This document shows positions 1-58,388 of a stretch of DNA of 58,388 bases, piece by piece. The position numbers and the translations under genes are program-made. The DNA comes from an uncultured Aquabacterium sp. (GTDB lineage Bacteria > Pseudomonadota > Gammaproteobacteria > Burkholderiales > Burkholderiaceae_C): assembly GCF_947366995.1 (NCBI RefSeq), contig NZ_CANBCC010000018.1, positions 1-58,388 on the forward strand, read 5' to 3'. Under the pieces are notes generated by a model. It did not search any database, was not told the DNA's origin, and worked only from the letters and a program-made list of their open reading frames with translations. The stretch's first letter is position 1. Each line of letters begins with the position of its first letter.

Positions 1-1
1 G

Positions 2-118
2 GTGCCGGCCGGCAGCACGGTGCGCGTGGCCGAAACCGCGGTTCTTGGGCCGCTGGCCTTCACGAAACGCGCGCCCACGCGCTTTCCGCCAGAAGCAAAG
101 CCTGATATTTTAGCCTGA
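2..118 (+). CDS. possible 3' end of a truncated CDS, unknown product
   Basis: An open frame enters from the left edge and ends at a TGA at 116-118, giving about 38 residues ending in [10 protein letters not shown]. It overlaps the stop of the convergent earP gene by a few bases. Nothing in the fragment identifies a family. The opposite strand is also open here and could instead be the region downstream of earP, so this may not be a real gene. Confidence 0.25.
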   Translation: MPAGSTVRVAETAVLGPLAFTKRAPTRFPPEAKPDILA

Positions 119-1255
119 GCGCGTGACAAAAGCGATCAGCTGTGTGACAAGGTCTGGTTCCGCTTGCAACGCAGCGCGGGCGTGCAGCGTGGCCGCTCCC
201 CAGCCGGTCGGGTCTGGCCAGGCGGGCAGGGCGTCCGGCCAGGGGGCCAGCCCATTCCAGGCTCGCCACCAGGCGGACACGTCGCGAGCCAGCGGCGCAG
301 GCCAGCAAGCCATCCAGCGTGCCATGAAGGCGTCGAGCTTGGCTGCATGCACGCCGTCGTCCTGCTCGTAGATGTGCCAGACATGCGGGCGGCCGGCCCA
401 CAGCGCACGGACGGCAGAGTCCTCCCCGCGCACCAGGTTCAGGTCGCAACACGCCAGCAGCCGGTCGAAGTCCGGCTGGCTGAGTGCCGCCAGGGGCGTG
501 AGGTGCAGGTGGGGCGCAGGCGGTGTGCCGGCCGCCGTCCGGGCGTGTGCCCACGCTTCGCCCAGTCGGGTGGCGTGTCCGGGCGTCAGGAGCACCCGTG
601 TCGGCACCGGCTCGGCGGCCAGGGCGTCGAGCCAGGAGGCCAGCGGGGCGTGCGCGTAACAGAACACCGAGGCCAGGCGTTCGCCCGGCTGGTGCGGTAT
701 CCGCAGGTCGGTCAGCGTGGCCGCGCTGAGGGCCGCGTCCTCACGGATCGCATCCTGCGCGGCGATCAGCCCCGGCTCGCGCAGCAGGCCGCCTGTGCGC
801 GCAGCGAATCCCGGATAGAAGAAGTGCTTCACCAGTCCCGCCGCCGGGCCCGACCACACAGGCGACTGCAGGCCGTGGCTGCGCTCCACGTAGTCTTCGG
901 CGCTCAGGTACTCGAGGTTGATCCACCTGGGCGGTGCGGGGCGCGCCATGCGCGCCAGGAAGGCCTCCGGCGGGTTGCAGCCGAAGGCCTCGATCACGAC
1001 GTCACCGGGCTCGGGTACGTCGTCCGCCACGGTGGCTGCCGACCACGGGTGCACCGTGATGGCGCCCAGCGTGCCAACCCGGTGAACGCCTCGCGTGGCC
1101 CAGCGCACATCGGGTGCCATCCACTGCAGGGCCGAGGCGTCGTCCACCCAGAGGCGCACGGTGTGACCGCGGGCCGCGAGGTCGCGCGTGAGCCGCCAGC
1201 ACACACCGATGTCGCCGAAGTTGTCGATGACCTGACAGAACACGTCCCACAGCAT
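110..1255 (-). CDS. earP: EF-P arginine rhamnosyltransferase EarP
   Basis: This 381-residue protein matches the EarP (DUF2331) family, which transfers rhamnose from dTDP-L-rhamnose to a conserved arginine of elongation factor P so that the ribosome can pass polyproline stretches. The N-terminus shows the family signature [12 protein letters not shown], in which Asp11 and Asp15 correspond to the known catalytic aspartates. A nucleotide-sugar-binding type segment, [19 protein letters not shown], lies in the C-terminal half. Length is normal for the family. It is divergent from uvrC, 62 bp away. In many relatives efp lies next to earP; here it would have to lie beyond the left edge. Cytoplasmic. 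Confidence 0.93.
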
Positions 1256-1317
1256 GGGGGCGGATTATGGCAAGTGCGGCTGACGGCGGGGCGCCGGGTC
1301 GGGGACAATGCCGCCCC

Positions 1318-3459
1318 ATGAGCGAGCCGCAAGACGTTCCGATCCCGCCTGATGACCTGTCGGGTCAGCCTGAATCTGCCCCCGTCGAAGACCGAGAACA
1401 GATTTGGGCGAGGTTGCTGGCCGAGGTGAGCACGCTGCCGGGCCTGCCCGGCGTGTACCGCTACTTCGATGCACGGGGGGACGTGCTGTACGTCGGCAAG
1501 GCCCGCGACCTGAAGAAGCGCGTCTCGAGCTACTTCCACAAGAACCACGGCGGCAGCCGCATCGGCCACATGGTGTCGCGCATCGTGCGCATGGAGACCA
1601 CCGTGGTGCGCAGCGAGGCCGAGGCCCTGCTGCTGGAAAACAACCTCATCAAGACGCTCAACCCGCGGTTCAACATCCTGTTCCGCGACGACAAGAGTTA
1701 CCCATACTTGAAGATCGCCACGCACGCATTCCCGCGCATGGCGTATTACCGTGGCGCCGTCGATCGAAAGCACCGCTATTTCGGCCCATTCCCCAACGCC
1801 TGGGCCGTCAAGGAAACCATCCAGCTGCTGCAGAAGGTCTTCCAGATCCGTACGTGTGAGGACGCGGTCTACAGCCACCGCACCCGACCCTGCCTGCTCT
1901 ACCAGATCAAGCGGTGCAGCGGGCCGTGTGTGGACCTCGTGTCGGAAGAGGACTACCGCTCGGCCGTGGGGCAGGCCGAGCGCTTTCTGCTGGGCGAGCC
2001 CGAGGCCGTTCTCGATGACCTGCAGGCGAAGATGATGGCGCACGCCGAGCGCATGGAGTACGAGCAGGCCGCTGGCGTGCGCGACCAGATCGGCGCGTTG
2101 TCGCGCGTGCTGCACCAGCAGTCGGTGGACACGGTGATGGACAAGGATGTCGACGTGCTGGCCGTCAAGGTGGCCGGTGGGCGCGCCTGTGTGAACCTGG
2201 CCATGGTGCGCGGCGGCCGCCACCTGGGCGACCGCGCGCACTTCCCGGTGCATGTGCAGGATGCCGTGATGACGCTGGACGAGGCCGATGCGGAGGCGGT
2301 GGCACTGGAGGCCTCGGCCGAGGCCCTGCAGCACGCCAGCGAAGTGAATGTGCTCGAAGCCTTTCTGGCTCAGCACTACCTGGGCGGCAGCGTGCCGGCC
2401 CTGCTCGTGCTGAGCCACCCCGTGAACCCCGCGCTGATCGAGGCACTGGGAGAGCAGGGCGGACGCAAGGTGACGGTCATCCACCAGCCGCGCGAGCAGC
2501 GCCGCGTGTGGCTCGAGATGGCCATCAAGGGCGCCGAGCTGTCGCTCGCCCGCCTGTTGTCCGAAGAGGGCTCGCAGCAGGCCCGCACCCGCGCGCTGGT
2601 CGAGGCGCTCAACCTCGATCTCGACCTGGATGCCCGTGAGGCTGGCCTGGATGGCGCGCAGAAGGAAGCCGACGACACGGCGGCCGGTCAGGGCGGGGCC
2701 GCGGGCAGCGACGACACGGACAACGCCAGCCCGACCGGCACCGTCACGGGTGAGGCGAGCCATGCGGACAGCACCGCGCGCGGATCACCACGGCACGACC
2801 CCCTGGCCACGCTGCGCATCGAGTGTTTCGACATCTCGCACACCGCCGGCGAAGCCACTCAGGCCTCGTGCGTGGTCTACGAGGGCCACAAGATGCAATC
2901 AGGCCAGTACCGCCGCTACAACATCACGGGCATCACGCCGGGCGACGATTACGCGGCGATGAAGCAGACGCTGGAGCGCCGCTACAGCGCGACGGGCACC
3001 AAGGCGGCCCGCGTGCCCGACATCGTGCTGATCGACGGCGGCAAGGGCCAGGTTGCCATGGCTCGCGAGGTGTTCCAGACGCTGGGCTTGCCGCTGTCCA
3101 TCATCGTGGGCGTAGAGAAGGGCGAGGGCCGCAAGGTGGGCCTGGAAGAGCTCGTGTTTGCCGACGGTCGCCCCAAGCTGGCCCTGGCGCCCACTTCCGC
3201 TGCACTGATGCTCGTGGCGCAGATCCGCGACGAGGCACACCGCTTTGCCATCACCGGCATGCGGGCCCGCCGCGCCAGCGTGCGCACGGGCGGCAGCAAG
3301 CTGGAAGACATTCCCGGCGTGGGACCGAAGCGGCGTGCCCGGTTGCTGCAGCGATTTGGCGGCGTGCGCGGCGTCGCGGCGGCAAGTGTGGAAGAGTTGG
3401 CCACCGTCGACGGGATTTCGAGAGACCTGGCCGAGGAGATCTACCGTGCCCTGCGCTGA
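1318..3459 (+). CDS. uvrC: excinuclease ABC subunit C (UvrC)
   Basis: UvrC makes the dual incisions of nucleotide excision repair after UvrAB recognise damage. This 713-residue protein has the GIY-YIG nuclease domain (GVYRYFD about 45-51, [11 protein letters not shown] about 58-68), a cysteine cluster, a UVR motif near 240-265 for UvrB binding, the RNase H-like endonuclease half (ECFDISH, DGGKGQ) and a C-terminal tandem helix-hairpin-helix (IPGVGPKRR). The ATG at 1318 was preferred over an upstream in-frame ATG at 1267, because the extra residues are not UvrC-like. An acidic, Gly/Ala/Thr-rich linker of about 60 residues (about 437-498) is inserted before the second nuclease domain. The next gene overlaps its stop. 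Confidence 0.97.
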
Positions 3460-3982
3460 ACCCAGGGGGGCCGGGCGGGCGGCACGGGTTGGGGCGGCGC
3501 TGCTCGCCTTGGCGCTCTTGCTGGGAGGCTGCGCGCAGCGTGCTCCGTTGCCCACCGAGCCGTCGCCGTCGGCTCCCGGGCCGGCCAGGGCGGGCGAACG
3601 GGCCCCCGCGACGCCGGGCAGCCGCGTTGTGGTCCTGCCGCCGCCGAACACTCCCCGCAGCTGGGAAGCCGCCCGCCTCCAGGCGGCCCAGCGCTTGGTT
3701 GCGGCGAACCCCGGCCTGACTTACACAGGCGCGGCGCCGGACGTGCTGCTTGCCATCCCGGTGCTCACCATCGAGCTGCATGCCGACGGGCGCATCCGGC
3801 ACATCGAGGTGATGCGCTACCCCGGGCAGGCGCGCGACACCGTGGAGCTGGCCAAGGATGCCGTGCGCCGGGCAGCGCCCTTCGGCGACGTGTCCAAGCT
3901 GCCGCGCCCCTGGAAGTTCAACGAGACCTTTCTGTTCAACGCCGAGCGCAAGTTCAAGCCCATGACGCTGGACCGTCGGTGA
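3446..3982 (+). CDS. lipoprotein with TonB C-terminal-like domain
   Basis: 178 residues if started at the GTG at 3446, which overlaps the uvrC stop by 14 bp and suggests translational coupling. The N-terminus is a lipoprotein signal: a hydrophobic run ending in the lipobox LGGC, with the lipidated Cys at about 29. A Pro/Ala-rich stretch follows. The C-terminal 90 residues ([20 protein letters not shown] then [10 protein letters not shown]) look like a TonB-like or energy-transducer fold. The role is unknown; an outer-membrane or periplasmic lipoprotein is inferred. It lies between uvrC and pgsA, only 31 bp before pgsA, so all three are probably cotranscribed. No in-frame ATG gives a better start with a signal peptide. 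Confidence 0.75.
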
Positions 3983-4013
3983 TCCACCCGGATCACGGGC
4001 ACAATGGCATCCC

Positions 4014-4583
4014 ATGTTCTGGACATTGCCCACCTTGCTCACCTGGGCGCGGATCGTCGCGATTCCGCTGATCGTGGGCGTGTACCACCTGCCTTTGCCC
4101 CTGGCCGAGATGAACCTCCTGGCCAGCGTCCTGTTTGTCGTTGTGGCGCTGACCGACTGGGCCGATGGCTGGCTGGCCCGTCGCCTGAACCAGACCTCGG
4201 CGTTCGGCGCCTTCCTCGACCCGGTGGCCGACAAGTTCCTCGTCTGCGCCTCGCTGCTGATCCTGCTGGAACTGGGCCGGGTCAACGCCCTGATCTCGCT
4301 CGTCATCATCGGCCGCGAGATTGCCATCTCGGCCTTGCGCGAGTGGATGGCCCAGATCGGTGCGTCGCGCAGCGTGGCGGTGCACATGGTGGGCAAGCTG
4401 AAGACGGCCGCCCAGATGGGCGCCATTGTCCTCTTGCTGCTCGACGGCCCTTTGCCGGGCGGCATGTTCCACGCGCGTGAACTGGGTACTTGGCTGATCT
4501 ACATCGCGGCCGCGCTCACCATCTGGTCGATGGTGTACTACCTGAAGAAGGCGCTTCCGGACATCCGCGCCAAGTCGCGCTGA
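4014..4583 (+). CDS. pgsA: CDP-diacylglycerol-glycerol-3-phosphate 3-phosphatidyltransferase
   Basis: PgsA makes phosphatidylglycerol phosphate from CDP-diacylglycerol and glycerol-3-phosphate, the committed step to phosphatidylglycerol and cardiolipin, in the inner membrane. The 189-residue protein carries the complete CDP-alcohol phosphatidyltransferase motif: D48-x2-D51-G52-x2-A55-R56-x8-G65-x3-D69-x3-D73. Several hydrophobic membrane segments are present (about 7-25, 33-50, 80-100, 130-150 and 155-175). It follows the lipoprotein gene by 31 bp. The uvrC-pgsA neighbourhood is common in beta- and gammaproteobacteria. Length is typical. Confidence 0.96.
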
Positions 4584-4635
4584 CCCCGGCGCCGCCAGGC
4601 CGTTTGCGCGGGGTCAAAGCCCGTCTGTCAAGCGA

Positions 4636-4658
4636 GCTTGTCCGCGTCCCGGACAAGC
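4636..4658. repeat. perfect inverted repeat between pgsA and the HU gene
   Basis: Arms GCTTGTCCG and CGGACAAGC (9 bp) flank a 5-base loop. There is no T-run after it, so it is not a classic intrinsic terminator. It sits 22 bp upstream of a TAGAAT -10-like hexamer and could be a weak terminator of the uvrC-pgsA unit or an operator of the HU gene. Confidence 0.5.
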
Positions 4659-4680
4659 GGCCCGCCACCCCACACCGGCA

Positions 4681-4686
4681 TAGAAT
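4681..4686 (+). promoter_or_regulatory. candidate -10 element of the HU-family gene
   Basis: TAGAAT lies about 65 bp upstream of the HU start codon, within the 167-bp gap after pgsA. No convincing -35 hexamer is seen at the usual spacing, so this is only a candidate. Confidence 0.3.
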
Positions 4687-4750
4687 CTTTTTCGGCCGAC
4701 GCTGCCTTGATGCGTGTGGCTGCGTGCACATCTGGATGGGGGGCGTATCC

Positions 4751-5023
4751 GTGAACAAGGCAGAGTTGATCGAGCACATCGCCGAGCAGGCCGACATTTC
4801 CAAGGCCGCAGCCGGTCGGGCTCTGGAGGCCCTCATTGGCGGGGTGTGCAGCTCGCTGAAGAAAGGCAACGCGGTGACGCTGGTGGGCTTCGGCACCTTC
4901 AGCGTCAGCACCCGAGCCGCCCGTGAGGGGCGCAACCCGCGAACGGGCGACGCCATCAAGATCAAGAAGGCCCGCATCCCGAAATTCCGCCCCGGCAAGG
5001 CCCTCAAAGACCACCTGAATTAA
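4751..5023 (+). CDS. HU/IHF-family DNA-binding protein
   Basis: A 90-residue histone-like protein. The N-terminus [20 protein letters not shown] and the arm region ([20 protein letters not shown]) followed by [19 protein letters not shown] are diagnostic of the HU beta type. It binds and bends DNA as a dimer and shapes the nucleoid. The GTG at 4751 gives the conventional HU N-terminus and has a G-rich ribosome-binding stretch about 8 bases upstream. An in-frame ATG at 4736 would add five residues. HU rather than IHF is favoured by the short, uninterrupted N-terminus. The tRNA-Val gene follows after 31 bp. Confidence 0.94.
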
Positions 5024-5054
5024 TCAGCTAGACTAGCGCCTTCCACAGTTCATC

Positions 5055-5130
5055 GGGTGCTTAGCTCAGTTGGTAGAGCGGCGCCCTTACAAGGCGTAGG
5101 TCGGGGGTTCGAGCCCCTCAGCACCCACCA
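5055..5130 (+). tRNA. tRNA-Val (anticodon UAC)
   Basis: A full cloverleaf: the acceptor arms GGGTGCT and AGCACCC pair, the D-arm contains AGCTCAGTTGGTAGAGC, the anticodon loop CTTACAA has anticodon TAC, and the T-loop is GGTTCGAGCC. A genomically encoded CCA follows the discriminator A. It lies between the HU gene and ppiD. Confidence 0.97.
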
Positions 5131-5208
5131 CCGATGGGCATCCAGAAGGCGAACCTTGGTTCGCCTTTGTGTTGTCTGCGACCCGACTGGCGAGACCGGT
5201 CCTACGAC

Positions 5209-7155
5209 ATGTTCGATTTCGTTCGCAATAACACCCGCATCCTGCAGCTTCTGCTTCTGGTGCTGATCCTTCCCTCCTTCGTGGTATTCGGTATCCAGGG
5301 CTATTCGCAGTTCTCCGACCAGGCCGACACGGTCGCCAAGGTGGGCAGCCAGAAGGTGCCTCAGGCCGAGTGGGACAACGCGCACCGCAATGCCGTCGAG
5401 CGCGCCCGCGCGGAGCAGCCCGACGCCGATGCGCGACTGTTTGACACGCCGCAGTTCAAACAGCGCTCGCTGGAAGCGCTGGTGCGCCAGTACGTGCTGG
5501 CCGCCGCTGCGAACGACCAGCACCTGACCGCGGCCGACGCGCGCGTGCAACGTCTGTTCAGCACCGATCCGCAGTTCGCCAACCTGCGCAACCCGGACGG
5601 CACGCTGAACAAGGCGATGCTGGAAGCACGCGGCATGACGGCCAACCAATTCGTCGGCCTGCTGCGCCAGGAGCTCACCCTCAGTCAGGTGCTGTCGGGC
5701 GTGCAGAACACGGGCCAGACGTCGAAGGTGTCGAACCGCCATGCGGTCGAGGCGCTGTTCCAGGTGCGTGAAGTCCAGTGGATGAAGTTCGAGCCCAAGG
5801 CCTACGCCGCGAGCCTGAGCCCCACGGCCGACCAGCTCAAGGCCTTCTACAACGACCCCACCAACGCTGGCTGGCTGATGGCCCCCGAGAAGGCCGACGT
5901 GCAGTACGTGGTGCTGGATCTGGACAGCCTGAAGTCGCAGGTGTCCGTCAGTGAAGACGATCTGCGTCGTGCCTACCAGGAAAACGCGAGCCGCTTCAGC
6001 ACGCCGGAAGAGCGTCGTGCCAGCCACATCCTGATCAGCGTCGACCCGAAGGCCACCGCAGAGCAAAAGAAGGCCGCCCGCACCAAGGCCGAGGGCCTGC
6101 TCGCCCAGGTGCGCAAGAACCCGGCCGGTTTCGGTGAGCTGGCCCGTGCGAACTCGAGCGACGAGGGATCTGCCGCCAATGGTGGCGATCTGGACTTTTT
6201 CGGCCGTGGCGCCATGGTCAAGCCGTTCGACGAAGCGGTCTTCAAGCTGAAGACCGGCGAGATCAGCGATCTGGTGGAAAGTGAATTCGGTTTCCACATC
6301 ATCAAGCTCACTGCGGTGCGCGGTGGCCAGGCCAAGCCCTTCGAAGAAGTGCGCGCACAGCTGGAAGACGACGCGCGCAAGCAACTGGCCCAGCGCCTGT
6401 ATGCCGAAGCGGCCGAGAAGTTCACCAACGCGGTGTACGAACAATCGGATTCGCTGAAGCCGGTGGCCAGTGAGTTGAAGCTCTCGGTGCAGTCGATGAG
6501 CGATGTGCTGCGCGTGCCGGGCGCCAAGGACCAGGGCGTGCTGTCCAACCCGCGTCTGCTGGAGGCGCTGTTCGACCCGGCCAATCGCGAGAAAGGGCGC
6601 AACACCGAAGCAGTGGAAGTCGGCCCGAGCAAGCTGGTGTCGGCCCGCATCGTGAAGTACAGCCCGGCCGCCCGACTGCCCTACGAGGCGGTGGAAGCCC
6701 AGCTGCGCGAGCGCTGGGTGGCTGCCGAAGCCCGCAAGGCCGCGCGCGCCGACGCCGACCGCAAGCTGGCTGCCTGGAGCAAGGCGCCCGACCAGGCGCA
6801 GATGCCTGCCTCGGTGCAGATCTCGCGTCGCACGGTCTTCAACCAGCCGCCTGCTGTCATGGACGCTGCGCTGCGCGTGCCCGAATCGCAGCTGCCTGCC
6901 TGGAAGGTGGTGGACCTGGGCGCGGATGGCGTCGCGCTGCTGAAGGTGATCAAGGCCGTGCCGCCACAGGTGTCGCCGCAAGAGTTGCAGGAGACCGAGG
7001 CGCAGTTCGGTAACTACTGGGGCCGCGCTGAAGCCGATGCCTACTACCGCGCCCTCAAGCGCCAGTACAAGGTGGAATACCTGAACGAGGGCAAGAAGGT
7101 GATGGACGGCAGCAACAAGTCGGCCGAGCAGCAAAAAACCGACACACCGTCGTAA
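5209..7155 (+). CDS. ppiD: PpiD-type peptidyl-prolyl isomerase / periplasmic chaperone
   Basis: 648 residues with a single N-terminal membrane anchor (about 12-32: ILQLLLLVLILPSFVVFGI), then a SurA/PpiD-like chaperone region, then one parvulin-type rotamase domain at about 265-370 (ASHILISVD and GGDLDFFGRGAMVKPFDEA, then GFHIIKL). PpiD is tethered to the inner membrane facing the periplasm near the Sec translocon and helps newly exported proteins fold. The ATG at 5209 (MFDFVRNNTR) matches the family start; an earlier in-frame ATG at 5134 would run close to the tRNA. The C-terminal 250 residues are divergent, as usual for the family. The gene is flanked by two tRNA genes. Confidence 0.93.
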   Translation: MFDFVRNNTRILQLLLLVLILPSFVVFGIQGYSQFSDQADTVAKVGSQKVPQAEWDNAHRNAVERARAEQPDADARLFDTPQFKQRSLEALVRQYVLAAAANDQHLTAADARVQRLFSTDPQFANLRNPDGTLNKAMLEARGMTANQFVGLLRQELTLSQVLSGVQNTGQTSKVSNRHAVEALFQVREVQWMKFEPKAYAASLSPTADQLKAFYNDPTNAGWLMAPEKADVQYVVLDLDSLKSQVSVSEDDLRRAYQENASRFSTPEERRASHILISVDPKATAEQKKAARTKAEGLLAQVRKNPAGFGELARANSSDEGSAANGGDLDFFGRGAMVKPFDEAVFKLKTGEISDLVESEFGFHIIKLTAVRGGQAKPFEEVRAQLEDDARKQLAQRLYAEAAEKFTNAVYEQSDSLKPVASELKLSVQSMSDVLRVPGAKDQGVLSNPRLLEALFDPANREKGRNTEAVEVGPSKLVSARIVKYSPAARLPYEAVEAQLRERWVAAEARKAARADADRKLAAWSKAPDQAQMPASVQISRRTVFNQPPAVMDAALRVPESQLPAWKVVDLGADGVALLKVIKAVPPQVSPQELQETEAQFGNYWGRAEADAYYRALKRQYKVEYLNEGKKVMDGSNKSAEQQKTDTPS

Positions 7156-7196
7156 CTTGCCGCGAAATCGAGATATACTCTAAGTCTTCGCTCAAC

Positions 7197-7273
7197 GGTG
7201 GCTGTAGCTCAGTTGGTAGAGTCCCAGATTGTGATTCTGGTTGTCGTGGGTTCGAGTCCCATCAGCCACCCCA
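7197..7273 (+). tRNA. tRNA-His (anticodon GUG)
   Basis: Acceptor GTGGCTG/CAGCCAC has the extra 5' G (-1) opposite C73, a hallmark of tRNA-His. The anticodon loop TTGTGAT reads GTG, the T-arm contains GGTTCGAGTCC, and CCA is encoded. A TATACT -10-like hexamer lies at 7174-7179 upstream. Confidence 0.97.
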
Positions 7274-7293
7274 CCGAATTCTGAAGACGCGTC

Positions 7294-7333
7294 AAGCGCC
7301 TGGTTTCTCCGGAAATCAGGCGCTTTTTGTTTT
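7294..7333 (+). terminator. intrinsic terminator downstream of tRNA-His
   Basis: A strong hairpin (AAGCGCCTG arm paired with CAGGCGCTT, with an imperfect inner TTTC/GAAA extension) is followed by TTTTTGTTTT. It terminates the tRNA transcript and overlaps the 3' end of the convergent GH15 gene. Confidence 0.85.
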
Positions 7334-9178
7334 GGCGCCGTTCTCCATGTCTTCCAGGGCGAGCTTTGCCGTGATCTGCGCCAGGTGCGTGAGCGCCTGA
7401 GGGAAATTGCCCAGCATGCCGGCTTCTCCGTCCACGGCAAACTCTTCTGAAAACAGGCCGAGGTCGTTGGCGCATTCCAGCGCGCGCTTGTAGCACGCAT
7501 GGGCTTCTGCCCAGCGGCCCTGCAGGGCCAGGCACTCGGCCAGCCAGAAGGTGCATGGCAGAAAGGCGCCCTCGCGTTCGTTGATCCCATCCCCCCGGTC
7601 GTAGCGCAACAGCAGGCCACGACGCATCAGCCGGCTGCAGATGGCGTCGGTGGTGCGCACCATGCGAGGGTCGCGGGCGTCGATGTAGCCAAAATGCGGC
7701 AGCAGCAGCAAGGCCGCGTCGAGGTGGGGTTCGCCGTACACCTGCACATAAGTTCCCGCCACGGGGTCGTAGCCCAGGCGGTCAATCTCTTCGCGCATGT
7801 CCAGGGCGGTCTTCTCCCAGCGTGGCAGCGGGGCCGGCAGTTGATGGCGGCGGGCCAGCTGCAGGCCGCGGTCCACCGCCACCCAGCACATGACCTTCGA
7901 GTGCACGCCATGCATCGGTTGATCGCGGAACTCCCAGATCCCGTGGTCGGGCTCGGTCCAGCGTGTGCAAGCGAGGTCCACGACGCTGACCAGAAACTCC
8001 CAATAGCCTGGCGGAATGGGACGCTGCGCGTCGTGCCAGACGGCCGCCACTTCCAGCAGGCTGCCGTAGATGTCGTGCTGGATCTGCCGGGCGGCCAGGT
8101 TGCCTACGCGAACAGGGCGGGCGCCGCGGTAGCCCTCCAGCCAATCGAGGCTGACCTCGCTCAGACGGCGCTTGCCATCCAGGCCGTACATGACCTGCAA
8201 CTGGGCGGCGCTACCTGCGGCACTGCGCTCGGTGAAGGCATTGAACTGCCCCGCCTCGCGCTCGAAGCCCAGCAGGTGTAGCGCACGTACGGCGAGGGCG
8301 GTGTCGCGCACCCAGCTGTAGCGGTAGTCCCAGTTGCGTTCGCCACCTGGCGACTCCGGCAGCGAGGTGGTGGCGGCCGCAGCCATCGCGCCGGAGCGCT
8401 CGTCCGTCAGACCCTTGAGGATGAATGCAGAGCGGCGGGTCTGGGGGTCCGTTTGTGCGAGGCCACTCGTGTGGTGCGCCCAACTCCGCCACCACGACAG
8501 CGTGCGGCGCAGGGCGAGGTCCACGTCGGCAGGCCGATCGCGGCGCCCGCCCGCGTTCCGCATCAGCTCTGCCGGGTCGACAAAGCGCAGGCTGAGTCGC
8601 ACGGACTGTCCTGCAACGAGGCGTACCCGTGCGTGCAACTGCTTGCGCTCCTTACACCACACCAGTGGGGCGTCGCAGCAGATCATCAAACCCTTGTTGC
8701 TTCCATAGGCGGCGTACAGGCATCCGGACGCAGCCTCCCGGCGGTCGATGGACGGGAGGATCTCGCCAAAATCGAAGCGAGGGGCCACCTCGACCAGGCA
8801 GTCGACCTCGCCATGTTCACAAGTCAGTCGGCGCGCAAGCCGGTGTGGTCGCCTGGGCGAGCGCGCCGAAGGGACCTCAAGGCAGTCCTGCAGGGTGACC
8901 TCACCGGTCTCCGTGGCGTAGTGCGTGCGCAGCACCAGGGTGTCTGGTTCGTAGTCGCGCTCGATGCGCGTCACCCGTGCAGGATCCGGCGCAAGCAGGC
9001 AGTGTCCGCCGCGTTGCCAGTCCAGCAGGCGTCCGAAGCTCGGGTCGTCCGACATGCGGGGCAGGCAGCACCAGTCCACCGCACCGTCCAGGCTGACGAG
9101 GGCACTGGCGGAGCAATCGCTGAGGAAGCCGTAGGAGGCAATGGCCGGGTAGCCCTGCAGGGAAGCTGAAGCGGTCAT
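7316..9178 (-). CDS. glycoside hydrolase family 15 protein (glucoamylase/trehalase-like)
   Basis: 620 residues spanning the whole GH15 architecture: an N-terminal beta-sandwich-like region (IASYGFLSDCSASALVSLDG, then DWCCLPRMSDDPSFGRLLD) and an (alpha/alpha)6 barrel. Catalytic-region motifs are visible: ERNWDYRYSWVRD, DHGIWEFR with the presumed first Glu, and LFSEEF with the second Glu near the C-terminus, followed by GNFPQALTHLA. Members hydrolyse alpha-glucosidic bonds, and many bacterial ones are trehalases. No signal peptide is seen, so it is probably cytoplasmic. The start ATG overlaps the stop of the CtaG-like gene by 4 bp (ATGA), placing it at the end of the oxidase operon, an unexpected partner. 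Substrate cannot be told from sequence alone. Confidence 0.9.
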   Translation of the reverse strand: MTASASLQGYPAIASYGFLSDCSASALVSLDGAVDWCCLPRMSDDPSFGRLLDWQRGGHCLLAPDPARVTRIERDYEPDTLVLRTHYATETGEVTLQDCLEVPSARSPRRPHRLARRLTCEHGEVDCLVEVAPRFDFGEILPSIDRREAASGCLYAAYGSNKGLMICCDAPLVWCKERKQLHARVRLVAGQSVRLSLRFVDPAELMRNAGGRRDRPADVDLALRRTLSWWRSWAHHTSGLAQTDPQTRRSAFILKGLTDERSGAMAAAATTSLPESPGGERNWDYRYSWVRDTALAVRALHLLGFEREAGQFNAFTERSAAGSAAQLQVMYGLDGKRRLSEVSLDWLEGYRGARPVRVGNLAARQIQHDIYGSLLEVAAVWHDAQRPIPPGYWEFLVSVVDLACTRWTEPDHGIWEFRDQPMHGVHSKVMCWVAVDRGLQLARRHQLPAPLPRWEKTALDMREEIDRLGYDPVAGTYVQVYGEPHLDAALLLLPHFGYIDARDPRMVRTTDAICSRLMRRGLLLRYDRGDGINEREGAFLPCTFWLAECLALQGRWAEAHACYKRALECANDLGLFSEEFAVDGEAGMLGNFPQALTHLAQITAKLALEDMENGAKTKSA

Positions 9179-10023
9179 GCGGGAGCCTTTCGCGGTCGGG
9201 TGGACGCCAGCCAGCGACGCGCACACCACACCGCTGCCAGCACGTAGGTCAGGCCGCCTGGTGCCCACATCAGCAGCCCCGCCAGCTGCTGGTCGTCAAG
9301 CGTCCGGGATTCAGGGAAGTAGAGGGGGCGCGGTGCGAAGACGAGCACCGCACCCAGAAAGCCGGTGTGCATGAGGGTGAGCCACAGCGACAGCATGGCG
9401 GCGGCCCGCACAGGTGGCGGGGCGCGCAGCACCGCCCACCAGAAGCCCCAGGCGCTCAAGAGGAAGCTGGCGTGCTCAATCGCATGCAAGGCCTCATGCT
9501 GCAGAGCCGCCATGTAGGGCCGCGGCATGTGCCATACCCAGAGCGTCGCCCCGTGCGCCAGCGCCCAGGCCAGCGGATACCGCAAGCTGCCCACCATCGG
9601 ACGGGTCCACGGGTCGAGGCGCGGGCCCAGTGCGGCGCGCCATTGCACCAGCGGCCGGGCCACCACCATCCACGGTGCCACCATCGCAATCAGGAGCATG
9701 TGCTGGAGCATGTGCATGGCGGTGCTGTGGGCTGCGGCCTCGTCAACGGGACCGAACAGCGCCAATCCGCAGACCAGCATGCCGCTGTGGAAGGCCGCGC
9801 GGCTGCGGCGGTCTGGCCGCACGCGCAGGGCTCCGAGCAGGTACAGCCACCAGGCGGTAAGGTAGAGCCCCCAGCTGAGCCACACGGGCCATACCTGCTG
9901 GCCGGCCAGGCCGACTGGTGTGTGGGCCTGGGCTCCGCTCAGGCCCAGCAGCAGCAAGGCGGTCAGTGACCCGCGCAGGAACAACCTGCATCCGGGGCAG
10001 CCTGTATCGAGCATCACAGGCAT
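9175..10023 (-). CDS. CtaG-type (caa3) cytochrome c oxidase assembly protein
   Basis: 282 residues if started at the ATG at 10023, which overlaps the preceding small membrane protein gene by 10 bp. An N-terminal hydrophobic signal or anchor ending near AQAH is followed by about six further membrane helices. The His/Met-rich segment AHSTAMHMLQHMLLIAMVAPW and HGATLWVWHMPRPY are typical of the caa3_CtaG family, membrane proteins thought to help insert copper or assemble caa3-type oxidases. This is not the Cox11/CtaG of aa3 oxidases. Its position directly after the fused oxidase gene supports a role in assembling that enzyme. An alternative start is the ATG at 10014. Confidence 0.85.
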   Translation of the reverse strand: MPVMLDTGCPGCRLFLRGSLTALLLLGLSGAQAHTPVGLAGQQVWPVWLSWGLYLTAWWLYLLGALRVRPDRRSRAAFHSGMLVCGLALFGPVDEAAAHSTAMHMLQHMLLIAMVAPWMVVARPLVQWRAALGPRLDPWTRPMVGSLRYPLAWALAHGATLWVWHMPRPYMAALQHEALHAIEHASFLLSAWGFWWAVLRAPPPVRAAAMLSLWLTLMHTGFLGAVLVFAPRPLYFPESRTLDDQQLAGLLMWAPGGLTYVLAAVWCARRWLASTRPRKAPA

Positions 10024-10364
10024 GGTGGCAGGCGCCACAACGGCAGCGCGACAAACAACGTGGAGAACGTGGCCGTGCCATGCAACACGGCCGCGGTTAG
10101 CGCGATGAAGCGACCCGTGGGCGGCAGCGCGGCCTGCCGGCTCGCGCGCAGACACCGCCACATCATCCACACCATCACCGCAGTGAACCCGACGCCGATC
10201 ATGAGCAGGGCGGTGTTGACGGCGGTGGGGTGAGCGGCAGCGTGCGGTGCGGGTGACACACAGCTGAGCGCCTGGACGACGTAGATGAGCACGAACCACA
10301 CACTCCACAGCAGCAGACCCCAGGCCAGTTGCAAGGGATGCGTCGGGTGCAGCAGCCGGCTCAT
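10014..10364 (-). CDS. small membrane protein of the oxidase operon
   Basis: 116 residues with three predicted membrane segments (about 13-35, 50-68 and 85-108: LAWGLLLWSVWFVLIYVVQAL, ALLMIGVGFTAVMVWMMW, FIALTAAVLHGTATFSTLFV). Its ATG overlaps the fused subunit I+III stop by 4 bp, and its 3' end overlaps the assembly-factor start, so it is translationally coupled on both sides. I do not recognise a named family. A small accessory subunit or assembly protein of the oxidase is the natural inference from context. Confidence 0.7.
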   Translation of the reverse strand: MSRLLHPTHPLQLAWGLLLWSVWFVLIYVVQALSCVSPAPHAAAHPTAVNTALLMIGVGFTAVMVWMMWRCLRASRQAALPPTGRFIALTAAVLHGTATFSTLFVALPLWRLPPCL

Positions 10365-12916
10365 GGCGCGCTCCACAGGGCGGGCAACCCGAGCACCACG
10401 CCGGCGGTGACCCACAGGGTCGCCGCGGCGAAGCCCCACCACTGGGTCACCACGAGCGGCTCGTAGGGGGCGTGCGGGCCGACGTAGCGGTGGCCCACAC
10501 GCCAGGCCTGCAGCAGGCTGGCGACCGAGCCAATCAGGCCATGCAGCAGTTGGAAAGCGAACAGCGTGCAGACGATGGCGTCGTGCGCGTGCTGTTGCGG
10601 CGCCAGCGGCACCACGCGGAGCAGGGCGGCCAGGCACGCCACAGACAGGAGGCCCAGCAGGCCGGCGCCCAGCGTCTGCGGCACAAGCCCCGCATCGTGC
10701 CCGCGCTGGAGTCGCTGACTGGCTCGTCGCATGAGTGCCAGCCCGACCGCGGCCGTGGTCAGCGCCGTCGCGCCCAGAGCCAGGCCGGTCGGTGTCAGCC
10801 GGGCCAGCAGCGGAGTCGGCAGGGGCGCACTGGCTGCGGCGGGCGACACTGTCCAGAGGTACAGCCACCCGAACAGCAGCGACGCATAAAGGGCGCCATC
10901 AGCCAGCAGCGTCATCCCCATGCCCCACAGGCCCGGCCCGTCGGCGGTGCGCGAGTGCAGCGGCAGGCCTTCAGGCAAGCCGTCGGCTTCGGCCGCGGCC
11001 CCCGGGTGGGCGCCATTCACCCATGACCAACGCAGTGCCACACTGGCCGCCGCCCCAGTACCCAGGGCTGCCACCCCATACGCGTTCGCAAGCAGGGCCG
11101 CGCACACCCAACCCAGGGCCAGCCCCAGCAGCAGCGGCAGAAAGCTGTTGCCTGGCAGATGGATCACCTCGCGCGTGTTGCCCACGGTGGGGTCGCTGCC
11201 AAGGGTTTCGCGCCGGCCATGATCAGCGCGGGGCAGGGCGAACCGTCCCTGCCGCATGCGCTCTGGCAGGTCCGGTTCATCCCACAACGGGTGGCGGCTG
11301 GTGACCGTGGGCAGGCTGGCAAAGTTGTAGGCGCGGGGCGGCATCTCGCCGGCCCATTCCAGCGTATCGGCCTGCCAGGGGTTGGGGCTGGCGCGCCGAC
11401 CGTGCCGCACCGACAGGAAGAGGTCCATGAACACCATGGCCACACCAAAGGCCATGACGAAGCTGAAGACCGACGACACGAGGTTGGGCAGATCCCAGCC
11501 CAGCCCGGCTTCGTAGGTGTAGACCCGGCGCGGCATGCCGAGCAGGCCTGTCCAGTGCATGATGAGGAAGGTGCCGTTGAACCCGATGAAGGTGACCCAG
11601 AAGGCCCAGCGTGCGAAGCGCTCTGACGGCATGCGGCCGCTGAACAAAGGCAGCCAGTGGTACAGCCCGGCCACCAGCGGAAACAGCATGCCGCCCACGA
11701 GCACGTAATGCATGTGGGCGACGACAAAGTGGGTGTCGTGCACCTGCCAGTCGAACGGGACGAGCGCGAGCATGACGCCCGTCAGGCCGCCGGCCACGAA
11801 GATCAGCAGGAAGCCGGTGAGCCACAGCATGGGCACCGTGCGCTGGGGGCGCCCGGCCCACAGGGTGGCCAGCCAGGCAAAGACCTGGATGCCGGTGGGC
11901 ACCGCCACCAGCATGCTGGCCGCAGAGAAAAAGGCCTGCGCCAGATGCGGCAGGCCGATGGTGAACATGTGGTGCACCCACAGGCCGAAGCTGATGAAGC
12001 CCGTGGTGATGACGGCAATGACCGACCAGGTGTAGCCGACAAGCGGGTGGCGCACGTGTGCCGGCAGGATGGTGGAGACGATGCCCGCCGCGGGCAAGAA
12101 GATGATGTAGACCTCTGGGTGGCCGAAGAGCCAGAAGAGGTGTTGCCACAGGATGGGATCACCGCCGCGCGCGACATCGAAGAAGGCCCAGCCGGCCGAG
12201 CGTTCGAGTTCCAGCAGGATGCTGCCCAGGATGAGCGGCGGGAAGCCGGCGATGATCATCAGCGAGGTCACCAGCATGTACCAGGCGAAGATGGGCATGC
12301 GGGGCAGCGTCATGCCGCGCGCGCGGGTACGCAGGATGGACACCACCATTTCGATGGCCGAGGCCATGGTGGCGATCTCGACAAAGGTGATGCCCAGCAG
12401 CCAGAAGTCGGCGTTGGGCCCTGGGCTGTAGGGGCGACTGCTGAGCGGCACGTACATGAACCATCCGGTGTCCGGTGCCACCGCCCAGACCAGGCTGGAC
12501 AACAGGATCACGCCGCCGAACAGATAGGCCCAGTAGCCGAGCGCGCTGAGCCGGGGGAAGACGAGGTCGCGCGCGCCCAGCATCTTCGGCATCAGGTAGG
12601 ACGCCAGCCCTTGCAGCACCGGCACGGCGAACAGGAACATCATCACGCTGCCGTGCATGGTGAAGGCCTGGTTGTAGGCGCTGGCGTCCATCACCGTGGC
12701 GCCCGGGCGTGCGAGCTGCGCGCGCACCAGCATGGCCAGCAGCCCACCGACCACGAAGAACACCGCCCCCGTCCCCATGAAGCGCAGCCCGATGGTGCTG
12801 TGGTTGACGACGGACACCGCACGCCAGCCGGTCGGGTTGCCCCAGACGGCTTCCATTTCGGCGTGCAGGACCTCAGGGTCGCGGCCTGGCCCGCTGTCGA
12901 CCGACTCGGGGCTCAT
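10361..12916 (-). CDS. fused cytochrome c oxidase subunit I + III
   Basis: 851 residues. The N-terminal half is heme-copper oxidase subunit I with all redox ligands: low-spin heme His88 (TMHGSVMMF) and His403 in HFVVAHMHY, CuB ligands His266 (HPEVY, cross-linked Tyr270) and His315/His316 (LWVHHMFT), and high-spin heme His401. The K-channel segment TTGFISFG is present, so this is an A-type enzyme. From about residue 650 to the end, a subunit III-like helical bundle follows (GALYASLLFGWLYLW to QLLHGLIGSVASLLQAW, then QWWGFAAATLWV). It reduces O2 to water and pumps protons in the inner membrane. It overlaps the subunit II gene by 4 bp. Confidence 0.94.
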   Translation of the reverse strand: MSPESVDSGPGRDPEVLHAEMEAVWGNPTGWRAVSVVNHSTIGLRFMGTGAVFFVVGGLLAMLVRAQLARPGATVMDASAYNQAFTMHGSVMMFLFAVPVLQGLASYLMPKMLGARDLVFPRLSALGYWAYLFGGVILLSSLVWAVAPDTGWFMYVPLSSRPYSPGPNADFWLLGITFVEIATMASAIEMVVSILRTRARGMTLPRMPIFAWYMLVTSLMIIAGFPPLILGSILLELERSAGWAFFDVARGGDPILWQHLFWLFGHPEVYIIFLPAAGIVSTILPAHVRHPLVGYTWSVIAVITTGFISFGLWVHHMFTIGLPHLAQAFFSAASMLVAVPTGIQVFAWLATLWAGRPQRTVPMLWLTGFLLIFVAGGLTGVMLALVPFDWQVHDTHFVVAHMHYVLVGGMLFPLVAGLYHWLPLFSGRMPSERFARWAFWVTFIGFNGTFLIMHWTGLLGMPRRVYTYEAGLGWDLPNLVSSVFSFVMAFGVAMVFMDLFLSVRHGRRASPNPWQADTLEWAGEMPPRAYNFASLPTVTSRHPLWDEPDLPERMRQGRFALPRADHGRRETLGSDPTVGNTREVIHLPGNSFLPLLLGLALGWVCAALLANAYGVAALGTGAAASVALRWSWVNGAHPGAAAEADGLPEGLPLHSRTADGPGLWGMGMTLLADGALYASLLFGWLYLWTVSPAAASAPLPTPLLARLTPTGLALGATALTTAAVGLALMRRASQRLQRGHDAGLVPQTLGAGLLGLLSVACLAALLRVVPLAPQQHAHDAIVCTLFAFQLLHGLIGSVASLLQAWRVGHRYVGPHAPYEPLVVTQWWGFAAATLWVTAGVVLGLPALWSAP

Positions 12917-13665
12917 GGCGCCGGCTCCTTCATCCAGCGGGCAAAGTCGGCGGGGGGCATCACGATGACGTTCAGCACCATGTGCGCGTGGCCGGTGCCG
13001 CAGAACTCGGCACACTGCCCGCGGTGCACGCCCGGGGTGTCTGCTTGCAGGCGCAGCACGTTCACGCGGCCCGGGATGGCGTCGACCTTGCCCTGCAGGC
13101 GTGGCACCCAGAAGCTGTGGATCACGTCGTCGGCGTGCACGCGGACGTCCACCGGCACACCGGCCGGCATGCGCAATTCGTTGACCAGCGGGGTGGTGCG
13201 GCCTGCATAGTGCACCAGCCATGTCCACCGCCTGGCGTGCACGTCGACCGCGATGCGCGGTGCGCCGGCTGGCAGGGGCAGGGCCTGGATGCCATGGCCG
13301 GCGGGCATGCCGAATGCCAGCAGGACCGCGATGCTGAGGGTGGGCCAGAGCACGCCGCCGACCAGCAGCCACCGCGAGGCCCAGACGGGCCGGGGGGAGT
13401 CATCCGGGGGCGCCGGGCGGCGACGCAGGCCGTGACACCACAATGCCGCCACCACCGCGAGCGCAACGGCGCCGTAGGCCAGCATGCCCCACCAGAGCGC
13501 GGCGATCGTGCGGGCCGCGGGGCCGGCGGGGTCGAGGATGGACTGCGGCCCGGCACAGGCGCTCAAGCCGGCCAGCGGCATCGTGGCCAGAATCAGGACT
13601 AGCGGAGACGCCCGATGGCAGCACGCAGACGCAGGACGACGGTGATCGACCCGATCCACAGCCAT
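12913..13665 (-). CDS. cytochrome c oxidase subunit II
   Basis: 250 residues from the ATG at 13665. A lipoprotein-like signal (PLVLILATMPLAGLSAC) is followed by two membrane helices and a periplasmic cupredoxin domain. The CuA site is intact: HSFWVPRLQGKVDAIPGR, then the C-x3-C-x3-H-x2-M pattern CAEFCGTGHAHM. There is no fused cytochrome c domain, so it needs an external cytochrome c donor. The start is uncertain: 13665 overlaps the divergent DUF2231 gene start by 51 bp, while the next ATG at 13581 leaves almost no signal sequence. It is the first gene of the oxidase operon, and its ATGA overlap with subunit I+III indicates coupling. Confidence 0.88.
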   Translation of the reverse strand: MAVDRVDHRRPASACCHRASPLVLILATMPLAGLSACAGPQSILDPAGPAARTIAALWWGMLAYGAVALAVVAALWCHGLRRRPAPPDDSPRPVWASRWLLVGGVLWPTLSIAVLLAFGMPAGHGIQALPLPAGAPRIAVDVHARRWTWLVHYAGRTTPLVNELRMPAGVPVDVRVHADDVIHSFWVPRLQGKVDAIPGRVNVLRLQADTPGVHRGQCAEFCGTGHAHMVLNVIVMPPADFARWMKEPAP

Positions 13666-14097
13666 GTGCGGTTGGCGGGCCACCCGCTGCATCCCATGGT
13701 GGTGCACTTTCCGGTGGCGATGCTGCTGGCTGTGCTGGGCGCTGACGCCGCGCATTGGTGGACGGCCGATGTGTTCTGGCAGCGCGCGGCCCTGTGGCTG
13801 GCCGGGGTGGGGGCCTGGGGTGGCTGGTTTGCGGCGGTGGTGGGCACGGCCGACTGGGTGCTGGTGGGGCGCATCCGGAGAATGCTGGTGGCGGCGTGCC
13901 ACGGCGTGGCGGCGGTGATGATGCTGTCCGTGGCGACGCTCAGCTGGTTCTGGCGGCTGCAGGCCGCACCGTCCGGCGAGCCGGTGTGGATCACCGTGGC
14001 GCTCAGCGCGTTGGCGGCGTTTCTGGTGGGTCTGGCGAGCCTGCTGGGCGGCCGGCTGGTCTACGAGCAGGCGGTGGGCGTGGTGACGGCGAGGTAG
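13615..14097 (+). CDS. DUF2231-family membrane protein
   Basis: 160 residues with the DUF2231 signature HPLHPMVVHFPVAMLLAVLGADA near the N-terminus and four membrane helices (about 28-45, 60-80, 93-112 and 125-150). Function is unknown; members often sit near oxidase or c-type cytochrome genes and have conserved His that could bind heme. The gene is divergent from and overlaps the subunit II gene. A downstream GTG at 13642 is an alternative start that reduces the overlap. It ends shortly before the convergent HemJ/CopD-like gene. Confidence 0.8.
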   Translation: MAARRRRTTVIDPIHSHVRLAGHPLHPMVVHFPVAMLLAVLGADAAHWWTADVFWQRAALWLAGVGAWGGWFAAVVGTADWVLVGRIRRMLVAACHGVAAVMMLSVATLSWFWRLQAAPSGEPVWITVALSALAAFLVGLASLLGGRLVYEQAVGVVTAR

Positions 14098-14130
14098 CGT
14101 GGCACGGCGTCGCTCCCTCATCGCGCGGCC

Positions 14131-14532
14131 TTAAACAGGTTTGGCCAGCACGAGCCACAGCGTGCCGAGCATGGCCGATGCCGTGGCGGCAGACAAACCG
14201 AGATGCGGCGATGAGGGCAGGGGCTCGCCGTGCTCTTCGCGGTGCAGAGCCCACCCGGCGAGCAGGTGACACGCCGCGAGCACCGTGACGGCGAACAGCT
14301 TGGCAGCCAGCCAGGCGGGCGTGCCGCTCACCAAGGCAAACAGGCCCGTGCCCGTGGCAATGGCCAGGAGCGCGGCGGGCGTGGCCATGAGCAGGAACAG
14401 GGTCCGCTGAGGGGCGGCGGTTTCGCGCGCATCCACATGGCCGCCTGTGCGCCCGAGCGCAGCGACGACGCACAACAGCGCGCCGCACCAACACACCAGC
14501 GTGGCGAGGTGCAGTGTTTTCAACCAGAGCAT
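14131..14532 (-). CDS. HemJ/CopD-like small membrane protein
   Basis: 133 residues and four membrane helices. The start MLWLKTLHLATLVCWCGAL resembles the first helix of HemJ and CopD-domain proteins (conserved WLKxLH and a W/G-rich helix). HemJ is an oxygen-independent protoporphyrinogen oxidase of heme synthesis, while CopD proteins handle copper; either would suit a neighbouring heme-copper oxidase operon. It is short for either family, and I cannot choose between them. It points toward the DUF2231 gene, 33 bp away. Confidence 0.7.
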   Translation of the reverse strand: MLWLKTLHLATLVCWCGALLCVVAALGRTGGHVDARETAAPQRTLFLLMATPAALLAIATGTGLFALVSGTPAWLAAKLFAVTVLAACHLLAGWALHREEHGEPLPSSPHLGLSAATASAMLGTLWLVLAKPV

Positions 14533-14641
14533 GGACGGCTGGGCGGCAAGGCGCGTGCCCGCAGGCTAGGGAAAGGCCGCTGTCGGTGGGCACGCTGAAT
14601 GCGCACTATGGTCCCGTGCCCTTTGACGCACGGAGGTGATC

Positions 14642-14893
14642 ATGGGAAGCGCATGCGAACAGCTCAACCCGAGCCAGGTGGACGAGACGGTGGATGTGAG
14701 TGGGTGCAGCTATCTGGTGACGGCCAAGCGCCACAGCGACTCGGGAACGTGGTCCGTGTCGGTGGAGGCGGTGGCCATCGATGGCGATCCGCCCCAGACC
14801 GCCTGGGATGGCGAAATTCCGGTGGGCGCAGGGTTCGGCTCGCCGACCTCCGCGCTGGCTGCCGGGAAGTCGTGGCTGGTCGCGCACCAATGA
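14642..14893 (+). CDS. hypothetical small protein (83 aa)
   Basis: An 83-residue soluble protein starting MGSACEQLNPSQVDETVDVS, with a central beta-rich stretch (CSYLVTAKR, WSVSVEAVAIDGD) and no signal peptide or membrane helix. A clear ribosome-binding site (GGAGG at 14632-14636) lies 5 bases before the ATG at 14642, which argues that it is real. An in-frame GTG at 14636 coincides with that site and is less likely. I do not recognise a family. It stands alone between the oxidase region and the next orphan gene. Confidence 0.65.
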   Translation: MGSACEQLNPSQVDETVDVSGCSYLVTAKRHSDSGTWSVSVEAVAIDGDPPQTAWDGEIPVGAGFGSPTSALAAGKSWLVAHQ

Positions 14894-15114
14894 AAAGCGC
14901 GCTGTACGCGCAAGGCTGACGGGCGTCGGTACAAAACGCCACACGGGGTTGCAAGCGATGAGCTCTCTTACATCGGCCTGCAGTCGGTCGCATTGTGAAA
15001 CGGGATCGGTGAGGATTCGTCACGGTCGATGGGACGTGCAGTCATAAGCCCCGGCGCGGTGGCGGGCACGGAGGTTGCCAAAGATGCTGCGTCGTGGTGC
15101 ACAAGGAGCGGGAG

Positions 15115-15582
15115 ATGCGGCTTGCGTGTTGGGCTCTTGCGTTGGGAGTCGGTGTCTGGGCCACTCCTGTGGGGGCGCAGGTTCCTGAAGGCGGACGGGT
15201 GGCGGCCAAGGCCGGCCAGTTCGTCTGGTACGGCGTGCCGGGCAAGTGGCGCAGCGCCTCGGTGGCGGCCACGGGCACCTATGTCTGCGATGCGGCCACC
15301 CTGGGTGGCGATCCGGCGCCAGGCGAGGCAAAGCAGTGCCACGTCAGCGAGGTTGGCTCGGCTTTCAACTGCATTCCGTCCCAGTTCGGCGGCACGGGGA
15401 CGGGCTTCGTGAAGTCGGTCAGCCTGATGCCGCTTGAGATGTGGGCCGCGTGGAAGTGTGGCGACAAGCCTCAGTACCTGGTGTGCGCCGGTTCGGGGTG
15501 CCTGGGTGATTTCATCAGCGGTCCGCCCGACCAGGCAGCCACCGCGGCCGTGATGGCCAAGGCGCGCGCGGCGCTCAAGTGA
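15115..15582 (+). CDS. secreted hypothetical protein, cysteine-containing
   Basis: 155 residues. An N-terminal Sec signal peptide (MRLACWALALGVGVW to VGAQ, cleavage near residue 22) precedes a mature domain with paired cysteines (YVCDAAT with KQCHV, FNCIPS, WKCGDK, YLVCAGSGC) likely forming disulfides in the periplasm. AAGGAG at 15103-15108 is 6 bases before the ATG at 15115. No family is recognised. The 3' end overlaps the convergent deaminase gene by 8 bp. The 221-bp gap before it shows no other feature I can support. Confidence 0.7.
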   Translation: MRLACWALALGVGVWATPVGAQVPEGGRVAAKAGQFVWYGVPGKWRSASVAATGTYVCDAATLGGDPAPGEAKQCHVSEVGSAFNCIPSQFGGTGTGFVKSVSLMPLEMWAAWKCGDKPQYLVCAGSGCLGDFISGPPDQAATAAVMAKARAALK

Positions 15583-16123
15583 ACGAGGGGGCGGTCAGGC
15601 CGACCCCGTGCGCCCCACGCCAGAAGCCGCGGTGCAGCGCTGCAATGTCCTCTTCCATGGCGGCCACGGGGCCGATGACCTCGATCGGCTTCTGCCCCCG
15701 GGCGAACACCTCCCGACAGGGCAGGTTCATGGTCGGGTTTTCGCTGGCGTCGCCCGTGAGCTCGAGAAGGCGGTGCTCCGTCATGCCGTACACCACGCGC
15801 CCGATGTTGGCCCAGTACTGGGTGGCGGCGCACATGGCACACGGCTCGGCCGTGGTGACGAGGGTGCACTGCCACAGCACCTCGGGGCTGTAGTTCAGGG
15901 CCGCGGTGCGCGCCAGCACCGATTCGGCATGGTTCACCGTGTCGACGTTGCCTTGCTCGGCCAGCACCGTGTGGCCGTCGGGCCCCACCAGAATGGCGCC
16001 GAACGGGTGGCGGCCGAGACTGCGTGCGCGTTCGGCCACCGCGTTGGCGCGGCGCAGCAGCGAGATGATCTGTGCCTCGCTCAGCAGAGGCAGGGAGGGG
16101 TAGCGGGGCGAGGTCACACGCAT
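15575..16123 (-). CDS. nucleoside/nucleobase deaminase (CMP/dCMP, guanine-deaminase-like)
   Basis: 182 residues of the cytidine-deaminase-like superfamily. The zinc site is complete: HAE in DTVNHAESVLA, with the catalytic Glu, and PCAMC in TTAEPCAMCAATQYW. The sequence after PCxxC (NIGRVVYGMTEHRL) is closer to guanine deaminase and other nucleobase deaminases than to tRNA-adenosine deaminase TadA. It is the last gene of the ABC-transporter unit starting at 18898, 94 bp after the permease gene, so it may process what the transporter imports. No secretion signal is seen. The exact substrate (guanine, ammeline-like triazines or another amino-heterocycle) is not resolved. Confidence 0.85.
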   Translation of the reverse strand: MRVTSPRYPSLPLLSEAQIISLLRRANAVAERARSLGRHPFGAILVGPDGHTVLAEQGNVDTVNHAESVLARTAALNYSPEVLWQCTLVTTAEPCAMCAATQYWANIGRVVYGMTEHRLLELTGDASENPTMNLPCREVFARGQKPIEVIGPVAAMEEDIAALHRGFWRGAHGVGLTAPSFT

Positions 16124-16217
16124 GGGTCGGTTCAGGTGTCAGGATCGTGCAGTCTGCAGTCCGGGAATCTGGCCGTTGTAGGTCGAGGGCCAGGGTGGCC
16201 ACGCCTTGCGGGCTCAC

Positions 16218-16991
16218 TCAGTGATTCTGACTCCCGCGATGGGCCCAGCCGGTGGTGCGCTTTTCCACCACCGAGAACACCTCGTACATGATCATCGCCA
16301 TGGCGCCCACAATGACCAGGCCGCCGAAGGCCAGGCCCATCTGCATGGCCGAGCCGGCGCTGATCAACAGGTAGCCGATGCCTTCGTTGGCGGCCGTCAT
16401 CTCGGACACCGTCGTGCCGACGAAGGCCAGCGTGATGGCGACCTTCAGTGAGCCGTAGAAGTAAGGCATGGAGCGTGGCAGGCCCACTTTGATCAGCACG
16501 TCCCAGCGGCGCGCGCCGAGCACGCGCAACACGTCTTCCAGTTCCGGCTCCAGCGTGGCCAGGCCGGTGGCGATGTTCACCATGATCGGGAAGAAGCTGA
16601 TGAGGAAGGCTGTGAGCACGGCCGGGCCCACGCCAATGCCGAACCACACCACGAGGATCGGGATGAAGGCGGCCTTGGGCAGGGCGTTGAAGGCCGTCAT
16701 CAGCGGGTAGACCGCCGCGTAGGCCAGCCGCGAGCTGCCGATCAGAAAGCCGAGCAGGACGCCGACCACGATCGCAATGGCAAAGCCCACCATCGTCACC
16801 CAGAAGGTGTGCCAGGCGTGACGCAGCAGCTCGCTGTGGAACTCTGCGATTTGTGCGGCGATGCGGGCGGGGCTTGGAAAGATGAACTCCGACACGTCAA
16901 GGGCGGTACACAGCACCTGCCACAGGGCGATGACGAACAGCAGCAAGGCCCAGGGGGCCCAGCGCTCCATTTGCCTGGATGAAACGCTCAT
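16218..16991 (-). CDS. ABC transporter permease (SsuC/TauC/NMT1-associated type)
   Basis: 257 residues with six membrane helices and the inner-membrane permease EAA loop (ELEDVLRVLGARRWDVLIKVGLPRSMPYFYGSLK, about 165-200) that docks on the ATPase. It belongs to the BPD_transp_1 group of the nitrate/taurine/sulfonate/pyrimidine-precursor class. The gene overlaps its ATPase gene by 4 bp and forms a complete importer with it and the binding protein. Imported compound unknown from this subunit alone. Confidence 0.92.
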   Translation of the reverse strand: MSVSSRQMERWAPWALLLFVIALWQVLCTALDVSEFIFPSPARIAAQIAEFHSELLRHAWHTFWVTMVGFAIAIVVGVLLGFLIGSSRLAYAAVYPLMTAFNALPKAAFIPILVVWFGIGVGPAVLTAFLISFFPIMVNIATGLATLEPELEDVLRVLGARRWDVLIKVGLPRSMPYFYGSLKVAITLAFVGTTVSEMTAANEGIGYLLISAGSAMQMGLAFGGLVIVGAMAMIMYEVFSVVEKRTTGWAHRGSQNH

Positions 16992-17815
16992 TGCGCGATC
17001 TCCACGGTGGTCTGGATGGTGGCCGGCTTGCGCAGGGCGCCGATGTGCGCGCGCAGTTCGTGCACGATGTGGGTGAACTCGGGCGTGTACGTGACTTCCA
17101 GATCACGCGGCCGCGGCAGCTCGATCTCCCGGCGCGCCAGGATGCGTCCCGGGCTGCGGCTCATCACGTAGACCGTGTCGGCCAGGAAGACTGCCTCGCG
17201 CAGGTCATGCGTCACCAGAATGACGTTGAATCCCTGCTCTGCCTGCAGGTCGCGCAGGGCACACCACAGTTCTTCCCGCGTGAAGGCGTCGAGCGCGCCG
17301 AATGGTTCGTCGAGCAGCAGCATCTGCGGCTCGTGGATCAGCGCGCGGCAGATCGAGGCGCGTTGCTGCATGCCACCGGAAAGCTGCCACGGAAACTTGT
17401 CCTCGTAGCCCCCCAGACCGACGCTTTGCAGCAGCGCGCGAGCCTTCGCCTCGTACTCCTTGCGCTTGGCCTTGAAGTTAGAGCGATAGGGCTCGACGAT
17501 TTCCAGCGGCAGCAGCACGTTGTCGACCGTGGTGCGCCAGGGCAGCAGCGACGGCGCCTGAAACGCCATGCCGGTGATCTTCAGCGGCCCCGTCACGGGC
17601 TCGCCGCCAATCGTGATGCGACCCCGCGAGGGCATCTTCAGGCCCGTGGTCAGCTTCATGAAGGTCGACTTGCCGCAACCCGAAGGCCCGACGATGGCGA
17701 CGAACTCGCCCTTCCTGATCTGCAGGCTGATGTCCTCGACGGCGAATTGCTTCTTCGCCAGCAGTTCGTCGTTGTAGGCCAGCCAGACGTTCTCGAACTC
17801 AACAAAGGCGGTCAT
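16988..17815 (-). CDS. ABC transporter ATP-binding protein (SsuB/TauB type)
   Basis: 275 residues with Walker A GPSGCGKST, signature LSGGMQQRASICRAL, Walker B MLLLDEPFGALD and the H-loop LVTHDLREA. The sequence class is that of taurine, sulfonate and hydroxymethylpyrimidine-precursor importers. It energises import through the permease encoded just downstream (4-bp overlap) and lies 27 bp after the binding-protein gene. Confidence 0.94.
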   Translation of the reverse strand: MTAFVEFENVWLAYNDELLAKKQFAVEDISLQIRKGEFVAIVGPSGCGKSTFMKLTTGLKMPSRGRITIGGEPVTGPLKITGMAFQAPSLLPWRTTVDNVLLPLEIVEPYRSNFKAKRKEYEAKARALLQSVGLGGYEDKFPWQLSGGMQQRASICRALIHEPQMLLLDEPFGALDAFTREELWCALRDLQAEQGFNVILVTHDLREAVFLADTVYVMSRSPGRILARREIELPRPRDLEVTYTPEFTHIVHELRAHIGALRKPATIQTTVEIAQ

Positions 17816-17842
17816 CTTGGTCCTTCGGGTGCGCGCGATTCA

Positions 17843-18898
17843 TCACTTCTTGGCAGGCAGCACGTTGAGGTCGGCCGCGGCAGGCAGGTAGGCAGAAGTC
17901 CAGACGGCCTCGGGGTTCACGCGGGTCTTGGTGTTGAAGGCGTCGCCCACCTGCGAGGCCATCAGCGCCAGGCGCGGCAGCCTGACCTGGCCGAAACCTT
18001 CGGCGCGCGCGTCCGGACTGTTGACCACCTGCTCGATGGCCAGCTTCAGACGGCGCTTCTCCAGCTCGACGTTGATGATGCCGTCGCGGGCCTTCACGGC
18101 ATCGATGGCAGCATCCGGGTTGGCCATCACCTCCCTGGCACCCTTGGCAAAGGCCCTCAGGAAGGCCTTCACGGCTTCTGGGTTCTCCTTGAGGATCCGT
18201 GCCGACGCGATGATGGCGTTGCCGTACAGCTTCACCCCGTGCTGTGAATACGGAAACATCACGATCTCGTCTGCCTTGGCGCCCCGGGCCTCCAGGTTCA
18301 GCAGTGATGTGAACGAGAAGCCGGTGATCGCATCGACGTCACCACGCACCAGCATCGTCTCGCGCAGTGGCGGATCCATGGTGATCCACGTCACCGCCCC
18401 CAGCTTGTTGGCCTTGGCAAAGATGGGCCACGACTTGCGACCCGAATCGAATACCGGCGCGCCCAACTTCTTGCCCGCCAGATCGGCCGGTGTCTTGATG
18501 CCGGACTTCTTCAGCGCAAAGGCGGCGGCCGGCGTGTTGTTGTAGACCATCATGACCGCGACCGGCTTGTTCGGCACGTCCGGGTTGTTGGCGTGGAACT
18601 CCATCAGGGCCGCCATGTCGGCTAAGCCCATGTCATACGAGCCCGAGGCCACCCGGGTCACGGTGCCGCCCGAGCCGTTGCCAGCGTCGATGGCCACGTC
18701 GAGCCCCGCCTGCTTGAAGTGGCCTTTCGCCGCTGGCTGAAGGAACAGGGCGGCGGGGCCTTCAAAGCGCCAGTCGAGCTGGAACTTGATGGCGGTCTGG
18801 GCGTGCACCGCCGTGGTGCCCAGGGCGCCCCAGGTGAGGGCGGTGGCAGCGGCCAAGGTGGACAGCAGGGTGCGGCGAGGGCGCGAAATCGCGGTCAT
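17843..18898 (-). CDS. ABC transporter substrate-binding protein (NMT1/THI5-like)
   Basis: 351 residues. The export signal has paired arginines (RPRRTLLSTLAAATALTWGA, cleavage near VHA-QT) and could use Sec or Tat. The mature part starts IKFQLDWRFEGPAALFLQPAAKGHF, the typical opening of NMT1/THI5-like and SsuA-like proteins; relatives bind formylaminopyrimidine, riboflavin, sulfonates or nitrate. The ligand cannot be read from the sequence. It is the first gene of the transporter-deaminase unit. A 14-bp perfect palindrome lies 24 bp upstream of the start, nearly identical to the site in front of the purine-cluster GntR gene. Confidence 0.9.
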   Translation of the reverse strand: MTAISRPRRTLLSTLAAATALTWGALGTTAVHAQTAIKFQLDWRFEGPAALFLQPAAKGHFKQAGLDVAIDAGNGSGGTVTRVASGSYDMGLADMAALMEFHANNPDVPNKPVAVMMVYNNTPAAAFALKKSGIKTPADLAGKKLGAPVFDSGRKSWPIFAKANKLGAVTWITMDPPLRETMLVRGDVDAITGFSFTSLLNLEARGAKADEIVMFPYSQHGVKLYGNAIIASARILKENPEAVKAFLRAFAKGAREVMANPDAAIDAVKARDGIINVELEKRRLKLAIEQVVNSPDARAEGFGQVRLPRLALMASQVGDAFNTKTRVNPEAVWTSAYLPAAADLNVLPAKK

Positions 18899-18920
18899 GG
18901 GCAGGGGCTCCAGGGTGGCA

Positions 18921-18936
18921 AAACTGTATACAGTTC
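18921..18936. promoter_or_regulatory. GntR-type operator candidate upstream of the NMT1-type transporter
   Basis: AACTGTATACAGTT (18922-18935) is a perfect 14-bp palindrome just upstream of the binding-protein start. It matches 14 of 16 positions with the site at 32063-32078 in front of the GntR/FCD regulator gene. FCD-type GntR proteins commonly bind short palindromes with a GTATAC core. Confidence 0.65.
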
Positions 18937-19078
18937 ATGTTTGCGAGAAGCGTGCCAGCGGTGTCGGTCCGATTGGCGGTGGTGGCACCCTGGAAATGGG
19001 GGCGGACGGGGACGTGGACATCCCGCGCCGGCAGAGCCAACCGATAAAATCGGCCGGTTTCATCGACTGGAATCCGTG

Positions 19079-19918
19079 GTGTCTGATCGTCTTTTTGTCT
19101 TGTCCCAGTACATCCTGCCCAAGGTGGCGTTGACTCGCCTGGCTGGCTGGGGGGCTTCGGCCCAGGGAGGGGCGCTCACCACGGCCTTCATTCGCTGGTT
19201 TGCCGGCCGCTACGGGGTCAACATGGCCGAGGCCGCACAGCCTGAGCTGAGCAGCTACGCCAGCTTCAACGAATTCTTCACTCGCCCGCTGAAGCCCGGC
19301 GCGCGCCCGATTGCCGCCACCCGGCTGGTTTGCCCGGTGGACGGCGCCGTGAGTCAGTGCGGCCCCATCGACCGAGACCAGATCTTCCAGGCCAAGGGCC
19401 ACAGCTACTCCACCACGGCGCTGGTGGGCGGCGACCGTGCGCTGGCCGCGCAGTTCGAGGGCGGGCACTTCGCCACCCTGTACCTCAGCCCCAAGGACTA
19501 CCACCGCATCCACATGCCGTGTGATGGCCGCCTGACCCGCATGATCTACGTGCCGGGCGAGCTGTTCTCAGTGAACCCGGCCACCGCGCGCGGCGTGCCG
19601 GGGCTGTTTGCCCGCAACGAACGCGTGGTGTGCGTGTTTGAAGGCGAGCACGGCCCGTTCGTGCTGACCCTGGTGGGCGCCACCGTGGTGGGCAGCATGG
19701 CCACCGTGTGGCATGGCGTGGTGAACCCGCCGCGTTCCGGCAAGGTGCGTGAATGGCACTACGCCGACCAGCAGATCGTGCTGCGCAAGGGCGAGGAGAT
19801 GGGCCGCTTCCTGCTGGGCTCGACCGTGGTGATGCTGTTCCCCAAGGGCGAGCTGGCTTTCAACCCGCACTGGGTGCCGGGGCAGCCGATCCGCATGGGC
19901 GAGCCCATGGTGGCCTGA
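19079..19918 (+). CDS. psd: phosphatidylserine decarboxylase proenzyme
   Basis: 279 residues starting VSDRLFVLSQYILPKVALTRLAGWGAS, which aligns with the E. coli Psd start; the GTG at 19079 is chosen for that reason. The self-cleavage motif LGST (GRFLLGSTVVMLFPKG) near the C-terminus generates the pyruvoyl prosthetic group. It converts phosphatidylserine to phosphatidylethanolamine at the inner membrane. Other conserved segments are SYASFNEFFTRPLKPGARP, CPVDGAVSQ and YLSPKDYHRIHMP. Length is close to that of other type I bacterial enzymes. It is divergent from the ABC-transporter unit. Confidence 0.96.
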   Translation: MSDRLFVLSQYILPKVALTRLAGWGASAQGGALTTAFIRWFAGRYGVNMAEAAQPELSSYASFNEFFTRPLKPGARPIAATRLVCPVDGAVSQCGPIDRDQIFQAKGHSYSTTALVGGDRALAAQFEGGHFATLYLSPKDYHRIHMPCDGRLTRMIYVPGELFSVNPATARGVPGLFARNERVVCVFEGEHGPFVLTLVGATVVGSMATVWHGVVNPPRSGKVREWHYADQQIVLRKGEEMGRFLLGSTVVMLFPKGELAFNPHWVPGQPIRMGEPMVA

Positions 19919-20018
19919 TCAAGGTTTTCGCGGCGCAGGCCGCTTCCCTCCGGGCATGGGCCCGGTGACCTGGGTGCTTCAGCTGCAGGGGCACCTCGTT
20001 TGTACAGAGGTATTTGCA

Positions 20019-20927
20019 GTGCGACGTTCTTCTGGTGTGATGGTGCTGGGCTTTGCCGCCCTGCTGTCGGGCTCGCTGGCCCTGGGAGGCTGGCAGGCCG
20101 CCGAAAGCCTGATCCTGACCCGAACGGTCAATGAGGGCCGCACGGTGGCCGACATGGCCGAGAACGTCGGGCGATGGGCGTCGCAGTACGGTGGCGTGCA
20201 TGCTCGCACGCAGGGCGCGAACGCGAGCCTGCCCGGCACGTTTTTGACCCGATCGGTCTATGCCGTGTCGCAGGGCGATTCGGACGTGCTGCAGGGCAGC
20301 AAGACCGAGGATCGGCTCAGCGAGCGGCAGGCGATGGAGCGCGTCGAGGCCTATCACTGGAAGAACCCCGCCCTGGTGCAGCGCGAAGTGGCCGACGTGC
20401 TGGCTGCAAGCGGCAGCCGCTCGCAGTACCGGCTCACGGCCGGCTCGGTATTGAACCGCAACAACGCGCCGAACGCCTTCGAGCGCGAGGCCATCCAGGC
20501 GGTGCAGGCGGCTTTCGCCAAGCTGCCACCTGCCCAGGCAGCGGCGCTGGCCACACCCCAGCGTGTGCCGGGCGGCCGCCAGCCGGCGCCGCTGGAATAC
20601 TGGCGCGTGGAGGCTGGGCGGCTGTTGTATGCCCGTGCCGTGATGGCCCAGGCCAGTTGCCTGAAATGCCACGACGCCCCCGGCAGTGCGCCCGAGTTCA
20701 TCCGCACCAACCAGCAGTTCAATGGCGGTGGTGGTTTTGGCTACAAGGCCGGGCAGCCGGTGGGCGTGATCAGCGTGACGGTGCCGCTGCCCGCCGTTCA
20801 GACCGTCGTCACAGAGAGTCTGTCGCCCGTGTCGATGGCGGCCCTGGCTGTGGCGGCGTTGTCGGCGCTAGGGTTGCTGGGCGTGGGGCTGGGCGGCCTG
20901 TTCCGGGGACCGGATCGAGCCGCTTGA
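20019..20927 (+). CDS. Tll0287-like (DUF3365) c-heme domain protein
   Basis: 302 residues from the GTG at 20019; an ATG at 19956 would add 21 non-signal-like residues. An N-terminal membrane anchor (VMVLGFAALLSGSLALGGW) is followed by a periplasmic domain with a single heme c motif, CLKCH, and GGFGYKAGQPVGVISVTVPL, features of the Tll0287-like/DUF3365 fold. A second helix (about 270-292) lies near the C-terminus. Relatives are PAS-like heme sensors or electron carriers, often without known function. No kinase, HAMP or output domain is attached. It lies 100 bp after psd and is convergent with rluA. Confidence 0.8.
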   Translation: MRRSSGVMVLGFAALLSGSLALGGWQAAESLILTRTVNEGRTVADMAENVGRWASQYGGVHARTQGANASLPGTFLTRSVYAVSQGDSDVLQGSKTEDRLSERQAMERVEAYHWKNPALVQREVADVLAASGSRSQYRLTAGSVLNRNNAPNAFEREAIQAVQAAFAKLPPAQAAALATPQRVPGGRQPAPLEYWRVEAGRLLYARAVMAQASCLKCHDAPGSAPEFIRTNQQFNGGGGFGYKAGQPVGVISVTVPLPAVQTVVTESLSPVSMAALAVAALSALGLLGVGLGGLFRGPDRAA

Positions 20928-20934
20928 GCCCTGT

Positions 20935-21864
20935 TCAGGCGCCCTTCGTGGGCCAGTCGAGCCGCAGCGTGCTCTCGAAGTGGCGCGCCTGGCCAGTGAC
21001 CGGGTCGGTGAAGCTCAGTGTGCGAGCCAGCAGCTGCAGCGGGTGGCGGTAGTCCGGGGTCTCGCCGTCGGCCAGGTCCGGTTGAAGCTCGGGGTAGATG
21101 CGGTCGCCCTGGATGGGCAGGCCCAGCGCATTCATGTGGGCGCGGAGCTGGTGCTTCTGCCCAGTGGTGGGCAGCAGGCGATAGCGCGCGCGACCGGCGT
21201 GCGTCTCGAGGCACTCGATGCGGGTTTCGGCGTTGGGTTCGCCGGGCACCTCCTGCATCGCCATGAAGCGCTCGCTTTCGACCAGCCGGCTGTGCCGCGT
21301 CAATGGGAACGTCATATCGGGCCGGTGGGCGGCAATCGCTTCGTACACCTTGTGCACCAGGCGGTCGCGGAACAGCGACTGGTAGGCGTGGCGTGTGGCG
21401 GGCTGCACTGTGAACATCACCAGACCGGCGGTTTCGCGGTCCAGGCGGTGCATGGGCACCAGCGTGTCGATGCCCAGCCGGCGCTTGAGCCGCACCAGCA
21501 GCGTCTGCTGCACGTAGCGGCCCTTCGGCGTCACCGGCAGAAAGTGCGGCTTGTCGGCCACCACGAGGTGGGCATCCTGAAAGACGACGCGTTCTTCGAA
21601 TGGAATCGGATGCTCGAAGGCGAGCTGGCGCCAGTAATACAGGCGCGTCTGGGCGCGGTAGGGCGCATTGGGCGAGACGGGCTCTCCGTGCGCGTCCACC
21701 ACATCGCCCTGAGCCATGCGGGTGTGCCAGTCGGCGCGTGACACGGCCGGGATGCGCTCGCACAGAAAGTCGAGCACGGTGAGCCAGGCTCCGGCGGGCA
21801 GGGCCACGCAGCTGGCGCTCACGCCATCCCGGGTGGGGAGGGCGGGGCGAGTCGGACGACTCAT
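20935..21864 (-). CDS. RluA-family pseudouridine synthase
   Basis: 309 residues with the RluA-type catalytic motif HRLDRETAGLVMF, in which the Asp is the nucleophile, and the flanking GRYVQQTLLVRLKRRLG and GQKHQLRAHMNALG blocks. It isomerises uridine to pseudouridine in rRNA or tRNA. Which RNA site is modified cannot be told; it is not a clear RluC or RluD since no S4 domain is seen. The ATG at 21864 overlaps the trhO stop by 4 bp, so two RNA-modification genes are coupled. Confidence 0.9.
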   Translation of the reverse strand: MSRPTRPALPTRDGVSASCVALPAGAWLTVLDFLCERIPAVSRADWHTRMAQGDVVDAHGEPVSPNAPYRAQTRLYYWRQLAFEHPIPFEERVVFQDAHLVVADKPHFLPVTPKGRYVQQTLLVRLKRRLGIDTLVPMHRLDRETAGLVMFTVQPATRHAYQSLFRDRLVHKVYEAIAAHRPDMTFPLTRHSRLVESERFMAMQEVPGEPNAETRIECLETHAGRARYRLLPTTGQKHQLRAHMNALGLPIQGDRIYPELQPDLADGETPDYRHPLQLLARTLSFTDPVTGQARHFESTLRLDWPTKGA

Positions 21865-22739
21865 GCCGGATCGTCCTTGGCGGGCACAGGGCCTGGTCGC
21901 TTGGGCTCGGCCGATTCCAGCCGGCGGGCCCGCTCCAGTCGCCACGCCTCGTCCGGGCTGTCGTCGTAGACCTGGTCGACCGTGGTGTCGGTCTCCTGCA
22001 AGCGGGTGTCGACCGCCACGCGGTTGTCGAACACGAAGCACTCGCCCTGCCAGTCGCGGTCGGCATCGGGCAGTTGCTGGAAGTAGTTGAGGACGCCACC
22101 GTCGAGCTGGTAGACGTCCAGGCCGAACTGCTGCATCCAGGCACTGGTTTTCTCACAGCGGATGCCGCCGGTGCAGTACATCGCCACCTTGCGGCCTTCG
22201 GCCTGCCACTGTGCGGCGTGCGCGGCCACATAGGCCGGGAAGTCGCGGAAGTTGCCGACGCAGGGGTCGACCGCGCCCTGGAAATGGCCGAGGCGGTATT
22301 CGAAGCTGTTGCGGTTGTCCAGCACCACGACATCGTCGCGCGCGATCAGCTCGCGCCACGCTTCGGGCGTCAGGGGCTGACCGGAGGCGCGATCGGGCAC
22401 CGCGCCGGTCACTCCGGGCAGATTGAGCGCCACGATTTCCTTCTTGCGCTGCACACGCACCTTCCAGAACGGCCGGGTGCGGCAGGCGCTGTGCTTGAAC
22501 GGCATGCCGAGAAACGCCGACGCCAGACGGGTGTCGTGCTGCACGGCCTGCTCGAAGGCGGCCACCGCATCGACCGGGCCTGCCAATGCGCCGCTGATGC
22601 CTTCTTCGGCCACCAGCACGCTGCCTGTCAACGGCTGAACGAGTTCGCGCAACACGGCCACCACCGCGTCCGGATCGGCAAGCGGCACGAATCGGTAGAA
22701 CGAGGTGTGGACCAGGGCGTTGTCGGCTGGAGCAGGCAT
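21861..22739 (-). CDS. trhO: tRNA uridine(34) hydroxylase TrhO (rhodanese-like, YceA)
   Basis: 292 residues. The N-terminal domain (FYRFVPLADPDAVVAVLREL) precedes a rhodanese domain with the catalytic loop CTGGIRCEKTSA and the preceding NRNSFEYRLGHFQGA. TrhO (formerly YceA) makes 5-hydroxyuridine at the wobble position of certain tRNAs in an O2-dependent reaction. The ATG at 22739 is preferred, because the upstream in-frame extension (to 22910) runs into the phoD promoter region and is not family-like. It is coupled to the pseudouridine synthase gene. Confidence 0.93.
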   Translation of the reverse strand: MPAPADNALVHTSFYRFVPLADPDAVVAVLRELVQPLTGSVLVAEEGISGALAGPVDAVAAFEQAVQHDTRLASAFLGMPFKHSACRTRPFWKVRVQRKKEIVALNLPGVTGAVPDRASGQPLTPEAWRELIARDDVVVLDNRNSFEYRLGHFQGAVDPCVGNFRDFPAYVAAHAAQWQAEGRKVAMYCTGGIRCEKTSAWMQQFGLDVYQLDGGVLNYFQQLPDADRDWQGECFVFDNRVAVDTRLQETDTTVDQVYDDSPDEAWRLERARRLESAEPKRPGPVPAKDDPA

Positions 22740-22875
22740 CACGCGATTGTCGCAAGGTTTGTCCGTTTCACCGGAGTACGTTCGGACTACGGCGTGGCGG
22801 CCCACACGGTGGGGCTTGTCATCGATTCTGCGCAGCATGGCGGCTTCGTTGTTGTTGCAGTGGATCGAGACAGAG

Positions 22876-24555
22876 ATGGACCAGAAGTTTGCCGACCGCC
22901 GGGCGTTCATCGGTGGCCTGGGGGCCGCCGCGCTGGCGATGCCGGTGTTGCTTGGCGCCTCGCGCGCAGAAGCGGCTGCGCCTCCCTTCGTTCATGGTGT
23001 GGCCAGCGGTGACCCCCTGGCTCAGCGCGTGATCCTGTGGACTCGGGTGACCGCCTCGGGCGACGCCAATCCCCGCGTGCTGTGGGAGGTGGCGCTGGAC
23101 GCTGCCTTCACGCGCCCTGTGCGCAGCGGCCTGGTGCGCACCAGCGCCACGCGTGATTTCACGGTGAAGGTGGACGTGGATGGCCTGAGCCCCGACACCA
23201 TCTACCACTACCGGTTCACCTACAACGGCACACGCTCGCCCGTGGGACGCACGCGCACGCTGCCAGTGGTGGCACGCGAGGCGATCCGCCTGGCCGTGTT
23301 CTCATGTTCCAACTATCCCGCAGGCTACTTCCACGCCTATGCCCAGGCCGCACGCATGGCCGACCTGCATGCCGCGGTGCACCTGGGTGACTTCATCTAT
23401 GAATACGGCCGGGGCGGCTACGCTTCGGATGACGCAGCCGCCATGGGTCGCGAAGTGCTGCCTCCGCACGAGTGCGTGAGCCTGTCGGACTACCGCATTC
23501 GGCATGCCCAGTACCGTACCGATCCGGGCCTGCAGGCGCTGATGGCCAGCGTGCCGATGATTGCCGTGTGGGACGACCACGAGGTGTGCAACAACACCTT
23601 CGTGACGGGGGCCGCGAACCACACGGCCGGGGTCGAGGGCGACTACGTGACGCGCCGCGACGCTGCCTTGAAGGCGTACCATGAGTGGCTGCCGGTGCGC
23701 ACACCTGACACCGCTGACCTGCGCCGCATCTACCGCTCGTTCGACTTCGCCGATGTGCTGTCGCTGCACATGCTCGAGACGCGCTTGCTGGCGCGCACGG
23801 AGCAGCTGTCTGCCGCAGACTTCGTCGGCCCCGAGGGCATCAATGCGGCCGCCCTGTATGCCGCGGCGAACGCACCTGATCGGGCCTTGCTGGGCAGCAC
23901 GCAACTGGCGTGGCTGCAGGAGCAGATGGCTGGGTCGCGCGCCACCTGGCAGGTGCTTGGCCAGCAGGTGCTCATGGGGCACATGGACATTCCGGCCGCA
24001 ATCGGGCTCGGGCAGATCTCGGTGGGCGGCTACGAGGCACTGACACGCAAGGCCGCCCACAACCCGGGCGACCTCACGCGTGCGGAACGCTACATCCTCG
24101 ACCAACCGGTGGTGCCGTGGAGTCTGGATGCCTGGAGTGGCTACGGCGCCGAGCGCGAGGCCGTGTTCGCGGCTGCACGCCGCCTCGACCGCAATCTGGT
24201 CGTCCTGGCGGGGGACACCCACAACGCCTGGGCCAATGACCTGGTGGATCAGGGTGGCCAGCCGGTCGGCGTCGAATTCGCCACGCCGGGGGTCTCGTCG
24301 CCGGGCATGGAAGCGTCCCGCCGCACGGACGATCCGGATCAGCTTGCCCGCTGGATGGTGGGCAACGTGCCGCACCTGCGCTACGCCGAGACACGCCGCC
24401 GCGGCTTCATGGTCGTGTCGGCCACGCGTGAGGTCTGTCAGTCGACCTGGTACTTCGTCGACACGGTCAAGTCTGATCGCTACCGAATCGAACCGGGCCC
24501 CACGTGGCAGACGCTGCCGGGCGCCGATCAGCGCCGCCTGCTTCCCCCGGCCTGA
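22876..24555 (+). CDS. phoD: PhoD-type alkaline phosphatase/phosphodiesterase
   Basis: 559 residues. A twin-arginine signal (DRRAFIGGLGAAALAMPVLL, cleavage near AEA) sends the folded protein to the periplasm or outside. The N-terminal Ig-like PhoD domain (FVHGVASGDPLAQRVILWTR) is followed by the metallophosphoesterase domain with FSCSNYPAGYF, HLGDFIYEYG, WDDHEVCNN and LAGDTHNAW, the Fe/Ca ligands of PhoD. It hydrolyses phosphate mono- and diesters. The ATG at 22876 places the RR motif at the right distance. Two secreted-protein genes follow at 42 and 12 bp spacing, so all three may form one exported unit. I see no good Pho box. Confidence 0.93.
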   Translation: MDQKFADRRAFIGGLGAAALAMPVLLGASRAEAAAPPFVHGVASGDPLAQRVILWTRVTASGDANPRVLWEVALDAAFTRPVRSGLVRTSATRDFTVKVDVDGLSPDTIYHYRFTYNGTRSPVGRTRTLPVVAREAIRLAVFSCSNYPAGYFHAYAQAARMADLHAAVHLGDFIYEYGRGGYASDDAAAMGREVLPPHECVSLSDYRIRHAQYRTDPGLQALMASVPMIAVWDDHEVCNNTFVTGAANHTAGVEGDYVTRRDAALKAYHEWLPVRTPDTADLRRIYRSFDFADVLSLHMLETRLLARTEQLSAADFVGPEGINAAALYAAANAPDRALLGSTQLAWLQEQMAGSRATWQVLGQQVLMGHMDIPAAIGLGQISVGGYEALTRKAAHNPGDLTRAERYILDQPVVPWSLDAWSGYGAEREAVFAAARRLDRNLVVLAGDTHNAWANDLVDQGGQPVGVEFATPGVSSPGMEASRRTDDPDQLARWMVGNVPHLRYAETRRRGFMVVSATREVCQSTWYFVDTVKSDRYRIEPGPTWQTLPGADQRRLLPPA

Positions 24556-24597
24556 CCCCCTCCTGTTTTTCCTTCCTCTGCTTTACCGGATCACATC

Positions 24598-25434
24598 ATG
24601 AGCTTGAAACAGAATCTGGCCCTGCTGGCGCTGGCCGCCGTGCTGCCTTCGACCCACGCCGCCGTGAGCGTCACACTGACACCTGAGGCCGGCGGCCTCG
24701 CTGCGTTCGAGTACGAGCAGTCGTTCGACAGCCTCCCATCCGCGGGCACCGGTCTGGCCTGGGCCAACGACAGCACATTCGCAGGCTGGTCGCTGTTCGA
24801 CAGCACCAAGTCGGCCAAGACCACTTACCGCGCCAACAATGGCAGCGACACGGCGGGCAGCTTCTACAGCTACGGCAACTCGGCAGACCGCGCTCTGGGT
24901 GCGATCGGCTCGGGCGCCACCTACTGGGGATCGCCCGCGTCCGGGGCGCTGTCGGGCTACATCACGCTGGCCTTGCGCAACGACACCGGCCAGGCACTGA
25001 GCAGCGTGGGCGTCTACTGGGATGCCGAACAATGGCGCCTGGGTCAGGGCAACCCGGGCAGCGACGCGCTCGATTTCCGCTTTGGCCTGGGTGACACGTT
25101 CAAGGGCGTGAGCACGTGGGTCAATCCGGGCGTGTCCTTCAAGTACAACTCGCCGGTCGTCAACACGACGTCGGGTGCAGGCGCGGCGCTGGACGGCAAC
25201 GCCAACGTCGTTTCCCTTGGGGGCGACATTGCCCTGGACTGGCAGCCCGGCCAGACCCTGTGGCTGACCTGGATCGACTACAACAGCGCCGGCAACGACC
25301 ATGGCCTGGCCATCGACAATGTGTACGTGAGCACGGCCGTGGCCGCCGTGCCGGAGCCCGAGGCGGCTGCGCTGGCCTTGATCGGCCTGGGCCTGGTGGC
25401 TGGCGTGGCGCGCCGCCGCGCCCAGCGCGCCTGA
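24598..25434 (+). CDS. PEP-CTERM sorting-domain exported protein
   Basis: 278 residues: a Sec signal (ending THA-A near 21), a beta-rich domain of about 220 residues, and a C-terminal PEP-CTERM signal (VPEPEAAALALIGLGLVAGV then RRRAQR). The domain starts EQSFDSLPSAG, contains GSFYSYGNSADRALGAIGSG and ends NDHGLAIDNVYV. This pattern recurs in bacterial secreted proteins, sometimes attached to nuclease or phosphatase domains, and is probably a carbohydrate- or surface-binding beta-sandwich (inference). PEP-CTERM proteins are cut by an exosortase (not in this window) and placed on the surface or in the exopolymer. It is a tandem paralogue of the next gene. Confidence 0.88.
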   Translation: MSLKQNLALLALAAVLPSTHAAVSVTLTPEAGGLAAFEYEQSFDSLPSAGTGLAWANDSTFAGWSLFDSTKSAKTTYRANNGSDTAGSFYSYGNSADRALGAIGSGATYWGSPASGALSGYITLALRNDTGQALSSVGVYWDAEQWRLGQGNPGSDALDFRFGLGDTFKGVSTWVNPGVSFKYNSPVVNTTSGAGAALDGNANVVSLGGDIALDWQPGQTLWLTWIDYNSAGNDHGLAIDNVYVSTAVAAVPEPEAAALALIGLGLVAGVARRRAQRA

Positions 25435-25446
25435 GAGGGGAACGGC

Positions 25447-26214
25447 ATGAGCTTGGTTTGCCGTTGGCAGGCTGCGCTGCTGGCGCTGGCCTGCCTGGCT
25501 GCTGCACCGGCGGCGCGGGCCGAACTGCCCGTGAAGCTGGATGCCAGCGGGCGCTACGTATACCGTCAGGACTTCAACACCCTGGGCGCAGTCAGCCGTG
25601 CGTACGACTGGGTGGACAACCAGACGCTGCCGGGCTGGTCGCTGTTGAACTTCGTCGAGCAGCCGCTGGTCACCCCGACCTACCGAGGGGATGTGGGTGA
25701 CGACGGTTCGGGCAGCTTCTACAGCTATGGTCTGGAGGGAGACACCAACCGTGCGCTGGGTGCGCTGGGTTCGGGCAGTGCGTACTTCGGCACGCCGGCC
25801 CCGGGCGCGCTGGCAGGCTACATCACCGTGGCGTTTCGCAACCTGTCTGGGCAGGATCTGGATCGCATTGCCGTGCGCTTTCAGGGGCAGCAATGGCGTC
25901 AGGGCGCGAGCGACAACCTCAACACCCTCGCGTTCGAATACGGCGTGGGTGAGGTGTTCGGGCACGTGAACTGGGTGCGCCCGGGCAAGGGCTTCGACTT
26001 TGATTCACCCTCGCCGTTGATCGGCACGCCGGAAGGGCAGGTGGTCAACGGGCGGGATCCGCTTGCCAGCGCCCAGTTGGGGGGCGCCTTGCCGACCGTG
26101 TGGCCGGCGGGTGCCAAGCTGTGGCTGCGCTGGGTGGTCGTCAACAACCATGGCTTCGATCACGGCCTGGCGATCGACGACGTGGAGTTGAAAGCGGAGC
26201 GCGCGCCGCGCTGA
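25447..26214 (+). CDS. secreted beta-sandwich protein, paralogue without sorting signal
   Basis: 255 residues with a Sec signal (ARA-E cleavage near 25) and the same domain as the preceding gene: RQDFNTLG, LPGWSLLNF, GSFYSYGLEGDTNRALGALG, FRNLSGQDLDRIAVRFQGQQWR and NHGFDHGLAIDDVEL. It ends right after the domain, without a PEP motif, hydrophobic helix or basic tail, so it should be released or periplasmic. Only 12 bp separate it from its anchored paralogue, implying cotranscription. Function unknown. Confidence 0.85.
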   Translation: MSLVCRWQAALLALACLAAAPAARAELPVKLDASGRYVYRQDFNTLGAVSRAYDWVDNQTLPGWSLLNFVEQPLVTPTYRGDVGDDGSGSFYSYGLEGDTNRALGALGSGSAYFGTPAPGALAGYITVAFRNLSGQDLDRIAVRFQGQQWRQGASDNLNTLAFEYGVGEVFGHVNWVRPGKGFDFDSPSPLIGTPEGQVVNGRDPLASAQLGGALPTVWPAGAKLWLRWVVVNNHGFDHGLAIDDVELKAERAPR

Positions 26215-26235
26215 ATCGACGCAATGGCAGCGCGC

Positions 26236-27099
26236 CTAACGCCAGCACGGCGTGGCGCGCGCCAGCCGGCGCAGTGCCTGTACGGCCGCCTTGCGCGCCA
26301 GGCTCTGCCTGTGTGCGAGCCATGCCAGCCGGGCGGAGACGTCGGCGCCCAGCATGCGGGGCGCCCCCTGGCAGCGCTGGGTGGCCATGTGCAGGTCGTG
26401 CCATTCACCCAGCTGTCTTTGTGCGGCGCGCAGACGCCGCATGTACGCCTTGCGAGCGGCTTCTGGCAGGTGCGGGCGCAGCCAGAGCAGCGCCTGCTGC
26501 AGGCGCTTGCAGCGCTTGCGTTCGCTGTGCAGGGCATCGTCGTCCAGTGCGTGACCGGTGCGCGCGGCGTCTGCCATGCGGGCATGCCATCGGTCCATTC
26601 TGCGGACCAGATGATGCCGCCACGCATCGCGTTCCTCGTGGGTGCTCGGCACCTGGGCGGCCGTGTTCAGCCACTGAGCCAGTTCGTGCCACGCGCGCAT
26701 GAAAGGCGCGTCGGGTGCGAAGCAGGCTGGCAGATCGTCGCGTCGGAGTGCCACCGCGGGGCTGTCCTGCGCAGCCAGCCAGGGCGCGAGCTGGTGCCAG
26801 GCCACGTCGCCCAGCAGCTCACGCAGTACGTCTTCATCGCGTGAGGCGCCCAGCAGACGGAAGGTCTGCGTCCACACCAGTGATTCGGGCGCCGTGTGCC
26901 GAGCGCCTCGCGCCAGGTCGAATGCACTGCGAAGGCGCCGCAGGCCGCTGCGGCACTGGTGTACCGCCTCGACGTCCACCTGTCCCTCTGCCATCCGCGC
27001 CACCGGGTCACGCAGGTCGTCCAGACACGCCTGAAGCCAGCGCAACAGCGTGGCGTCGGCGTCGGGCAGGGTGTGCAGTCGGTGGTGCGCGTTCGACAT
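26236..27099 (-). CDS. CHAD domain protein
   Basis: 287 residues made up almost entirely of a CHAD (conserved histidine alpha-helical) domain: VEAVHQCRSGLRRLRSAFDLARG near the start, DEDVLRELLG, HSERKRCKRLQQALLWLRPH and LGEWHDLHMATQRCQ. CHAD domains are basic helical bundles that bind inorganic polyphosphate and often accompany CYTH triphosphatase domains. Here there is no CYTH domain and no signal peptide. It is convergent with the secreted-protein pair and lies close to phoD, so a phosphate-related theme is possible but not proven. Confidence 0.87.
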   Translation of the reverse strand: MSNAHHRLHTLPDADATLLRWLQACLDDLRDPVARMAEGQVDVEAVHQCRSGLRRLRSAFDLARGARHTAPESLVWTQTFRLLGASRDEDVLRELLGDVAWHQLAPWLAAQDSPAVALRRDDLPACFAPDAPFMRAWHELAQWLNTAAQVPSTHEERDAWRHHLVRRMDRWHARMADAARTGHALDDDALHSERKRCKRLQQALLWLRPHLPEAARKAYMRRLRAAQRQLGEWHDLHMATQRCQGAPRMLGADVSARLAWLAHRQSLARKAAVQALRRLARATPCWR

Positions 27100-27176
27100 G
27101 GCGGGCAGGCGAGCTGGCGTCGCTCACAGCGTACGCCCCGCATGTGACACCTGCATGCTGTCGCCGTGACAGCCCT

Positions 27177-28430
27177 TCAGTGCAGCAGGTCGAACAGGGC
27201 CCGGGCGACGACCTTGGTGGCGCCCCGCAAGTCCTCGAGCACCAGATGTTCGTCGGCCCGCTTGGCGTTCGACTCGAACACGGTGCGGGGCCCGGCGCCA
27301 TAGATGACCGCGGGAATGCCGTGCGCGCAATACAGCCGCACGTCGGTATAGAGCGGGGTGCCGCTGGTGGGAATCGGCTCGCCAAACATGGCTTGACCAT
27401 GGCGCTGCAACGCGGCCACCAGCGGCGCATTGCCGGGCAGCGGCTTGAGTGCCTCGGCCAGCAGCAGGCGGCGAATCTCGACAGTGATGCCGGGGAAGCT
27501 GGCTGCCGCGTCGGCAATCACCTTCCGAAGGTCCGCCTCGACGGCCACCGGATCCTCTTCGGGAATCATGCGGCGATCCAGCTTGAGCACGACCTTGCCG
27601 GGCACGACGTTGGTGTTGGTGCCGCCTTCGATGCGACCGACGTTCAGATAAGGGTGCGTGATCCCGGGCACCTGCGAGGCGACCTGGCGGTAGCGCGCGT
27701 TCTGTGCGTACAGCGCGTTCAGGATGGTGACCGCGCCCTGGAGTGCATCGACCCCGGTGTGCGGAATGGCCGCGTGGGCCATGGTGCCGTGCACGGTCAC
27801 TTCCATCTGCAGGCAGCCGTTGTGGGCGGTGACCACCTCGTGGCTGAAGCCCGCGGCGATCAGCAGATCCGGCCGGGTGAGGCCTTGCCTGAGCAGCCAG
27901 CCAGGGCCCAGCTCGCCGCCGAACTCTTCGTCGTAGGTGAAGTGCAGTTCCACTCCGCCCTTCAGCGTCATGCCACCATCGCACAGTGCGTCGAGCGCGC
28001 GCAGCGCAAAGGTGTAGGTGGCGAAGTCGCTCTTGCTGACTGCGGCCGCGCGGCCATACAGCTTGCCATCGACGACCTCACCGCTGTAGGGCGGGTGCGT
28101 CCAGCCTTCGCCCGGCGGCACAACGTCGCCGTGGGCATTGAGCGCAATGACAGGGCCGCTCTCGTCAAAGCGACGACGCACGATCAGGTTGGTGAGGCTT
28201 TGCAGACCATAGGCGTGCACTTCAGATTCGGGCACCGGGTAGGCCTCGGCCTGGTAGCCGAATTCCGCAAGCAACTCCGCCGTACGTTGCGCATGGGGGG
28301 CGTTGTTGCCCGGCGGGGTGTCGGTCGGGACCTGCACCAGTGCCTGCAGAAAACGCACCTCCTCGTCGAAGTGGGCGTCGATCCAGGCGTCGAGGGCGGC
28401 GTGGTCTGGCGTGTCGATGGGGGGGCTCAT
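27177..28430 (-). CDS. M20-family hydrolase (ArgE/DapE-like), atypical metal site
   Basis: 417 residues with M20 peptidase/deacylase architecture. The first metal block NAHGDVVPPGEGW and the catalytic acid block HFTYDEEFGGELG are present, and the last ligand region DEHLVLEDL is near the C-terminus. The usual bridging-Asp motif (GRGxxDMK) reads GRAAAVSKSD, and the usual GEPT-like ligand block reads AGFSHE, so the metal site is unusual. It is the last gene of the gntR-puuE-uraD/allC operon, 30 bp after the fusion gene, which suggests a ureide or other purine-degradation amide as substrate (inference). Its closest relatives by name are acetylornithine deacetylases, which would not fit the context. 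Confidence 0.8.
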   Translation of the reverse strand: MSPPIDTPDHAALDAWIDAHFDEEVRFLQALVQVPTDTPPGNNAPHAQRTAELLAEFGYQAEAYPVPESEVHAYGLQSLTNLIVRRRFDESGPVIALNAHGDVVPPGEGWTHPPYSGEVVDGKLYGRAAAVSKSDFATYTFALRALDALCDGGMTLKGGVELHFTYDEEFGGELGPGWLLRQGLTRPDLLIAAGFSHEVVTAHNGCLQMEVTVHGTMAHAAIPHTGVDALQGAVTILNALYAQNARYRQVASQVPGITHPYLNVGRIEGGTNTNVVPGKVVLKLDRRMIPEEDPVAVEADLRKVIADAAASFPGITVEIRRLLLAEALKPLPGNAPLVAALQRHGQAMFGEPIPTSGTPLYTDVRLYCAHGIPAVIYGAGPRTVFESNAKRADEHLVLEDLRGATKVVARALFDLLH

Positions 28431-28460
28431 GGTGGGCAGAAGCGGATAGCCGGGCGCGCT

Positions 28461-30269
28461 TCAGAGCGCATCCAGCAGGTTCATGAATACCTTAACGGCG
28501 CGCTGTGCATCGTCGTTGGTGACCGTTTCCAGCGGGTTGTGGCTGATGCCGGCGTTGCCGCCACGCACGAAGAGCATGGCCTGAGGCAGGTGTCCGTGCA
28601 GCTTCATGGCGTCGTGGCCGGCGCCGCTGGGCAGGTGGAACAAGGGCAGACCCATGCTTTGCACGGCGGCTTCCCAGCGGGCTTGCCAGGTGGGGTCGGA
28701 GGGGGCGGCCGATGCGGCCATCGTTTGCTCGACCGTGATGCGGACCTGCCGGCGCCGGGCCACCTCGTCGATGAAGGCCAGCACGTCGCGGGCCAGGGCG
28801 TCGCGCTGGGCGTCGGTCGGGGCGCGCAAGTCAAGCGTGAACTGGCAGCGCCCCGGAACCACATTGAGCGAACCCTGCGGCACCTGCAGCACGCCGACCG
28901 TGCCCACCGATCCGCCGGTGGGCGAGGCGGCATCCTGTGCGGCGCGGCGCTCGACGTACAGCACGATCTCGGCCACCGCGGCCGCGGCGTCCTGGCGCAT
29001 CGTCATGGGCGTCGTGCCGGCATGGCATGCCATGCCGAGGGCCTCGCCCGCAAAGCGCAGGCTGCCATTGATGGAGGTGACGATGCCCAGCGGCATGTCG
29101 TGTTCGTCCAGCACGGGGCCCTGTTCGATGTGAACCTCGACAAAGCCGAGGTAGCGAGCCGGATCGCGCCGCAGCGCCTGGATGGCGGCCAGATCGGCAG
29201 GCAGCCCCGCCTGCCGCATCGCCTCGCGCACGGTGATGCCCTGTTCGTCGGCCAGATCCAGCCAGGCAGGCTCGAATTCGCCCACAAGCGCGCTGGACCC
29301 GAGGAAGGTCGCCCGGTAGCGCTGGCCTTCTTCTTCGGCAAAGGCCACGACCTCGATGCCGTGCTTCAGCCGCCGGCCAGCCCGGTGCAGCGCCTGCACG
29401 CACGCCATGGGCACGAAGATGCCGAGCCGCCCGTCGTGCTGACCGCCGTTGCGTACGGTGTCATAGTGTGAGCCGGTCATCAGCCACGGCGCGCTGGCCT
29501 CGCTGCCCCGGTAGCGTCCGACCACGTTGCCCACGGCATCGCGCTCGACCTGATCGAAGCCGCAGTCGCGCATCCACTGCTGCAGCTGTGCGGCACACGC
29601 CTGGTGGGCCGGGGTGAGGTAGGTCACGGTCAGAGGCGGTTCACCATCAAGGCCGTTCGTGCCCGTGCCTTCGGTGTGTCGCGCCAGTTCCTGTGCCCAT
29701 GTGAGGATGCGGTCGCCCTCGGTGGGCATGACGCCGAATCGGTCGTTCAGCCGGATCTCGGCGATGCGGTGGATGTTGCGCAGGCACTCCGCCAGCTCGA
29801 ACGCCGGGCTGTGATGCAGACGGCGTTCGAACGTGCGGATGATGTTGGCACGGCTCAACCCCAGGCCACGGGGGCCGCGCACTGCGAGGATGAACGGCCA
29901 GCCAAAACGCGCGTTGTAGTCGGCATTCAGGCGCTGCAGCGTGGCGAACTCGTCGGGGCTGCAGTGGGTCAGGCCGGCCCGGCTCTGCTCGTCTGTAGAC
30001 TCGGCCGTGAGCTGCCCGGCCACCGCCGCCTTTCCCGCCAGCTCGGGGTGGGCACGGATCAGCCCCAGCTGGGCGTCACGCGGGGCCTGGCGCACGACCT
30101 GAGCCAGCGCATGCTTGAGTTGATCCAGAGACACGAAGCCGCCGGCGGGGCGCTGCGACCAGGCCTGCTCGGCAATCCAGGGCGAGTGCTCGTAGATGCC
30201 ATCGAGCAGCGCCACGAAGGCTCGCTGGTCGGCCGCGTTCAATGAAGCGAGGGTGAGGGGGGCGCTCAT
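28461..30269 (-). CDS. bifunctional OHCU decarboxylase / allantoate amidohydrolase (UraD-AllC fusion)
   Basis: 602 residues. About 1-170 is 2-oxo-4-hydroxy-4-carboxy-5-ureidoimidazoline decarboxylase, with catalytic His in RAHPELAGK and the LTAESTDEQSRAGL block. About 185-602 is allantoate amidohydrolase of the M20/M28-like AllC group: GSHYDTVRNGGQHDGRLG, AEEEGQRY, FVEVHIEQGPVLD and GISHNPLE carry the metal and substrate residues. The first half makes S-allantoin; the second opens allantoate to ureidoglycine, CO2 and ammonia. Allantoinase, which acts between them, is the gene immediately upstream and overlaps by 4 bp. Both halves keep their key residues, so both are probably active. Confidence 0.93.
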   Translation of the reverse strand: MSAPLTLASLNAADQRAFVALLDGIYEHSPWIAEQAWSQRPAGGFVSLDQLKHALAQVVRQAPRDAQLGLIRAHPELAGKAAVAGQLTAESTDEQSRAGLTHCSPDEFATLQRLNADYNARFGWPFILAVRGPRGLGLSRANIIRTFERRLHHSPAFELAECLRNIHRIAEIRLNDRFGVMPTEGDRILTWAQELARHTEGTGTNGLDGEPPLTVTYLTPAHQACAAQLQQWMRDCGFDQVERDAVGNVVGRYRGSEASAPWLMTGSHYDTVRNGGQHDGRLGIFVPMACVQALHRAGRRLKHGIEVVAFAEEEGQRYRATFLGSSALVGEFEPAWLDLADEQGITVREAMRQAGLPADLAAIQALRRDPARYLGFVEVHIEQGPVLDEHDMPLGIVTSINGSLRFAGEALGMACHAGTTPMTMRQDAAAAVAEIVLYVERRAAQDAASPTGGSVGTVGVLQVPQGSLNVVPGRCQFTLDLRAPTDAQRDALARDVLAFIDEVARRRQVRITVEQTMAASAAPSDPTWQARWEAAVQSMGLPLFHLPSGAGHDAMKLHGHLPQAMLFVRGGNAGISHNPLETVTNDDAQRAVKVFMNLLDAL

Positions 30270-31213
30270 GCTGCAGCCTTGAAGGGATGCGTGGCGCGCC
30301 AGTGGCGGGCGATGTCGATGCGTCGGCACACCCACACCTTGTCGTGCGCCTGGACGTGGTCCAGGAACTTTTGAAGGGCGCGCATGCGGCCCGGGCGCCC
30401 CAGCAGCCGGCAATGCATGCCGATGCTCAACATCTTCGGGCGGTTCAGCCCGTTCGGGTCGCCTTCTGCGTACAGCACGTCGAAGGCATCGCGCAGGTAG
30501 GTGAAAAAATCATCGCCTTGCGCGAAGCCCTGGGGCAGGCTGAAGCGCATGTCGTTGGTGTCCATCGTGTAGGGCACGATCAACTGCTGCACCACCTCGC
30601 CATTGCTTTTCTGCACGGGCATCCAGAAAGGCAGGTCGTCTCCGTAGTGGTCGCTGTCGTACTCGAAGCCGCCGTGGTCGGCCACCAGGCGGTGCGTGTT
30701 CGGGCTGTCTCGGCCGGTGTACCAGCCCAGCGGACGCTGGCCCGTCAGCTCCTCGATGATCTGCATGCCGGTGCGCATGTGCTCGCGCTCGGTTGCCTCG
30801 TCGACCTGCTGGTAGCTGATCCACCGCCAGCCGTGGCAGGCGATCTCGTGGCCCAGCTCGACAAAGGCCTGCGTCAGCTCTGGGTGACGCTGCAGTGCCA
30901 TGCTCACACCGAACACCGTGAGCGGCAGCCCGCGTTGCTCGAACTCGCGCAGCAGCCGCCACACGCCGGCCCGCGAGCCATACTCGTAGATCGACTCCAT
31001 GCTCATGTGCCGGTCCGGAAAAGCCGGCGGGTTGAACATCTCGCTGAGGAACTGTTCGCTGCCCGCATCGCCATGCAGCACGCAGTTCTCGCCGCCTTCT
31101 TCGTAGTTCAGCACGAACTGCACGGCAATGCGGGCCCCGTCGGGCCACTGCGCGTGCGGCGGGTTGCGGCCGTGTCCGATGAGGTCGCGGGGGTAGGCGG
31201 CGGTCTGGCTCAT
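30266..31213 (-). CDS. puuE: allantoinase PuuE (polysaccharide-deacetylase fold)
   Basis: 315 residues, matching cofactor-independent allantoinase PuuE: YPRDLIGHGRNPPHAQWPDGARIAVQFVLNYEEGGE at the start, ACHGWRWISYQQVDEATER in the middle and SIGMHCRLLGRPGRM near the end. It hydrolyses S-allantoin to allantoate. The ATG at 31213 gives the usual start; an in-frame TTG at 31237 would extend it by eight residues. It is the second gene of the operon headed by the GntR regulator and overlaps uraD-allC by 4 bp. Confidence 0.94.
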   Translation of the reverse strand: MSQTAAYPRDLIGHGRNPPHAQWPDGARIAVQFVLNYEEGGENCVLHGDAGSEQFLSEMFNPPAFPDRHMSMESIYEYGSRAGVWRLLREFEQRGLPLTVFGVSMALQRHPELTQAFVELGHEIACHGWRWISYQQVDEATEREHMRTGMQIIEELTGQRPLGWYTGRDSPNTHRLVADHGGFEYDSDHYGDDLPFWMPVQKSNGEVVQQLIVPYTMDTNDMRFSLPQGFAQGDDFFTYLRDAFDVLYAEGDPNGLNRPKMLSIGMHCRLLGRPGRMRALQKFLDHVQAHDKVWVCRRIDIARHWRATHPFKAAA

Positions 31214-31239
31214 GAGGTGATCCGGTGTCGTCGGCAAGG

Positions 31240-32055
31240 TCAGGTGGAGGCGCCAAGCACCACGCCGGGTGCGCGCGGGTGCTGGGTCAGCTGGCGTTCG
31301 ACCGTCAGCAGGTGCGCATCGACCAGGGCCGCGGCGCGGTCGGCGTCCCGCGCCTCGATGGCCTGCAGGATGGCGATGTGCTCGGCGTGCGAGGTCTCGG
31401 CGTCATCGGCCGACTGGTACATCAGCGTGATCAGCGAGCAGCGCGACACGAGTTCCTGAATCAGGTCCACCAGCACCTGGTTTCCCAGAACCCGGGCGAG
31501 CTCGACGTGAAAATCGAACAGCAGCTTGGAGCGGGAGGGAACGTCGATGCGCTTGACGGCATCGCGTTCCGCCTTGAGGTGGGCCTTCAGTTCGCGCAGG
31601 TCACCCGGCTTGATGCGGGCGATCAGTTCCCGCAGCATCTGGCCTTCCACCATGCGCCGCACTGCAAAAACCTCGCGCGCTTCTTCGATCGACGGGGCGG
31701 CCACGAAGGCGCCCCGCGCTGGTTCCAGTCGCACGAGCTTGAGTTCCGACAGCCGGTTGAAGGCCTGCCTCACGATGGTGCGGGAGACCCCAAAACGGTC
31801 TGCGATCTTCTGCTCGACCAGCTTGGCGCCGGGCAGCAGGCGGTGCTCGACGATGGCCCGGGTGACGGCGTGCACGATGTGCTCGGTGCTGGTGGGGCTG
31901 TCGGAGCCCTCCGCATCGGCGACCGGCATGGGGATGGCTTCGGCATCGGCCTTCGTCAGCGGCGGGCGCCGGGCCGGTGCCACGTCGGCTTCAGCCGACA
32001 CACCGGTGGCGGCAACGGTGTCGGGGGAGGGGGGCGGCTTGCGTGCGGCGCTCAT
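31240..32055 (-). CDS. GntR-family transcriptional regulator (FCD/FadR subfamily)
   Basis: 271 residues. A long Pro/Ala-rich N-terminal extension (about 1-52) precedes the winged helix-turn-helix (LLPGAKLVEQKIADRFGVSRTIVRQAFNRLSELKLV) and a C-terminal all-helical FCD ligand-binding domain with the usual metal/ligand histidines (FDFHVELARVLGN, SHAEHIAIL). It is the first gene of the ureide operon (puuE, uraD-allC, M20) and is divergent from uraH-puuD. A palindrome with core TGTATACA lies 8 bp before its start, fitting autorepression and control of both divergent operons, probably relieved by a pathway intermediate (inference). Confidence 0.92.
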   Translation of the reverse strand: MSAARKPPPSPDTVAATGVSAEADVAPARRPPLTKADAEAIPMPVADAEGSDSPTSTEHIVHAVTRAIVEHRLLPGAKLVEQKIADRFGVSRTIVRQAFNRLSELKLVRLEPARGAFVAAPSIEEAREVFAVRRMVEGQMLRELIARIKPGDLRELKAHLKAERDAVKRIDVPSRSKLLFDFHVELARVLGNQVLVDLIQELVSRCSLITLMYQSADDAETSHAEHIAILQAIEARDADRAAALVDAHLLTVERQLTQHPRAPGVVLGAST

Positions 32056-32062
32056 CGTGGTT

Positions 32063-32078
32063 AAAGTGTATACAGTTT
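32063..32078. promoter_or_regulatory. GntR-type operator candidate in the gntR-uraH divergent region
   Basis: AAAGTGTATACAGTTT has a TGTATACA core and matching outer AAA/TTT arms with one internal mismatch pair. It lies 8 bp before the gntR start and about 95 bp before uraH. It is nearly identical to the palindrome at 18921-18936. Confidence 0.65.
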
Positions 32079-32171
32079 TTCGCGATGCTGGCAACCGGCG
32101 TTGACGCCGGGCACACCGCGGCCCGCGACTTGCATCCCTGAAACAGGCACATGTCGTGCCAGGACCATCTC

Positions 32172-32570
32172 ATGAGCGACACCCCTCCCCCCGCCACGGG
32201 CCGACTCACCACCCATGTGCTGGACACCGTGCACGGCACGCCGGCGGCCGGCATGTCGATCGCGCTGTATGTGCGCGAGCCCTCGCCCGACGGGTGCGCG
32301 GATGGCCGTTGGCTGCTGTTGCGCAGCGTGGTGACCAACGCCGATGGCCGCGTGGATGGCCCGCTTCTGCAGGGCGAGGACTTCAAGCCGGGGCACTACC
32401 GGCTGGTGTTCGATGTCGACGGCTATTTCCGCACACGCGGCACGCCGCTGCCCGCAACGCCCTTTCTGACCCAGGTGCCGCTGGACTTCGGCATTGGCGA
32501 TGCGGGCGCGCACTACCACGTGCCGTTGCTCGTGAGCCCCTGGTCCTACTCCACCTACCGGGGCAGCTGA
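32172..32570 (+). CDS. uraH: 5-hydroxyisourate hydrolase (transthyretin-like)
   Basis: 132 residues with the HIUase signatures LTTHVLDTVHGTPAAGM at the start and the C-terminal SYSTYRGS; the terminal tetrapeptide YRGS is diagnostic for HIUase as opposed to transthyretin. It hydrolyses 5-hydroxyisourate, the product of urate oxidation, to OHCU. The ATG at 32172 is chosen because the residues encoded between 32151 and 32172 are not family-like. It is the first gene of the uraH-puuD unit and is divergent from gntR. Confidence 0.96.
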   Translation: MSDTPPPATGRLTTHVLDTVHGTPAAGMSIALYVREPSPDGCADGRWLLLRSVVTNADGRVDGPLLQGEDFKPGHYRLVFDVDGYFRTRGTPLPATPFLTQVPLDFGIGDAGAHYHVPLLVSPWSYSTYRGS

Positions 32571-32573
32571 GTC

Positions 32574-33809
32574 ATGGACGCATCCCCTTTGCTGGCCTAC
32601 GCGCTCGACTGGGCCAACCTGTTGCTGCGCTGGGCCCACGTCATCACCGCCATCGCCTGGATCGGCTCGTCGTTCTACTTCGTGTGGCTGGACAACACCC
32701 TGACGCGCCCCGTCGACAAGGCCCTGCTCGACAAGGGCGTGGGCGGTGAGTTGTGGGCCGTGCACGGCGGGGGCTTCTACAACCCGCAGAAGTACCTCGG
32801 TGCGCCGCGACAGTTGCCCGCCCACTTGCACTGGTTCTACTGGGAGAGCTACTCCACGTGGCTCACGGGCTTTGCGCTGTTCACCGCGCTGTACCTGTTC
32901 AACGCCGGCACCTTCCTGATCGACAAGACGGTGCACGACTGGGCTCCGGTGGTCGCCGTCCACACCGCGCTCGGCTTTCTGGCCGGGTTCTGGCTGATCT
33001 ACGACATGATCTGTCGCACGCTGGGCCGGGGCCCGAATGGCGATGCCATCGTGGGGGCCGTGGTTGCGGTGGTGGTCGTGTTCGCCTCGTGGCTGGCGTG
33101 CCAGCTGTTTGCCGGCCGGGCTGCCTTTCTGCTCGTGGGCGCCATGATGGCCACTGCCATGAGCGCTAACGTGTTCTTCTGGATCATTCCAGGCCAGCGC
33201 AAGGTGGTGGCCGCGATGAAGGCTGGACAGCCGGTGGACCCGGTGCACGGCCTGCGCGGCAAGCAGCGCAGCGTGCACAACACCTACTTCACGCTGCCGG
33301 TGCTGTTTGCGATGCTGAGCAACCACTATGGCTGGGCCTACAGCCATGCGCAGAATTGGCTGGTGCTCGTGCTCATCATGCTGGCAGGCGCGCTGATCCG
33401 GCGCTTTTTCGTGGCGCGTCACAAGACCGAGGTGGCCGGGCAACGGGCGCCCTGGGGCTGGGCTGTGGCCGGTGTGGCGGTGCTGCTCGGAGTGGCCGTG
33501 TGGCTGGCGCCCGCTTCGGTGCCCTCATCGGCCTCGGCGCTGCCAACCGAGAGCCCGGCCAACCTGACGGCGCGGGCCCACACCGTGGTGGCGCAGCGAT
33601 GTGTGATGTGCCATAACGCGCAGATCGCCAACAAAGGCGTCCGGCTGGACACGGCCGCTGCCATCGACGCGCAGGCCCAGGCCATCCATCAGCAGGCGGT
33701 GGTGCTCAAGGCCATGCCGATGAACAACGCCACGCAGATCACCGAAGACGAGCGGGCGTTGCTGGGTCGGTGGTATCGGGCGGTGCAGTCGATGTCGGCG
33801 CCGCAATAA
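32574..33809 (+). CDS. puuD: urate hydroxylase PuuD (membrane, cytochrome c domain)
   Basis: 411 residues. About eight membrane helices (from LLRWAHVITAIAWIGSSFYFVWLDN to about 315) form the urate-oxidase N domain, with characteristic VHGGGFYNPQKY and HWFYWESYSTWLTG. A C-terminal periplasmic cytochrome c segment carries CVMCH and a distal Met (KAMPMNNATQ). PuuD oxidises urate to 5-hydroxyisourate and passes electrons to the respiratory chain instead of making H2O2 like uricase. It starts 3 bp after the uraH stop. Confidence 0.94.
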   Translation: MDASPLLAYALDWANLLLRWAHVITAIAWIGSSFYFVWLDNTLTRPVDKALLDKGVGGELWAVHGGGFYNPQKYLGAPRQLPAHLHWFYWESYSTWLTGFALFTALYLFNAGTFLIDKTVHDWAPVVAVHTALGFLAGFWLIYDMICRTLGRGPNGDAIVGAVVAVVVVFASWLACQLFAGRAAFLLVGAMMATAMSANVFFWIIPGQRKVVAAMKAGQPVDPVHGLRGKQRSVHNTYFTLPVLFAMLSNHYGWAYSHAQNWLVLVLIMLAGALIRRFFVARHKTEVAGQRAPWGWAVAGVAVLLGVAVWLAPASVPSSASALPTESPANLTARAHTVVAQRCVMCHNAQIANKGVRLDTAAAIDAQAQAIHQQAVVLKAMPMNNATQITEDERALLGRWYRAVQSMSAPQ

Positions 33810-33814
33810 GCGCG

Positions 33815-35395
33815 TCAGGCGCGGGCCGCGCCGCTTTCCCCATTCAGGCGGAACACCGACACCGCCTGAACCAGCGCGTGGGCCTGCAGCTTCAGGCTCT
33901 CCGCTGCCGCAGCGCTTTCTTCCACCAGCGCGGCGTTCTGCTGCGTGGCCTGGTCCATGTGGTTCACGGCCTGGCCCACCTGCGCCACACCCTGGCTCTG
34001 CTCGCTGCTCGCGGCGGTGATCTCGGCCATGATGTGGTTGAGTCGCTGGATGGCGGCGACCACCTCGCTCATCGTGTTGCCGGCCTGATCGGCCAGCGTC
34101 GAGCCCTTCGAGGCGCGATCCACGCTGTCCTGGATCAGGGTCTTGATCTCCTTGGCCGCGCTGGCCGACCGGCCCGCCAGGCTGCGCACCTCCGAGGCCA
34201 CCACCGCAAAGCCGCGGCCTTGTTCTCCGGCCCGCGCGGCTTCCACGGCCGCATTGAGCGCCAGGATGTTGGTCTGGAAGGCGATGCCGTCGATCACGCC
34301 GATGATGTCGGCGATGCGACCCGAACTGCTGTTGATCTCCTTCATCGTCTCGACCACCTCGCCCACGATGCGGCCGCCCGCGCCCGCCACGTTGGCTGCG
34401 TCCTGCGCCAGGTCGTTGGCGGTGCGTGCGCCGTCGGCGTTCTGACGCACCGTGGCGCTCAACTCTTCCATCGAGGCTGCCGTCTGTTGCAGCGCCGAGG
34501 CCTGCTGCTCGGTGCGCTGGCTGAGGTCCAGATTGCCGTGGGCGATCTGTGAACTGGCGGTGGCCACTGACTCGGCGCTGTCGCGCACGCGGCCCACGAT
34601 GCCCGACAGGTTGTCCTTCAACGTGGCGATGGCGTGCAGCAGGCTGTGGCGGTCGTCGGGCCGCAGTGGGATGTGGACGCTCAGGTCACCGTCTGCCAGC
34701 TGGCGGGTCAGTGCCGTGGCCAGGGCCGGCTCACCGCCCAGCTGACGCTGGATGCTGCGGCCGATCAGCAGGCCCACGCCCAGCAGGGCGAGGCCCAGGA
34801 TCACCGTGCCAACGGACATCAGCAGGCTGCGTTGAATCACCGTGGCGTTTACGGCATCGATGTACACGCCCGAGCCCACAATCCAGCCCCAGGGCGCGTA
34901 GCCCTGGACGAATGACACCTTCGGGACGGGTTGCACGTCGCCAGGGCGAGGCCACTCGTAGAAGACGAATCCGGCGCCCTCGGCTTTCACGATGTCGACG
35001 AAGGCCTTGAACAGCGGCTTGCCGTTCGGGTCGCGGGAATCCGACATGTCTTTGCCGTCGAGCTCGGGCTTGGCCGCGTGCATCACGATGCGGGCGCCCA
35101 TGTCGTTGACCCAGAAGTACTCGTTGCCGCTGTAGCGGAGGGCGCGCAGCGCGTCGAGTGCACGCTGCTTGGCCTCGGCCTCGGTGATCAGGCCCTTGGT
35201 GGCCAGCGCGTGCTGGTGGGCGATGAGACCATGGGCAACTTCCACGGTCTGGCGCACGCTGGTCTGGCGTTCGCCCAGGATGAGTTTTCGTTCCGAGACG
35301 AGGAAAAGGGCCGTCAGCACGAGGATGCCGGCCAGGGCGCTGCCGACCAGCACGGCGAGCTTGCGGGAGAGAGTGAGTTTGTCGAGGTGGCGCAT
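33815..35395 (-). CDS. methyl-accepting chemotaxis protein with single Cache sensor
   Basis: 526 residues: an N-terminal membrane helix (about 12-33), a periplasmic sCache_2-like sensor (about 38-185, with [25 protein letters not shown] and [14 protein letters not shown]), a second helix (about 190-212), HAMP, then a signalling domain with the conserved hairpin tip [42 protein letters not shown] (read as separate blocks). No CheR-docking pentapeptide is seen at the C-terminus. It lies between puuD and xdhC, end to end with puuD (5 bp), so it may sense purine-related compounds (inference). Upstream is a sigma-28-like promoter. Confidence 0.93.
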
Positions 35396-35496
35396 GGCTG
35401 TACGGTCCAGTTGTTCGAAGTGGGCACCTGCCAGGAGCGGCAGGGCAGGGCGCCTTTCAGAACAATCCGATCAGCCATCGAGGGCACCCACTCCCT

Positions 35497-35524
35497 CTAT
35501 CGGCGTACCCCCAGAGGTACCTGA
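35497..35524 (-). promoter_or_regulatory. candidate flagellar sigma-28 promoter of the chemoreceptor gene
   Basis: Read on the minus strand, TCAGGTAC, a 12-base spacer and GCCGATAG lie about 100 bp upstream of the chemoreceptor start. The -10 matches the FliA consensus GCCGATAA at 7 of 8 positions; the -35 match is weaker. The spacer coincides with an inverted repeat. Confidence 0.5.
35505..35520. repeat. inverted repeat GTACC-N6-GGTAC
   Basis: A 16-bp element with arms GTACC and GGTAC lies just upstream of the sigma-28-like -10 of the chemoreceptor gene. The core TACCCCCAGAGG resembles TACCCCTAGGGG upstream of the PEP-CTERM gene near 48.7 kb. Confidence 0.5.
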
Positions 35525-35605
35525 TGGCCCGCGTGCCCGGCAGCGCGCAAAACCCTGGGTTGCGTGCATTCGTTCACACGGTGTGACGTACCGGGACAGT
35601 CGCTC

Positions 35606-35619
35606 CTGATCTGGATCAA
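35606..35619. promoter_or_regulatory. FNR/CRP-family box candidate
   Basis: CTGATCTGGATCAA matches the FNR consensus TTGAT-N4-ATCAA at all but one arm position. It is 211 bp upstream of the chemoreceptor start and 68 bp downstream of the xdhC stop. The rest of the 291-bp gap (35396-35686) shows the sigma-28-like promoter and an inverted repeat, but no gene. Confidence 0.45.
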
Positions 35620-35686
35620 AACGCGCCCCGTTGCACGCGCGAACGGAAGTTAAGGCCGATTTAATGGACTTTTCAGCCCCTGGATT

Positions 35687-36610
35687 TCACGAGGCGGTGC
35701 ATTGGAGCAGTTGAGCGACCACCGCGATCGCAATCACGGCAGGCTCCTTGCCGCTCAGGCCGGGCAACCCGATGGGGCAAGTCAGCCGCGCCAGCGTGCC
35801 TTCGTCCACGCCCTGTTCGGCCAGCCGGTGAAGGAAGCGCGATCGCTTGGTCTGCGAGCCAATCAACCCGGCAAAGGCAAAGTCGCCCCGCTGAAGGACA
35901 GCCTGAACGATGCGCAGGTCCAGGTCATGCCGATGCGTCAGCACCAGGTGGCATGCGCCAGGCGGCGCTTCGGCCACTTCGGCGTCGGCCGCATCCGTTT
36001 CAACGAAGGTGATGTGGGCAGGCAGGGACGCCAGCGCTTCGGCCGAGGGCAGGCCCGGGGTGTCGCCATCGTCTTGCTCGGCATCGGGACGTTCGTCGAT
36101 CCACCGGACCGTGCAGTCGATGTCGGCCAGCAGCCGCACGATGGCCTGGCCGACGTGGCCCGCGCCGTGCAGTTCCAGGTGAAACCGGGCTGGTGGCAGT
36201 TGCCAGTCGGCGAGCACCGTCTCGGTCAGCGGCTCGAAGGCGAGGGTGACCACGCCGCCACAGCACTGGCCCAGCGTGGGCCCGAGGGGAAAGGTCTGCT
36301 GCCATGGTGCAGGCTGCACACCGGGTGGTGCCTTGCGCAAGGCCTCGCGCGCCAGTTCGATCGCCTGCCACTCGAGGTGCCCGCCGCCGATGGTGCCCTG
36401 CACGGTCGCGGTGGGCGCGTGGCCCGGCGAAGGCAGGCAGACCAGCATCCGTGTGCCAGCCTCGCGCGGGGTCGAGCCTTTGATGTGGTGTACGCGCACT
36501 ACCATGCAGGGCGTATGTGACGCGATGTGGCGCCGGGCCGTCGCCCGCAGCGCGCGCGCATGCAGGGCGCTCGGCCCCTGGCGTGGTGGCGTGGGGCGCG
36601 ATTCAGGCAT
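35687..36610 (-). CDS. xdhC: xanthine dehydrogenase accessory protein XdhC
   Basis: 307 residues. The N-terminal XdhC/CoxI domain has GSTPREAGTRMLV and GTIGGGHLEW, plus LGQCCGG with the cysteines thought to handle molybdenum cofactor. The C-terminal Rossmann-like domain has HGAGHVGQAI and THRHDLDL with GLIGSQTKRSRF. XdhC binds Moco, has it sulfurated and inserts it into XdhB. It is the last gene of xdhABC, 12 bp after xdhB. Confidence 0.94.
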   Translation of the reverse strand: MPESRPTPPRQGPSALHARALRATARRHIASHTPCMVVRVHHIKGSTPREAGTRMLVCLPSPGHAPTATVQGTIGGGHLEWQAIELAREALRKAPPGVQPAPWQQTFPLGPTLGQCCGGVVTLAFEPLTETVLADWQLPPARFHLELHGAGHVGQAIVRLLADIDCTVRWIDERPDAEQDDGDTPGLPSAEALASLPAHITFVETDAADAEVAEAPPGACHLVLTHRHDLDLRIVQAVLQRGDFAFAGLIGSQTKRSRFLHRLAEQGVDEGTLARLTCPIGLPGLSGKEPAVIAIAVVAQLLQCTAS

Positions 36611-36622
36611 GGGCGCTCCCGC

Positions 36623-38995
36623 TCACAGGGCGGCTTTCACGGCCTCGACCGCATCCAGAATGGCCTCTGGCGTGGCCGGCGCGCGCAGGGGGGGGCTCAC
36701 GCGGTGCTGGCCCACCGACGAGATGGCATCGCGTATGGCGAAGAACACCGAGAACGGCAGCAGCAGCGGGGGTTCGCCCACGGCCTTCGACCGATAGACG
36801 CTGTCCTCGACGTTGCGGTTGGCGAACAGCTTCACGTTGAATGCCTCGGGCACGTCGCTCGCAGTCGGGATCTTGTAAGTGGAGGGCGCGTGGGTCATCA
36901 GCTTGCCGGATTGCGGATGCCAGTAGAGCTCTTCGCTCGTCAGCCAGCCCATGCCCTGGATGAAGGCGCCTTCGATCTGGCCGATGTCCAGCGCCGGGTT
37001 GATGGACTGGCCGACGTCGTGCAGCACGTCGGCCTGCAGCAGCTTCCATTCGCCGGTCAGCGTGTCGACCAGCACCTCGCTGACAGCGGCGCCATAGGCG
37101 AAGTAGTAGAACGGCCGGCCGGTCATGGTCTCGCGGTTCCAGTGCAGCTTGGGCGTGGCATAGAAGCCATCGGACCACAACTGCACCCGGGCCATGTAGG
37201 CGCCCATCACCACGTCTTCGAAAGCCAGCGTCATGTCGCCCACATGCACCTGGTCTTCGGCAAAACGCACCGCGTCAAGGGCCACGCCGTGGCGTTCGCT
37301 CAGGTGCTGAGCCAGGCGCGTGCGGATCTGTTGCGCCGCATCGGCCGCGGCCTTGCCATTCAGGTCCGACCCGGTCGAGGCCGCCGTTGCCGAGGTGTTC
37401 ACCACCTTTGAAGTGTCCGTGGCCGTCACGCGCACGCGCTCTGGCTTCACGCCCAGCGTGTGGGCCACCATCTGCGCCACTTTGGTGTTCAGACCTTGCC
37501 CCATTTCGGTGCCGCCATGGTTCACCAGGATGCTGCCGTCGGTGTAGACGTGCACGAGCGCGCCGGCCTGGTTGAGGTGCACGACGTTGAAGGAGATGCC
37601 GAACTTGAGCGGCGTCAGCGCCAGTCCCTTCTTCAGCACCGGACTCGTGTCATTGAAGGCCGACACGGCTTCGCGGCGAGCGCGGTAGGTGCTCTCGCTC
37701 ACCAACTGATCGATCAGCGGGTGCAGCACGTTGTCCTCCACCACCTGTCCGTAGGGTGTGGTGTTGTGCTGTGTGGCGCCGTACAGGTTGGCCAGTCGCA
37801 CGTCGAGCGCGTCGCGGCCCAGTGCGCGTGCGATGTCGTCAAGGATGTATTCGATGGCAAAGGCGCCTTGCGGGCCGCCAAAGCCGCGGAAGGCCGTGTT
37901 GCTCTGTGTGTTCGTGCGGGCGCAGAAGCCCTGCACGTCGACGTGGGGCAGCCAGTAGGCATTGTCGAAGTGGCACAGGGCGCGCGCCATCACCGGGGCG
38001 GAGAGGTCGGCCGAGAAGCCGGCCCGCGACACCATCTCGACCTGCGCGCCCAGCACGCGCCCGTCGTCGTCGTGGCCTACCGTCCATTCGTGGACGAAGC
38101 AATGGCGCCGCCCGGTGATCAGAAAGTCATCATCCCGGTCGAGCCGCAGCTTCACGGGGCGTCCCATGCGGCGGGCCGCCACGGCGGCCACGCAGGCAAA
38201 CACCGCCGACTGCGATTCCTTGCCACCAAAACCACCCCCCATGCGCCGGCACTCGATCAGCACATCGTGGGCATGCACCCCCAGCGCGTGAGCCACCACG
38301 TGCTGCATCTCCGAGGGGTGCTGGGTCGAGCAGTGCACATGCATGCCGCGGCCCTCTTTGGGGATGGCATACGAGATCTGACCTTCCAGGTAGAACTGCT
38401 CCTGTCCGCCGAGCTTGAGCGTGCGCGATGTGCGGTGCGGCGCCTGAGCGACCGCCCCTGCTGCATCCCCCCGCTGCAGGCGCATCGGCGGGACGACGTA
38501 GCTCCCGGCATCGTGCGCCGCCTCGGGCGTCAGCACCGCGGGCAGTGGCTCGATCTGCAGGAAGGATGCGGCTCGTGCGGCCACGCGCCGTGCGGTCTCG
38601 CGGTCGGCTGACAACACGGCAAACACCGGCTGGCCCAGGTAGTGCACGGTGCCATCGGCCAGGATGGGGTCGTCGTGCACGATGGCGCCGCAGTCGTTGG
38701 TGCCGGGGATGTCGGCTGCCGTGATCACGCCGGCGATGCCGGGCTCGGCGTTCAAGGCTGCCACGTCAATGCCCAGCAACCGACCGTGGGCCACCGGCGA
38801 CAGGCCCAGCGCGCAGTGCAGCGTGCCGGCCAGTTCCGGCAGGTCGTCGATGTAGTGCGCTTCGCCGGCCACGTGCAGGCGGGCCGACTCGTGGGGGAGG
38901 GGGCGGCCGGCGGCCGTGGCACTGGTGGCCGCGTTGGTCGCCGCGTTGCTGTGCGCCGGCTGGGCCGTGAGAAACGCTTCGGTGGGCTGGTTCAT
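36623..38995 (-). CDS. xdhB: xanthine dehydrogenase molybdopterin-binding subunit XdhB
   Basis: 790 residues, full length. After an Ala/Thr-rich leader come the hammerhead domain (SARLHVAGEAHYIDDLPE) and the Moco-binding domains, with CRRMGGGFGGKESQ, TAFRGFGGPQG, GTEMGQGLNTK and, near the C-terminus, GEPPLLLPFSVFFAIRDAI, which holds the catalytic Glu. It hydroxylates hypoxanthine to xanthine and xanthine to urate, passing electrons to XdhA. The ATG at 38995 is the family-like start, 17 bp after xdhA. Cytoplasmic heterotetramer with XdhA. Confidence 0.96.
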   Translation of the reverse strand: MNQPTEAFLTAQPAHSNAATNAATSATAAGRPLPHESARLHVAGEAHYIDDLPELAGTLHCALGLSPVAHGRLLGIDVAALNAEPGIAGVITAADIPGTNDCGAIVHDDPILADGTVHYLGQPVFAVLSADRETARRVAARAASFLQIEPLPAVLTPEAAHDAGSYVVPPMRLQRGDAAGAVAQAPHRTSRTLKLGGQEQFYLEGQISYAIPKEGRGMHVHCSTQHPSEMQHVVAHALGVHAHDVLIECRRMGGGFGGKESQSAVFACVAAVAARRMGRPVKLRLDRDDDFLITGRRHCFVHEWTVGHDDDGRVLGAQVEMVSRAGFSADLSAPVMARALCHFDNAYWLPHVDVQGFCARTNTQSNTAFRGFGGPQGAFAIEYILDDIARALGRDALDVRLANLYGATQHNTTPYGQVVEDNVLHPLIDQLVSESTYRARREAVSAFNDTSPVLKKGLALTPLKFGISFNVVHLNQAGALVHVYTDGSILVNHGGTEMGQGLNTKVAQMVAHTLGVKPERVRVTATDTSKVVNTSATAASTGSDLNGKAAADAAQQIRTRLAQHLSERHGVALDAVRFAEDQVHVGDMTLAFEDVVMGAYMARVQLWSDGFYATPKLHWNRETMTGRPFYYFAYGAAVSEVLVDTLTGEWKLLQADVLHDVGQSINPALDIGQIEGAFIQGMGWLTSEELYWHPQSGKLMTHAPSTYKIPTASDVPEAFNVKLFANRNVEDSVYRSKAVGEPPLLLPFSVFFAIRDAISSVGQHRVSPPLRAPATPEAILDAVEAVKAAL

Positions 38996-39012
38996 GTCAG
39001 GGCCTTTCGGGG

Positions 39013-40542
39013 TCAGCAGGTGGCGGGCCACACCTGAACCTGGGCGGCGGGAAGCGGGGCATCCGGGCGGGTTTCGAGCCAGAAGCGCTCGAGCAGATTG
39101 GTGGCCACACGCAGCCGGTAGTCGGCGGTGGCGCGCAGGTCGCTCAGTGGCTGGAAGTCCTGCTTCAGCGCGGCCTGCGCGCGGCGCAGTGTGGCCTCGG
39201 TCCACGGTTGGCCGATGAGCGCGGCCTCGGTGGCCGGGGCGCGCCGCGCGGTGGCCGCCATGCCGCCCCAGCCCAGCCGGGCCTGCGTGATGGTGTCGCC
39301 ATCCAGAGCCAGCCACAGCCCCGCGCAGACGGCCGAGATGTCGCTGTCACGGCGCTTGGCGATCTTGTAGGCCCTCAGGCGCTCGCCCGCTGAGTTGGGC
39401 AGGGGCACCCGGATGGACTGCAGGAATTCGCCCGGCTGCATGGCGTTCTTCATGTAGTCCAGATAGAAGGCGTGCAGCGGGAGTTCGCGCGTGGTGTCAC
39501 CTTGACGCAGCACCACGCTGGCGTCCAGTGCCATCAGGATGGGGCTGCTGTCGCCAATGGGCGAGCCGTTGGCCACGTTGCCGCCCAGCGTGCCGGCGTG
39601 TCGTACCGGGGGCGAGGCGAATCGCAGCCACACTTCACGCAAGGCTGGCACGGCATCGCTCAGGGTGCGCCACGCGTCTTCCAGCGTGGCGCCGGCGCCG
39701 ATTTCCAGGCTCGGCACGCCGCCCGGGCTGGTGCTCTGCGTGATCTGCTGCAGTTCACTCACCCGGCCCAGGTAGATCACCTCGCCCAGATCGCGGAACT
39801 GCTTGGTGACCCACAGGCCCACGTCGGTGCAGCCGGCCAGCAGGCGCGCGTCCGGCAGCGCGGCTCGCAGTGCGGCCAGTTCGGTCAGGGTGCGCGGCGC
39901 GTGAAAGCGCTGCACCGCGCCGGGGTGGGCAGCGTTCGGGCCTTCGTAAGTGAGGCTGGCTGCTTCGGTGCGCTGCAGCTCCTCCAGCAGCGTGCGCAGG
40001 GGGGCCATGTCCATCGTCACGCGGGGCGCCCGGTACATCTGTTCGCCCGCGTCGAGAATGGGACGGTAGCCGGTGCAGCGGCACAGATTGCCTGAAAGGG
40101 CATCGGCCAGGGCGTGGCGTGGCAATGGCTCGCCATGGATTTCGTAGCTGTGCCACAGCGACATGACAAAGCCCGGCGTACAGAACCCGCATTGCGAGCC
40201 ATGACAGGCGACCATGGCTTCCTGGCAGGGGTGCAGGCGATCCGGTCCGGCGCTGCGGCTCACATCCTCGACCGTCAGCAGCGCCTTGCCGTCCAGCGTC
40301 GGCAGGAACTGGATGCAACTGTTGACGGTGCGGCGCTTCAGCTCGCCGGTGGCCGTGTCGGTTTCGGCCACCACCACGGTGCAGGCGCCGCAGTCGCCCT
40401 CTGCGCAACCTTCCTTGGTGCCCGTGCAGTGGGCGTGCTCGCGCAGCCATTGCAGCACGGTGGTCGTGGGCGGCAGCCCGCTCACTTCACGGATCTGGCC
40501 CTGGTGCACAAAGCGGATCGGCCGGGGTGAAAGGTCATTCAT
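39013..40542 (-). CDS. xdhA: xanthine dehydrogenase small subunit XdhA (FeS/FAD)
   Basis: 509 residues. The N-terminal ferredoxin-like 2Fe-2S domain has CTGTKEGCAEGDCGAC; the second 2Fe-2S domain has CGFCTPGFVMSLW and SGNLCRCTGYRPI. The FAD domain follows (LLAGCTDVGLWV, HAGTLGGNVANGSPIGDSSP), with a CO-dehydrogenase-flavoprotein C-terminal domain at the end. It carries electrons from XdhB to NAD+. It is the first gene of the xdhABC operon and divergent from the LysR gene. Confidence 0.96.
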   Translation of the reverse strand: MNDLSPRPIRFVHQGQIREVSGLPPTTTVLQWLREHAHCTGTKEGCAEGDCGACTVVVAETDTATGELKRRTVNSCIQFLPTLDGKALLTVEDVSRSAGPDRLHPCQEAMVACHGSQCGFCTPGFVMSLWHSYEIHGEPLPRHALADALSGNLCRCTGYRPILDAGEQMYRAPRVTMDMAPLRTLLEELQRTEAASLTYEGPNAAHPGAVQRFHAPRTLTELAALRAALPDARLLAGCTDVGLWVTKQFRDLGEVIYLGRVSELQQITQSTSPGGVPSLEIGAGATLEDAWRTLSDAVPALREVWLRFASPPVRHAGTLGGNVANGSPIGDSSPILMALDASVVLRQGDTTRELPLHAFYLDYMKNAMQPGEFLQSIRVPLPNSAGERLRAYKIAKRRDSDISAVCAGLWLALDGDTITQARLGWGGMAATARRAPATEAALIGQPWTEATLRRAQAALKQDFQPLSDLRATADYRLRVATNLLERFWLETRPDAPLPAAQVQVWPATC

Positions 40543-40630
40543 GCGAGGGCTCCGGAATCATCAGGCGGCGCAGGGCACGGCACACGGGCGTGCTTCAGTC
40601 ATCAAAAGGGTACCGCGTGGTGATGCAAGG

Positions 40631-40638
40631 GGTATACC
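40631..40638. promoter_or_regulatory. GGTATACC palindrome in the xdhA-lysR region
   Basis: A perfect 8-bp palindrome with a GTATAC core lies 90 bp upstream of xdhA. Its core matches the candidate GntR operators, but the flanks differ. It could be a second-rank site of that regulator. Confidence 0.3.
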
Positions 40639-40658
40639 ATCCTGCTTATAGCAAGGAT
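40639..40658. promoter_or_regulatory. LysR-type binding site candidate between xdhA and lysR
   Basis: An imperfect inverted repeat, ATCCTGC-TTATA-GCAAGGAT, includes TGC-N5-GCA and sits 12 bp before the LysR-gene ATG and about 100 bp before xdhA. The position suits autoregulation and control of xdhABC. Confidence 0.5.
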
Positions 40659-40670
40659 CCATGCCGGCGT

Positions 40671-41696
40671 ATGAGCAAGAGCGCGCTTTTCGACAAGATC
40701 GACCTGTCTCTCATCCGGGTCTTGCACACCGTGATCACCGAATGCAGCGTGTCGAGGGCGGCCATCCGCCTGCAATCCAGCCAGCCCGCGGTCAGCGCGC
40801 AGTTGCGCCGCCTGCGCGAGCTCACGGGCGACCCGTTGCTGGTGCGCTGCGGCCAGAGCATGGCGCCCACCGACGTGGCGTTGAGCCTGCTCGAGCCCGC
40901 ATCGGCCATCCTGCAGCATGCGCAGGCCATGTTCGGCCACAAGAGCGCGGTGCGCGAGTTCGATCCGGCCACCACGACGCTGACCTTCCGCATCGCCGCC
41001 ACCGATTACCTTGATCCTTGTTTCCTGCCCGAACTGACGCTGCGCCTGCGCCGTCTGGCGCCCCATGTGCGCGTCGAGGTGGTGCCGCTCACGTCGGATC
41101 TGGACTACCGGCGCAGCCTGGCGCGTGGCGAGGTAGACCTGGTCATCGGCAACTGGCTTGAGCCATCGGATGAACTGCACCTCGGGCGGCTTCTGACCGA
41201 CGAGGTGGTCTGCCTGGTGTCCGAAGACCATCCGGCCGCGCGGCTGCCCAAGGAAGGCAAGCGGGCCTGGACCGTCGAGCAGTACCTGGCGGCCGAACAC
41301 ATTGCGCCACCGCCGTTGCACCCGGGTGCCGTCGGCATCATCGACGAGCACCTGGCCATGCAGGGCCTGCGCCGCAACATCGTGGTGCGCAACCCGCATT
41401 TCGCCCAGCTGCCTTACATGGTGGCCGGCTCGCTGCTGGTGCTCACCACGGGCCGGCGCTTCTGCGAGCGCTATGCACGCGACCTGAAGGTGCGTCTGAT
41501 CCGTTGCCCGGTGAGCTTTCCCTCCTTGAATTACTACCAGCTGTGGCACGACCTCACGCACCACTCTGCCGCCAGCCGCTGGCTGCGCGAACAGGTGCGC
41601 GACGTGGTGCGCGGGCTGCATCAGGTGCGGCCTCCTGTGCGCGACGCGGCCGACAGCCCCGCTGCTCCTCCGTCATCTCCTGCCCGGGTGGCCTGA
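40671..41696 (+). CDS. LysR-family transcriptional regulator of the purine genes
   Basis: 341 residues. The N-terminal winged helix (LSLIRVLHTVITECSVSRAAIRLQSSQPAVSAQLRRLRELTGDPLLVR, read in parts) is standard LysR, and a periplasmic-binding-like effector domain follows (LTFRIAATDYLDPCFLPELTLRLRR). It lies divergent to xdhABC and 25 bp upstream of guanine deaminase, so it probably controls one or both. The effector is unknown; a purine is inferred. The ATG at 40671 is used because the upstream in-frame extension contains the intergenic inverted repeat. Confidence 0.92.
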   Translation: MSKSALFDKIDLSLIRVLHTVITECSVSRAAIRLQSSQPAVSAQLRRLRELTGDPLLVRCGQSMAPTDVALSLLEPASAILQHAQAMFGHKSAVREFDPATTTLTFRIAATDYLDPCFLPELTLRLRRLAPHVRVEVVPLTSDLDYRRSLARGEVDLVIGNWLEPSDELHLGRLLTDEVVCLVSEDHPAARLPKEGKRAWTVEQYLAAEHIAPPPLHPGAVGIIDEHLAMQGLRRNIVVRNPHFAQLPYMVAGSLLVLTTGRRFCERYARDLKVRLIRCPVSFPSLNYYQLWHDLTHHSAASRWLREQVRDVVRGLHQVRPPVRDAADSPAAPPSSPARVA

Positions 41697-41721
41697 GCCC
41701 GGCATCCAACCCACGCCCCAC

Positions 41722-43077
41722 ATGACCCTCCCCGCAACCCCGGGCACGCCCGGCCGCCTTGTCCTCCGAGGTGATCTGCTCGATTTCACGGCCGACCCCG
41801 GCTTTGCCGCGCCACACGAGGCCCCCGGCGTGCGGTGGCGGACTGACCACCGCGTGCTGATCGACGCAGGCCGCATCGTGGCCGTCCAGCCCGCCGACCA
41901 GGCCTTGCCGACAGGGTGGGGCGACGCGCCCGAGCAGGATCACCGTGGCCGTTTGCTGATGCCCGGTTTCATCGACACCCATGTCCACTGTCCGCAACTG
42001 GACGTGATCGCGAGCTTTGGCACCGAGCTGCTGGACTGGCTCAACACCTACACCTTCCCGGCCGAGCGCCGCTATGCCGATCCCGAGGTGTCGCGCATCG
42101 GGGCCGAGCGCTTCCTGAACGCGCTGTGGGCCCATGGTACGACCAGCGCCGTCGTCTTTCCCACGGTCCACAAGGTCAGCGCCGACGCCCTGTTCGAGCG
42201 AGCCGACGCGCACGACATGCGTCTGATCACGGGCAAGGTGCTGATGGACCGCCACGCGCCCGAGGGTCTGCTGGACGACGTCGAGCAGGCCGAGCGCGAT
42301 TGCCTGGACCTGATCGCCCGCTGGCATGGCAACGGTCGACAGGCGTATGCCGTCACCGTCCGGTTTGCGCCCACCAGCACCCCCGAGCAGCTGGTGATGG
42401 CCGGTGCGCTGTGCCGCAGCCAGCCCGGCATCTACATGCAGACGCACGTGGCCGAAAACCGCAGCGAGGTGCAGTGGGTGAGCGAACTCTTCCCCGATGC
42501 CCGCAGCTACCTCGACGTGTATGACCGCGACGGCCTGATCGGCCCGCGCTCGGTGCTCGCACACGGCATCTGGCTCGACGACCGCGACCATGCCGTGCTG
42601 CGCGAGCGGGGTGCTCAGATCGCGCATTGCCCCTCGTCCAACCTGTTTCTGGGCAGCGGGCTGTTCGACTGGGCGCGGGCGCAGCGCGAAGGGCTGCACG
42701 TGAGCCTGGCCAGCGACGTGGGCGGCGGCACAAGCCTGAGCATGCTGCGCAACATGGCGGATGCCTACAAGATCCAGGCGATGCAGGGCACCCGCCTCAG
42801 CGCCTGGAAGGCCTTGCATGCGGCCACGCTCGGTTCGGCCGAGGCCCTGGGCCTGGCACACGAAATCGGCCAGATCGAACCCGGACACATGGCGGATTTC
42901 GCGATCTGGAACTGGTCGCACGGGGATGTGGCGCATCACCGGGACAGCCTGGCACGCGGCTCGCATGGGTCACTGCACGAGCGGGTGTTCGCCTGGATGA
43001 CACTCGGCGACGAACGGAACCTCGCGGCCACGCTGGTGGCGGGCCAAACGGTGTTCCAATCTGCATCCGTCATGTAA
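41722..43077 (+). CDS. guaD: guanine deaminase
   Basis: 451 residues of the amidohydrolase superfamily. The metal motif HVHCPQLDVIASFG with GFIDTHVHCPQ is the guanine deaminase hallmark, and TYTFPAERRYADP, MQTHVAENRSEV, LAHGIWLDD, HCPSSNLFLGSGLFD and SDVGGGTSLSMLRNM complete the active site. It deaminates guanine to xanthine, the substrate of the neighbouring XdhABC. It follows the LysR gene by 25 bp and precedes the ABC-transporter genes. Confidence 0.96.
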   Translation: MTLPATPGTPGRLVLRGDLLDFTADPGFAAPHEAPGVRWRTDHRVLIDAGRIVAVQPADQALPTGWGDAPEQDHRGRLLMPGFIDTHVHCPQLDVIASFGTELLDWLNTYTFPAERRYADPEVSRIGAERFLNALWAHGTTSAVVFPTVHKVSADALFERADAHDMRLITGKVLMDRHAPEGLLDDVEQAERDCLDLIARWHGNGRQAYAVTVRFAPTSTPEQLVMAGALCRSQPGIYMQTHVAENRSEVQWVSELFPDARSYLDVYDRDGLIGPRSVLAHGIWLDDRDHAVLRERGAQIAHCPSSNLFLGSGLFDWARAQREGLHVSLASDVGGGTSLSMLRNMADAYKIQAMQGTRLSAWKALHAATLGSAEALGLAHEIGQIEPGHMADFAIWNWSHGDVAHHRDSLARGSHGSLHERVFAWMTLGDERNLAATLVAGQTVFQSASVM

Positions 43078-43094
43078 TGGCCCGTACCGGGCCA
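43078..43094. repeat. inverted repeat between guaD and the ABC ATPase gene
   Basis: TGGCCCG-TAC-CGGGCCA has perfect 7-bp arms and begins at the last base of, or directly after, the guaD stop. With no T-run it is more likely an mRNA hairpin that attenuates or protects the transcript than a terminator. Confidence 0.4.
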
Positions 43095-43115
43095 CCCCCC
43101 ATTTCATCCCCCAGC

Positions 43116-44666
43116 ATGTCCTTCCGACTTGAACTGCGGCACATCACCAAGCAGTACCCCGGCGTGCGCGCCAATGACGCGGTCAGCCTGAAGGTGCGTC
43201 CCGGCGAGATCCACGCGGTGCTCGGCGAAAACGGCGCCGGCAAGTCCACGCTGATGAAGATCATCTTCGGCGCGGTCAAGCCCGATGCCGGCGAGATCCT
43301 GTTCAACGGTCAGCCGGTGCAGGTGCGCTCGCCGCAAGAGGCGCGGGCGCTCGGCATCAGCATGGTGTTCCAGCATTTTTCGCTGTTCGACACCCTGACG
43401 GCCGCCGAGAACGTGTGGCTTGGCCTGGATCGCAGTCTGAGCCTGGCCGAGGTCACCGAGCGCATCCTCACGGTGTCGCGTGAATACGGGCTGGAGGTCG
43501 ACCCGGCGCGCCACGTGCATTCGCTCTCCGTGGGCGAGCGGCAGCGTGTCGAGATCGTGCGCGCGCTGCTGACCCGGCCGCAGTTGCTGATCCTGGACGA
43601 GCCGACATCGGTGCTCACGCCGCAGGCGGTCGACAAGCTTTTCGTGACCCTGCGTCAGCTCGCGGCCGAAGGCTGCTCCATTCTCTACATCAGCCACAAG
43701 CTCGACGAGATCCGCAACCTGTGCCACCACTGCACCGTGCTGCGTGGCGGCAAGGTCACGGGCGAGGTTGACCCGCGTGCCGAGAGCAACGCCAGCCTGT
43801 CGCGCCTGATGATAGGCAGCGAGCCGCCCGAACTGCAGCGCAGCGCCCCGGTGCTGGGCGACGTGGCGCTCAGCGTCAAGGGCCTGAACGTCGGCAGCCC
43901 GGATCCGTTCGGCACCGACCTGCGCCAGGTCGGCTTCTCGCTGCGTGCCGGCGAGATCGTCGGCATTGCGGGCGTATCGGGCAACGGTCAGCAGGCCTTG
44001 ATGGCCGTGCTGAGCGGCGAAGACCCCCGTGCCGCGCCGGGCAGCGTGACGCTGTTCGGCCGTGACATCAGCCGCGCGTCGCCGCGCCAGCGCCGTGAGC
44101 AGGGCCTGCACAGCGTGCCGGAAGAGCGGCTGGGCCGTGGCGCCGTGCCCACGTTGTCGCTCGCCCAGAACACGCTGCTGACCCGCACCGACGCCGTCGG
44201 TCCGGGCGGCTGGCTGCGTTCCGCCGGCATCGTGGGGATGGCGCAGGAGTTGATCCAGCGCTTCAACGTGAAGGCAGCAGGGCCGCACGCGCTCGCGCGC
44301 AGCCTGTCGGGCGGCAACCTGCAGAAGTTCATCATGGGCCGAGAGATCGACGCCTTGCCCAAGGTGTTGCTGGTGTCTCAGCCGACCTGGGGGGTCGATG
44401 TGGGGGCCGCGGCGCAGATCCGCGGCGAGTTGTTGAAGCTGCGCGATGCCGGCTGTGCCGTGCTCGTGGTCAGCGAGGAGCTGGACGAATTGTTCGAAGT
44501 GAGCGACCGCCTGATGGTGATGGCGCAAGGGCGGCTGTCGCCGTCCATCCCGACCGCCGAGGCCACGGTGGAACAGATTGGTGCGTGGATGAGTGGCCTG
44601 TGGGAATCGACCTCGGCGCCGACGCCGGCCGCGGGCAACCTGGGGGGCGCGCATGTTCAAGCTTGA
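43116..44666 (+). CDS. nucleoside-type ABC transporter ATP-binding protein (two ABC domains)
   Basis: 516 residues with two tandem ABC domains. The first is complete: Walker A GENGAGKST, signature LSVGERQRVEIVRALL and LLILDEPTSVLTPQ. The second (about 255-505) has LSGGNLQKFIMGREI, and its Walker A region (IAGVSGNGQQAL) is degenerate, as in the RbsA/YufO-like group. It pairs with two BMP-associated permeases and a BMP lipoprotein encoded downstream. The setting (guaD, xdhABC) points to purine nucleosides or bases as cargo. Confidence 0.93.
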   Translation: MSFRLELRHITKQYPGVRANDAVSLKVRPGEIHAVLGENGAGKSTLMKIIFGAVKPDAGEILFNGQPVQVRSPQEARALGISMVFQHFSLFDTLTAAENVWLGLDRSLSLAEVTERILTVSREYGLEVDPARHVHSLSVGERQRVEIVRALLTRPQLLILDEPTSVLTPQAVDKLFVTLRQLAAEGCSILYISHKLDEIRNLCHHCTVLRGGKVTGEVDPRAESNASLSRLMIGSEPPELQRSAPVLGDVALSVKGLNVGSPDPFGTDLRQVGFSLRAGEIVGIAGVSGNGQQALMAVLSGEDPRAAPGSVTLFGRDISRASPRQRREQGLHSVPEERLGRGAVPTLSLAQNTLLTRTDAVGPGGWLRSAGIVGMAQELIQRFNVKAAGPHALARSLSGGNLQKFIMGREIDALPKVLLVSQPTWGVDVGAAAQIRGELLKLRDAGCAVLVVSEELDELFEVSDRLMVMAQGRLSPSIPTAEATVEQIGAWMSGLWESTSAPTPAAGNLGGAHVQA

Positions 44667-45714
44667 ACCCCGCCCGGCGCCGTCGAAGGCGCTCACGATC
44701 GCCTCGCCCTTGATCGCGCTGGCCATCACCGTGGTGGTGGGCGTGATGCTGTTTGCCGCGCTGGGCAAGGACCCGCTCGCTGGCCTGCAGATGTTCTTCG
44801 TCGAGCCGCTCAAGAGCGGTTACGCCCTGGCCGAGCTGAGCCTCAAGGCCACGCCCCTGATCCTGATCGCGCTGGGGCTCGCAGTCTGCTTTCGTGCCAA
44901 CCTGTGGAACATCGGCGCCGAGGGGCAGTTCGTGCTGGGTGCCATCTGTGCGGGCGGCGTCGCGATGCACGCCACGCCCGAGACCGGCCGCTGGATCGTC
45001 GGGGCCGTGCTGCTGGCCGGCGTGCTGGGCGGCATGCTGTGGGCGGCCATCGTGGCCTTGCTGCGTGACCGCTTCCATGCCAACGAGATCCTGGTGAGCC
45101 TGATGCTGGTCTACGTGGCCGAGATGCTGCTCAGCTACCTCGTCTACGGGCCCTGGAAGGATCCGGCGGGCTACAACTTCCCGCAGACCATCACCTTCCT
45201 CGAGGCCACGCGGGTGCCCAAGCTCATCACCGGCTTTCGGATGAACATTGGCGTTTTCATCGCCCTGGCGGCGGTGGCGGGCTTCGCCATCTTCCTGTAC
45301 CGCACCTACGCGGGCTTTCAGCTGCAGGTGGGCGGGCTGGCCCCGGCGGCCGCGCGCTATGCCGGTTTTTCCAGCCGCCGGGCCTTGTGGACGGCGCTGC
45401 TGCTGTCGGGTGGCATGGCCGGGCTGGCCGGGGCGCTGGATGTGGCCGGGCCGCAAGGGCAGCTCACACCCTATGTGCCGCTGGGCTACGGCTTCGCGGC
45501 CATCATCGTCGCCTTTGTCGGCCGGCTGAACCCGATCGGCATCGTGTTCTCGGCCGTGCTGATGAGCATGTTCTACATCGGCGGCGAGCTCGCCCAGTCG
45601 CGCCTGGGGCGGCCCAAGGCCCTGACCGGCGTCTTCCAGGGCCTGCTGCTGTTTGCGCTGCTGGCTTGCGACACCTTCATCCACCAACGCCTGCGCTGGG
45701 TGAGCACCAAATGA
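44653..45714 (+). CDS. ABC transporter permease 1 (BMP-associated, nucleoside type)
   Basis: 353 residues with about nine membrane helices and the BPD_transp_2 sequence FRANLWNIGAEGQFVLGAICAGGVA typical of YufP-like permeases. The start overlaps the ATPase gene by 14 bp, and the stop overlaps the second permease start (ATGA). It forms the channel together with permease 2. Confidence 0.93.
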   Translation: MFKLEPRPAPSKALTIASPLIALAITVVVGVMLFAALGKDPLAGLQMFFVEPLKSGYALAELSLKATPLILIALGLAVCFRANLWNIGAEGQFVLGAICAGGVAMHATPETGRWIVGAVLLAGVLGGMLWAAIVALLRDRFHANEILVSLMLVYVAEMLLSYLVYGPWKDPAGYNFPQTITFLEATRVPKLITGFRMNIGVFIALAAVAGFAIFLYRTYAGFQLQVGGLAPAAARYAGFSSRRALWTALLLSGGMAGLAGALDVAGPQGQLTPYVPLGYGFAAIIVAFVGRLNPIGIVFSAVLMSMFYIGGELAQSRLGRPKALTGVFQGLLLFALLACDTFIHQRLRWVSTK

Positions 45715-46646
45715 CCGGACTGACCCCTGAATCGCTGGCCCTGTTGCTGGCCGCCACGCTGAACGCGGGCACCGTGGTGGCGCTCGCCTCGCTCGGCCTC
45801 TTGATCAACGAACGGGCCGGTGTGCTGAACCTGGGCGCCGAAGGCATGATGCTGGTGGCCGCCATCGCGGGCTTTGCCACGGGTGTCAACACCGGCAGCG
45901 ACTGGCTGGGCTTTGCCGCCGGTGCCGCGGCCGGCGCGCTGATGGCCGGCGCCTTTGGCGTGCTGGTCATCTGGCTCAACACCAACCAGTACGCCACCGG
46001 CCTGGCACTGAGCCTTTTTGGTGCCGGCCTCAGCGCCTTCGTCGGCATCACCTACACCCAGCAGCGTCTGCCCGAGCGGCCGCATTTCGCCATCCCCGGT
46101 CTGGCCGATCTGCCCTTTGTGGGGCCCGCGCTGTTCCGACAGCACCCGCTCGTCTACATCACCATCGCGCTCGCCATCGGCCTGGCCTGGTTCCTGATGC
46201 GCTCGCGCGGGGGGCTGGTGCTGCGCGCCGTGGGCGAGTCGCCCGAGTCGGCCCACGCGCTGGGTTATCGCGTCCGCCCGATCCGCCTGCTGGCCGTGAT
46301 GACCGGTGGCGCGCTGTGCGGCGTGGCCGGTGCCTACATCTCGCTGGCTTACACCCCGCTGTGGGTGGAGGGCATGGTGGCGGGCAAGGGCTGGATCGCG
46401 CTGGCACTCACCACGTTTGCCACCTGGCGGCCCGGCCGTGTGCTGCTGGGCGCCTACCTGTTCGGTGGTGTGACGATGCTGCAGTTCCAGCTGCAGGGGC
46501 AGGGGGTGCAGATCCCCAGCCAGTTCCTCACCATGCTGCCATACCTGGCCACCATCGTGGTGCTGGTGCTGATCTCGCGCAACCCGACGTGGATTCGCAT
46601 CAACATGCCGGCCTCGCTCGGCAAACCCTTCCATCCCGGCGCGTGA
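45711..46646 (+). CDS. ABC transporter permease 2 (BMP-associated, nucleoside type)
   Basis: 311 residues, about eight membrane helices, with the YufQ-like block INERAGVLNLGAEGMMLVAAIAGF and GESPESAHALGYRVRPIRL cytoplasmic loop. It is coupled to permease 1 by ATGA overlap and followed after 59 bp by the binding lipoprotein gene. Together they make a heterodimeric inner-membrane permease. Confidence 0.93.
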   Translation: MTGLTPESLALLLAATLNAGTVVALASLGLLINERAGVLNLGAEGMMLVAAIAGFATGVNTGSDWLGFAAGAAAGALMAGAFGVLVIWLNTNQYATGLALSLFGAGLSAFVGITYTQQRLPERPHFAIPGLADLPFVGPALFRQHPLVYITIALAIGLAWFLMRSRGGLVLRAVGESPESAHALGYRVRPIRLLAVMTGGALCGVAGAYISLAYTPLWVEGMVAGKGWIALALTTFATWRPGRVLLGAYLFGGVTMLQFQLQGQGVQIPSQFLTMLPYLATIVVLVLISRNPTWIRINMPASLGKPFHPGA

Positions 46647-46705
46647 CTCGGCATGATCGTTGCTGATGTCCGTGGATTCAAGCAGTTCTCAACCCTGGAG
46701 ATGAC

Positions 46706-47869
46706 ATGTCCTCGAATTTGTCCAAGCGTTCCTTGCTGAAGCTGGCAGGCTGGGCTTCCCTGGCCGCCACCGCCGCCCTGGTGGGGTGCGGCAAGAAGGA
46801 GGAGGCCGCCACCCCGGCCGCCTCCGAGGCCTCTGCTGCCGCATCGGCTGCTGCAGCGGTCGGCCCGCTGAAGATCGCCTTCGCCTACGTCGGCCCGGTG
46901 GGTGACGCCGGCTGGACCTACGCTCACGATCAGGGCCGTCTGGCCATCGAAAAGGAATTCGGCGACAAGGTCAAGACCAGCTTCGTCGAGAAGGTGCCCG
47001 AGGGCCCCGAAGCCGAGCGCGTGATCCGCGACCTCGTCGGCCAGGGCAACATCCTGGTGTTCGGCACCACCTTCGGCTACATGGAGCCCATGCTGAAGGT
47101 CGCCGCCGACAACCCCAGCGTGAAGTTCGAGCACGCCACCGGCTTCAAGACCGCCCCGAACATGCGCACGTACGACTCGCGCACGTACGAGGGCGCCTAC
47201 ATGGCGGGGGTGATCGCCGGCTCGATGACCAAGTCCAACACGCTGGGCGTCGTGGGCTCGATCCCCATCCCCGAAGTCATCCGCAACATCAACGCCTTCA
47301 CGCTCGGCGCACAGAGCGTCAACCCCAAGGTCAAGACCAAGGTGGTCTGGGTGAACGCCTGGTTCGATCCCCCTAAGGAAACCGAAGGCGCGCAGAGCCT
47401 GCTGAACCAGGGCGCCGACGTGCTGTTCCAGAACACCGACTCGGCCGCCGTGCTGCAGACGGCCGAAAAGGCGGGCAAGTACGCCTTCGGCTGGGATTCG
47501 GACATGAGCAAGTTCGGTCCGAAGTCGCACCTGGCCTCGGCCGTGATCAACTGGGGCCCGTACTACGTTAAGGCCACGAAGGACGCCCTGGAAGGCACCT
47601 GGCAGACCGGTGGCGTCTGGTGGGGCGTGAAGGAAGGCGCCATCGACCTGGTGTCGGTGTCCGACGCCGTGCCGGCCGAAGTGAAGGCCAAGGTCGACAC
47701 CGTGAAAGCCGGTCTGAAGGATGGCAGCTTCTCCATCTGGAAGGGGCCGATCGTCGCCCAGGACGGCAAGGAGATGGTCGCCAAGGACACCGTCGCAGAC
47801 GACAAGTTCCTGGGTGGCATCAACTTCTACGTCAAGGGCGTGGAAGGTTCGATCCCGTCAGGCAAGTAA
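46706..47869 (+). CDS. BMP-family substrate-binding lipoprotein
   Basis: 387 residues. A lipoprotein signal ends in the lipobox LVGC (Cys28); an Ala/Glu/Ser linker then leads to the BMP/PnrA-like domain (IAFAYVGPVGDAGWTYAHDQGR, TRTYEGAYMAG-like block TYDSRTYEGAYMAGVIAG, WDSDMSKFGPKSHLASAV). BMP proteins such as PnrA bind purine nucleosides, so purine uptake is likely here. RBS GGAGA is close to the ATG at 46706. The 3' end overlaps the convergent PEP-CTERM gene by 12 bp. Confidence 0.93.
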   Translation: MSSNLSKRSLLKLAGWASLAATAALVGCGKKEEAATPAASEASAAASAAAAVGPLKIAFAYVGPVGDAGWTYAHDQGRLAIEKEFGDKVKTSFVEKVPEGPEAERVIRDLVGQGNILVFGTTFGYMEPMLKVAADNPSVKFEHATGFKTAPNMRTYDSRTYEGAYMAGVIAGSMTKSNTLGVVGSIPIPEVIRNINAFTLGAQSVNPKVKTKVVWVNAWFDPPKETEGAQSLLNQGADVLFQNTDSAAVLQTAEKAGKYAFGWDSDMSKFGPKSHLASAVINWGPYYVKATKDALEGTWQTGGVWWGVKEGAIDLVSVSDAVPAEVKAKVDTVKAGLKDGSFSIWKGPIVAQDGKEMVAKDTVADDKFLGGINFYVKGVEGSIPSGK

Positions 47870-48577
47870 AGCCAGGCGACGGCGCCGTGGCCCATCGGCC
47901 TCGGCCGCGCGGCGGCGCCGTGCCAGGGACACCACACAAGCCAGACCGGCCACGCTGAGGCTCAGCGTGTCGGCTTCCGGAATGGCCGACACATTGACGA
48001 CCGTGGCGGTGCCCAGCAGGTCGGTGTAGGAAATCGTGCCGGTGTCCAGCGAACTGAGCCGGTACAGCCCGAACGCGGAGCCCGGGGTGCCGGCGGCACC
48101 CTGCAGCACGCTCACCAGTTCGGCGGTCGTGGGCGCAGCCGGATTCAACGCACCGAAGGTGCTGCTGAAGTTCAGCGTCTGAGCGCGTTCGTGGTCCTGC
48201 CCCGGTGGCGTCGTCCATGCGGTTGCCACCCCACTTTGCACCGAGACCGTGCCAGCCAGGGCGCCTGTCAGGAAGAACGTGAAGGTGAGCGTGTCGCCCG
48301 TGTTCGACGGCGGCACAGGAAACGGGCTGTATGGCGCGAGAGTGGTGTCGCTGGCATACACCAGCGTCTGGCTGATGCCGTCCGAGGTCGACGCCAGCAG
48401 GTTGGCCGTGTCGAAGGTGATGCGGCCTGTGGCCGACTGGCCGGACAGGTCCGTGGTGGTGGCCGTCAGGTGCTCGAACGCACGCTGGTAGTCGACCCGG
48501 TAGTCGATGCTGATGGGTGCAGCGTGCACGGCAGAAGCGGCGGCAAGTGCGGTGGCGGTGAGCGCAAGGCGGAGCAT
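47858..48577 (-). CDS. PEP-CTERM-like exported protein, variant sorting signal
   Basis: 239 residues: a Sec signal (MLRLALTATALAAASAVHAA), a beta-rich extracellular domain (FEHLTATTTDLSGQSATGRITFDTANLL, then GDTLTFTFFLTGAL) and a C-terminal sorting tail IPEADTLSLSVAGLACVVSLARRRR. The usual PEP motif is IPEA here, and another 15 basic or polar residues follow the Arg cluster. It is end to end with, and overlaps, the BMP gene. Function unknown; a surface or matrix location is inferred. The upstream inverted repeat at 48668-48685 may regulate it. Confidence 0.8.
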   Translation of the reverse strand: MLRLALTATALAAASAVHAAPISIDYRVDYQRAFEHLTATTTDLSGQSATGRITFDTANLLASTSDGISQTLVYASDTTLAPYSPFPVPPSNTGDTLTFTFFLTGALAGTVSVQSGVATAWTTPPGQDHERAQTLNFSSTFGALNPAAPTTAELVSVLQGAAGTPGSAFGLYRLSSLDTGTISYTDLLGTATVVNVSAIPEADTLSLSVAGLACVVSLARRRRAAEADGPRRRRLALLA

Positions 48578-48667
48578 GGAAAGGCCCTTTCGGTGGTACG
48601 ACCGGTGGATGGGTACGGCACACAGCCTGGCCACCCTATCGGTCGCTTCTCCCGGTCGCAATCGCTC

Positions 48668-49848
<1,181 letters not shown>

Positions 49849-49849
49849 A

Positions 49850-50578
49850 TCAGTCCCGCGGCGGCAGCAACTGCACCGACGACAGGGCCGCCAGGCCAAT
49901 GGCCAGGGGCACTGTCAAGGCGTAGCCCAGGTGCTTGAACCCCAGCGCCCCGGCGACGCCGCCGACGAAGAACGCCAGCACCAGGCTGCCCTGCAGCTTC
50001 AGGCGCGCCTGGTTGGCTTCCACACGGGCTTCGCCAGGCCCGCCGGCGTTCCAGTACAGCAGCTTGCCCACCTCGATGCCCATGTCGGTCACCAGCCCCG
50101 TGAGGTGCGTGGTGCGGATCTCGGCGTGCGAGATCTTCGTGATCATGGCGTTCTGCAGCCCCATCACGAAGCACAGCAGGCCGACCGTCACCAGCAACTG
50201 CGTACCGATGATGTGGTGCAGGCTGCCCAGCACGCCAAAGCCCAGCAACAGCGCGGCCTCGGTCAGCAAGGGCAGGGCACACACGTGGCGTGAGCCGTTG
50301 CGCCGCGCCCAGTTGATCTGGATGGCCGACAGCGCCGCCCCGCCCAGAAACGCCAGCAGCGCCACCACGCCGGTTGCGGCCAGCGCCCATTCACCCAGCG
50401 CCATATCGTCGGCCATGCTGGACACCAGCCCGGTCACGTGCGAGGTGTAGCGCTCGGTGGCCAGAAAGCCTCCCGCATTGATCGCGCCGGCAATGAAGGC
50501 CAGCGAGATGCCCAGATGCAGATTGGTGCGGCGCGTGCGCTCCGGGGCAGTGAGGGCGCGCAGGTAGGCAATGGGCAT
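49850..50578 (-). CDS. DUF1275 (YoaK-like) membrane protein
   Basis: 242 residues, six or so membrane helices, with the family block FIAGAINAGGFLATERYTSHVTGLVSSMADD and GLQNAMITKISHAEIRTTHLTGLVTDMGIEVGKLL. Function is not established in the family; a transporter-like role has been proposed. It is divergent from the FtsX-type permease gene and convergent with adenine deaminase. Confidence 0.9.
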   Translation of the reverse strand: MPIAYLRALTAPERTRRTNLHLGISLAFIAGAINAGGFLATERYTSHVTGLVSSMADDMALGEWALAATGVVALLAFLGGAALSAIQINWARRNGSRHVCALPLLTEAALLLGFGVLGSLHHIIGTQLLVTVGLLCFVMGLQNAMITKISHAEIRTTHLTGLVTDMGIEVGKLLYWNAGGPGEARVEANQARLKLQGSLVLAFFVGGVAGALGFKHLGYALTVPLAIGLAALSSVQLLPPRD

Positions 50579-50604
50579 GGCAGACAGCAGGGGATGACAC
50601 CGGT

Positions 50605-50612
50605 GGTATACC
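50605..50612. promoter_or_regulatory. GGTATACC palindrome upstream of the DUF1275 gene
   Basis: An 8-bp palindrome with a GTATAC core lies in the short 68-bp divergent region, 27 bp upstream of the DUF1275 start. It equals the one at 40631-40638. By base composition a few chance GTATAC hexamers are expected in the window, so this is weak. Confidence 0.2.
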
Positions 50613-50646
50613 TCTGAATCATCGCGCCAATTTCAAGCCCCAACGC

Positions 50647-53274
50647 ATGACGATTGCCCCTGTCCTGTCGCCCGCCGCCTGGCGTTGGGCTCTTGTTCAG
50701 ACCCGCCGTGACCTGCGCGCCGCCAGCATGCGCTTTCTGCTGGTGGCCGTGGTGCTGGCCGTGGCGGCCCTCAGTGCCGTGGCTTTCTTCGCCGACCGCA
50801 TCGAAGGCGGCCTGAACCGCGATGCGGCGCAGTTACTGGGGGCGGATGTGGTCGTGGTGGCCGACCAGCCCGTGCCGGAGTCATTGCGCACGGCGGCGCA
50901 AGACCTGGGTCTGCGCCAGACACGCACGGCCGTCTTCCCCAGCATGGCGCGTGCGCCCGATGAACTGGGCGGCCGAACGAGGCTGATCACCCTCAAGGCC
51001 GTGGAGCCGGCCTATCCACTGCGAGGTCGGCTGACCCTCGCCACGCCCACGACCGCGGGCGGTTGGCGCGATGCCCGCCCCGCACCGGCGGGCGGGCCGG
51101 GACCGCGGGAAGTGTGGGTCGAGCGCAGCGTGCTTGCGGCACTCGATCTTTCCGTGGGGCAGGGCCTGTGGCTGGGCGACGCCCTGTTCACCGTGTCCGG
51201 CGTCATCCAGTCCGAGCCCGACCGTGGCGCGGGCTTTCTCGGTTTTTCGCCGCGGGTGATGATCCGCATGGCCGACCTGGCGGCCACGCAACTCGTGCAG
51301 CCCGCCAGCCGCGTCACGTGGCGCCTGCTGGTCGCCGGCCCGGCGCGCAAAGGCGACGCCCTTCCGGTCGCTGCGGCGCAGCCTGCGTCCGACAAACTGC
51401 CCCGCCCAGCAGGCAGCGAGGCCAACGCGCTTTCGCAGTTCACCATCACCGCCCGCCAGACAGCCGAGGCCGCCCGAGGCGTGCGGGTCGACAGCCTGGA
51501 CCAGGGCCGCCCCGAGATGCGCGCCACCCTCGACCGTGCGGGGCTCTTCCTGCGGCTGGTGGCCTTGCTGGCCGGGCTGCTGTCCGCCGTGGCCGTCGCG
51601 CTCGTTTCGCGGGATTTTGCTCAGCGCCGCCTCGACGACTGCGCACTGATGCGCGTGCTGGGCGTCTCCCAACGCACCATGGCCTGGACGTATGCCCTGC
51701 AGTTTGCGGCGGTGGGCGTGCTGGCCAGTGCGCTCGGCCTGCTGGCGGGCTGGCTGTGTCACCTCGTGTTCGTGGCGCTGCTGGCCGATCTGGTCGGCGT
51801 GGCGTTACCGGCAGCGGGCTGGCCACCGTACGCGCTGGGGCTGGGGGTGGGCGTGCTGCTCACGCTGGGTTTCGGGCTGCCGCCGGTGCTGCAGTTGGCG
51901 CGCGTGCCGCCGCTGCGTGTGCTGCGCCGTGACTTGGGCGGCATCAAGATGGGCTCGGCCCTGGTGTGGTTGCTGGGCGGCGGTGCGCTGCTGGGCCTGC
52001 TCATGCTGGTCGCGGGCGATGCACGCCTGGGCGGCATCGCCTTGGGTGGCTTTGCCGGGGCGGTGCTGGTGTTCGCGGTGGTGTCGCTGGGCGCGGTATG
52101 GGCCTTGCGCACGCTGGCCGCGCGACTGGGCCCACGTTTGCCGCTGGCCTGGACACTGGTGGCTCGCCAGCTCACTGCGCAGCCGCTGCAGACGGTGGTG
52201 CAGGTCTGTGCGCTCGGGCTCGGCCTGCTCGCGCTGATGCTGTTGGTGCTGATCCGCACCGACCTGATTGCCAGCTGGCGGCAGGCCACCCCCGCCGATG
52301 CGCCGGACCGTTTCGTCATCAACATCCAGCCGGATCAAGTGGCCTCGTTCCGGACCGCACTGAAGGCGGCGGGTGTGGCGCGTTTCGACTGGTATCCGAT
52401 GGCCCGGGCGCGCCTGGTGGCCATCAACGGACAGCCCGTGCGCCCTCAGTCTTACGAGGACGACCGCGCCCAGCGCCTGCTGGACCGGGAGTTCAACCTC
52501 AGCCACGCGGCTGCCGCGCCTCGCCACAACGAGGTGGTGGCCGGCCGCTACACGCCGGAAGAGCCAGGGGCCTTCAGCGTCGAAGAGGGCCTGGCCCAGA
52601 CCCTGGGGCTGAAGCTGGGCGACCGGCTCCGCTTCGACATGGCCGGGCAGATGGAGGAGGGCCGCATCACCAGCCTGCGCAAGGTCGACTGGTCGTCCAT
52701 GCGCGTCAACTTCTTTGTGATGGCGCCCCAGGCCGACAAGCCGACGTGGCCCGACACCTACATCACCTCGTTCAAGGCGCCGGCCTCGGGCGAGGTCGAC
52801 CGCCTGCTGGTCCAGCGCTTCCCCAACGTGACGGTGGTGGACGTGTCGGCCACACTGGCGCAACTGCAGGGCGTGCTCGAGCAGGTCATCACCGCGGTCG
52901 AGTTTCTCTTCCTGTTCACGCTGGCCGCAGGGCTGGTCGTGCTGATGACCGGCTTGCTGACCTCGCGGGAGCGGCGCGCCCGCGACTGGGCGATCTGGCG
53001 CTCGCTCGGGGCCACGCAGGCGGTGATCGGGCGGGTGCAGCGCCTGGAGTTGCTGGCGACCGGGGCGCTGGCGGGCGGGCTGGCGGCGACGGCCGCGCTG
53101 GTGATCGGCTGGATCCTGGCGTCGCGCGTGTTCGACTTCGTGTGGAGCGCCCCGTGGTGGGCCGTGCTCCCGGGGGCGGCTTGTGGCGCGCTGCTGGCTT
53201 GGCTGGCCGGCTGGTGGAGCCTCCGCGGCGTCGTGCACCGGCCGGTGGCCCTCACGCTGCGTCAGGCCGAATGA
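50647..53274 (+). CDS. FtsX-family ABC transporter permease (YbbP-like)
   Basis: 875 residues with the predicted-permease layout: an N-terminal helix (about 25-45), a large periplasmic MacB-like region, a first FtsX unit of three helices (about 300-420), additional helices (about 435-540), a second periplasmic region, and a C-terminal FtsX unit (about 750-870). It resembles YbbP, which works with ATPase YbbA. No ATPase gene lies nearby, so its partner is elsewhere or lost. It is followed by a hairpin at 53277-53312. Confidence 0.9.
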   Translation: MTIAPVLSPAAWRWALVQTRRDLRAASMRFLLVAVVLAVAALSAVAFFADRIEGGLNRDAAQLLGADVVVVADQPVPESLRTAAQDLGLRQTRTAVFPSMARAPDELGGRTRLITLKAVEPAYPLRGRLTLATPTTAGGWRDARPAPAGGPGPREVWVERSVLAALDLSVGQGLWLGDALFTVSGVIQSEPDRGAGFLGFSPRVMIRMADLAATQLVQPASRVTWRLLVAGPARKGDALPVAAAQPASDKLPRPAGSEANALSQFTITARQTAEAARGVRVDSLDQGRPEMRATLDRAGLFLRLVALLAGLLSAVAVALVSRDFAQRRLDDCALMRVLGVSQRTMAWTYALQFAAVGVLASALGLLAGWLCHLVFVALLADLVGVALPAAGWPPYALGLGVGVLLTLGFGLPPVLQLARVPPLRVLRRDLGGIKMGSALVWLLGGGALLGLLMLVAGDARLGGIALGGFAGAVLVFAVVSLGAVWALRTLAARLGPRLPLAWTLVARQLTAQPLQTVVQVCALGLGLLALMLLVLIRTDLIASWRQATPADAPDRFVINIQPDQVASFRTALKAAGVARFDWYPMARARLVAINGQPVRPQSYEDDRAQRLLDREFNLSHAAAAPRHNEVVAGRYTPEEPGAFSVEEGLAQTLGLKLGDRLRFDMAGQMEEGRITSLRKVDWSSMRVNFFVMAPQADKPTWPDTYITSFKAPASGEVDRLLVQRFPNVTVVDVSATLAQLQGVLEQVITAVEFLFLFTLAAGLVVLMTGLLTSRERRARDWAIWRSLGATQAVIGRVQRLELLATGALAGGLAATAALVIGWILASRVFDFVWSAPWWAVLPGAACGALLAWLAGWWSLRGVVHRPVALTLRQAE

Positions 53275-53276
53275 GA

Positions 53277-53312
53277 AAAGGGCAGGGGCGGGAAACCGCC
53301 ACACTGCCCTTT
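53277..53312. terminator. candidate bidirectional terminator hairpin
   Basis: AAAGGGCAG pairs with CTGCCCTTT around an inner GGCGG/CCGCC stem, directly after the permease gene and before the convergent cheW gene. Only a short T/A run flanks each side, so strength is uncertain. Confidence 0.6.
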
Positions 53313-53350
53313 GCGCCCTCCGCTGCGGGTCAGCCCGCAGCCGACTTGCC

Positions 53351-53977
53351 TCAGTGGTTGCTGAGGCTGTTGATCAGGCCCATCTCGGCGCTGCTCATCA
53401 GCGACTCGATGTCCATCAGGATCAGCAGGCGGTCGCTCACATTTGCGATGCCGGTGATGTAGGTGGTGTCCACCACGGCATTGCTCATCTCCGGCGCCGG
53501 CTGGATCATCTGCTCGGCCAGTTGCATCACGTCGCTCACCGAATCCACCACCGCGCCCACCACGCGGCCGCGCACGTTCAGCACGATCACGACGGTGAAG
53601 CTGTTGATCTCGGCCTGGCCCTCGTCATTGAGGCAGTTGAACTTCACGCGCAGGTCGACGATGGGCACGATCACGCCGCGCAGGTTCACCACGCCCTTCA
53701 GATAAGCCGGGGCGTTGGCGATCTTCGTGGGCGGCTCGTACGAGCGGATCTCCTGCACCTTCAGGATGTCGATGCCGTATTCCTCGCTGCCCAGGCGGAA
53801 GGTCAGGTATTCCCGGCCGGCGGCCACGTGGCGGACCTGGCCAGCCACGCTCGGCTTGTTACGCAGCGCGAGACCCGGCGCGGGCGTGCTGCCCTCGGCA
53901 CGGGTGGTCGCGGTGCCCAGGGGGGCGGTGGCTTGCAGGGTGTCCATGAACAGCCTCTCGATTTCGTCCTGCGCCAT
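53351..53977 (-). CDS. cheW: CheW chemotaxis coupling protein
   Basis: 208 residues. A 50-residue N-terminal extension (polar and Ala-rich) precedes a full CheW domain: REYLTFRLGSEEYGIDILKVQEI, PAYLKGVVNLRGVIVPIVDLRVKF, VVGAVVDSVSDVMQL and DRLLILMDIESL. It couples chemoreceptors to the CheA kinase. Encoded 93 bp downstream of the following chemoreceptor gene, with its own sigma-28-like promoter in the gap. Confidence 0.94.
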   Translation of the reverse strand: MAQDEIERLFMDTLQATAPLGTATTRAEGSTPAPGLALRNKPSVAGQVRHVAAGREYLTFRLGSEEYGIDILKVQEIRSYEPPTKIANAPAYLKGVVNLRGVIVPIVDLRVKFNCLNDEGQAEINSFTVVIVLNVRGRVVGAVVDSVSDVMQLAEQMIQPAPEMSNAVVDTTYITGIANVSDRLLILMDIESLMSSAEMGLINSLSNH

Positions 53978-54019
53978 GCGGGGCGCACACCGTGCCCCTG
54001 ATGCGGGGCGTTACGGGGG

Positions 54020-54045
54020 ATATCGGACGCCCCGCCGGAAACTGA
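54020..54045 (-). promoter_or_regulatory. candidate flagellar sigma-28 promoter of cheW
   Basis: On the minus strand, TCAGTTTC, a 10-base spacer and TCCGATAT lie 43 bp upstream of cheW. Both elements resemble FliA hexamers used in Burkholderiales; the spacer is one base shorter than usual. Confidence 0.4.
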
Positions 54046-54070
54046 AGGCCTGTGCTCGCGCCGATCGGAG

Positions 54071-55627
54071 TCAGATCTGGAATGCCGCCATCGAGCGGGT
54101 CAGCTTCTGGGCCTGATCCTCCAGGCTGGATGCTGCAGCAGCCGACTGCTCCACCAGCGCCGCGTTCTGCTGCGTCATCTGGTCAAGCCCGTTGACGGCC
54201 TGGTTCACCTGCCCGATGCCCGTGCTCTGCTCCGAAGAGGCCCGGCTGATCTCGGTGATCGTCTCGAACACCTTCTGCACGGACGACTGGATTTCCTGCA
54301 TCGCCGCACCGGCTTCTTCCACCAGGCGCGTGCCGGAGGCCACCGTGTCGCCCGAGGTCGTGATCAGCTGCTTGATCTCGCGCGCGGCCGTGGCCGAACG
54401 CTGTGCCAGCGAGCGCACTTCGGCGGCCACCACGGCAAAGCCGCGGCCCTGTTCGCCCGCGCGGGCGGCTTCCACGGCCGCATTGAGCGCCAGGATGTTG
54501 GTCTGGAACGCGATGCTGTCGATGACGCCGGTGATGTCGTTGATGCGGCGGCTGGTGGCACCGATCTCGCCCATGTTCGTCACCACCTCGCCGACGATGC
54601 GACCGCCCCGCTCGGCGGCGCGGGCTGCACCCTGGGCCAGCGCGTTGGCTGCGTTGGCCGATTCGGCGCTCTGCCGTACGTTGGCGGTGAGCTGCTCGAC
54701 CGAGCTGGCGGTTTCCTGCAGGCTGGTGGCGGTGTTCTCGGTGCGGCTGGAGAGGTCCATGTTGCCGCTGGCAATCTGCGACGAGGCCACCGAGATCGAA
54801 TCGGCCGAGCTACGGACCTCGGCCACCATGCTGCGCAGGGCGGCCTGCATGGCCTGGAGGGCCCTCATCAGGTCCGCCGTTTCGTCCTGACCTCCGGTGC
54901 GGATCTCCTGCTGGAGGCGACCTGCGGCGATGCCGTTGGCCACATCCACAGCACGGCGCAGCGGGGTCGTGATGGCGTGCTCGTTCAGCACGGTCGTCGG
55001 GGCCACGATCAGCAGGGCCACCACGACGGCCAGCCCGAAGAGCAGGCGCGTGCGCTGGGTCACCTCCTGCTGTGCCTCTGCCGAAGCCTTGGCTTCCGCC
55101 TGCAACGACTGGTCAAGGCGAACGCCGATCTCTTCCAGGCGCTGCAGTCCGCTCAGCACAGGGGCGAGGGTTTCCTGCGCCTGCGCTCCGGTCAGCTCGC
55201 CACTGGCCAGCCTGGGCGTGGCGCCAGCGACGCCTTGCTCGTAGGCTTGCAGCTGGGTCAGCAGGTCGCGCACCAGCGCATTGTCCGCGTCTTCTTCGCC
55301 GGCCAGCATGGCCTGCGCGGCTTCTCGCACGTCGGTCACGCGGCGTCGCCACTGCTCGGCGGCCGCGCCCACGGCCTCGGCCTGCCCGGCCTGCATCACC
55401 ATGGTGTTTTCATGGCGTCGCACGGCGCTCAGCTGCTGAGACAGGTGATTCAGGGAACGAAGCTCTTCATAGGCGTGATGGCGGAAGGCATCGAGCGCCT
55501 GCTGCGTGAACACCATGCCATACAGCCCGGCGCCACCCACGGTGGCCAGCAGAACCATCACCACCGCAATCGCCCCACGCATCCGGGTTCGGATGGTGAA
55601 GCGCCGCATTTGCGTCATCAAGGACAT
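54071..55627 (-). CDS. methyl-accepting chemotaxis protein, four-helix-type sensor
   Basis: 518 residues: an N-terminal helix (about 18-38), a helical periplasmic sensor (about 45-195, rich in Glu/Gln with [21 protein letters not shown], of the 4HB type), a second helix (about 198-215), HAMP, then a signalling domain with the conserved tip [20 protein letters not shown] and [12 protein letters not shown]. No C-terminal CheR tether is seen. The ATG at 55627 is the start with a proper membrane anchor; the ORF extension upstream covers a promoter. Possible Cache-free sensor for small molecules or metals. Confidence 0.92.
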
Positions 55628-55681
55628 TACTGCTACTCGCTCTTGTTCAACCAGGGTCAGGGTTTCACCTGAATCAGCTTT

Positions 55682-55707
55682 GTATCGGCAGGACTCGGCC
55701 GCGCTTA
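55682..55707 (-). promoter_or_regulatory. candidate flagellar sigma-28 promoter of the chemoreceptor gene
   Basis: On the minus strand, TAAG, 14 bases, then GCCGATAC lie about 55 bp upstream of the ATG at 55627. The -10 matches GCCGATAA at 7 of 8 positions. It lies just downstream of the ychF terminator. Confidence 0.55.
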
Positions 55708-55710
55708 AGC

Positions 55711-55737
55711 AATAAAAAAGGCGACCGAAGTCGCCTT
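55711..55737 (-). terminator. intrinsic terminator of ychF
   Basis: On the minus strand the stem AAGGCGAC-TTCG-GTCGCCTT is followed by TTTTTTATT. It lies 40 bp after the ychF stop and separates ychF from the chemoreceptor promoter. Confidence 0.88.
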
Positions 55738-55776
55738 GTGTCACGGGGTTGACGCGGCACAAGGCCGCAGCACCCG

Positions 55777-56871
55777 TCAGACGTTGAACAGGAAGTTCAA
55801 CACGTCGCCATCCTTGACCACGTAGTCCTTGCCTTCCGCGCGCATCTTGCCCGCGTCCTTGGCACCGGCTTCACCCTTGTACTGGATGTAGTCCTCGAAC
55901 GAAATCGTCTGGGCGCGGATGAAGCCGCGCTCGAAATCCGTGTGGATCACGCCCGCGGCCTGCGGGGCGGTGTCGCCGATGTGGATCGTCCAGGCACGCA
56001 CTTCCTTCACGCCGGCCGTGAAGTACGTCTGCAGGCCCAGCAGCTTGAAGGCCGCGCGGATCAGCCGGTTCAGGCCCGGTTCGCTCTGGCCCATCTCGGC
56101 CAGGAACATGGCACGGTCTTCGTCGTCCATTTCCGACAGCTCGGCCTCGGTCTTGGCGCAGATGGCCACGACCTCACCCTTCTGGGCGGCGGCGTACTCG
56201 CGAAGGCGGTCCAGCAGCGGGTTGTTCTCGAAGCCGGTCTCCGACACGTTGCCCACGAACATGGCGGGCTTGGCCGTGATCAGGCACAGCGGCTTCAGGA
56301 TGACGAGTTCTTCCTTGCTGAAGTCGATCGAGCGGACCGGCTTCGCCTGGTCGAGCGCGGCCTGGCACTTCTCCAGCACCTTCACGAGGGCCGCGGCCTC
56401 CTTGTCGTTGCCCGAGCGGGCCGCCTTGTTGTAGCGGTGCAGGCTTTTCTCCACGGTGCCCAGGTCGGCCAGGCACAGCTCGGTCTGGATGACCTCGATG
56501 TCGGCGATCGGGTCGACCTTGCCGGCCACGTGAATCACGTTGTCGTCCTCGAAGCAGCGCACCACGTTGACGATGGCGTCGGTCTCGCGGATGTGGCTGA
56601 GAAACTGGTTGCCCAGGCCTTCGCCCTGCGAGGCACCCGCCACGAGGCCCGCGATGTCCACGAACTCGACGATGGCCGGCAGGATGCGCTCGGGCTGGAC
56701 GATCTCCGCGAGGGCCTGCAGGCGTGGATCCGGCACCTCGACCACGCCCACATTGGGCTCGATCGTGCAGAAGGGGTAGTTCTCAGCCGCGATGCCGGCC
56801 TTGGTCAGGGCATTGAACAGGGTGGACTTGCCCACATTGGGCAGGCCCACGATGCCGCACTTGAGGCTCAT
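55777..56871 (-). CDS. ychF: redox-regulated/ribosome-associated ATPase YchF (Obg family)
   Basis: 364 residues. P-loop GLPNVGKST at the start, switch-region [20 protein letters not shown] and the C-terminal TGS domain ([27 protein letters not shown], read in parts) are those of YchF/Ola1, which binds ATP and associates with ribosomes. The ATG at 56871 gives the canonical MSLKCGIVG start. A TAAAAT -10-like hexamer lies about 90 bp upstream. A strong terminator follows the gene. Confidence 0.96.
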
Positions 56872-57234
56872 GGATATTCCTGGAAGTGATGGGAGGGCCT
56901 GCTGGGAGCCGCCTTCAGGCAGCGCAGCCCGCGTGAACGGCACGCAGCCCGAAACCCGCATTTTACCCGGGGCCCGGCGCGCGCGGTTGCAGCCCCCCTG
57001 GCTTCATCATCGCCCCGTTCATGCCGGCGGCCAGGCAGGCATCACGTCTTGCGCTCGATCAACGACCGCGCCGAATCCCCTTCCGGAGACGCTCGGTCCA
57101 TCCCTGCGGATCGCAGATCCCACATTCCCACCCCATGATCTTGTTTTGCGTGAATCCCGTATTAGATTACGGGATGCCTTTGACCGCGCTGTATTGCACA
57201 GGCGGCGAGGGGCGCATTTGATGGCGGGTTTTCC
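56872..57234. other. 363-bp intergenic region between ychF and the UbiH-family gene
   Basis: Divergent promoter region with no convincing gene. It contains the TAAAAT hexamer for ychF (minus strand, 56960-56965) and an inverted repeat at 57154-57175. I see no RNA structure that I can name. Confidence 0.5.
57154..57175. repeat. inverted repeat ATCCCGTA-N6-TACGGGAT
   Basis: Perfect 8-bp arms with a 6-bp AT-rich spacer, 60 bp upstream of the UbiH-family gene. The geometry suits a dimeric regulator or the promoter spacer. Confidence 0.5.
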
Positions 57235-58388
57235 ATGGTGGATGGTGTGTTTGATGTGTGTGTCAGTGGCTCGGGTGCCGTGGCGATGAGCCTGGCCCTG
57301 GCGCTGTCGGCGGAAGGTTGGCGTGTGGCCTGGGCCAAGGCGCCGCCTCCGGCGAACCCTCGCCCCGATGTGCGGACCTACGCGCTCAATGCGCGCGCGG
57401 TGAGCCTGCTCGAGCGCCTTCGCGTCTGGCCTTCTCTGAAAGTTCACGCCACACCCGTCACGGACATGGCCATCCGTGGCGATGGTGAAGGCCTGCTGCG
57501 GTTTTCCAGCTGGGCTCAGCATGTCAGCGAGCTCGCGTGGATCGTGGATGCGGCGGCCCTCGAGCGCCTGCTCGGCGAAGCGCTGCGTTTTGCGCCGCGC
57601 GTCGAGGTCGTGCCTGCTTTGCAAGGCACGACGCCGCCGGTGCCCGCACACCTGCTGGCCATCTGCGAAGGCAAGCATTCCGACACCCGCGCTGCACTGG
57701 GCGTGGGTTTTGAGCGGCGTGACTATGGCCATTGGGGCGTGGCCGCCCGGCTGAAGGCCAGCGTGCCGCATCACGGCCTGGCGCGCCAGTGGTTCCGATC
57801 GCCTGACATCCTCGCGTTGTTGCCTTTCCAGGACCCGCAGCCGGGCGCCTCGTACGGGCTGGTCTGGTCGGTGCCGCGCGAGCGCGCCGAGCAGCTCATG
57901 GCCCTGTCGCCCACCGAGTTTGAAGCGACGCTGGCCCAGGCTCTGCGCGAGAGCGACCCGGAAGGCGCTGAACAGGTCGGTACACTGACGCTCTCGTCCG
58001 AAGTGGCAGCCTGGCCGCTGGCCCTGGCCCGCGCGCAACGCTGGAGCGGCCCTGGCTGGGTGCTGCTGGGCGACGCAGCCCACCAGGTGCATCCGCTGGC
58101 CGGGCAGGGCCTCAACCTCGGGCTGGCCGATGTGGACACCCTGGTCTCGGTGCTGCGCGATGCGCGTGCCGCGGAACCCTGGCGCCACGCCGGGGACGAA
58201 CGGACACTGCGGCGCTATGTGCGCCAGCGGCAGTGGCCCACCGTCGCGATGTCGACCCTGACCGATGGCCTGCTGCACCTGTTTGCCGATGACCGCGCGC
58301 CGCTGAAGGCCGCGCGCAATGTAGGCATGCGGGTGGTGGAGGGCATGGGCCCCCTGAAACACTGGCTGGTGGGTCGGGCGCTTGACGC
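57235..58388 (+). CDS. UbiH/UbiF/Coq6-family FAD monooxygenase, truncated by the right edge
   Basis: At least 384 residues; the frame is open to the edge and ends in mid-codon. The N-terminal FAD-binding GxGxxx motif reads VCVSGSGAVAMSLALALSAEGW, and the FAD/NAD-domain block GDAAHQVHPLAGQGLNLGLADV is diagnostic of ubiquinone-biosynthesis hydroxylases. These enzymes hydroxylate the ubiquinone ring. Which ring carbon cannot be told. The ATG at 57235 was chosen because the next upstream ATG is out of frame. It was found by reading the end of the window, since it has no stop. Confidence 0.9.
   Translation, partial: MVDGVFDVCVSGSGAVAMSLALALSAEGWRVAWAKAPPPANPRPDVRTYALNARAVSLLERLRVWPSLKVHATPVTDMAIRGDGEGLLRFSSWAQHVSELAWIVDAAALERLLGEALRFAPRVEVVPALQGTTPPVPAHLLAICEGKHSDTRAALGVGFERRDYGHWGVAARLKASVPHHGLARQWFRSPDILALLPFQDPQPGASYGLVWSVPRERAEQLMALSPTEFEATLAQALRESDPEGAEQVGTLTLSSEVAAWPLALARAQRWSGPGWVLLGDAAHQVHPLAGQGLNLGLADVDTLVSVLRDARAAEPWRHAGDERTLRRYVRQRQWPTVAMSTLTDGLLHLFADDRAPLKAARNVGMRVVEGMGPLKHWLVGRALD

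Follow-up and report, generated by a model that had tools for sequence, protein, structure and literature searches.

The window, by which we mean the whole 58,388-nucleotide stretch analysed from an uncultured Aquabacterium sp., carries a purine-catabolism cluster headed by gntR (31240..32055, minus strand), the gene for the proposed regulator. The GntR protein combines a GntR winged helix (PF00392) with an FCD ligand domain (PF07729), both above their cut-offs, placing it in the FadR subfamily of the GntR family. Following gntR on the same strand are genes for a PuuE-type allantoinase (30266..31237, TIGR03212 above cut-off), an OHCU decarboxylase fused to an allantoate amidohydrolase-like M20 domain (28461..30413; identified by Pfam and by TIGR03164 above its cut-off, with NF010373 staying below its own), and, last in the cluster, an M20-family peptidase/deacylase-like protein (27177..28430, Pfam). 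The start codons of the allantoinase and fusion genes are uncertain. Used as a query, the fusion aligns over a single block in many relatives (loci L101-L180), as if it were widespread among them. Divergent from gntR, on the plus strand, lie uraH, which encodes a 5-hydroxyisourate hydrolase of the transthyretin family (32172..32570, PF00576), and a gene for a PuuD-type urate oxidase (32574..33809, PF06181 Urate_ox_N).

A transporter-plus-deaminase unit is found further to the left, also on the minus strand. It comprises genes for an NMT1/THI5-type substrate-binding protein (17843..18898, PF09084), an ABC ATPase (16988..17815, PF00005), and an ABC permease (16218..16991, PF00528), which together make up an NMT1/THI5-type ABC importer, and a gene for a cytidine-deaminase-fold deaminase (15575..16123, PF00383). 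No NCBIfam model scored above its cut-off on the binding protein, several solved relatives of which are pyrimidine-precursor (THI5-type) proteins. The best solved relatives of the deaminase are named CMP/dCMP deaminase zinc-binding protein and the weaker ones TadA and guanine deaminase; a purine is its suspected substrate. The purine region contains a second, unrelated deaminase, a TIGR02967 guanine deaminase at 41722-43077, where there is no palindrome. Because opposite-strand genes, such as a PhoD-type gene at 22705-24555, stand between the gntR cluster and the transporter, the transporter lies outside the gntR transcription unit.

Palindromes in the window and the assembly

The initial annotation described two near-identical palindromes linking these gene groups, and both are found, at 32063-32078 and 18921-18936, ~13 kb apart and matching at 14 of 16 positions. 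Candidate operator 1 (AAAGTGTATACAGTTT, 32063-32078, no strand assigned) lies between the divergent gntR and uraH, ends 7 bp before the gntR ATG, and is kept beside gntR in relatives. Candidate operator 2 (AAACTGTATACAGTTC, 18921-18936, no strand assigned) lies upstream of the NMT1-type gene, 22 bp from its ATG, and contains the perfect 14-bp palindrome AACTGTATACAGTT at 18922-18935. The full AAA/TTT arms that had been claimed for both sites do not hold for the second, in which the right arm reads GTTC and the arms are thus incomplete.

In the window, the exact core TGTATACA occurs only at these two sites, versus 0.02 copies expected from dinucleotide shuffles. With up to three mismatches the 16-mer has three matches, versus 0.03 in shuffles, the third being a weak one with a broken core at 6278. 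A score matrix built from 45 gntR-proximal sites of relatives, with the window left out, scores the 32063 site at 32.6, the 18921 site at 26.6, and the next best position in the window at 8.2. Neither the exact TGTATACA nor the matrix scan of the window identified a site at its xdh, guanine deaminase, Bmp, or adenosine deaminase genes, and therefore the palindrome does not cover all purine genes.

The 4.0-Mb assembly has four copies of bare TGTATACA, compared with ~8 expected from the base composition of the window and ~1.4 expected on scaling up the window's shuffle rate. With no clear excess, the bare count was set aside as evidence, and the weight falls on the A/T arms and the location. Allowing up to two mismatches, the 16-mer has four matches in the whole assembly (both window sites, GAACTGTATACAGATT on contig C25, and one with a broken core) versus none for the reversed control; with up to three mismatches there are nine versus six, mostly noise. 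Chance, or a role of the 18921 palindrome as a mere promoter element, would fit the lack of a clear over-representation of bare TGTATACA in the assembly, and is opposed by the 16-mer counts, which exceed both shuffled and reversed controls. The copy of TGTATACA on C23, which is inside a 456-aa open reading frame and lacks A/T arms, was taken as chance, and the near-matches on C67 and C27 were rejected for core mismatches. The third armed copy in the assembly, GAACTGTATACAGATT (contig C25, locus L005, 7335-7350), precedes a Porin_4 gene (6233-7288), one of two adjacent Porin_4 genes there.

Conservation of the palindrome in relatives

Beside gntR, the palindrome is well conserved. Over a family set of 150 genomes drawn from a larger group and including that of the window, the motif (at most one mismatch) and a gntR orthologue (best E <= 1e-55, assigned by hand) occur together in 89 genomes, gntR alone in 16, the motif alone in six, and neither in 39 (Fisher p = 6e-17). 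One of the six motif-only genomes, G056, holds a partial gntR-like stretch. Among fetched loci, six of which were retrieved on account of a site listed there, the site is present in 43/44 uraH leaders and 22/31 puuD leaders. In the wider region before gntR, 39 of 47 leaders have a site with at most two mismatches, six have one with three, one with five, and one with six; the low figure of 11/47 obtained for gntR leaders arises because the start projected for the longer window protein served as the reference point. We also considered named genomes, chosen by protein alone as the best 80 of 556 gntR relatives, which by title are mostly Burkholderiales. Three of the 80 loci were dropped for short upstream sequence, and in 76 of the remaining 77, which overlap the family set and partly the training sites of the matrix, the palindrome adjoins gntR. 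The closest named loci, among the matches listed, include Aquabacterium, with gntR 69-75% identical. G033, the family set's only further member of this genus, is without gntR orthologue, transporter orthologue, and motif, and therefore tests nothing about the link.

Conservation before orthologues of the NMT1-type gene had been set beforehand as the test on which the proposed link could fail, and the site was found in 15 of 85 family genomes, the window excluded. As a comparison, the leaders of the next two genes contain it in 0/83 (ATPase, with one exact core lacking arms) and 0/78 (permease) cases, and 7 of 1760 shuffled windows reach the site threshold. Other leaders of the family loci have the site in 0/24 (deaminase), 0/44 (puuE), 1/45 (M20), and 5/22 (xdhC-like) cases. 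The transporter set, assembled from protein matches, comprises 88 genomes with an NMT1-type orthologue, the window's included, of which 86 have at least 250 bp upstream (G083 and G135 have less); G138, with an orthologue broken across two contigs, was excluded. In 26/88 genomes the transporter comes immediately after the purine cluster and on the same strand, behind M20 (23), gntR (2), or puuD (1). The site is above threshold at 3/26 of these cluster-following genes, at 2/2 divergent ones, and at 11/58 free-standing ones, where free-standing means that the fetched stretch shows no listed gene in the 600 bp upstream, and the class may therefore include longer operons with unlisted genes between. 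Of the free-standing orthologues, all counted with 250 bp or more upstream, the remaining 47/58 lack a site that reaches the threshold. Altogether, 39/86 NMT1-type orthologues are tied to the palindrome or the purine cluster and 47/86 are not. Universal conservation of the site before the NMT1-type gene was rejected, as most free-standing orthologues are without a good site. In G092 (locus L117), whose 2.3-Mb genome has no clear gntR orthologue, the palindrome is located between uraH and the NMT1-type gene.

Seven genomes reached through the named loci were searched for the binding protein, and three have a close orthologue. In G150 (Candidatus Aquabacterium excrementipullorum), GAACTGTATACAGTTT starts 37 bp before the ATG, versus 38 bp in the window, leaving a gap from site to ATG of 21 bp versus 22 bp. 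All 16 site bases are identical in this leader, and the remainder matches at 115/184 positions, near the 59% of shuffled alignments. In G152 and G153, where the transporter is 80.8% and 81.1% identical, the leader has no site; together with the 47/58 free-standing orthologues without a good site, this makes the link lineage-dependent. G150 also has an exact core, TAATTGTATACAGTCA (score 18), before its best porin match. The best porin matches in four other genomes searched have no core upstream, so that the porin link is present in 2/6 genomes, the window's included. The best reading of these sequences is that the porin would belong to the targets of the GntR/FCD repressor in two genomes. The absence of a site from most free-standing orthologues would fit a chance resemblance, and yet the site is enriched before NMT1-type orthologues and the identical 16-mer recurs at nearly the same spacing in G150. 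We consider chance, or a mere promoter element, very improbable.

Alternatively, only the gntR/uraH palindrome might be the operator of this GntR, with the 18921 palindrome belonging to another FCD-type GntR paralogue that reads the same half-sites. The genome has four matches to the GntR protein, itself included, and further GntR proteins of the FCD type might use the motif as well. GT-N2-AC motifs are common to several FadR-subfamily groups (PMC4494728). In G092, moreover, a site precedes the transporter in a genome without a clear gntR orthologue, although there it is shared with uraH. Set against this, the matrix derived from gntR-proximal sites alone still gives the 18921 site its score of 26.6, the motif and gntR co-occur over the 150 genomes, and the transporter directly follows the purine cluster in 26/88 genomes, and we judge a separate paralogue to be improbable. 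One regulator for both the ureide operons and the transporter-deaminase unit, as first proposed, gains support from the comparison, through the 15/85 leaders, the 26/88 adjacency, the co-occurrence with gntR, and G150. As judged from sequence comparison, the predicted regulon link is real, conserved, and lineage-dependent.

Elsewhere in relatives, further sites are found ahead of genes related to purines or ureides, for example puuD and those for a urea transporter and a xanthine/urate-family permease. In 13 genomes a site (in one case with a core mismatch) stands before an NCS2 permease gene, identified by eye from the translation; one of the 13 was confirmed by Pfam PF00860, and three more match that one at 84-85% identity. 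In one or two genomes each, the genes behind sites encode a urea transporter, a Bmp-type binding protein, pyruvate kinase, gamma-glutamyltranspeptidase, a CoA-ligase-family/class-V aminotransferase pair, and a DUF4147/MOFRL protein, which we take to be glycerate kinase-like. Several listed sites, including ones in L138, L218 (3916), L225, L226, and L228, have no recognisable gene behind them. A search with the NCS2 permease gave no match in the window's genome. Among five Aquabacterium-group genomes it gave no match in four and a weak one in the fifth, and among nine other family genomes a strong match in six, one being the query's own source, and none in three.

Promoters and a proposed mechanism

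A predicted sigma-70-type promoter of gntR, TTGCCA-18-TACACT (32065..32094, minus strand), was assigned purely by its match to the consensus and has its second hexamer inside operator 1. The promoter may alternatively be read as 16-TATACA. Its TTGC is kept at the same place in L236-L240. When 138 distinct gntR-proximal sites are compared, the most frequent best pair, seen at 59 of them, takes TATACA of the operator for its first hexamer and has its second one 17 bp downstream. One uniform promoter architecture was rejected, as the Aquabacterium-like group holds the second hexamer in the operator and 59/138 sites the first. A promoter scan of 18850-19100 found none. Both layouts would put the GntR protein on the promoter, as predicted for a repressor. 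Activation from these sites instead of repression appears unlikely, since predicted core-promoter elements lie partly within the site, which stops 7 bp short of the gntR ATG, where a repressor would sit, and since most FCD regulators characterised for catabolic operons act as repressors.

The two palindromes are very probably operators of an autoregulated GntR/FCD repressor of purine catabolism that also controls the NMT1-type importer and deaminase. In this proposed mechanism, the GntR/FCD protein (31240-32055) would bind AAAnTGTATACAnTTT, presumably in dimeric form. Between the divergent gntR and uraH it would cover a core-promoter hexamer and repress uraH-puuD as well as the cluster to which it belongs (gntR, allantoinase, OHCU decarboxylase/allantoate amidohydrolase, and M20), and at 18921 it would cover the leader of the NMT1-type ABC importer and deaminase. 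GntR would be released by an intermediate of the purine pathway, perhaps urate, allantoin, or a closely related compound, so that uptake and breakdown are switched on together, and the importer would carry purines or ureides.

Relation to known regulators and to uptake

In this group of regulators the known purine member is HpxS, which belongs to the GntR family and controls hypoxanthine utilisation in Klebsiella. The candidate regulator resembles HpxS in being a GntR/FCD-type protein with purine-catabolism targets and a GT-N2-AC operator, a likeness of geometry and targets, and purine-utilisation genes, the mark of the HpxS group, adjoin the sites. It differs from HpxS in its predicted targets, which in these Burkholderiales would be an NMT1-type importer and a porin besides urate-to-ureide genes. 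With HypR, PrpR, MdcY, UxuR, and GntR it shares palindrome geometry and protein family; the PrpR, MdcY, UxuR, and GntR groups serve other pathways. PecS and the HucR/UrtR-type MarR regulators respond to urate, and are alike in their control by purine metabolites and different in protein family and operator. The operator geometry here, TGT-AT-ACA, corresponds to GT-N2-AC, and the TGTATACA core of the 45 gntR-proximal sites has the GT and AC boxes of the FadR subfamily, which lie 2 or 3 nt apart. This spacing is assigned to the FadR-subfamily groups GntR, HpxS, HypR, MdcY, PrpR, and UxuR in PMC4494728. The pathway of HypR is hydroxyproline, other than the one here, according to PMC5343134, in which HpxS, xanthine, and ureid do not occur. 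A literature search covering titles and the starts of abstracts returned no description of this regulon in this lineage; the regulon may already be predicted in RegPrecise or in supplementary files.

A local catabolic regulator that controls its own pathway together with a transporter is the expected arrangement, and the surprise is therefore modest. The analysis outlines a candidate regulon for purine catabolism that is widespread and testable in these Burkholderiales, and the co-regulation predicts a substrate class for the NMT1-type ABC importer, deaminase, and porin, the functions of which are otherwise unassigned. More tentatively, and with the balance of probability somewhat against it, the NMT1/THI5-type importer and the deaminase might form a dedicated purine/ureide uptake system; in Aquabacterium-like bacteria lacking a close copy of the usual urate/xanthine permease, a dedicated outer-membrane porin would be linked to it by the same operator. 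If so, a single regulon would extend from the outer membrane to ammonia. A Cache-domain chemotaxis receptor, possibly a purine sensor, is encoded at 33815-35395 of the window, between puuD and the xdh genes.
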